From: Bacteroidota bacterium
GTDB lineage: Bacteria; Bacteroidota; Bacteroidia; Chitinophagales; Chitinophagaceae
Reading direction: 5' to 3'
DNA length: 33,775 nt
Assembly: GCA_013289175.1 (NCBI GenBank)
Contig: JABDAN010000026.1
Coordinates: forward strand, 2,139-35,913
A program made the translations under genes and the position numbers. This document shows, piece after piece, positions 1-33,775 of the stretch. The first letter of the stretch is position 1, and every line of letters begins with the position of its first letter. The notes beneath the pieces are model-generated. The model saw only the letters and a program-made list of their open reading frames with translations. It was not told the DNA's origin and did not search any database.

Positions 1-55
1 ATTCTTCTTTATGCAACTCTTTGGTTTTACCATCAACCTCCTGACGCTCTTCGCG
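1..55 (+). pseudogene. RND efflux permease fragment, left arm of inverted duplication
   Basis: Read on the + strand these bases encode FFMQLFGFTINLLTLFA, part of the fourth transmembrane region of AcrB/HAE1-type RND permeases, just before the proton-relay aspartates. The stretch is an exact reverse complement of 643-697 (position i pairs with 698-i). The match fails at 56, and from about 57 the sequence changes to the inverted downstream part of the same gene. The gene therefore enters the window in + orientation and is cut here. The arm may extend leftward outside the window. I infer a rearranged or chimeric copy, not a functional gene. Confidence 0.75.
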
Positions 56-56
56 T

Positions 57-804
57 TGGTCCTTTCCAGCGAAGAGGCGGGTGGAAGATTTACGCTGAGC
101 ATAAGAAAGTTCTGGTCCTCGGCCGGAATGAATCCCGTGGGTGTAGTCCTGACTTCCCAAATGGTGAGGCCTATGACAATGGCCAATCCGAAAGCAGCCA
201 GCCATTTGCGCCGGATCAGAAATTCCACTGCACCCATATAGCGATTGGTTGTCGCCTGAAAACCCGCATTGAAAGCATTTCCAAATCTTTTTCCGAAACT
301 GGTTTTTATATGGTCATCCCCTTTTCCATTTTTCTCATTTTTTAAAAACAGCGCACACAAGGCCGGACTCAGGGTCAATGCATTGAGGGCGGAAATCAAA
401 ATGGCGATAGCCAGGGTAAAGGCGAATTGGCGGTAAAAAATTCCTACACTGCCTTTCATGAATCCGACGGGAATAATAACCGCCGCCATTACCAAGGTGA
501 TGGAGATAATGGCACCCGAAATTTCACTCATGGATTGTATCGTGGCTTCTTTGGCATTGAGCCCCGTTCGCTCCATTTTTGAATGGGCAGCTTCCACCAC
601 GACGATGGCATCGTCCACGACGATACCGATGGCCAGCACCAGCGCGAAGAGCGTCAGGAGGTTGATGGTAAAACCAAAGAGTTGCATAAAGAAGAATGTC
701 CCGATGATGGCAACCGGTACGGCGATGGCCGGAATCAAGGTGGACCTGAAATCCTGGAGGAAAACAAAAACCACCAGGAATACCAGGACAAATGCTTCCA
801 AGAT
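57..804 (-). pseudogene. AcrB/HAE1-family RND efflux permease, inverted internal segment
   Basis: The reverse strand encodes about 249 residues of the proton-driven RND drug exporter family: ILEAFVLVFLVVFVFLQDF, then FFFMQLFGFTINLLTLFALV, the proton-relay motif VVDDAIVVVEAAH (equivalent to AcrB D407/D408), ALNALTLSPALCALFLK, and the porter-domain motif IPAEDQNFLMLSVNLPPASS. This corresponds to roughly residues 335-590 of AcrB, whose full length is about 1050. There is no start; a stop codon lies immediately upstream (807-805). On the other side the frame runs on without a stop into antisense sequence of the left arm. Both the N-terminal third and the C-terminal half are missing. Its natural partner, an outer membrane factor, follows on the opposite strand, so an original + strand permease-OMF operon has been disrupted. 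Confidence 0.85.
643..697 (-). repeat. Right arm of a perfect 55-bp inverted repeat
   Basis: Bases 643-697 are the exact reverse complement of bases 1-55, with 587 bases between the arms. Both arms code for the same permease segment in opposite orientations. Beyond position 55/643 the two sides mismatch at 56, 61 and 64 and then diverge. A perfect match that ends inside codons, in a gene needed only once, points to a recent foldback event or an assembly junction, not to a selected repeat. Confidence 0.85.
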
Positions 805-1433
805 CTATTCGCCGGGACGGAAATTTAACGGATATTCATTTCAGCGATTCCCTGGAAACCGGTTTGCCGGTGGGTCTTTTAAACCGAAGACCCGATGTGC
901 GGGCTGCGGAAATGGCGCTGGTCAGTGCCAATGCACAGGTAGGCATCAGCCAGGCAAATATGTATCCGGCATTGAATCTGACGGCGGGCACTGGTTTCGA
1001 AACCTTGAAGGCCAGCAACTGGTTTAATATTCCCGGATCCTTGTTTGGCATAGCAGGCGCAACGCTGATTCAGCCGGTATTGCAGGGCAGGCAGTTGAAA
1101 ACGCAACTGGAGATTTCCAGACAGCAAAGAGAACAGGCTGTTATCCGGTTCCGGCAAGCCGTACTGACGGCTGCAACCGAAGTGACGGATGCGCTGGTTC
1201 GGATAAACAAACTCAAAGAACAGGAGGGATTTGCGCAACAAAGAGCCGATACCCTTTCTGCGGCTGTAAACAACGCGCAATTGTTATTTAAAAACGATAT
1301 GGCCAATTATCTGGAAGTCATCACCGCTCAGCAAACAGCGCTGGATGCACAGTTGAGCCTGGCTTTTCTTCAAAATCAAGAGTTGAATGCAAGGGTTGAA
1401 CTGTACCGATCCCTGGGTGGTGGCTGGAAATAA
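804..1433 (+). pseudogene. Outer membrane factor (TolC/NodT family), 5'-truncated
   Basis: This is the C-terminal part (about 209 residues) of a NodT/OprM-like outer membrane channel that works with an RND pump and a periplasmic adaptor. The family hallmark GLPVGLLNRRPDVRAAEMAL lies near the start of the fragment. It is followed by SQANMYPALNLTAGTG and the long helical second repeat ending NYLEVITAQQTALDAQ and LYRSLGGGWK, a typical C-terminus. The codons before about 804 (MLPR) are antisense of the inverted permease piece, so the apparent ATG at 792 is not the real start; about 250 N-terminal residues including the signal peptide are missing. The amidase gene follows after 15 bases and may have been cotranscribed. 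The family call is secure and the truncation is clear; whether it is natural or artefactual is unknown. Confidence 0.85.
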
Positions 1434-1448
1434 ATTAAAAGGCAAAAT

Positions 1449-3062
1449 ATGGATAGGAGAAAATTTCTTCGCAATGGCTCTTTGACGACAATGGGAGGAA
1501 TCGGATTGGGATTGGTTGCCGGCAGCTGGCGGGATAATGGGCAGGAAGCAACACGCATGGCCGAAGCTCCGGCGCTGGACCTGGAGGAGACAACCATAGA
1601 AGAACTGCAAAAGAAAATGCAGTCCGGCGAACTGACCTCCGTCAAAATCACGCAAGCCTATCTGGTTCGGATACAAAGAATAGACCGCAAAGGCCCCGAA
1701 CTCAATGCCATCATCGAATTGAATCCGGACGCTTTGCAGATCGCTGCCTCCCTGGATGCAGAAAGAAAAGAGGGAAAACTGCGCGGACCCTTGCATGGGA
1801 TACCGATCCTGGTCAAAGACAACATCAATTCAGGCGACAAGATGCTCACCACCGCCGGGTCACTGGCCCTATTGGGCAACTACGCAAAGGAAGATGCCTT
1901 TGTTTTAAAACAATTGCGGAAGGCTGGCGTCGTGCTGCTGGGAAAAACAAATCTGAGTGAGTGGGCAAATTTTCGTTCATCTCATTCCTGCAGTGGTTGG
2001 AGCAGTCGGGGCGGCCAAACCAAAAGTCCTTACATCCTGGACCGAAATCCTTCGGGATCCAGCGCGGGCTCTGGTTCAGCAGCGTCAGCCAATCTCTGTA
2101 CGGTGAGTGTCGGAACAGAAACCGACGGATCGGTGGTTTCGCCGGCAGCCGTCAACGGACTGGTAGGAATAAAACCAACCGTGGGATTGTGGAGCCGCAC
2201 GGGCATCATACCCATTTCTGCCACACAGGATACCGCTGGACCCATGACCAGAACGGTAAGCGATGCGGCCATACTGCTCGCAGCAGGAGTCGGTTTGGAT
2301 GAGTCCGATCCGGTAACCAAAAACAGTGAAGGCAAATCCCACACCGATTACCGGTCCTTTCTTGTCAAGGGAAGTCTGAAAGGGAAAAGAATTGGTATTG
2401 AAAAATCACACCTCGAGGGCAATCCCGATATGGTTGCCTTGCTTCGGGAAGCGATGACGACCATGGAAGCGCAAGGGGCTACGATGGTGATGGTGGATGT
2501 GATGGGTCCCTTGAAACTATTGGGCACCGCAGAATACCAGGTCCTGCTTTATGAATTTAAAGACGGACTGAACCGGTATCTGGGTTCGGCCTCGGGAGAA
2601 GTGAAATCGCTTAAAGAGCTGATCGCTTTTGATTTGCAATATCACCAGAAAATGATGCCATTTTTCAAACAGGAGATCCTGGTGGAGAGCGAAGCAAAAG
2701 GAGGACTGGAAAGCAAAGAATATATCGATTCCCTGGAGAAAACACTGGGCTTTCGAAAAACTGTTTTAGATCTCATGGCCGCCAATAACCTGGACGCCCT
2801 CGGCGGATTTACCAATGGTCCGGCCTGTTGCATTGACCTGGTGAATGGAGACTATGACAACGGACCTTCACTGTCCACCCCGGCAGCCATTACCGGTTTT
2901 CCGCACATTACCGTTCCCATGGGCCTGTGGCACGGTCTGCCAATGGGGATTTCTTTTTATGCAGGTCCCTACACCGAACCCCTGTTGCTGTCCCTGGCAT
3001 ATGCCTATGAACAAGCTTCTTTAAAAAGACAAAAACCTGTTTTTGAAAAAGAGCTGTTGTGA
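1449..3062 (+). CDS. Tat-exported amidase (amidase signature family)
   Basis: This 537-residue protein hydrolyses carboxamide bonds by the Ser-cisSer-Lys mechanism of the amidase signature (AS) family. The triad is visible: K123 in ILVKDN, S204 in NPSGSSAGSGSA and S228 in GTETDGSVV. The spacing fits secreted peptide amidases of this family. The N-terminus MDRRKFLRNGS followed by a Gly-rich hydrophobic stretch is a twin-arginine signal, so the enzyme should act in the periplasm. The ATG has a purine-rich AAAAGG a few bases upstream. It lies 15 bases after the outer membrane factor fragment and 75 bases before the flippase, both on the same strand. Gatsby-type GatA is excluded by the Tat signal. 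The substrate is unknown; given the context it could cleave a peptide or amide product of the adjacent NRPS cluster, but that is inference. Confidence 0.9.
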   Translation: MDRRKFLRNGSLTTMGGIGLGLVAGSWRDNGQEATRMAEAPALDLEETTIEELQKKMQSGELTSVKITQAYLVRIQRIDRKGPELNAIIELNPDALQIAASLDAERKEGKLRGPLHGIPILVKDNINSGDKMLTTAGSLALLGNYAKEDAFVLKQLRKAGVVLLGKTNLSEWANFRSSHSCSGWSSRGGQTKSPYILDRNPSGSSAGSGSAASANLCTVSVGTETDGSVVSPAAVNGLVGIKPTVGLWSRTGIIPISATQDTAGPMTRTVSDAAILLAAGVGLDESDPVTKNSEGKSHTDYRSFLVKGSLKGKRIGIEKSHLEGNPDMVALLREAMTTMEAQGATMVMVDVMGPLKLLGTAEYQVLLYEFKDGLNRYLGSASGEVKSLKELIAFDLQYHQKMMPFFKQEILVESEAKGGLESKEYIDSLEKTLGFRKTVLDLMAANNLDALGGFTNGPACCIDLVNGDYDNGPSLSTPAAITGFPHITVPMGLWHGLPMGISFYAGPYTEPLLLSLAYAYEQASLKRQKPVFEKELL

Positions 3063-3137
3063 TCAGAGAAATACAGGAATGTTAGAAATTCTTTGTCATC
3101 CTTATCATTTCCTTTCTTTTTCCCCGTTTTCTCTATT

Positions 3138-4481
3138 ATGAAGGACAACAAACACTACTGGCTAAAATCTGGGTCCTATTCACTGATATTGAATATTCAG
3201 CAGTTGTTGTTTGGTTTTGGTGGATTTTACCTCCTGGTCCGGATACTAGACAAACATAGTTTCGGGATATGGGTATTGTTTGTGGCAACGACCACGATTT
3301 TTGAAATGTCAAGGGGCGGTCTGATCCAATATGCGCTGATCAAATTCTTGTCTGAAAGCGCTGAAGTAGAAAAACCCCGGATTATTTCGGCTTCTTTTGT
3401 ATTGAGTGGGATCCTGATGGCGGTTTGTATCGTAGTCAATATATCCCTGGCCGGATTTCTTTCCCGTCTCTGGCACTATCCGGAACTGTTGCCCATGTTT
3501 TTAATTTTTAACGGCGTATATATTCTGCAGGGTATTTTATCCCAGTTTCAATGGATTGAGCAATCTTATTTCAGATTCGGCGGCATCCTGGTGACCACCA
3601 TGATCCGGCAGGGTGGATTTTTCTTCTATATTCTGGTCTGTTTTATTTTCAACCTGCCTGTTTCTCTGCTGAGCCTGATCTATGCCCAGGCGATCAGCAC
3701 GGGACTGGCCGCTTTGTTATCCTGGTTTTATGTACGAAACTATCTGGTCATCTCCTATCACCTGCATATCGATTGGATAAAAAAATTATTCAACTACGGA
3801 AAATTTGTTTTTGGTACCTATATCAGTGGTATGCTTTCGGCCACCATCAATCAAATGATGCTTGGCACCATGATCTCCCCGGATGCGGCTGGGTCTTACA
3901 ATGTAGCCATCCGTGTTTTTAACCTGACAGACCTGCCTACCAACGCCCTGGGCACCATTGTTTTTCCACAAAGCGCCAAACGATTTGCGGAGCAGGGAAA
4001 AGATGCCGGCAAATATCTTTATGAAAAGTCGGTGGGCACCATTCTGGCCGTTCTGGTTCCGCTGGTCATCTTTGTATTTTGTTTTCCATCCTTTGTCGTC
4101 AGGGTAGTAGCGGGTCACAATTACATGGATTCTGTACCCCTGGTTCAGGTCGTGATCCTGACCTGTCTGCTCAATCCTTATGACAAGTTTTTTGGGGTCA
4201 TCATGGATTCAATCGGCAAGGCCCGGCTGAACTTTATCATCATCTTTGGCTTCACCGTTTCAACCCTTGTTTTCAACTACTTCCTGATTGGCCGTTACGG
4301 CATCATGGGTTGTATTTACGGAACCCTGGCTGCCGACCTGATCATCTTTGTGATCCGCCAGTTTATATTGTATAAACTGTTGCATGTTAACATGTTAAGT
4401 CCCTTTATCTATGCCTGTAGATTTTACCCGGAATTCCTGCGCAACTATGTAAAACCCCTGTTGGGAAAAATACCTGGCTAA
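3138..4481 (+). CDS. Polysaccharide/lipid flippase-like membrane protein (MOP superfamily)
   Basis: A 447-residue integral membrane protein with about 12 hydrophobic segments. It has the layout of Wzx-like oligosaccharide flippases in the MOP (MATE/PST) superfamily: an N-terminal SYSLILNIQQLLFGFGGFYL helix, the VRILDKHSFGIWVLF motif typical of the family, and a central amphipathic loop before FGTYISGMLSATINQMMLG. It would move an amphipathic substrate across the inner membrane. The reading frame can be extended upstream to a TTG at 3093, but the added residues are not family-like, and the ATG at 3138 gives the usual short cytoplasmic start (MKDNKHYWLKSG). Directly upstream of a cupin and NRPS genes with no glycosyltransferases around, it is more likely an exporter for the cluster product than part of a capsule locus. 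The substrate is not shown by the sequence. Confidence 0.82.
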   Translation: MKDNKHYWLKSGSYSLILNIQQLLFGFGGFYLLVRILDKHSFGIWVLFVATTTIFEMSRGGLIQYALIKFLSESAEVEKPRIISASFVLSGILMAVCIVVNISLAGFLSRLWHYPELLPMFLIFNGVYILQGILSQFQWIEQSYFRFGGILVTTMIRQGGFFFYILVCFIFNLPVSLLSLIYAQAISTGLAALLSWFYVRNYLVISYHLHIDWIKKLFNYGKFVFGTYISGMLSATINQMMLGTMISPDAAGSYNVAIRVFNLTDLPTNALGTIVFPQSAKRFAEQGKDAGKYLYEKSVGTILAVLVPLVIFVFCFPSFVVRVVAGHNYMDSVPLVQVVILTCLLNPYDKFFGVIMDSIGKARLNFIIIFGFTVSTLVFNYFLIGRYGIMGCIYGTLAADLIIFVIRQFILYKLLHVNMLSPFIYACRFYPEFLRNYVKPLLGKIPG

Positions 4482-4565
4482 ATCCCTTTTTCGCCTCTGC
4501 GGTATTATGATTATCTGGAAATTATGATTAATTTGTCTGCGTTTCGCTCGTAAAAACCCCTTTCC

Positions 4566-5417
4566 ATGGAAGTTCAAAAAGTGGATGACATTTCCTATGC
4601 ATCTTTTATGCAGGATTTTTATCAACCCGGTGTTCCTGTCGTATTTAAAAATGCCTCAAAGGTCTGGAAGGCCAAGGGTCTTTTCAGCCCCGATTGGTTT
4701 CGTTCCAACTTTGGAGACCGGACAACAGAAGTGAAAGACAAAACTTACACCATGCGCCAGATCATGGACATGGTTGAAAACAGTTCCGTATCAAATCCCG
4801 CTCCTTATCCCTGTATTTTTGATATACCAGAAACCCTCCCGGAAATCTTGCCATTGCTTCAGCCCCTGAATCTGAATTACGCAAAACCCAACTGGCTGGA
4901 GAGCAAATGGTTCAACAAAGGTCATTGGGGTGGCGCCACAGAACTGTTTATTGGCGGGCCCGGAGGACGGTTTCCTTTTATTCATCTGGATTATTATCAT
5001 CTCAATGCCTGGATAACGCAACTCTACGGCGAAAAACGATTTACTGTTTTTCCCCGAGGTCAGGAAGATTTTCTTTATCCAAAACCAGAAGATCCCTGGC
5101 GTTCCGATATCAATATTTTCGAACCGGATTTTGAAAAGTATCCCAAATATAAAAATGCAACGCCGATTAATTTTGTCGTCGGTCCGGGTGAAACTTTATT
5201 CATTCCATTTGGAACCTGGCATACGGCCTATTCTCTTTCGCCCACTATTTCGGTTGCCTTTGATCAGCTGAATAAAAAAAATTATATAGATTTTGTAAAA
5301 GATGTATGGTCTTTTAAAAAGCGGGACAGTACAGTAAAAGCCATCGCGAAAACAGGGTATGCCTGGCTAGCCGGTCAGGCATGTAAAGTGGGAGACAGCC
5401 TCCATCCGCAACATTGA
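4566..5417 (+). CDS. JmjC/cupin_8-type Fe(II)/2-oxoglutarate-dependent oxygenase
   Basis: A 283-residue soluble protein of the cupin_8/JmjC-like family, whose characterised members are Fe(II)/2-oxoglutarate hydroxylases acting on side chains. The metal-binding facial triad is visible as H140-x-D142 in FIHLDYYH and H219 in FIPFGTWHTAYSL. Other family signatures are the strand ITQLYGEKRFTVFP, a YPKPEDP segment and PGETLFIPFGTWH. There is no signal peptide, so it is cytoplasmic. It lies 84 bases after the flippase and 133 bases before the hybrid synthetase on the same strand, which makes it a good candidate tailoring enzyme that hydroxylates an amino-acid building block, a carrier-bound intermediate or the released product. 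A protein-hydroxylating role cannot be excluded. Confidence 0.82.
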   Translation: MEVQKVDDISYASFMQDFYQPGVPVVFKNASKVWKAKGLFSPDWFRSNFGDRTTEVKDKTYTMRQIMDMVENSSVSNPAPYPCIFDIPETLPEILPLLQPLNLNYAKPNWLESKWFNKGHWGGATELFIGGPGGRFPFIHLDYYHLNAWITQLYGEKRFTVFPRGQEDFLYPKPEDPWRSDINIFEPDFEKYPKYKNATPINFVVGPGETLFIPFGTWHTAYSLSPTISVAFDQLNKKNYIDFVKDVWSFKKRDSTVKAIAKTGYAWLAGQACKVGDSLHPQH

Positions 5418-5550
5418 CACGTTGAAACGATTGTAGATTGCTAATCCACCCAACAGCCTTCTGATTTTGTTTTACGATTGGCCTCAATTGGAAACAGGAT
5501 TTTGGAAAACTTATTTCTTCGAAAGAAATCAAAAATCAAATGCGATCACA

Positions 5551-8500
5551 ATGAACGTTCCTCCGGGAAATATCAATGACGCCTATCGCGGAGTGGAACC
5601 ATCGATACAAGAACTATTTGACCGTCAGCAAATACAAACCCCTGATGCCATCGCCGTCCGTTTTGAAGGAAGAGAACTTTCCTATGCCGCTCTGAGCAAA
5701 AGAGCGAACCTTCTGGCCAATCAAATTCTATCCAGTCCTTCTTCTTCTTTTCCTCTCATTGGCATCAGTACGACCCGGTCGATTGATATGATCGCGGGTG
5801 TACTGGCAATTTTGAAAAGCGGAAAAGCTTATCTCCCGCTGGATCCAAGTTATCCGGCCGATCGCCTAGATCAAATGATCTCCGATTCTGGTATTCAGAT
5901 CTGCCTGGCGCCTGCGGCGGATATTTCCATATTTGAAAACCTACACAAGGACATACTGCTTCATTCATACGACCACCCGGAAACCGAAGAGGAAAAACGG
6001 TTGACCACCAGGGCCGGCACCCTGGCCTATATTCTTTATACCTCCGGATCGACTGGCAAACCCAAGGGAGTCAGCATGGGGCAGACACCGCTGGTAAATT
6101 TGCTGACCTGGCAGAAAAAACATTCTTTGGCGGGAAAGGGAACCAAAACCCTTCAATTTGCACCCTTGAGTTTTGACGTTTCCTTTCAGGAAATTTTTGC
6201 AACCCTGACGACCGGGGGTACCTTGGTATTGGTGGGCGACGATCTCAGACTGGATCCGCAAAGGTTGCTGCGTTTTATTCAGGAAGTTTCCATAGACAGA
6301 ATTTTTCTGCCCTTTGTAGCCCTGCAATTTTTATCCGAGGCGGCCGACTTCCATCAGCTTTTTCCTGTTTCCTTGCGCGAAGTCATTACAGCCGGCGAAC
6401 AACTCAAAGTCACCCCGCAGCTGGTAAAATTTTTTTCAGCCTTACCTAATTGCCGCCTCTTCAATCAATATGGTCCCACCGAATGCCATGTGGTGACGGC
6501 CCTGGCTCTGGAAGGAGATCCGGCCGCGTGGCCAGCCCTGCCCAGCATCGGAAAACCGATTGACGAAACAGCCATTTGGATCCTGGATGAGAATCTGAAA
6601 CCATTGCCTTCTGGACAGACCGGTGAACTTTGCATCAGCGGAAAAAGTCTGGCGGAAGGATATCTGAACCGACCGGAACTGACGGCGGAAAAATTCATCG
6701 CCTGGCGCCATCCGTCCCTAGGTGATTTACGACTGTATAGAACGGGAGATCTGGCACGCATTCTACCCGACGGCAACATCGAACTAAAAGGTCGCAGGGA
6801 TGAGCAGGTAAAAATCCGGGGTTACCGGATCGAGCCTGGAGAAATTGAAGTAGTTCTCAACCAACAAAAAGGGATAAAGCAAGCCATCGTGGTAGCCAGA
6901 GAAGATATTCCGGGCCAAAAAAGACTCATCGCTTATTTGGTCTCATCCGACGGAAAAAAAGATACGCCTTTGATCCGCCAGGCGATTGAACAACATTTGC
7001 CGGATTATATGATCCCTTCGGCCTTTGTGTGGATCCATGAACTACCCAAAACCTCGAGCGGCAAAGTCGATAAAAAACTACTTCCCGTTCCGGAAATAAA
7101 AAGGCCGGAATTGTCGGTACTTTATAAAGCACCTACGACCGCATCGCAGAAAAAGATAGCCCAGGCTTTCAGCGATGTTTTGCAACTGGATAAAGTGGGT
7201 ATTGAAGATAATTTTTTTGAACTCGGGGGGAACTCCCTGCTGGCGCTTAAAACAGTTGCCCGGTTGAAAGAAGCAAATCAACTGGATCTGCCCATCACGA
7301 AATTATACCAGCATCCCACCGTGCGCGGGATCGTGGAGTTTTTTGAAGGCCAAGGAAAAATAACACCGGTTACTGCCAAAAAGAAAATAAAACCGGATAC
7401 CAAAACCAGCGATGTGGCTGTCATCGCCATGGCCGGTCGTTTTCCCGGAGCCAACACCATCGAAGGGTTGTGGAATATCGTCAAAGAGGGAAGGGATACG
7501 ATTTCTTTTTTTACTAAAGAAGAATTGGATCCCCACATTGATGAGGCGACCAAAAACAATCCGGACTATATCCCTGCCCGGGGCATCCTGGAGGGTGCCG
7601 ACCGTTTCGATGCTGCATTTTTTGGTATCAATCCGAGACTGGCAGAACTCATGGATCCCCAGCAACGAATTTTTCTGGAGATCGCCTGGGAAGCACTGGA
7701 AAGTGGTGGATATGTCCCGTCAAAATATAAAGGCTCCATCGGTGTATTCGCCGGGACCGGAAACAATACGTACTATCTCCAAAATGTACAAAGCAACCAG
7801 GATAAGATAGAACAGGTAGGCAGTTTTCAGGTAATGACCGTCAATGAAAAAGACTATGTGGCATCGCGTACCGCTTATGAACTGAATTTAAAAGGACCCG
7901 CCGTCAGTATTCATTCGGCCTGTTCCACATCCCTACTGGCCATTGCCGAAGCGACCGAAGCGATCCGCCAAGGTCAGTGCGATATCGCCCTGGCGGGAGG
8001 GGTGGCCGTCACGGTGCCCGTTAAAAGCGGTCATCTCTACCAGGAAGGTGCCATGTATAGTCCAGACGGTCACTGCAGGACTTTCGATGCCCAGGCAGCC
8101 GGCACCGTATTCAGCGATGGCGCTGGGGTGGTGCTGCTCAAGCGACTGGAAGACGCGGAAAAAGATGGAGATATTATTTTTTCGGTCATCCGCGGCGTGG
8201 GGATGAATAACGACGGCGGCTCCAAGGGAAGTTTCACCGCGCCCAGTGCAGAAGGTCAGGCAGGCGCCATTCACCGGGCCATAGAAGATGCGGGGATCAG
8301 TGCATCCACCATTGGTTATATTGAAGCCCATGGAACGGCCACCCCCCTGGGGGATCCCATCGAAATTGAGGGATTGAACCTCGCCTTCGGTCCGCAGGAC
8401 ATAAAACAATATTGTGCCCTGGGTTCCATCAAGTCCAATATTGGTCATCTGACGGCTGCCGCCGGAGTAGCGGGTTTCATCAAGACGACGCTTGCCTTGT

Positions 8501-11500
8501 ACTATCAAAAAATTCCGGCCTCGATACATTTTTCTACACCCAATCCGCATATTGATTTTAAGAACAGTCCCTTTTATGTGAACACCCAATACAAAGAATG
8601 GGAATCCAATCAGGCCAGACGGGCAGGTGTCAGCTCTTTTGGTGTCGGGGGAACGAATGTGCATGTAATCCTGGAAGAACATCTGCCAAAGACGGGTGCC
8701 TTTCCACCGAGAAAAAAAGATACGGGTTCCGGGTATTTGGTCAGCTGGTCGGCTAAATCGATCACCAGCCGTGAAAATTTTGCATTAAAACTATCGGACT
8801 ATCTGAAGCAGCATGAAACACTGGATATCTCGGACCTTGCCTACAGTCTGCAGACAGGTCGTGAAAATTTTAATGCCCGTCGTTTTGCGATTGCCCTTAA
8901 CAGAGAGGACCTGATTCAAAAACTGCAAGCCGCACCTACTGGAGCCGATTCAAATATGCTGAAAGAAAAACTGACGGACCTGGTTTTTCTTTTTCCTGGT
9001 CAGGGGGCACAGTCGGTCAATATGGGTCGAGCCCTATACGAACAGGAACCGGTATTTAAACAAGCCGTGGACCAATGTGCTGAGGGGTTGAAGCCGCTGA
9101 TGAAGGAAGACATCCGGGATATCCTTTATCCCTCAAAAGATGTCAGGCTGGCGGAACAGAAAATACACAACACTTACTATACCCAACCGGCACTTTTTAT
9201 CATCGAATACGCCACGGCCATGTTATGGATGAGCTGGGGAATCAAACCAGCTGCTTTTGTAGGTCACAGTATCGGAGAATTTGCAGCCGCTCATTTATCT
9301 GGAGTATTCAGTCTGGCCGATGCCTTGAAACTGGTCTTCAGCCGAAGCAGCCTGATGGCTTCACTTCCTACCGGTAGCATGCTGGGCGTCCGCAGTGCAC
9401 ACGAAAACATTACACCCCTGATGCCAGAGGGGGTTTCCCTGGCAGCCATCAACAGTCCGGCTTTGTCGGTCGTGTCAGGTCCGGAAGATATAATGGAAAA
9501 TTTTTCCAGGTTGTTGACTGAAAAAGGCTTTGCCAATAAACGACTTCAGACCAGTCACGCTTTTCATTCTGCGATGATGGATCCCATTGTCTCTGCCTTT
9601 GAAAAAGTGGTAAAGTCTGTTCCGATGCATCTGCCCAGGATTCCGATTGCCTCCACGCTGACCGGAAAATGGGTAACCGATCAGGAGATCACGCAGCCGC
9701 AGTACTGGTCTGGTCAGCTACGAAAACCCGTTCGCTTTGCTGAGGCCATTCAGACGGTGGTTGAAGAAGGTTTTCCCCTGATGCTCGAAACGGGCCCTGG
9801 GCGTGTACTCAGTACGCTTGTCAGACAGCAGGGTTTGAAAAATCCGGTTACTGCAATTGCTAGCCTGGACACAGAAGATGGAAAAACAGCGGCCCATGCA
9901 GTATTAAAAGCCTTGGGTCAGCTTTGGATGCACGGGTTGGATCCCGACTGGGAAAGTTTTTATCAGGGTCAAAAAAGATCTCGCCTGTCTTTGCCCGGTT
10001 ATGCTTTTGACCGGACTCGTTTTTGGGTGGACCCCATAGCCACGCAAATGTCTAAATCGGTTGTGCCTTCCCGTTTGAATGGTTCGGATACGGCTGAACC
10101 CGTTCCAACACCCGCTAAAAATATTTTGCCTCAACCAAGGATCATGAGAAAATCAGTATTGATAAAGAAACTCAAGGAGATGCTCGAAAATGCTTCCGGT
10201 ATTGAAATGGAAACCGTGACTCCGGACATGAATTTTATCGAAATCGGATTCGATTCCCTCCTGTTAACCCAGGTGGCCCTGAATCTTAAAAAAGAATTCG
10301 GTCTGCCGATCAGTTTCCGCCAGTTAAACGAATCCTACACCAATCTGGATTTGCTTGCCGGCTTTCTGGATGAAAATCTGCCGAAAGAAAAATTCCAGGC
10401 CTCCGGCGCAGTTTCTGACCCAGCCGCCGCAGGGATTCAGGCCACCGATCGGGGAGACCAGTCTGCCCTTTCAGACATTACAAAGCAGATACAGTTGCTG
10501 GCTCAACAAGTGGCCCTGTTACAAGGTAACCCGCCCGTAGTCCCGGTAAAAAAAACCATCCCCAGCGAATCAGAAAAAGGACTGAGTCCAGAAGAAATCA
10601 ATGAACTGAAAAAGCCGTTCGGAGCTACGGCCAAAATTGAGAAGCACGCAACCACCCTCAGCAAAACCCAGGAAACCTACCTTAGGGATTTTACTGCCCG
10701 TTATAACCAGAAGACCCGTCTGAGTAAGGCCTATGCACAGGATAACCGGGCTTTCATGGCAGATCCCCGGGTCGTATCCGGATTTAAACCACTGACCAAA
10801 GAAATTGTATATCCCATCGTGGTCAACCGATCGAAAGGCAGCCGCCTTTGGGATATCGACGGCAACGAATACATTGATGCCCTGAACGGATTTGGATCGA
10901 ATTTCCTGGGCTACCAGCCGGAGATTATTACCGAAGCCCTCAAAAAACAGATCGACCTGGGATATGAACTCGGACCCCAGCACGAATTGGCGGGAGTCGT
11001 TTGCAAACTCATCTGTGAATTTACAGGTATGGACCGCTCCGCACTCTGCAATACTGGTTCAGAAGCCGTACTCGGAGCGATGCGCATCGCCCGGACCGTG
11101 ACCGGCCGTTCGACCATTGTGGCTTTTTCGGGATCCTATCATGGAATCGTCGACGAAGTAATTGTCCGGGGAACCAAGAAGCTTAAATCCTTTCCCGCCG
11201 CCCCGGGAATCATGCCGGAAGCTGTACAGAATATGCTCATCTTGGATTATGGTACAGAGGAAAGTCTGGCCATCATCCGGGAAAGGGCCCATGAACTGGC
11301 GGCCGTATTGGTGGAACCGGTGCAAAGCCGCCGGCCCGAATTTCAGCCCATCGAATTTTTGAAAGAGCTTAGGGCGATCACCGCGCAATCGGGTTCCGCC
11401 CTGATTTTTGACGAAGTGATTACCGGTTTCCGGGCTCACCCGGCCGGGGCCCAGGGCATTTTTGGTATCGCCGCCGACCTGGGGACTTATGGAAAAGTAG

Positions 11501-12150
11501 TTGCTGGCGGATTGCCCATCGGAGTGATTGCCGGTAAAAAGTTGTTCATGGACGCCCTGGACGGCGGATTCTGGCAATATGGTGACAATTCCACACCCGA
11601 ATCGGGCGTTACTTATTTTGCCGGAACATTTGTCCGGCATCCCTTGGCGCTGGCTGCGTCCCGGGCTTCTTTGGAATATATGAAGGAAAAGGGCCCCCGT
11701 TTGCAGGAGGACTTGAATGCACTGACGGCCAGCCTTTCGGAAGCGATCAACCGGATTTGCACCAAATATGGCCTGCCGATTTATGCAGCTCAATTTGGAT
11801 CCCTCTGGAAGTTAAAATTTAAGGAAGAAATTCCTTATTTTGAACTCTTGTTTTCGGCGATGCGCGAAAAAGGAATCCATATCTGGGACGGATTTCCCTG
11901 TTTTCTTACTCTGGCGCATCGGCCAGAAGAGGTGGCGCAAATTGTAGAAAAATTTGAAGAGTCGGTGAATGAGTTGATGACCGCAGGTTTTTTATCGCAC
12001 GCACAACCCAAGATTGGAATTTCTGGTATTGGATCATCGGAAGAGAAACCACCCGTTTACGGAGCCAAACTTGGCCGTGACCGGGAGGGAAATCCTGCCT
12101 GGTTCATCATGGATCCTAACAGACCCGGAAAATATATGCAGGTAACTTAA
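5551..12150 (+). CDS. Hybrid NRPS-PKS-aminotransferase (A-T-KS-AT-ACP-AMT)
   Basis: A 2199-residue loading plus extension module. A domain about 17-530 (TSGSTG at 164-169, YRTGDLAR, C-terminal catalytic Lys in TSSGKVDK); carrier T with GGNSL, S562; KS about 621-1045 with C791, H927, H966; AT about 1145-1440 with GHSIGE S1240 and HAFH 1336-1339, the malonyl-type motif; ACP about 1531-1605 with GFDSL S1569; a helical linker; then a class III PLP aminotransferase about 1725-2150 with DEVITGFR and Lys1982 in TYGKVVAGG. There is no KR, DH or ER, so the beta-ketone is left for transamination. No C domain precedes A, so this is the starter. By alignment to GrsA PheA numbering the A code reads D-V-Q-F-I-A-Q-V-V-K, one position from proline codes. 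An in-frame TTG at 5467 exists; the ATG at 5551 fits the domain start better. The KS-AT-ACP-AMT order and linker resemble MycA/ItuA and McyE. Confidence 0.95.
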   Translation: MNVPPGNINDAYRGVEPSIQELFDRQQIQTPDAIAVRFEGRELSYAALSKRANLLANQILSSPSSSFPLIGISTTRSIDMIAGVLAILKSGKAYLPLDPSYPADRLDQMISDSGIQICLAPAADISIFENLHKDILLHSYDHPETEEEKRLTTRAGTLAYILYTSGSTGKPKGVSMGQTPLVNLLTWQKKHSLAGKGTKTLQFAPLSFDVSFQEIFATLTTGGTLVLVGDDLRLDPQRLLRFIQEVSIDRIFLPFVALQFLSEAADFHQLFPVSLREVITAGEQLKVTPQLVKFFSALPNCRLFNQYGPTECHVVTALALEGDPAAWPALPSIGKPIDETAIWILDENLKPLPSGQTGELCISGKSLAEGYLNRPELTAEKFIAWRHPSLGDLRLYRTGDLARILPDGNIELKGRRDEQVKIRGYRIEPGEIEVVLNQQKGIKQAIVVAREDIPGQKRLIAYLVSSDGKKDTPLIRQAIEQHLPDYMIPSAFVWIHELPKTSSGKVDKKLLPVPEIKRPELSVLYKAPTTASQKKIAQAFSDVLQLDKVGIEDNFFELGGNSLLALKTVARLKEANQLDLPITKLYQHPTVRGIVEFFEGQGKITPVTAKKKIKPDTKTSDVAVIAMAGRFPGANTIEGLWNIVKEGRDTISFFTKEELDPHIDEATKNNPDYIPARGILEGADRFDAAFFGINPRLAELMDPQQRIFLEIAWEALESGGYVPSKYKGSIGVFAGTGNNTYYLQNVQSNQDKIEQVGSFQVMTVNEKDYVASRTAYELNLKGPAVSIHSACSTSLLAIAEATEAIRQGQCDIALAGGVAVTVPVKSGHLYQEGAMYSPDGHCRTFDAQAAGTVFSDGAGVVLLKRLEDAEKDGDIIFSVIRGVGMNNDGGSKGSFTAPSAEGQAGAIHRAIEDAGISASTIGYIEAHGTATPLGDPIEIEGLNLAFGPQDIKQYCALGSIKSNIGHLTAAAGVAGFIKTTLALYYQKIPASIHFSTPNPHIDFKNSPFYVNTQYKEWESNQARRAGVSSFGVGGTNVHVILEEHLPKTGAFPPRKKDTGSGYLVSWSAKSITSRENFALKLSDYLKQHETLDISDLAYSLQTGRENFNARRFAIALNREDLIQKLQAAPTGADSNMLKEKLTDLVFLFPGQGAQSVNMGRALYEQEPVFKQAVDQCAEGLKPLMKEDIRDILYPSKDVRLAEQKIHNTYYTQPALFIIEYATAMLWMSWGIKPAAFVGHSIGEFAAAHLSGVFSLADALKLVFSRSSLMASLPTGSMLGVRSAHENITPLMPEGVSLAAINSPALSVVSGPEDIMENFSRLLTEKGFANKRLQTSHAFHSAMMDPIVSAFEKVVKSVPMHLPRIPIASTLTGKWVTDQEITQPQYWSGQLRKPVRFAEAIQTVVEEGFPLMLETGPGRVLSTLVRQQGLKNPVTAIASLDTEDGKTAAHAVLKALGQLWMHGLDPDWESFYQGQKRSRLSLPGYAFDRTRFWVDPIATQMSKSVVPSRLNGSDTAEPVPTPAKNILPQPRIMRKSVLIKKLKEMLENASGIEMETVTPDMNFIEIGFDSLLLTQVALNLKKEFGLPISFRQLNESYTNLDLLAGFLDENLPKEKFQASGAVSDPAAAGIQATDRGDQSALSDITKQIQLLAQQVALLQGNPPVVPVKKTIPSESEKGLSPEEINELKKPFGATAKIEKHATTLSKTQETYLRDFTARYNQKTRLSKAYAQDNRAFMADPRVVSGFKPLTKEIVYPIVVNRSKGSRLWDIDGNEYIDALNGFGSNFLGYQPEIITEALKKQIDLGYELGPQHELAGVVCKLICEFTGMDRSALCNTGSEAVLGAMRIARTVTGRSTIVAFSGSYHGIVDEVIVRGTKKLKSFPAAPGIMPEAVQNMLILDYGTEESLAIIRERAHELAAVLVEPVQSRRPEFQPIEFLKELRAITAQSGSALIFDEVITGFRAHPAGAQGIFGIAADLGTYGKVVAGGLPIGVIAGKKLFMDALDGGFWQYGDNSTPESGVTYFAGTFVRHPLALAASRASLEYMKEKGPRLQEDLNALTASLSEAINRICTKYGLPIYAAQFGSLWKLKFKEEIPYFELLFSAMREKGIHIWDGFPCFLTLAHRPEEVAQIVEKFEESVNELMTAGFLSHAQPKIGISGIGSSEEKPPVYGAKLGRDREGNPAWFIMDPNRPGKYMQVT

Positions 12151-12161
12151 AGAAACGTCGT

Positions 12162-15100
12162 TTGGATATAAAGGATACGATATCGAATCTGAAGCCAGTA
12201 GAATTTGACCCATTTGCAGGTCCTGAATTGCTGCGGGCTGTCCCGGCCATTGAACCCCAGCTGGAAATATGGATATCCTGTCTTCTGGGAGGAGCGGATG
12301 CCAACCGGTCTTACAATGAATCGATTTCACTTCGGTTGACCGGCCCCTTTCATCAACGGGCCATGGAGCAAGCCCTGCAGGCGGTGATTGATCGCCATGA
12401 AGCACTGCGTTCTACCTTCAGTGCCGACGGAAAACAAATTTGTGTTTACCGCGAACTGCCTTTGAAATACCGCTATGAAGACCTTAGCAGTTTATCCGAG
12501 GAAGATCAGGAAGAGTTTATCTCAACATTTACCAAGCACAATGCGCTGGAGATTTTCGACCTGGTGAACGGACCTTTGTTTAAGGCCGCTTTGTTTCGAT
12601 TGAAAGAGGAGGTGCACTATCTCACCCTCGCCGCACACCATATCATCTGCGATGGCTGGTCCCTGGGCATCATCATGCAGGACCTGAGTAAATTTTATTC
12701 TGCCTTTGTCAAAAATATTCCGCCAGCCTTGGCGCCCGCTCCTTCATTTTGTGACTTTGCCCTGGAACAATGGAGATTTTCTGAATCTGAAGAATACAAA
12801 ATAACAGAACAGTACTGGTCCGATCAGTATCAGGGTCAGGTGCCGATGGTGGACATGCCTACCGATTTTCCTCGGCCTGCGGCGCGTACCTATAAAAGTC
12901 ACCGGGATGACTATCGGCTGAATCCGGAATTGGTATCGGCACTGAAAAAAATGGGCGCCAAATCAGGTTGTACCCTGGTGACGACTTTGATGGCCACCTA
13001 TGAGATTTTCCTGCACCTGGTTACCGGACAATCCAATATTGTCTTGGGTATTCCGGCTGCCGGTCAGTCTACGACAGGACACTATGGACTCGTTGGTCAC
13101 TGCGTGAACCTGCTGCCCATGCGCAGTTATCCGAATGGGGAAATGAGTTTTACAGAATACCTGAAGACCAGAAAAACGCAAATCCTCAACGATTACGAGC
13201 ACCAGCAAATCACCTTCGGAAGCCTGCTTAAAAATCTGAATATATCAAGAGATGCATCCAGGATTCCCTTGGTACCCCTGGTGTTTAACATTGATATGGG
13301 TCTGGATGACGGCGTTGTCTTCGAAAATTTGAAGCATCAGCTGCTCTACAATCCGAGGGAATATGAAAATTTTGAAATCTTCATCAATGCGAGCGGATCT
13401 GAAAACGCCTTGGTACTGGAATGGTCTTATAATACCCAGATATTTAAGTCCTCCACGATCCTGCGGATGATGAATGAATATGAATACATGCTGCAGGCGG
13501 TAGTAGAGACCCCCTCTATCAAAATAAAAGATATCCCCTTGTTGCCGCCGGACCAACTGCGGGCAAGACTGCGTAACTGGAATGCTACGGCCTTTGACTA
13601 TCCGAAGGAAAAAACTTTTCATCAGCTCTTCAGTGAAACATCCCGGCAATATCCCGATAAGATTGGCCTGAGGGTTGGTGACCAATCCTATAGTTATAAG
13701 CAAATCAATCAGGAAGCCAATCAGCTTTCTGCTCTATTGATTGAGCAAGGCGTACGAGCTCATGACGTGGTGGCGCTGGCCCTGCACCGTTCGGCGGAAA
13801 TGGTTATTGCCCTGCTGGCGATTATGAAAGCAGGTGCTGCCTACCTTCCGCTGGATCCCGTCTATCCCAAGGACCGGATACAATTCATGCTCGAAGATTC
13901 GTCCGCCAAACTGATTATTACTTCTCAAGCCTATAAAGGAACTTTTAAATCCAAGGCAAAGGAGTTGCTCATCGAGCAGGCCTGGTCAAAATTGCCGGAA
14001 TATTCAAAAAAAGATCCCGACGTAGAATCCAACAGCCGGAGTCTGGCTTATCTGTTGTATACTTCTGGTTCTACGGGAAAACCCAAGGGCGTCATGGTTG
14101 AACACCACAACCTGGTAAACCTGTTGTTCAGTATGCAGAAATTTCCGGGTATCACACCCCAGGACAAACTGCTGGCCGTAACGACTATCTCCTTTGACAT
14201 CGCCGGCCTGGAATTGTACCTGCCCCTGATTTCTGGTGCCGAATTGGTGTTGGCCAGTGACGACGATCAAAAAGACGGTAGAATCCTGTTGGAAAAATTG
14301 AAAAAGGAAAAGATCAGCATCATGCAAGCCACACCGGTGACTTTCAAAATGATGCTGGAATCCGGTTGGCAGGATTTTATGAATATAAAAGTACTCTGCG
14401 GCGGGGAACCGATTCCCCGGGATCTCGCCGCCAGACTGCTTCCGCGATGCAAAGGACTGTATAACATGTATGGACCAACGGAAACAACCATCTGGTCCAC
14501 CTGCGGACAAATATTTTCTGCTGATGAAACCATTACCATCGGAAGGCCGATTGGCAACACCCAGGTATATATTTTAGATCACTACGAAAATCCCATCCGC
14601 GATGGTATGATCGGTGAAATTTATATCGGTGGAGAGGGTGTAACAAGGGGTTACTTGAACCGTCCGGAACTACAATCAGAAAAATTTATTCCCGATCCGT
14701 TTTCCAAAACACCGGGCATGAAAATGTACCGGACCGGAGATCTTTCGCGCTTTTTGCCCGATGGTAGCATCGAATACATGGGCCGGGTGGATGACCAGGT
14801 AAAAATTCGGGGATTCCGCATTGAGCTCAACGAAATAGAATATGTGATCCAACAGCATGACAGTATACAACAGGCTGTCGTCATCGCAAGAGAAGACGGA
14901 CAGTCGGAAAAAAAACTGATTGCCTACGTAGTACCCAACGGACAGTTCGACAAAGAAAACCTGACTACTTTTCTTTATACCAAGCTGCCAGACTATATGG
15001 TGCCAAGGGTATTCATCCCGCTGAACCGGCTTCCGCTGACCAATAATGGGAAGCTGGATAAAAAAGCATTGCCGGATCCGGATCTCTTGCCTGAGTTTGG

Positions 15101-16232
15101 CATTCGTAAAATCAGACCGCCGGAAACAGAAACGCAGAAAATGTTGCTCGCCATCTGGAAAGACGCTTTGCAATTGCAACAAATTGGCATCGATGATAAT
15201 TTTTTCGAACTAGGAGGTCACTCGCTCACAGCGATCCGGATCATCCGCACGATCGAGGATAAAACCAAACGACGTTTGCCGATCACGGCTTTGTTTGAAT
15301 CACCCACCATCGAAAAACTGGCCGTACTGCTGGAGACTGAAGAAAGACCCAGTTATTGGAATTCACTGGTGCCCATCAAGGCAGCAGGGAATAAGCCGAC
15401 GCTTTACGTAGTGCACGGCTCCGGACTGACGGTTCTTGTATTTCATACCCTGGCTACTTTACTGGATCCCGACCAGCCCGTTTTTGGATTACAGGCCAGG
15501 GGACTCAACGGGATCGATCAACCCTTTGACAGCATGGAAGACATTGCAGCCTATTATGTAGCTGAAATCCTCGAACAAAATCCTACGGGACCTTATAGCC
15601 TGGCCGGTTATTCTTTTGGGGGAATCGTGGCATTTGAAATGGCAAAACAATTGAAAGCAACAGGCCGCGAGGTGAACATGCTGGCCATTTTTGATACCAA
15701 TGCCGATAACTCTTATTTCTTCGACAGCCCGGCCATCCGGATGAAGAAAAAGATCCGGCGCCAGTTTCCAAAATTTAATTTTATCGTCCGTTCTTTTTTC
15801 AGGAATCCGGGTGCCACCATCCGCTATCAGATTAATTTCGTTCGCTACAAACTGCATTACCTGTTGCGGGCAGCAAAACTGGTGGATAAGGATATGGACG
15901 ATGGAGAAAAGATCGCACACGCCGCGGAGATCAACGAGAAACACGATATTGCTTTTTCGAAATATAAGATGACCCCCTATAACGGGACCATCGATTTGTT
16001 CCGCGTCAAGGGTCGGAGTTATTTCCTGGATGATCCGATCTATCTGGGATGGAAACCATATGCGATGCAGGGTGTAGACATCCACGAAATCTCCGGTGAC
16101 CACAAGACCTTTCTTCTTCCACCCAATGTGAAGGAGTTGGCCAAGCTCCTGGATGAGATCATGAAAAAAAGAAATGCCGGCAAGGTGAAAAAGGATTTGG
16201 TGAATCCATCTTCGGTATTGAAGGCCATCTAG
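12162..16232 (+). CDS. Nonribosomal peptide synthetase, terminal module (C-A-T-TE)
   Basis: A 1356-residue terminating module that accepts the beta-amino-acyl chain from the upstream ACP, adds one amino acid and releases the product. C domain about 20-440 with HHIICDG at 159-165; A domain about 475-985 with TSGSTG from residue 634, YRTGDLSR and NNGKLDKK; T domain with GGHSL, S1021; thioesterase about 1100-1340 with GYSFG S1151, D1178 (AIFDTN) and H1314 (SGDHK). The A code read by eye is D-I-L-Q-C-G-M-I-W-K, close to glycine codes. The only plausible start is TTG at 12162, 11 bases after the upstream stop and preceded by AAAGAAA; the next in-frame Met lies well inside the C domain. The short gap suggests tight translational coupling. 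There is no epimerase. Release could be hydrolytic or cyclising. Confidence 0.95.
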   Translation: MDIKDTISNLKPVEFDPFAGPELLRAVPAIEPQLEIWISCLLGGADANRSYNESISLRLTGPFHQRAMEQALQAVIDRHEALRSTFSADGKQICVYRELPLKYRYEDLSSLSEEDQEEFISTFTKHNALEIFDLVNGPLFKAALFRLKEEVHYLTLAAHHIICDGWSLGIIMQDLSKFYSAFVKNIPPALAPAPSFCDFALEQWRFSESEEYKITEQYWSDQYQGQVPMVDMPTDFPRPAARTYKSHRDDYRLNPELVSALKKMGAKSGCTLVTTLMATYEIFLHLVTGQSNIVLGIPAAGQSTTGHYGLVGHCVNLLPMRSYPNGEMSFTEYLKTRKTQILNDYEHQQITFGSLLKNLNISRDASRIPLVPLVFNIDMGLDDGVVFENLKHQLLYNPREYENFEIFINASGSENALVLEWSYNTQIFKSSTILRMMNEYEYMLQAVVETPSIKIKDIPLLPPDQLRARLRNWNATAFDYPKEKTFHQLFSETSRQYPDKIGLRVGDQSYSYKQINQEANQLSALLIEQGVRAHDVVALALHRSAEMVIALLAIMKAGAAYLPLDPVYPKDRIQFMLEDSSAKLIITSQAYKGTFKSKAKELLIEQAWSKLPEYSKKDPDVESNSRSLAYLLYTSGSTGKPKGVMVEHHNLVNLLFSMQKFPGITPQDKLLAVTTISFDIAGLELYLPLISGAELVLASDDDQKDGRILLEKLKKEKISIMQATPVTFKMMLESGWQDFMNIKVLCGGEPIPRDLAARLLPRCKGLYNMYGPTETTIWSTCGQIFSADETITIGRPIGNTQVYILDHYENPIRDGMIGEIYIGGEGVTRGYLNRPELQSEKFIPDPFSKTPGMKMYRTGDLSRFLPDGSIEYMGRVDDQVKIRGFRIELNEIEYVIQQHDSIQQAVVIAREDGQSEKKLIAYVVPNGQFDKENLTTFLYTKLPDYMVPRVFIPLNRLPLTNNGKLDKKALPDPDLLPEFGIRKIRPPETETQKMLLAIWKDALQLQQIGIDDNFFELGGHSLTAIRIIRTIEDKTKRRLPITALFESPTIEKLAVLLETEERPSYWNSLVPIKAAGNKPTLYVVHGSGLTVLVFHTLATLLDPDQPVFGLQARGLNGIDQPFDSMEDIAAYYVAEILEQNPTGPYSLAGYSFGGIVAFEMAKQLKATGREVNMLAIFDTNADNSYFFDSPAIRMKKKIRRQFPKFNFIVRSFFRNPGATIRYQINFVRYKLHYLLRAAKLVDKDMDDGEKIAHAAEINEKHDIAFSKYKMTPYNGTIDLFRVKGRSYFLDDPIYLGWKPYAMQGVDIHEISGDHKTFLLPPNVKELAKLLDEIMKKRNAGKVKKDLVNPSSVLKAI

Positions 16233-16242
16233 TAATAAGCCG

Positions 16243-17004
16243 ATGAACGCTTCTTTGTCCGCTAACCACCCGCCACCCATGCAGAAAATCCCAGCTACTC
16301 CTCTTTTTCTAAACCCCGGACTTTGTAACTGGGAACTGGATCAGGCTGTGCATGTATGGAGGTTTCCCCAGCAAATGATTTCCATTTCTTTGCTCACGGA
16401 AGATGAAAAACAATTTGCTGCCCGTTTTCGGTTGGAAGAAGACCGAAACCGGTTTATCACGGGCCGGCAAGCCCTGCGACTGCTGCTGACCCAATACTTG
16501 GATAGTAACAGGAAAATCATCCTTCGTTCCCAATCGGGCGGCAAACCCTTTGTCAGTGAACCCCCTTTCCCCATATCCTTTAATCTGAGTCACTCCGGCC
16601 ACTGGATTCTTCTTGCTTTTGCATCGCAGGAACTGGGTATTGATATTGAAAAAATAAATCCGGATTTTATATTTCAAGACTTGCTGGACGAACACTTCAG
16701 TGAAGAGGAAAAATCTTTTATGCAAAGGTCTTCCGATCCGCTGGCGGTTTTTTATTATTTGTGGACCCGCAAGGAAGCCCTGACCAAGGCCTGGGGAACC
16801 GGACTGCAGGAGAATTTAAAAAAGGTGGACGTTCTGGACGGCTTCCATCACCAAATGAATAACCAGGTCTGGACACTGAGCAGTCTATTTTTGTCTTCAG
16901 ACTATCCGGCGGCCCTGGCATACGCCGGTTTACCCAAAAGTATTTTCTATTTTGATGGCGGCCAATTGGACAGTCTTTCATTCCCAGAAAGAACGGGCGC
17001 ATAG
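16243..17004 (+). CDS. Sfp-type 4'-phosphopantetheinyl transferase
   Basis: A 253-residue enzyme that moves phosphopantetheine from CoA onto the carrier-protein serines, here most likely S562 and S1569 of the hybrid synthetase and S1021 of the terminal NRPS. Family motifs are in order: RFITGRQALRLLL, FNLSHSGHW (116-120 core), GIDIE with Mg-binding D134 and E136, and WTRKEALTKAWGTGL with W174, K177, E178 and K182. The length is typical for the Sfp/EntD-like group and longer than AcpS. It starts 10 bases after the NRPS stop on the same strand, so it is the last gene of the biosynthetic operon. An upstream phosphopantetheinyl transferase being cluster-encoded supports the cluster being self-sufficient. 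Confidence 0.93.
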   Translation: MNASLSANHPPPMQKIPATPLFLNPGLCNWELDQAVHVWRFPQQMISISLLTEDEKQFAARFRLEEDRNRFITGRQALRLLLTQYLDSNRKIILRSQSGGKPFVSEPPFPISFNLSHSGHWILLAFASQELGIDIEKINPDFIFQDLLDEHFSEEEKSFMQRSSDPLAVFYYLWTRKEALTKAWGTGLQENLKKVDVLDGFHHQMNNQVWTLSSLFLSSDYPAALAYAGLPKSIFYFDGGQLDSLSFPERTGA

Positions 17005-17167
17005 GAAATCAAGGTGCTGAATAAATGAACGGCAGATGTCCAAAGCAGGTCCTGAATTTCTTATTGTTTTTAGAAAGAAATCAGCGGTTCTTATTGATCG
17101 TTCAATCGATCCGGGATCTAAGGGTTTCCTTTATTTCATATCCCCATTTCAATTTGTACATTTAAAT

Positions 17168-17716
17168 ATGATAAAGTCCGGATGGATAGGTCTTTTGAGT
17201 CTTTTGACATTTCTGAGTTCCTGCAAAAAGGAAGAACAGACCATTGATGTTTCCAAACAATGGAAGGTCGATTATAGTGGGAATCTTATTTCAGGTGACG
17301 CAGACGGTCAGTGGATACCCCTGTCTTTCAGCGCTCAGGAGATGAATTTATTTAACGCTTTGGATACCGCCGATCTGACCGGTACTGTTAAACCAGACTC
17401 CGTTACCTCAGCGAGTGGCTTGTTCCCAAACCCTTCCAGTTCCGAGGTTCATATGATATTCTCATTTAATGGGGGATTCAACGGACTAATGGAATTTAAG
17501 TACGTCATCGTAGATAGCCATTTGAATATTCAGGAGGAAGGAGCCTTTAAAATCCAGGCGACGGCCTACAGCAGTATTCCATTGGATCCCTCGGAATCCA
17601 ATCCAGTAAAGCTCTTTCCCCAGATTGCACCCGGTGATTACAGGCTCTATTATAGTCTCAGCGCCGAGAATAGCCCTCATTTTTACACCAGTTGGGGTAA
17701 TTTTCACCACGATTGA
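17168..17716 (+). CDS. Hypothetical lipoprotein
   Basis: A predicted 182-residue lipoprotein of unknown function. The start at 17168 gives a textbook lipoprotein signal (MIKSGWIGLLSLLTFLSSC, followed by KKEE), so it should be anchored by a diacylated Cys in the periplasm or outer membrane. A longer frame beginning at 17036 would place a non-signal extension in front and is rejected. A TACATTTA sequence at 17157-17164, close to the Bacteroidota -7 element, sits just before this start. Residues in the middle (LFPNPSSSEVHMIFSF) resemble the opening of type IX sorting tails, but the segment is not at the C-terminus and no terminal Lys-rich end is seen. It follows the biosynthetic block by about 160 bases; a link to it is not shown. 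Confidence 0.7.
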   Translation: MIKSGWIGLLSLLTFLSSCKKEEQTIDVSKQWKVDYSGNLISGDADGQWIPLSFSAQEMNLFNALDTADLTGTVKPDSVTSASGLFPNPSSSEVHMIFSFNGGFNGLMEFKYVIVDSHLNIQEEGAFKIQATAYSSIPLDPSESNPVKLFPQIAPGDYRLYYSLSAENSPHFYTSWGNFHHD

Positions 17717-17771
17717 AAACCTTCCTACATCTCCACAAAAGGGGAAAGGCCAGTTAGAAATCGATTAACAA

Positions 17772-17799
17772 TTGATCTCCTTTTAGTTTGATACTTTTG
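17772..17799 (+). promoter_or_regulatory. Bacteroidota-type promoter (TTG / TACTTTTG)
   Basis: TTG at 17772-17774 and a perfect TAnnTTTG element (TACTTTTG, 17792-17799) are separated by 17 bases. The -7 box ends four bases before the ATG at 17804, so the transcript would be leaderless or nearly so, a common arrangement in Bacteroidota. Confidence 0.6.
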
Positions 17800-17803
17800 C
17801 ACT

Positions 17804-18508
17804 ATGAACGCGCGGTTGTTTGCAATATTTTTTACCCTGACGCCGACCCTTGTTTTTTCTCAAACGAAGCAGGGTACGAACCGCAATGACTCCACCTACA
17901 TATTGATGTTCAATGTGAGCTCTGTTTTTTATACGCCCAAAGATTTAAACATCAACAAATTCATGAACAAATATGGATACCAGCAACCCCTGGAGATTCC
18001 GGTTGGATTGCGGTTCGAACTGGCGGGGATGCCGGCGGGCGGAAAAATGATTTACAGTCTCCAGGCAGGTACCATCATATCCCAACAGGCCATAACCACC
18101 GCAGATATTTCTCTGGGTGTTTACCGCCGCATTTTTCAAACAAATAAATTTTGGCTGGTGACGGGTCTATCCGTAGGAGAACATTTTGACCGGATCTTAT
18201 TGAACGGCCGGATGCCCCCCACACTGGACAGCCTGTCAGAAAAATACAATACCACACTTTCCCTTCATCGCACCGGATTGATTATCGAACCTGCAGTAAA
18301 GTTTTTTTGGTACCCACTGAAGGAAAAGAAATTTCAGCTCGGTTTGTTTGCCGGTGTTTATTATGATTTCGATTTCAACAGTCATTGGCGCGTGGGATAT
18401 TATCCCAACAATGTAAATTCATTTAAGAACCTCAGAAAGCCTTCCAGTGTGAGTACGGTCCAGGAATTTGGATGGGTCTTCAGCTCCGGTATCAGCGTCT
18501 GCTTTTAA
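17804..18508 (+). CDS. Probable outer-membrane beta-barrel protein, unknown function
   Basis: A 234-residue protein with a Sec signal peptide (MNARLFAIFFTLTPTLVFSQ, cleavage expected after SQ). Alternating hydrophobic/polar strands and tyrosine- and glycine-rich ends suggest an outer membrane barrel: for example KFWLVTGLSVGEHFD, FQLGLFAGVYYDFDF and a C-terminal strand FGWVFSSGISVCF ending in an aromatic residue. I recognise no specific family. It has its own promoter (17772-17799), so it is a separate transcription unit from the lipoprotein upstream. The barrel interpretation is inference from pattern only. Confidence 0.72.
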   Translation: MNARLFAIFFTLTPTLVFSQTKQGTNRNDSTYILMFNVSSVFYTPKDLNINKFMNKYGYQQPLEIPVGLRFELAGMPAGGKMIYSLQAGTIISQQAITTADISLGVYRRIFQTNKFWLVTGLSVGEHFDRILLNGRMPPTLDSLSEKYNTTLSLHRTGLIIEPAVKFFWYPLKEKKFQLGLFAGVYYDFDFNSHWRVGYYPNNVNSFKNLRKPSSVSTVQEFGWVFSSGISVCF

Positions 18509-18535
18509 ATAAATCGTAGATTGACCTGACCAAAT

Positions 18536-19681
18536 ATGGAACAAACGGCCAACGCGCATCGAAATCCTGGGAAGATTTACTATATCAATAATATCAAGGT
18601 GATATTGACCATACTGGTCGTACTACATCATGCAGCCATTACTTACGGAGCGCCTGGAAGTTGGTATTACAGCCAAAAGACCCAACATGTAGCCGAACTT
18701 TTTCCTTTGACCATTTTCGTGGCAACGAATCAAGCCTTTTTTATGGGTTTCTTCTTTTTTCTTTCAGGCCTATTTGTCCGGTCCAGTTATGAAAGGAAGG
18801 GCGGACCCAGGTTTGTCCTAGACCGCCTGAAGAGACTGGGTATTCCACTGGTTTTTTATTCCATTGTCCTGTCACCGGTACTGAACTATATCGCGGAACA
18901 TTATGGACGGGATGAACATGAGTCTTTTCTCAGTTATATGTCTGGCTACCACCATTGGATAGATTTTGGTGTTCTCTGGTTCGCAGCAGCCCTGCTGATT
19001 TTTAATTTAGTCTATGTATTGGCAGCAAGATTCACCAAGTCTTTATGGAAAAAGCCCCGTTCCTTTCCGGACAACAAAACCTTGCTGTTATGGGCCCTAG
19101 GATTGGGTGTTTTTAGTTTTTTGGTCCGCCTGGTATTTCCGGAGGGCTGGCGGCTCGAGCCGTTTGGATTTCAGCTGGGTGATTTCCCTCAGTATATCCT
19201 GCTTTTCATAGCAGGGCTGGTAGCCAGTAAAAACCATTGGCTTGACCAGACAACGCTAAGCCAGGGAAAAACGATGGCTCGCGGGGCACGGTTGCTGGTT
19301 CTGGTTGGTTTTTCGGTCATTTTGATAGCGGCCCTGGTCCTGAAAATTCCGGGAGAAAACTTTTCAGGAGGCTTTCATATCATGTCCGCCGTCTATTCTT
19401 TGTGGAGTATGGTAACCGGCGTGGTGATCATCACCGCATTTTTATGCATCGGTAAAGTAAAACTGAACGGCCATTCACCCTTGCTAACCCAGTTGTCACA
19501 GGATAGTTTTGGGGTATACATATTCCATCCGCTGTTTTTAATTTCATTGTCTGTGGCAATCCGTTTTTGGAATATAGATCCCGGAATAAAATTACTCCTG
19601 GTTGGTCCCCTGGCTGTTCTAACCAGCTTCCTATTTGTCTCTCTGATCAGAAAAATTCCGCTCGTCCGCTCGATCATCTGA
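18536..19681 (+). CDS. Acyltransferase 3 family membrane protein
   Basis: A 381-residue polytopic membrane enzyme of the acyltransferase-3 (OatA/MdoC-like) family. These enzymes transfer acyl groups onto sugars, lipids or antibiotics at the membrane. The first helix carries the family start IYYINNIKVILTILVVLHHA with the conserved His pair, followed by FFMGFFFFLSGLFVRSSYERKG with the conserved Arg-rich loop (RLKRLGIPLVFYS). Near the end, DSFGVYIFHPLFL matches the family's last conserved helix. About ten hydrophobic segments are present. The ATG follows 27 bases after the upstream stop, so it may be cotranscribed with the barrel protein. Substrate unknown; acylation of the nearby NRPS product is possible but not indicated by the sequence. 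Confidence 0.85.
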   Translation: MEQTANAHRNPGKIYYINNIKVILTILVVLHHAAITYGAPGSWYYSQKTQHVAELFPLTIFVATNQAFFMGFFFFLSGLFVRSSYERKGGPRFVLDRLKRLGIPLVFYSIVLSPVLNYIAEHYGRDEHESFLSYMSGYHHWIDFGVLWFAAALLIFNLVYVLAARFTKSLWKKPRSFPDNKTLLLWALGLGVFSFLVRLVFPEGWRLEPFGFQLGDFPQYILLFIAGLVASKNHWLDQTTLSQGKTMARGARLLVLVGFSVILIAALVLKIPGENFSGGFHIMSAVYSLWSMVTGVVIITAFLCIGKVKLNGHSPLLTQLSQDSFGVYIFHPLFLISLSVAIRFWNIDPGIKLLLVGPLAVLTSFLFVSLIRKIPLVRSII

Positions 19682-19786
19682 GATCTATTCCTTCTACCGA
19701 TTTGAAGGCAAACAGGAGTCTGACCGAGTTGGATAAAAAATGAAGGCCAGGTTTAATAATTGAGGGAAAGATCTTAGCTTACCCGA

Positions 19787-20098
19787 ATGAGACTCCACAG
19801 GCGCCTTCTTATTATTACGGGAATAAATATTATTGTCAGCTTTTTATTTTCCTTTGTTCTGGACATCCTGCAGGGAAGACATCATGACCACAGCGCGGTA
19901 GGCATGAACATCGGATTGGGATGGATTTACTGGCTTGGAATCTATATCCTTTTCGCACCCCTATTTCTAAATGATGAGGACAAATCTGTCCTGTTTTCTC
20001 GAACCTACATTGGAGGAACACTGCTGTTGTTTTTAATGACCATCCTATCAACGATTTTGACGGGATATATGGCCGGGATGTTGGTGCTAAATAAATAA
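19787..20098 (+). CDS. Small hypothetical membrane protein
   Basis: A 103-residue protein with three probable transmembrane helices: an N-terminal helix after MRLHRRLLIITG, a middle segment around LGWIYWLGIYILFAPLFL, and a C-terminal pair around GGTLLLFLMTILSTILTGYM. The loop QGRHHDHSAVG is His-rich. I recognise no family. It is on the same strand as its neighbours with 105-158 bases of non-coding DNA on each side, and no clear promoter was found in front. The coding call rests on length, hydrophobic pattern and a basic N-terminus. Confidence 0.6.
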   Translation: MRLHRRLLIITGINIIVSFLFSFVLDILQGRHHDHSAVGMNIGLGWIYWLGIYILFAPLFLNDEDKSVLFSRTYIGGTLLLFLMTILSTILTGYMAGMLVLNK

Positions 20099-20168
20099 AG
20101 CAAATCGCAAAGTGTCAAAGGGATAGGTTGTTCAATATCTATAAAAAATCGGTCAAGACTGTTGGAAA

Positions 20169-20200
20169 TTTGAAGAACTCCGGTAAAAAGGATAATTTAG
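20169..20200 (+). promoter_or_regulatory. Possible promoter for the transglutaminase-like gene
   Basis: TTTG (20169-20172) and TAATTTAG (20193-20200, one mismatch to TAnnTTTG) are 20 bases apart, about 57 bases before the ATG at 20257. Spacing fits Bacteroidota promoters, but the -7 box is imperfect. Confidence 0.3.
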
Positions 20201-20256
20201 AAACCTCCAAGTAATTTGATCCGTCTTAGACTTGCAAATTGAAATGGATAATTCAT

Positions 20257-21516
20257 ATGGAATACAGAAAGATTTTATTTGCTTTTTCATTCTTGCTAAC
20301 GACGACTATCGTAGCCGGGCAAAATGACGCAGACACTGCTTTCTTGAAATTTGCCGGACGACAGACCGACCTTTTTGTCGAGGCTTACAATAACCAAGAC
20401 CTAAAGGAATACGATTCCTTGCTAACTGAATTTCTCAATAGGTACTATCATTTATCAGATGCACAACAGAAGTATTTCCAGTCTTATTATATCAACGCTT
20501 ACTATAATTTGAGCTGCATGTATTCGTTGAAAAAAAATATAAAACAAGGTTTGCTTTACTTACGAAAGTCTGTCAATGCAGGATACTCCAATTACACACA
20601 CATTCAGGAAGACAGTGATTTAAACAATATTCGAAACGAAAAAGATTTTATGGCAATTGTTCAATCACTTCGTGAAAATGGAGACTACTTGTACATTCTA
20701 AAAAAGGATAACGAAAGATTTACTGCTGATGATAGCCTAGAAATTCCTCCCTTTATTTACCAATCTGCCGACAATCGGGATTTGGAAAATTTTCGCAAAC
20801 AGTTTAACCTTGATTCCATTGCTGGCACGGGCAACGAAGTTTCGAAAATATTAAACATTCTTCATTGGGTGCACAACACAGTGCCACATGACGGGCAGCG
20901 TGAAAGCGGTATAAAAGCAGTTAACGGTTTTGAAATAATTTCAGTTGCAAAAGCCAATAACATAGGAGTTTCTTGCGGTGAACTGGCAACCCTTCTAAAT
21001 GAATGTTATTTGTCAATGGGCTTTAAGTCAAGAAAAATTTATTGCAAGCCAAAAGACAGTCTTTCGCAGGACAATGATTCCCATGTTATCAATGTTGTTT
21101 ATTCAAAGCAATTGAATAAATGGCTTTGGATGGACGCCACGAACGACGCTTATGTGATGAATGAAAAAGGAGAATTGCTGGGAATCAACGTGGTTCGAAA
21201 CAAGCTGATTCATGACCAGCCGCTCATAATCAATCCTGATGCGAACTGGAACCATCGTGAATCAACGACAAAGGATAAATACTTATACTACTACATGGCC
21301 AAAAATCTATATCGCTTTTACTGCACACTGGAAAGCAGTTTTGACATCGAAACGCCCGGGAAAGGTAAAACCATTGCCTTTGTTTATTTAGTTCCTGCAG
21401 GTTATGGCAAATTTATTCATGTTCCTTTTAGATCAGAAGTATTTGACAAAGAAACGAAGGCAACGGTTATTCATTACATAACCCATAATCCAGATATTTT
21501 TTGGCAAGTTCCCTAG
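20257..21516 (+). CDS. Secreted TPR/transglutaminase-like protein
   Basis: A 419-residue exported protein. After a signal peptide (MEYRKILFAFSFLLTTTIVAGQ) it has a tetratricopeptide-like segment (YNLSCMYSLKKNIKQGLLYL, then NAGYSNYTHIQEDSDL, about residues 83-135). A transglutaminase-like core follows, with an apparent papain-like triad: C240 in GVSCGELATLL, H276 in DSHVINVVY and D293 in WMDATNDAYV. Such domains act as proteases, amidases or crosslinking enzymes in the envelope; the substrate cannot be told. The in-frame TTG at 20239 is less likely than the ATG at 20257, which starts the signal peptide. Its DNA is visibly AT-richer than the biosynthetic block and its synonymous codons differ, suggesting a separate origin. 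It converges with the next gene, overlapping its stop by four bases. Confidence 0.82.
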   Translation: MEYRKILFAFSFLLTTTIVAGQNDADTAFLKFAGRQTDLFVEAYNNQDLKEYDSLLTEFLNRYYHLSDAQQKYFQSYYINAYYNLSCMYSLKKNIKQGLLYLRKSVNAGYSNYTHIQEDSDLNNIRNEKDFMAIVQSLRENGDYLYILKKDNERFTADDSLEIPPFIYQSADNRDLENFRKQFNLDSIAGTGNEVSKILNILHWVHNTVPHDGQRESGIKAVNGFEIISVAKANNIGVSCGELATLLNECYLSMGFKSRKIYCKPKDSLSQDNDSHVINVVYSKQLNKWLWMDATNDAYVMNEKGELLGINVVRNKLIHDQPLIINPDANWNHRESTTKDKYLYYYMAKNLYRFYCTLESSFDIETPGKGKTIAFVYLVPAGYGKFIHVPFRSEVFDKETKATVIHYITHNPDIFWQVP

Positions 21517-21806
21517 ACATCTATTGATTCAGTTAATTGAAGTATCCTGATTTGTGGATTGATCATGATTTTCCCTGCAATATTTTTCCATAAGCCCCTT
21601 AAAGAAACAAGAGTGCTTTCTGCTTCATCCAGGTTTTCAAATTCCAAATCAATGACGACAAAATTGGGGTTATCGGCTCGTTGGAATATATTATAGTGTT
21701 TTACACCTGCTTTCTTTCGATTGATCGGATCATTTTCAAAAGCCTTTTTCCAGCCTTCATGGTTGAAAACCTCATGTTCTATCTGCAAAATATACATAGA
21801 CCTCAT
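21513..21806 (-). CDS. Small alpha-beta barrel protein (ABM/cyclase-like), unknown function
   Basis: A small protein of about 94-97 residues with the pattern of a dimeric alpha-beta barrel: strand MYILQIEHEV, helix HEGWKKAFENDP, strand VKHYNIFQRADNPNFVVIDLE, helix DEAESTLVSLRGLW. It resembles cyclase-like or antibiotic-biosynthesis-monooxygenase-like stand-alone domains, but no catalytic motif identifies a reaction. The open frame extends to 21860; the two closely spaced ATGs at 21806 and 21797 start the fold directly, and I prefer one of these. Its stop overlaps the stop of the transglutaminase-like gene on the other strand. The tRNA-like remnant lies just upstream. Confidence 0.6.
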   Translation of the reverse strand: MRSMYILQIEHEVFNHEGWKKAFENDPINRKKAGVKHYNIFQRADNPNFVVIDLEFENLDEAESTLVSLRGLWKNIAGKIMINPQIRILQLTESIDV

Positions 21807-21874
21807 TTTGAGACCAAAGGGTATTCTTTGGACCATTAAAAGATAATCATCTTCTGCCAATCAGTTACAATTGA

Positions 21875-21936
21875 TTGGGAGGAGATGACCAGGGCTCGAA
21901 CTTTCTTCCAGGAGACCTTGTAGTGCTCTGAACTGT
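21875..21936 (-). pseudogene. Degenerate tRNA remnant (3' part)
   Basis: On the - strand this stretch reads like the D-arm to 3' end of a tRNA gene: CAGTTCAGAGCAC (D-arm-like), GTTCGAGC (the near-invariant T-loop), then CCTGG, TCATCTCC and a final CCA. The T-stem 5' side no longer pairs, and no matching 5' acceptor strand is found upstream, so it is not a functional tRNA. It could be debris of a tRNA gene or an old integration scar. Identified by eye only. Confidence 0.38.
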
Positions 21937-22011
21937 TTGCAAAACGTTAAACCGGAAAGCTCCGGGATGGTTATTGAATATTTACAGGGAACCATTGGTT
22001 ATTTTCAGTGC

Positions 22012-22821
22012 ATGATGCGGGCCATTGTCAAAACATGGATATTTCTTTTCCTCGTCCATGGTGTGCTGGGCCAAGCGCCGGAAAACCCAACTAAAAATCA
22101 AATCAGTCAAATATTTCCAGCCAAAAGACTGAATAAAAAATACCTGTTCAAATTCCCGGGTCGCTATGAGGAACACTTCATTCGGGTGAGGGATGGTATT
22201 TTGCTCAATGCTTTATTATTTCATAGCGACCAGATGCCCAAAGGAGTCATCTTATATCTGCACGGAAACACGGGTGGAATGGAAAAATGGGGGAAGCTCG
22301 CGCCATATTATACCGTCCTCGGGTATGATTTTATGATTGTCGACTACCGGGGTTATGGAAAAAGTGAGGGGTCCATAAAAAACGAAGGGCAATTATTTGA
22401 CGATCTGCAAATCACTTATGATTCCCTCAAGAACCTGTATCCTCAAAATAAAATTGTCATCATGGGTTATTCCATTGGTACAGGCCCTGCTGCGATGCTC
22501 GCCAGTTCCAATCAACCTGAAAAACTGATCCTGGATGCGCCATATTATAGTCTTCTGGATGCCGTAAAACAAAAGTACCCCGCAGCGACCTCACAGGATC
22601 TGGCTTTTTATTTGGAGACCTATTCCTTCCTCCCGAAAATTTCTTGTCGGATTGCGATTTTTCACGGTGATTCGGATAGTGAATTTTATTATGGAGGTTC
22701 GCTCAAATTAAAAAGCCTTTTTAAACCAGGTGATACCTTGATTACACTCAAAGGCCAGGACCACAGTGATTTTGAAAGGAACGCTGTGTATTTAGCGAGT
22801 TTGCAATCTATACTGCCCTAA
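22012..22821 (+). CDS. Exported alpha/beta hydrolase (BEM46/ABHD13-like)
   Basis: A 269-residue alpha/beta-hydrolase-fold enzyme. The oxyanion-loop motif YLHGNTGG, the strand VDYRGYGKSEG, the nucleophile elbow GYSIGTGP (S154), an acid in FHGDSDSEF and a His in KGQDHSDF complete a Ser-Asp-His triad. The order and sequence fit the BEM46/ABHD13-like serine hydrolases. The N-terminus from the ATG at 22012 (or 22015) is a signal peptide ending GVLGQ, so it is exported. The longer frame from 21937 runs into the tRNA-like stretch and is not used. Substrate unknown; probably an ester or amide. It converges with the LytM-like gene, with stops only 7 bases apart. Confidence 0.82.
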   Translation: MMRAIVKTWIFLFLVHGVLGQAPENPTKNQISQIFPAKRLNKKYLFKFPGRYEEHFIRVRDGILLNALLFHSDQMPKGVILYLHGNTGGMEKWGKLAPYYTVLGYDFMIVDYRGYGKSEGSIKNEGQLFDDLQITYDSLKNLYPQNKIVIMGYSIGTGPAAMLASSNQPEKLILDAPYYSLLDAVKQKYPAATSQDLAFYLETYSFLPKISCRIAIFHGDSDSEFYYGGSLKLKSLFKPGDTLITLKGQDHSDFERNAVYLASLQSILP

Positions 22822-22828
22822 CCGAGAC

Positions 22829-23356
22829 TTAATTCATGCCTTTGGATTGATTCTCCTTTGTCCATAAAAACCAATCGTATGGATCATATTCCTTGTTATT
22901 CTTGGTTGTGATGACCACCTTGATTGGTTTATTGCGGGAAGGTAAACGACCGATATATTGCCCTTGAAAGATTTGTTGTCCCGCTTTAACGGCAACAAAA
23001 CCTAGGTTAAGGTAGGTAACAAAGTAGTCTCCATAGCGGACAATGATGACGTGGGTGCTGTCAATTGGAAAAATGGTCTCGACTTTTCCCTGGAAGACGG
23101 CCTTAACGGAATCGGGGCCATCTGAAAAGAACTCAATTCCTTTGTGGCCTATTTCATCGGATTCATTGTGGTTGGTTTCATCGCTGTTGAAACGGGAAAA
23201 ACTTGCAATGGGGAAGGGCCAACTACCCTTTGATCGGTTAAACAGGGAGTCGTTGACATTTTGAGACAAAAGGGTATGGGAGAAGAGCAGGAGCAAAAAA
23301 ATAAATGATATTCTCACGTGTTGTTTTTTAAATGATTCTTGTAAATGTGAATTCAA
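22829..23356 (-). CDS. LytM/M23-like domain protein, probably non-catalytic
   Basis: An exported protein of up to 175 residues with a signal peptide (core FIFLLLLFSHTLLSQ). The rest follows the M23 (LytM) peptidase fold pattern: WPFPIASFSRF, IGHKGIEFFSDG, VKAVFQGKVETIF, IIVRYGDYFVTYLNL, VKAGQQIFQGQYIGRLP. In active enzymes the last strand carries HxH (typically HFE); here that strand is KVVITT, so the zinc site looks incomplete. Only one candidate metal His (GHKG) remains. By family analogy such degenerate LytM proteins activate amidases or act as scaffolds. The ATG at 23356 or an internal GTG (codon 14) could be the start. It converges with the hydrolase gene. Confidence 0.7.
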   Translation of the reverse strand: MNSHLQESFKKQHVRISFIFLLLLFSHTLLSQNVNDSLFNRSKGSWPFPIASFSRFNSDETNHNESDEIGHKGIEFFSDGPDSVKAVFQGKVETIFPIDSTHVIIVRYGDYFVTYLNLGFVAVKAGQQIFQGQYIGRLPSRNKPIKVVITTKNNKEYDPYDWFLWTKENQSKGMN

Positions 23357-23444
23357 TAAAGCTCAACCCGTGCCAGATATTAATCAATTGATCCTCAACG
23401 CTTGGCCGCTGACTTTTTTTTTGCTCGTTCGGAATTGATACAAA

Positions 23445-23466
23445 TTCAGACACCTAGCTGTCTGAA
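23445..23466. repeat. Perfect 8-bp inverted repeat
   Basis: TTCAGACA (23445-23452) and TGTCTGAA (23459-23466) flank a six-base loop CCTAGC in the 244-base gap between the divergent LytM-like and DUF202 genes. No T-run follows, so it is more like an operator or a weak hairpin than a classical terminator. Confidence 0.45.
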
Positions 23467-23600
23467 ATCGAAAACTGCTTGCGCGAAAATGGAAACGAGG
23501 TTCTGCGGTTGAAAGGCAGAAAACAGGATTGAGAAAAATGAAGCGGTTTTCTTTATTTTACCCAGCTATCTTTCGTAATTTTTGTATCATAACAATACCC

Positions 23601-23972
23601 ATGGCCGAAGACGGAAAAATCAGTGACCACCTGGCCAACGAGAGAACCTTTCTTGCCTGGATCCGGACCAGTTTGGGTTTGATGGGAATTGGTTTTGTGG
23701 TAGTAAAGTTTTCCATTTTTATAAGACAGATTTCTGCTGTTTTGGAAAAAACAATGCCCAAGGCCTCTTTGGGTTATTCATCCATTATGGGTATCAGTCT
23801 AGTAGCTTTTGGAGCGGCCATCGGCATCCTTTCTTACTCCAGATACCGAAAGATAGAAAGACAAATATCCGATCCGTCCTATAAACCCTCCGGTATTTTA
23901 ATCAATATTCTGGCGGTATCTATTGTGCTTATTGGAATATTCCTGGTCATCTATCTTTTGCAAAGCATCTGA
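23601..23972 (+). CDS. DUF202 (YidH-like) membrane protein
   Basis: A 123-residue membrane protein of the DUF202/YidH family. The signature HLANERTFLAWIRTSLGLMG is at the N-terminus, followed by three hydrophobic helices (FVVVKFSIFI, SIMGISLVAFGAAIGILSY, ILINILAVSIVLIGIFLVIYL). The function of the family is not established. The frame stays open upstream to 23529, but the ATG at 23601 gives the family-standard start. A TATCTTTC sequence (23567-23574), one mismatch from the TAnnTTTG consensus, suggests a promoter about 27 bases upstream of the start. Confidence 0.85.
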   Translation: MAEDGKISDHLANERTFLAWIRTSLGLMGIGFVVVKFSIFIRQISAVLEKTMPKASLGYSSIMGISLVAFGAAIGILSYSRYRKIERQISDPSYKPSGILINILAVSIVLIGIFLVIYLLQSI

Positions 23973-24029
23973 TCCATTGGTTGTTTCCCCAATAGGCCGA
24001 ATTTAATATCTGTCTGAAAAGTTTAGTGA

Positions 24030-24044
24030 AAGGACAGGGTCCTT
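24030..24044. terminator. Possible bidirectional hairpin terminator
   Basis: AAGGAC (24030-24035) and GTCCTT (24039-24044) form a 6-bp stem with a 3-base loop in the 85-base gap between the convergent DUF202 and Nramp-like genes. There is no strong T-run, so the call rests on position and symmetry. Confidence 0.35.
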
Positions 24045-24057
24045 AACCATCCAAGGA

Positions 24058-25311
24058 CTATTTAAATTGATAATAAATCAAAATAACGGCCGACAGCGTC
24101 ATGACCAGGAAAGTAATGATGCCCAACAGATTGGAAAACGGACTGTTGGTGAATTCACCCATGATTTTTTTATTGTTGCCAATGTGCAGGATCAGGGCGA
24201 TCATTACCGGGGAAGTGACCCCATACAAAATGGCAGTGAAAATCAGGGCCTTCATCGGGCTGATGCCCATCACATTGATGAGCAGTCCGATCAGCAACGA
24301 CAAAATGATTACAATATAAAAAGCCCTGGCTTCGTTAAATTTTTTATCGAGTCCTTCCTGCCATCCAAATGTTTCAGCCAGCATGTAAGACAGGGAGCCA
24401 GTAAGAACGGGAATGGCCAAAAAACCGGTGCCGATGACCCCCAGAGCAAAGAATATATAGGAAAATTTTCCAGCCAGTGGTTCCAACGCCTTGGCTGCCT
24501 GATCCACCGTATTGATTTCCGTAATACCGGCACTAAAAAGCACCACACCGGTCGTGAGCAGGATAAATAACATAACCAGATTGGAAGCGAACATGCCGGT
24601 ATTCACGTCCGAGGTCATATTCTGCATAATCTGTTTGTCAATGACGATCTTTTTCTGCTGATGTTCCAGGTCCTCGGCTTCCATGGTCGCCTGCCAGAAA
24701 AAAAGATAGGGAGAAATGGTGGTTCCCAGGATAGCGACCACCATTTCGATAAAATTTTTGTTGAGTTCGATATGGGGGATCAGGGTGGAAATCAAAACTT
24801 GTTTCCAATTGACATGCACCAAAAAAGGAACGATCAAATACAACAGGATCGACAAACAGAGCCACTTGAGGATGCCGGCAATTTTTTGATAAGAAAAAAG
24901 TACAATGACTACCATCAAGATCATGGTGAACAGGACGCTGAAAACAAAGGAGGGAACTCCGGGTATCAATAGGTGGGTAACGGCTCCCATGCCGGCAATA
25001 TCGGCACCGATATTGAGGATGATCGCCGGTACGCTGAAAATCAGCATGAGATAAAGAACAAAGGGAGGGTAATTTTTTTTCAGCGTATGGGTAAGGCCTT
25101 GAGAGGTAACCAATCCAATCCTGGCACACATACCCTGCAGGGCGGCCATCAAGGGAAACGTATACGGGGCCATCCAAAGCAAACCGAGGCCGAAACCGGC
25201 ACCTGCTTGCGAATAAGTAGCAATTCCTGAGGGGTCGTCATCACTGGCACCGGTAATCAGACCGGGACCCAATGTCTTCAGATATTGCTTCAGCTTGCCG
25301 CCTTTTTTCAT
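24058..25311 (-). CDS. Nramp-related metal ion transporter
   Basis: A 417-residue, about 11-helix inner membrane protein of the Nramp family. The first helix carries GPGLITGASDDDPSGIATYS, matching the Nramp helix-1 region, but the canonical metal-binding DPGN reads DPSG here. In helix 6 the canonical MPH reads SPY (LGTTISPYLFFWQA), so the soft Met ligand for transition metals is absent. This places it among divergent Nramp-related proteins, some of which are reported to carry Mg2+ or other hard ions; selectivity for Mn/Fe should not be assumed. It starts 24 bases after the metX stop on the same strand, so it is probably the third gene of the metY-metX operon. A hairpin at 24030-24044 may end the transcript. 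Confidence 0.85.
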   Translation of the reverse strand: MKKGGKLKQYLKTLGPGLITGASDDDPSGIATYSQAGAGFGLGLLWMAPYTFPLMAALQGMCARIGLVTSQGLTHTLKKNYPPFVLYLMLIFSVPAIILNIGADIAGMGAVTHLLIPGVPSFVFSVLFTMILMVVIVLFSYQKIAGILKWLCLSILLYLIVPFLVHVNWKQVLISTLIPHIELNKNFIEMVVAILGTTISPYLFFWQATMEAEDLEHQQKKIVIDKQIMQNMTSDVNTGMFASNLVMLFILLTTGVVLFSAGITEINTVDQAAKALEPLAGKFSYIFFALGVIGTGFLAIPVLTGSLSYMLAETFGWQEGLDKKFNEARAFYIVIILSLLIGLLINVMGISPMKALIFTAILYGVTSPVMIALILHIGNNKKIMGEFTNSPFSNLLGIITFLVMTLSAVILIYYQFK

Positions 25312-25335
25312 CGGTGGACTTAAGATACAGATTCT

Positions 25336-26385
25336 TTATGGAATCGTATGAATTGCAGCACTGAGATGTTTTTCTTTTTGCAGGAAATCCTGCACGATAC
25401 CCGAGATCGCGTCATATTCCAGCAGGAAGCCATCGTGTCCGTAAGCTGATGGAATCATTTCCAAGGTGCTGCCTGGAATATTTTCAGCCAGAAAAATCTG
25501 TTCTTTTTCTGTAAACAACAAATCGGATTGAATGCCGATAAGATGTGTGGGGCAGGATATTTTTTTGAGTGCCTCCACGGTGCTTCGTCTGCCTCGGCCA
25601 ACCTGGTGGGAATCCATGCTCTGAGACAGGCAATAATAACTGAAGGCATTAAACCGGGCGGCCAGTTTTTCACCCTGATACATCTGGTAGGATTCGCTTT
25701 TATAGGGTCCGAGCGAATCCAGCTGGGTGTCGGCCTGATAGAAATTATAAGTCTCCTGGTTGCGGTAAGAAATCAGGGCCACCCCCCGGGCTACCTTCAT
25801 GCCTTGGATGCCTGCATCGGGATGATCCATTTTCCAGGTCGGATCCAGGTCAATGCAGTGGCGCTGCGTGGCATTGAAAGCACGACCCCAGGGAGAGTGA
25901 AAGGCATTGGTAGCGATGGGAACGATGTGTTCAAAAAGTTCCGGTTCCTCGATGGCCCACTCCAACAACTGCTGACCGCCCATAGAACCTCCGATCCCAA
26001 TTTTGATTTTTCCTATTCCCAGAAAATCCTTCAAAGGCCGATAGGCTCGGATCATATCGCGCGTAGTAAAAAAAGGGAAGCTGTAGTAATAAGGTGTCCG
26101 GGTCAGTGGATTGTCTGAAAGCGGTCCAATACTTCCATAACAGCTTCCCGGCATATTCACGCAGACAATAAAATATTCTTGCGGATCTATCAGGTGTCCG
26201 CTTCCCACCAGCCCCGGCCACCAGTCGGCCGGATTGCTGTTGGCAGTAAGGGCATGGAATATCCATACCACATTGGACCGGTCTTCCCGGAGGGTACCCA
26301 GGGTATGATAACCGAGGTCATATCCGGGAAATACGAAACCCGACTCCAGGACGAAGGGATCGGAGTAATGAAAAGTTTTCAGCAA
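25336..26385 (-). CDS. metX: Homoserine O-acetyltransferase
   Basis: A 349-residue alpha/beta-hydrolase-fold enzyme that acetylates homoserine with acetyl-CoA, the committed step of methionine synthesis by direct sulfhydrylation. Motifs: HALTANSNPADWWPGLVG near the start, NMPGSCYGSIGP, the nucleophile elbow GIGGSMGGQQLLEW, an Asp in GIQSDLLF and the His in SAYGHDGFLLEYD. Length fits the MetX family. Acetyl versus succinyl specificity cannot be proved from motifs seen here, but the adjacent O-acetylhomoserine-using metY makes acetyl likely. It begins 14 bases after the metY stop. Confidence 0.93.
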   Translation of the reverse strand: MLKTFHYSDPFVLESGFVFPGYDLGYHTLGTLREDRSNVVWIFHALTANSNPADWWPGLVGSGHLIDPQEYFIVCVNMPGSCYGSIGPLSDNPLTRTPYYYSFPFFTTRDMIRAYRPLKDFLGIGKIKIGIGGSMGGQQLLEWAIEEPELFEHIVPIATNAFHSPWGRAFNATQRHCIDLDPTWKMDHPDAGIQGMKVARGVALISYRNQETYNFYQADTQLDSLGPYKSESYQMYQGEKLAARFNAFSYYCLSQSMDSHQVGRGRRSTVEALKKISCPTHLIGIQSDLLFTEKEQIFLAENIPGSTLEMIPSAYGHDGFLLEYDAISGIVQDFLQKEKHLSAAIHTIP

Positions 26386-26399
26386 GCGGTTGTTTTTAT

Positions 26400-28054
<1,655 letters not shown>

Positions 28055-29987
28055 ATGCGTCGTCATCTGCTTCTGTTTTTTTCCCTGATCCTATCCATAC
28101 GGTCTCTTGCCCAATCGGGTCTCAATACGGTTCCACCCGTAAGGATAGAGGATTTTTCGCCCGTTTCGCCGTTGGTCACTTCAGAAACGGATGCGGTGAT
28201 TTTACTGGACAGCGGATCGACCACCATCGGAGCCAATACGGATGATGGATTTTTTACCACCTATTATCATTTCAGAAGAATCCTGATCAAAAACAAAAGA
28301 GGACTGGAAGCAGGTAAAATGTCCATTAGATTTTCCGCCCGGTTGAACCATGGAAAAAAGTTGAGTACCATTTTTGCCAATACCTACAATCTGGACAATG
28401 GAAAAATCAGGAAAGTTAGTTTGCAGGAGAAAGACTTTTTTGTAGATGACACCAAACAGGACATCCACGAAGAGAAATTTGCTTTTCCGGATGCGGTGGA
28501 AGGATCGATTATCGAATTTGAATACGCCGTTAAACGCCATTCGATTTTACTTGAGAACTGGTATTTTCAGGGCAGTCACCCTCGTTTAAAAAGTATATAC
28601 ACGGTAAAACTGCCGGATCTTTTTAATTTTTCAATTTTTTTCCAAAATAAAATTTATAAGACCAATACCCAGTCTTCGACCAGTGTCCAAAACCTCTATA
28701 CCCGGGATTACGGATTTGAAAACAGAACAATTCATACCCTTACCTGGACCTATGAGAATGTGCCCCCGATGCTTGAACAAGCCTATACTTCTACCCTTGA
28801 CAACTATATTGCCTGTGTTAAATTTCAGCTTTCCGGAGAACCCAATGGATCTGGTGGCATGGCGAACATCCTGAAAAGTTGGCCCTGGATAAGTGATCGC
28901 CTGCTAAACTCCGAAAGTTTTGGTTTACCCCTTAACGATCCTGGTCCGGCAATAAAAAAGTTATCAAAGGGCGTAGCAGACGAAAAAGATTCAGAAATCT
29001 CGAAAGCCCGGGCGCTCTATGCATTTGTTCGGGACAATATGAAAGTGACCGGCCGTGGGGTTCTCATCAAGGACAACACAACGCTGGATGAAATCTTCAG
29101 ACTAAGGCAGGGAAATGTCGGCGAAATCAACTTGCTTCTGATCGCCCTGTTGCGAGTCCAAAAAATCAAAGCGGATCCTGTTATTTTGGCTACCCGTGAC
29201 AACGGCTTGACCTTTGAAGCCTATCCGGTCATGGATAACTACAATTACCTGGTCTGCCGAATGGTCATTGATGGAAAAGAATGGTTTTTAGACGCGTCTT
29301 CTCCTACGATGGCATTCGGGAAACTGCCCATGGAATGTTATAACGGACATGCCCGGGTCATTGCTGCAGAAAATTTTCCAGTTTATTCACAATAATCCAG
29401 TTTCGAAAAAATTAGAATTAAACTGGACAGGGCACCTGGGATATTATGAATCCTGCGATTTCCGTAGCCAACTGAAAAACAAATCGACAGAATCTATATT
29501 TAAATCCTTAACCGAGACGTTGCCTTTTCATAAAACATTGGATAGCTTTTCTATTGACAATCTTCAAAATATGGACGAGCCTCTGGTCTTTCACTACACC
29601 ACGACACTGGAGACTGGGGACAATGGGAATATTTATTTTAATCCGATGCTGAATTTCGGAATCAAAGAAAATCCTTTCACTTCGGCAGAGCGCAATTATC
29701 CCATCGAAATGCCCTACAAAACCATTCAGCGTTATCAGCTGAAAATGGAGATTCCGGCAGGATATGCTTTGGAAGAAATGCCGAAATCAGAAAAAATCCT
29801 ACTCAATGAATCGGAAGGATACTACGAATACCGGATAGAGACCAGTGGGAATTTAATAGCGGTCAGCAGCTCCCTGGTCATGAACCAAGCCATATTTGAT
29901 TCGGAAGATTATATTAAATTAAAGGATTTTTATTCCACCATCATCAAGAAGCAAAATGAGATGGTGGTGTTTAAGAAAAAAAATTAG
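28055..29987 (+). pseudogene. DUF3857/pseudo-transglutaminase protein, split by a frameshift
   Basis: Two overlapping frames, 28055-29395 and the frame open until 29987, together make one protein of about 640 residues, the usual size in Bacteroidota. It has a signal peptide (MRRHLLLFFSLILSIRSLAQ), a DUF3857 domain (FRRILIKNKRGLEAG, AVEGSIIEFEYAVKRHSILL), a transglutaminase-like domain and a C-terminal part (WTGHLGYYESCDFRSQL, then LVMNQAIFDSEDY). The first frame stops right after CYNGHARVIAAENFPVYSQ, and the homologous continuation is in the +1-shifted frame; the break lies between 29349 and 29395 and equals one extra base. The transglutaminase Cys and His are also replaced (GNVGEINLLLIALLR; YNYLVCRM), leaving only the Asp in FLDASSP, so the domain is non-catalytic even when whole. 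True pseudogene or sequencing error cannot be decided here. Confidence 0.75.
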
Positions 29988-30002
29988 AATTCTTGACAGC
30001 AA

Positions 30003-30022
30003 ATCAGAAGGTTTATTCTGAT
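30003..30022. terminator. Probable bidirectional hairpin terminator
   Basis: ATCAGAA (30003-30009) and TTCTGAT (30016-30022) form a perfect 7-bp stem with loop GGTTTA in the 39-base gap between convergent genes ending at 29987 and 30027. No T-run is present; position and symmetry support the call. Confidence 0.45.
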
Positions 30023-30026
30023 CCCC

Positions 30027-30881
30027 TCACCTCAGGGCAGTCTGAAACAATCCTACCATAGCTTTCCAGGACGCACTGTCCGCTGCTGCGTTGTAGGCGA
30101 TGGGCAATTTGAATTTTTCTCCAAGCGCCGTCGCGCCTGGGTTGCTGAAAGCATGCTGGGCATCCGGATATTCTTCGAACGTATAGTGCACACCGGCAGA
30201 ATCCATACTTTTCTTAAAGGCAGCGCGGGCAGCCGGTGAAACAAACTGATCCGCACCTCCCTGGCAAATCAGGATATCGGCTTTTACGACATCTTTTTTC
30301 GGTTCGATACCGCTCAGGTCTCCATGAAAGCTGACCACGGCTTTTAAGGGGGCACCGAGTTTGGCTGCATTCAGTACGATAAATCCCCCAAAGCAGTACC
30401 CAATGGCGGCAACCCGGGAACTATCTGCCTGGGGATAAGTAGCGGCTTTAGCGGCAGCCGCCTCTACGGCCGGTAAAGCCAGATGCGGATTGGTATAAAA
30501 AGGTTTGGTATAGGCCATGGCTTCCTTGGGATTGGCAGCCGTATCTCCTGCTCCGTACAAGTCGGCATCGATGGCGAAATAGCCGAGTGCTGCCAGCTGA
30601 CGGGCACGGGATTTTACATATTCACCCAAGCCCCACCATTCGGGTATCACCACCACAATGGGTAATTTACCTTTTCTGGATTCATCGTAGGCGATATACC
30701 CCTTCGAAGTCTTGCCGTTGAAGGTATAGGTTACGGAATCTGTTTTGATGGAAGGGGTTGATTTCGTTGTATCCATGGCGGTAGATTGAGTCGTGTCGGT
30801 GGCGGACGGGGTGTTTGGCTGATTTCCACAGGAGACAGAAAAGAGGGTCACGCCAACTACTGCGTACATTAATGTTTTCAT
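30027..30881 (-). CDS. Dienelactone hydrolase family lipoprotein
   Basis: A 284-residue alpha/beta hydrolase of the dienelactone hydrolase family, anchored as a lipoprotein (signal MKTLMYAVVGVTLFSVSC, lipid-bearing C18, then a Thr/Ser-rich linker to about 45). The catalytic set is visible: E81 in PEWWGLG, the Cys nucleophile C163 in GYCFGG, D211 in GGADQFV and H243 in DAQHAF. The family hydrolyses cyclic esters and related substrates; here the periplasmic location argues against a classical aromatic-degradation role, and no degradation genes are nearby. A weak promoter candidate (TAACATTG on the - strand, 30957-30950, with TTTG 18 bases further upstream) lies about 70 bases before the start. 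Confidence 0.9.
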   Translation of the reverse strand: MKTLMYAVVGVTLFSVSCGNQPNTPSATDTTQSTAMDTTKSTPSIKTDSVTYTFNGKTSKGYIAYDESRKGKLPIVVVIPEWWGLGEYVKSRARQLAALGYFAIDADLYGAGDTAANPKEAMAYTKPFYTNPHLALPAVEAAAAKAATYPQADSSRVAAIGYCFGGFIVLNAAKLGAPLKAVVSFHGDLSGIEPKKDVVKADILICQGGADQFVSPAARAAFKKSMDSAGVHYTFEEYPDAQHAFSNPGATALGEKFKLPIAYNAAADSASWKAMVGLFQTALR

Positions 30882-31034
30882 GTTTATTTCGATGTTTTTG
30901 TTTTACTGGTTACACTTCGGTTGCCGGATGCTGCACATACCCGTCAATTCAATGTTACCCCATCAAAACTGTTGCCAAATCTTTCAGCCATTGCCTGAGA
31001 TCGTTGCAAATCTTTATCAGCGTACACCCAAAGG

Positions 31035-32351
31035 CTACAACTTATCCAGCAATTCGACCACCTGTTCTCTTTCGAGAATCAGATATCCCAGCCGGTCATT
31101 GCTGATGCCATCTTTGAGCAGGTAAGGAAACTGTAACTGGCCATCTTTGATGCCGGTCTCAAAGTATTTAAAATTGATATTGGGGTATTGTTTCAATTCT
31201 TCCCCGATCTCATACAAATGCGTGGACAAAATAAAAAGTGAATACCGGATTTTGATCAGTCCCTTGATAACTGTGGAGGAACATTTCATGGCGTCTTGGA
31301 CATTGGTGCCTTTGAAAAGTTCATCGATCAGGACCAGCCACTTCTTGTTGTCACTGATTTGTAGAATCGTTTTTCGGATTCTCTGCACTTCATTGAAAAA
31401 ATAGCTCTCTCCCTTCACCAGGTTATCGACGACATTGATATTACTCAGGATGCCATCAAAGAGACTGGTTTTCATTTTTGCCGCAGGAACTCCCATACCC
31501 AGATGCGCCAGGAAGAGCGCCGCACCAACGGATTTGATAAAAGTAGATTTACCCGCCATATTGGCTCCCGTGAGAAAGAAAAAATTATTTTCGGGATTCA
31601 TATGCACATGATAGGAAACGGGTTTGGGCAACAACAGGTGATAGAGCGCTTCCATTTCTATCTCGGGAAGGACCGTATCCACGATTTGCGGCATCACCAG
31701 ATTGAACTCCTTGCCGGCGAGCGCCATGGAATACCAGGCATCCAGCTTACCATAAAGTAAGATCAGTTCCATGGCAGCCGTTTTGAAATGATCCCGAATG
31801 AAATTTCCAAACTCCACAACCTCCTGGGGTAATAATTTATCTCCCGATTTTTTTTTGCCAATCGTTTGGATGATGAGCGGGCTCATCATTTTCGCTGCCC
31901 GGTCTAAGAGATCTTTAAGCAAACGGGGAATATTTTCAGAATCCTTCAAAGTGAGAATGGAAAACATTCCCCGGAAAAAATCCGCGAAATGACCGATGGA
32001 ATAGCGGGTCAGGGAATAATCCTGGCTGTGTAAGAGTTGGTACATCCGGGCATTGACCGGATCATGGGAGGAGGGCATTTTATCCAGGGGCGTTTCATAA
32101 AACCTTTCCATGACCATGATGGTTCCATTGGAGATGGAAGGAGCCCAAGTGTCTTCATGTTCGACAATGAGCTTAAGGATTTGTTGGGTCTGTATGATTT
32201 TCTCCAGCTGACTGAAGGGGTGGTTAAAAAATTCCAGCAATTGAATCCTGCCGCCCACCGTACGGGTCCGGTCTAGTTTACCGAAAAGAGAATATTCATC
32301 ATGGCTGTCGAAAACAGAGAGGTCTGAATAAGTGGTGTTATCGATCTGCAT
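31035..32351 (-). CDS. MutS-family ATPase lacking the mismatch-recognition domains
   Basis: A 438-residue protein with the MutS core and ATPase domains only; canonical MutS is about 860 residues. The clamp/lever-type helical region (about 1-240) begins at SLFGKLDRTRTVGGRIQLLE. The ATPase has Walker A GANMAGKST (262-270), the segment VKGESYFFNEVQRIR, Walker B WLVLIDELFKGTN (338-350) and the STHL switch with H378. The N-terminal mismatch-reading domain with its Phe-x-Glu is absent, and there is no Smr nuclease domain, so it is not MutS1 or MutS2. Such short MutS-like ATPases are common in Bacteroidota and their role is not settled. It starts 15 bases after the pyrC stop, so the two are probably cotranscribed. 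Confidence 0.85.
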   Translation of the reverse strand: MQIDNTTYSDLSVFDSHDEYSLFGKLDRTRTVGGRIQLLEFFNHPFSQLEKIIQTQQILKLIVEHEDTWAPSISNGTIMVMERFYETPLDKMPSSHDPVNARMYQLLHSQDYSLTRYSIGHFADFFRGMFSILTLKDSENIPRLLKDLLDRAAKMMSPLIIQTIGKKKSGDKLLPQEVVEFGNFIRDHFKTAAMELILLYGKLDAWYSMALAGKEFNLVMPQIVDTVLPEIEMEALYHLLLPKPVSYHVHMNPENNFFFLTGANMAGKSTFIKSVGAALFLAHLGMGVPAAKMKTSLFDGILSNINVVDNLVKGESYFFNEVQRIRKTILQISDNKKWLVLIDELFKGTNVQDAMKCSSTVIKGLIKIRYSLFILSTHLYEIGEELKQYPNINFKYFETGIKDGQLQFPYLLKDGISNDRLGYLILEREQVVELLDKL

Positions 32352-32366
32352 AGAAGGGGGATAATA

Positions 32367-33755
32367 CTACCGTTGAAATTCCAAACGTTTTCCCATCTGG
32401 GACTCATCGAATCGCCCATTTCCATAAACCAGCCGGCCATTTACAAAAGTATTTGTGACAGCAGCCTGAATCCGGGTACCTTCCAGGGGACTCCAACCAC
32501 ATTTATAGAGGATGTTACGGGTATCAATGTCCGAAGACTGGTTGAGATCCACCATGACCAGATCTGCATAATACCCCTCCCGGATAAATCCCCGATCTCG
32601 GATCTGAAAACAAATGGATACCGAATGGGACATTTTTTCAACCATTTTTTCTAGCGAGATCCGTCCCTGCTTTACATAACCCAACATCATACCCAGCGCG
32701 TGTTGAACCAGGGGCAATCCGGCGTGAGCATGTCCGTAAGAGCCACCCGCGCCCGGAATCGGCTCCAGCCCCCCGGCCGCATTTCGATAAAATCCCTTTT
32801 CCTCCAGGGTGTGGGGCGCATGATCTGTTGCAATCAGATCCAGGCGATCATCGAGCAGGGCCTTCCACAGGGCTTCTCGGTTTTCCGGTGCTTTGATGGC
32901 CGGATTGCATTTGATCTGATTACCCAGTCTCCCATAATCCGCTGCGCTGAAATGAAGGTGGTGAACACATACTTCGGCCGTGATCCTTTTTTCCGCCAGG
33001 GGAATCATATTGGTAAACAGGCTGAGTTCTTTTTCCGTGGAAAGATGAAAAATATGAAGACGGGATCCGTGTTTTTTTGCAAACTGCACGGCCGTTAAAG
33101 AAGATTCAAAACAGGCATCCACATTCCTGATCAGGGGATGATCGGCGGCGGTCAACGGACGGTTTTGGGCTAAAAGGGCCTGTAAATTTTCACGTATGAT
33201 TTTTTCGGATTCGCAATGGGTGGCAATCAACACTTCACTGCCCGCAAATAATTTATCCAGCGTCAGGTAATTGTCTACCAACAGATTGCCGGTAGAAGAA
33301 CCCATGAAGATCTTTAGTCCACAGATATCGTTTTTCTTTTCATTGGTCCGCAGGGCTTCTTCGGTATTGTCATTGGAAGTGCCCATATAAAAAGAATAAT
33401 TCGCCAGCGAAGTCTTGCTCGCGATGGCATATTTTTCTTCCAGCAGGTCCTGGGTGAATGCCGGCGGAATGGTGTTGGGCATTTCCATAAAGGAAGTGAC
33501 ACCGCCGGCAACCGCCGCCCTGGATTCTGAATAAATGGTAGCCTTGTGCGTTAGTCCGGGTTCACGAAAATGAACCTGATCGTCGATACAACCCGGTAAC
33601 AAATGGTGGTTTTCACCATTGATTTCCTCTACAGGAAAAGAAACAGAAATCTGATTGTCAATTTTTTCGATGCGTCCATTCCTGATCAGTAAATCGCTGG
33701 TGAAAATGCGCCCTTCATTAACGATTGAAATATTCTTAATCAGGTAATTTTGCAT
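32367..33755 (-). CDS. pyrC: Dihydroorotase (class I, Bacteroidota type)
   Basis: A 462-residue zinc amidohydrolase that interconverts carbamoyl-aspartate and dihydroorotate in pyrimidine synthesis. Family motifs: LPGCIDDQVHFREPGLTHK (D59, Q60, H62, R64), EMPNT, the candidate carboxylated lysine K148 in GLKIFMGSSTGN, metal His residues in IATHCESEK and HIFHLSTEKE, and DLIATDHAPHTLEEKG with the catalytic Asp. The usual HxH metal pair reads QxH here, a substitution I recall from Bacteroidota enzymes annotated as dihydroorotase. A related hydantoinase or allantoinase function is possible but less likely. The start is 20 bases from the window edge, so its promoter lies outside. First gene of a pyrC-mutS-like pair. 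Confidence 0.88.
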   Translation of the reverse strand: MQNYLIKNISIVNEGRIFTSDLLIRNGRIEKIDNQISVSFPVEEINGENHHLLPGCIDDQVHFREPGLTHKATIYSESRAAVAGGVTSFMEMPNTIPPAFTQDLLEEKYAIASKTSLANYSFYMGTSNDNTEEALRTNEKKNDICGLKIFMGSSTGNLLVDNYLTLDKLFAGSEVLIATHCESEKIIRENLQALLAQNRPLTAADHPLIRNVDACFESSLTAVQFAKKHGSRLHIFHLSTEKELSLFTNMIPLAEKRITAEVCVHHLHFSAADYGRLGNQIKCNPAIKAPENREALWKALLDDRLDLIATDHAPHTLEEKGFYRNAAGGLEPIPGAGGSYGHAHAGLPLVQHALGMMLGYVKQGRISLEKMVEKMSHSVSICFQIRDRGFIREGYYADLVMVDLNQSSDIDTRNILYKCGWSPLEGTRIQAAVTNTFVNGRLVYGNGRFDESQMGKRLEFQR

Positions 33756-33775
33756 ATCTTGACTCGTAATCTGAA

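Follow-up and report, generated by a model that had tools for sequence, protein, structure and literature searches.

Gene organization of the locus

The window, by which we mean the whole stretch of 33,775 nt analysed here (contig JABDAN010000026.1, positions 2,139-35,913 of the forward strand), belongs to the 80% complete MAG GCA_013289175.1 of a Bacteroidota bacterium (Chitinophagaceae). Its plus strand encodes a Wzx/MOP-type flippase (3138..4481; Pfam PF13440 and PF01943), a cupin_8/JmjC-type Fe(II)/2-oxoglutarate oxygenase (4566..5417; PF13621), a hybrid NRPS-PKS with the domain order A-T-KS-AT-ACP-AMT (5551..12150), an NRPS with the order C-A-T-TE (12162..16232), the latter two assigned from Pfam domains, motifs and A-domain codes, and an Sfp-type phosphopantetheinyl transferase (16243..17004; PF01648 and PF22624). 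Both the open reading frames and the Pfam matches agree with the one-strand order given in the first-pass annotation of this DNA, and the intergenic gaps of 10-133 bases that it reported for 3138-17004 hold if the NRPS-PKS starts at ATG 5551. The corresponding reading frame opens with TTG at 5467; the ATG is the likelier start and matches the length of the relatives. Near the 5' end of the C-A-T-TE gene, TTG is the sole start codon type.

The same annotation had called this cluster apparently complete. Its gene set is confirmed, but the claim of completeness needs correction, because the same-strand row already starts upstream of the flippase, with the C-terminal part of an outer-membrane efflux protein (OEP; 792..1433, plus strand; PF02321) followed 15 bases later by an amidase (1449..3062, plus strand; PF01425, 281 bits), and because the related locus L095 encodes a full RND pump there. 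The N-terminal part of the OEP is inverted at the contig start, and the left contig end looks mis-assembled. Behind the Sfp gene lie two genes (17036-17716 and 17804-18508) for which Pfam gave nothing above the thresholds applied and which fell into no neighbour cluster common to other loci, and then an acyltransferase gene (18536-19681); these three genes were not counted as part of the pathway. The right flank (22.8-33.8 kb) encodes Nramp, hydrolases, an M23 peptidase, a Cys/Met-metabolism PLP enzyme, a transglutaminase-like protein, MutS and an amidohydrolase, and no gene in it appeared suited to this pathway.

Domains of the assembly line and predicted product

The first-pass annotation had stated that the catalytic residues are present in each domain, and indeed each motif searched for is intact. 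The three carriers, two in the first protein and one in the second, retain their motif, the KS its Cys-His-His residues and the AT the sequence GHSIGE with HAFH, a motif of the malonyl type; likewise, the AMT keeps its Asp and Lys, the C domain reads HHIICDG, and the TE has GYSFGG and GDH. With A, T, KS, AT, ACP, C and TE thus intact and in modular order, the two proteins form a hybrid NRPS-PKS. The AMT region matched the mycosubtilin MycA aminotransferase (6kfu) best, with 433 bits, among the 60 solved proteins listed. A class III aminotransferase domain alone is no proof of transamination; its fusion behind an ACP supports an assignment of the AMT to the beta-aminating type (MycA/ItuA/McyE). 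A hemL-type aminomutase was rejected, as none of the glutamate-1-semialdehyde aminomutase models reached its cut-off.

The A-domain codes were read by the general rules for such codes. On this basis, we take the A1 code, DVQFIAQVVK, to be proline-like, with Gln at position 322 as opposed to the His of the proline code, and the A2 code, DILQLGMIWK, to be glycine-like. We rejected a fatty-acyl starter of the mycosubtilin kind, since A1 retains Asp235 and Lys517, again judged by the general code rules. Among the loci listed, A1 is proline-like in 45 of the 74 readable ones (the window counted) and misfits in 29, and the identical ten-letter code DVQFMAQVVK recurs in 36 of these 74. A2 is strictly glycine-like in 40 of 70 listed loci, the other 30 lying outside the pattern. 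The closest sister locus, L014, has a valine-like A2 code, and hence the second residue varies even between nearest kin. On an AMT tree of 81 rows, the state of A1 (proline-like or other) switches at least 13 times, which argues that the starters were swapped while the scaffold was kept.

Taken together, these genes probably constitute a two-protein hybrid NRPS-PKS pathway for a vicinal-diamine pseudo-dipeptide, with 3-amino-3-(pyrrolidin-2-yl)propanoyl-glycine as the core predicted from domain order and codes. A1 would load a proline-type amino acid on T1, as the starter since the first protein carries no C domain; KS and AT would add malonate to it, and the class III aminotransferase would convert the ACP-bound beta-ketone into an amine. 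The C domain would then join the resulting beta,gamma-diamino acid to glycine on T2, and the TE would free the product as an acid or a lactam, for which we computed a linear formula of C9H17N3O3 ([M+H]+ 216.134; 198.124 when cyclised). The domain order and the AMT type thus lead to the same composition that had been proposed before, namely an amino acid, a malonate, a single transamination and then a second amino acid.

Hydroxylation of the proline-derived part is the probable role of the cupin_8 enzyme. Its HxD motif and distal His are intact, its nearest solved proteins are JMJD5 and FIH, and H140, D142, K157 and H219 are invariant in seven aligned sequences, the window's among them. A cupin of the same neighbour cluster occurs in the flanks covered of only 12 of the 80 other loci listed. 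A1 is proline-like in 12 of 13 loci with a cupin_8 neighbour versus 33 of 61 without it (Fisher P 0.009, kinship ignored).

Distribution and variants of the family

A search for the same domain string in Bacteroidota genomes had been recommended, with a conserved family to be counted in favour of novelty, and such a family was found: at least 80 loci with 67-83% AMT identity make up a Bacteroidota family of this system, which is present in 14 of 395 genomes of the phylum (the window's own counted). The relatives of the assembly line are spread over several Bacteroidota families. Among the 80 other loci listed, the Sfp gene (neighbour cluster c0) accompanies 52 and the flippase gene (c3) 12. 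Classed by length, the second gene is most commonly C-A-T-TE-sized and adjoins the first (39 of 80 listed loci); it is longer in 17, of extra-module size in 6, fused in 3, and cut or otherwise arranged in 15. Five proteins were scanned for domains: both from the longer class (2 of 17) contain an inserted methyltransferase, both from the extra-module class (2 of 6) contain two C domains, and the fifth is the product of a third gene. The relatives share the scaffold, with the two amino acids swapped and N-methylation or an extra module possibly added.

It is improbable that the two proteins belong to a longer line with modules elsewhere, or act iteratively, to make a larger product: the two-module-sized second gene of 6 of the 80 listed loci and the incompleteness of the MAG leave some room for this, but the first protein lacks an upstream C domain, the second ends in a TE, and in 12 of 20 hand-picked, related genomes the single C domain found is that of this locus. 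In the window's MAG, too, the condensation domain of this locus is the sole one found.

Genomic neighbourhood and fate of the product

The description of the locus as a complete cluster plus exporter is not supported in that form, as the flippase belongs to the polysaccharide (Wzx-like) class, the row reaches RND-type efflux genes, and many relatives lie amid surface-polysaccharide genes. The product may be exported by the flippase, by the RND-type system whose genes lie upstream, or by both. It is plausible, if somewhat short of probable, that it is a free, secreted small molecule (an antibiotic, signal, protease inhibitor or metal ligand) that leaves the cell through the RND system, the nearness of polysaccharide genes merely reflecting a shared genomic neighbourhood. 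In L095, HlyD-type, AcrB-type (1054 aa), 471-aa OEP, amidase, flippase and cupin genes stand in one row upstream of the cluster; the window contains an AcrB-type fragment besides the OEP part and the amidase, and the type I TE and the Sfp enzyme are of the kind seen in ordinary secondary metabolism. However, of the loci read, the window, L014/L095 and L096 alone have the OEP-amidase part, each with the amidase upstream, and the contig of L096 stops before any RND gene could show. Moreover, a free product leaves the recurrent polysaccharide neighbours elsewhere without explanation.

Those neighbours suggest, tentatively, that the product is instead part of a surface polysaccharide or glycolipid, as a cationic diamine acyl group on a lipid-linked sugar that is flipped by Wzx and then either polymerised or carried out together with the glycan; given the surface-polysaccharide genes in many relatives, the released unit may be attached to the glycan or co-exported. 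The relatives are neighboured by genes for Bac_transf, Wzx-type flippase, Wzy_C, Wzc-like, OEP, hexapeptide transferase, GT1/GT2, FdtA and DegT proteins. In Mucilaginibacter FT3.2, 16 one-strand genes run from a response regulator to Sfp, no gap between them exceeding 233 bases, and in Spirosoma and Rudanella loci the NRPS-PKS is preceded, at a distance of 13-178 bases, by OEP and Wzc-like genes. The Fibrella row comprises a response regulator, Bac_transf, GT2, OEP and Wzc-like genes followed by a C-A-T-TE gene with a methyltransferase insert, and the NRPS-PKS gene is divergent across from it, so that polysaccharide genes lie between the two halves. The Flavobacteriaceae loci L058 and L093 adjoin another export system, Wza with Wzc- or Wzz-like genes. 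In three near relatives, a membrane protein gene (c32; L100:5994-7712) without a Pfam match lies upstream of the flippase gene.

Within 50 kb, a flippase gene was found in 14 of 20 genomes versus 1.37 expected and a Bac_transf gene in 14 versus 1.51 expected, whereas Poly_export (PF02563) was not enriched (2 versus 1.36 expected); these related, non-independent genomes were picked by hand from the 80 loci after the 10-kb neighbourhoods were known, and the wider regions were covered for 18 of the 20, some one-sidedly. Only 1 of 11 non-family NRPS loci of the same genomes had a flippase gene nearby, in a set that was grouped by hand, drew seven loci from a single genome and included several on short contigs. 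The link is not universal, though. Among the 67 loci with at least 18 kb of sequence, a marker gene lies in the flanks of 46 (21 of 67 without plain glycosyltransferases counted). No polysaccharide set is present in the sequence covered from two Hymenobacter, from Gelidibacter and from Winogradskyella, and 40 kb of Pedobacter mendelii lack the Wzy/Wzc/Bac_transf set. In a family sample of 24 further AMT genomes, the Bac_transf subtype lies within 60 kb in 9, more distantly on the same contig in 2, and on another contig or nowhere in 13; in the window's genus, most genomes have Bac_transf whether or not the AMT is present. Bac_transf, Wzy, Wzc/OEP and glycosyltransferase genes together, as in an exopolysaccharide locus, accompany many relatives but not all, and beside the window's cluster the flippase is the sole such gene. 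In its MAG, Bac_transf genes of the subtype are on contigs C65 and C5, with a Wzy-like gene on C65. No enzyme attaching the product to a sugar was identified. It is conceivable, though less likely than not, that several Bacteroidota families embed a hybrid NRPS-PKS in their surface-polysaccharide machinery and decorate the glycan with cationic vicinal-diamine pseudo-dipeptides whose amino acids are swapped by species; assembly-line and Wzx/Wzy chemistry would then be united in a single surface polymer.

If the vicinal-diamine pathway is read correctly, it would give access to beta,gamma-diamino acids, which are used in chemistry as an enzyme-inhibitor motif, by a route that is both compact and swappable. 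This route would be retained in genomes where often (14 of the 20 hand-picked ones) all of the condensation domains found lie within this locus. A functional polysaccharide link would join two normally separate fields, and limiting the cluster to the NRPS-PKS would then set its borders too narrowly. In either case, the small size of both proteins and the predicted mass should allow a quick test.

Comparison with known systems

The first-pass annotation recognised no characterised pathway of this exact order, and we likewise found no product for the A-T-KS-AT-ACP-AMT / C-A-T-TE string in the open-licence PubMed Central literature, judged mostly by title and abstract opening. Many relatives resemble Wzx/Wzy-type exopolysaccharide loci in adjoining Bac_transf, Wzy_C, flippase, Wzc-like and glycosyltransferase genes; no such locus is known to contain a hybrid NRPS-PKS, and none appeared in the same literature by title and abstract opening. 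Two reports of disease suppression by Flavobacterium presumably concern one cluster, BGC298. It is described by name in PMC7912845 and unnamed in PMC13211072, and it may or may not belong to the family of the window's cluster.

The domain string itself has been in print since 2013, without a product: Table 2 of Milano et al. 2013 (PMC3870968) lists Pedobacter heparinus C6XWU5, from the same phylum, as A-CP-KS-AT-CP-PLP1 with the predicted cluster product Nrp-Mal-Gly-Pk. The likeness is one of listed domains, and the entry is a table row, with neither product nor neighbourhood given in section 7 of that paper. Detoxin/rimosamide-like pathways, according to PMC12828459, are also hybrid NRPS-PKS systems with a proline-derived extended unit, in which a dioxygenase hydroxylates the proline ring late. 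Their module, as described there, works with a trans-AT and a ketoreductase, whereas that of the window has a cis-AT (PF00698), no KR among its Pfam matches, and an aminotransferase, followed by glycine.

In the KS-AT-ACP-AMT part of mycosubtilin/iturin MycA/ItuA, the AMT is the top-scoring relative among the solved proteins listed. MycA/ItuA perform the beta-amination of an ACP-bound beta-ketoacyl chain, and mycosubtilin and iturin synthesis starts from a fatty acid via an acyl ligase and continues through many modules. In contrast, the line in the window would start with an amino acid and add one residue more.

Organization of the assembly line

On the forward strand, the ORF and Pfam analyses identified a flippase at 3138-4481, followed by a cupin_8/JmjC-type protein at 4566-5417, a 2.2-kaa A-T-KS-AT-ACP-AMT protein terminating in a class III aminotransferase (AMT), a following C-A-T-TE protein of 1356 aa and, last in the row, an Sfp-type transferase. 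The A-T-KS-AT-ACP-AMT ORF opens at TTG 5467, and the alternative start, ATG 5551, gives the length found in most relatives. Motif inspection of both assembly-line proteins found the searched motifs intact in all domains, bearing out the architecture proposed in the first-pass annotation, whose logic of a small molecule from one amino acid, malonate, transamination and a second amino acid we also judged sound. The AT domain carries HAFH, which we take to be the malonyl type. Among the 60 solved proteins listed for the AMT region, the mycosubtilin AMT scored highest (433 bits); an aminomutase identity was rejected, the aminomutase models scoring under their cut-offs. The cupin, whose closest solved relatives are JMJD5 and FIH, retains the HxD...H triad; triad and Lys157 alike are invariant across an alignment of seven sequences, the window's among them. 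A domain search of the metagenome-assembled genome (3.2 Mb, 80% complete) found no other condensation domain.

The start previously assigned to the cluster, 3138, is too late, since the row already begins on the same strand with an OEP gene (792-1433) and, 15 bases after it, an amidase gene (1449-3062). In the sister genome G015 (locus L095; AMT 83% identical), HlyD-type, AcrB-type and OEP genes come first, followed in turn by those for the amidase, flippase, cupin and NRPS-PKS. The corresponding upstream part of the window's contig, C26, is broken, with fragments of AcrB-type and OEP genes standing in inverted orientation at its beginning (window 1-801 and C26:1-2939, locus L094). Inverted repeats pair C26 positions 2139-2209 with 2765-2835 and 1920-1979 with 2069-2128; a stretch of N immediately precedes the window's first base. 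This broken, inverted left end is probably an assembly fault. Further downstream, a DUF3857-transglutaminase part (28055-29395) and a DUF3858 part (29349-29987) occupy overlapping reading frames, which would fit a single gene split by a frameshift.

Distribution and variation of the family

One scan with the window's AMT retrieved at least 80 related loci (67-83% identity), all assigned to Bacteroidota by their record titles, namely Chitinophagaceae, Sphingobacteriaceae, Hymenobacter, Spirosoma and its kin, and Flavobacteriaceae. At a cut-off of E 1e-60, 13 of 58 genomes gave an AMT match (the window's own included, and one, G051, a 40% match only); the AMT was also found in 28 of 151 Sphingobacteriaceae genomes, and in 14 of 395 genomes of the phylum (again including the window's own; weakest match 54%), the last being possibly an undercount with four candidates scored per genome. 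Judged by length, the second gene is C-A-T-TE-sized in 39 of the 80 listed loci, longer in 17, of two-module size in 6, fused into one assembly line in 3, and cut or different in 15. Single ORFs fusing both assembly-line proteins were seen at L014:4865-14731, L040:3177-15041 and L054:5051-15361. Of five proteins from longer or variant loci that were scanned for domains, two contain a methyltransferase insert, two have a pair of condensation domains and one has a second carrier. The sole C domain sits in the NRPS-PKS locus in 12 of 20 isolate genomes, and both C domains do in two more; the remaining six have additional C domains elsewhere, up to 41 in all.

The ten-letter codes, read by alignment, are DVQFIAQVVK for the first adenylation domain (A1), which we take to be the proline code except for one letter (Gln for His), and DILQLGMIWK for the second (A2), presumably the glycine code except for one letter. 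A proline-like A1 occurs in 45 of 74 readable loci, 36 with the identical code, and a strictly glycine-like A2 in 40 of 70; the proline-like state of A1 changes at least 13 times on the AMT tree of 81 rows. The cluster is a two-module, aminotransferase-bearing line with a predicted proline starter, present across several Bacteroidota families.

Association with surface-polysaccharide genes

Many members of the family are encoded with surface-polysaccharide genes. The product could quite plausibly be a free small molecule, a reading in which our confidence stops just short of even; that it is instead glycan-linked is a tentative reading, on which the gene neighbourhoods bear. Clustering of neighbour genes and Pfam scans of cluster representatives placed polysaccharide genes among the neighbours of the relatives' clusters, with a flank marker in 46 of 67 loci of at least 18 kb (21 of 67 without plain glycosyltransferases). 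Among 20 genomes picked by hand, 14 have a PF13440 flippase no more than 50 kb from the AMT (1.37 expected) and 11 have one no more than 15 kb away (0.46 expected); for PF02397 Bac_transf the counts are 14 (1.51 expected) and 4 (0.52 expected), respectively. By comparison, a flippase is nearby in 1 of 11 other NRPS loci of these genomes (Fisher P 0.0015).

The set recurring in 18 wider regions, of which individual regions may miss members, comprises a response regulator, Bac_transf, a short OEP, Wzc-like, Wzy_C, a hexapeptide transferase, a flippase, GT1 and GT2. Two Mucilaginibacter, three of four Pedobacter, two Parapedobacter, two Spirosoma, Rudanella and Puia have the set, and Fibrella has part of it. 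In Puia dinghuensis (L021; G060, judged from equal coordinates to be the same genome as G008), of the window's genus, the set surrounds the cluster; in Mucilaginibacter FT3.2, 16 genes through Sfp run in the same direction, no gap exceeding 233 bases; and in Spirosoma and Rudanella, OEP and Wzc-like genes lie 13-178 bases upstream of the NRPS-PKS. In Fibrella forsythiae (G071:C34, L116-L117), a response regulator gene and genes for Bac_transf, GT2, OEP and a Wzc-like protein separate the two assembly-line halves. The C-A-(methyltransferase)-T-TE gene comes after these five in a single row, with one further gene close behind it, and the NRPS-PKS, divergent, sits on the opposite side of them. 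The Flavobacteriaceae loci L058 and L093 have Wza and Wzc- or Wzz-like genes instead.

Other observations count against the association. PF02563 Poly_export is not enriched: 2 of the 20 genomes have it at a distance of up to 50 kb, against 1.36 expected. The set is absent from the regions examined in two Hymenobacter, in Gelidibacter and in Winogradskyella, and 40 kb of Pedobacter mendelii hold glycosyltransferases, FdtA and DegT but no Wzy/Wzc/Bac_transf set. Of the sampled Sphingobacteriaceae, 25 of the 28 with an AMT have a Bac_transf subtype, as do 44 of the 123 without one (Fisher P 1.7e-7, uncorrected for relatedness). Yet this subtype lies within 60 kb of the AMT in 12 of the 28 (9 of 24 among genomes new to the analysis); in 2 it is distant on the same contig, and in 14 it is missing or located elsewhere. 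Most genomes of the window's genus carry Bac_transf with or without the AMT, and the window's own genome has a Wzy-like gene on contig C65 and Bac_transf genes on C65 and C5, none of them on the cluster's contig.

Additional neighbours were also noted. Two Mucilaginibacter encode a separate A-T-TE protein of 885-886 aa (L109:7498-10152, L102:17243-19900) within the polysaccharide row near the NRPS-PKS. A membrane protein, c32 (L100:5994-7712), without a match in the Pfam scan, precedes the flippase in the near relatives L017, L021 and L032. An FkbM-type methyltransferase, assigned by Pfam scan for one member and by clustering for the others, adjoins the cluster in six Pedobacter loci (L038, L044, L047, L067, L070, L086), in three of them next to the cupin_8 gene, a pairing that possibly reflects hydroxylation followed by O-methylation.

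Predicted product and relation to known systems

In the predicted pathway, A1 would load proline as the starter, one malonate would extend it, and the extended chain would undergo β-transamination; glycine would then be joined and the product released as 3-amino-3-(pyrrolidin-2-yl)propanoyl-glycine (calculated [M+H]+ 216.134) or its lactam (198.124).

A search of the open-access literature found no product for the A-T-KS-AT-ACP-AMT plus C-A-T-TE string. The available part of Milano et al. 2013 (PMC3870968) gives Pedobacter heparinus C6XWU5 with the A-T-KS-AT-ACP-AMT string and the prediction Nrp-Mal-Gly-Pk. The accessible portions of cluster surveys of Bacteroidetes and Flavobacteriaceae (PMC9248904, PMC10734526) describe many hybrid clusters unlike known ones and name no proline-started, AMT-bearing two-module line. 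According to the sections available of PMC12828459, detoxin-type pathways share with the chemistry predicted for the window's line a proline-derived extended unit, and they hydroxylate the ring; however, they employ a trans-AT module with a ketoreductase, whereas the window's line should leave an amine instead.
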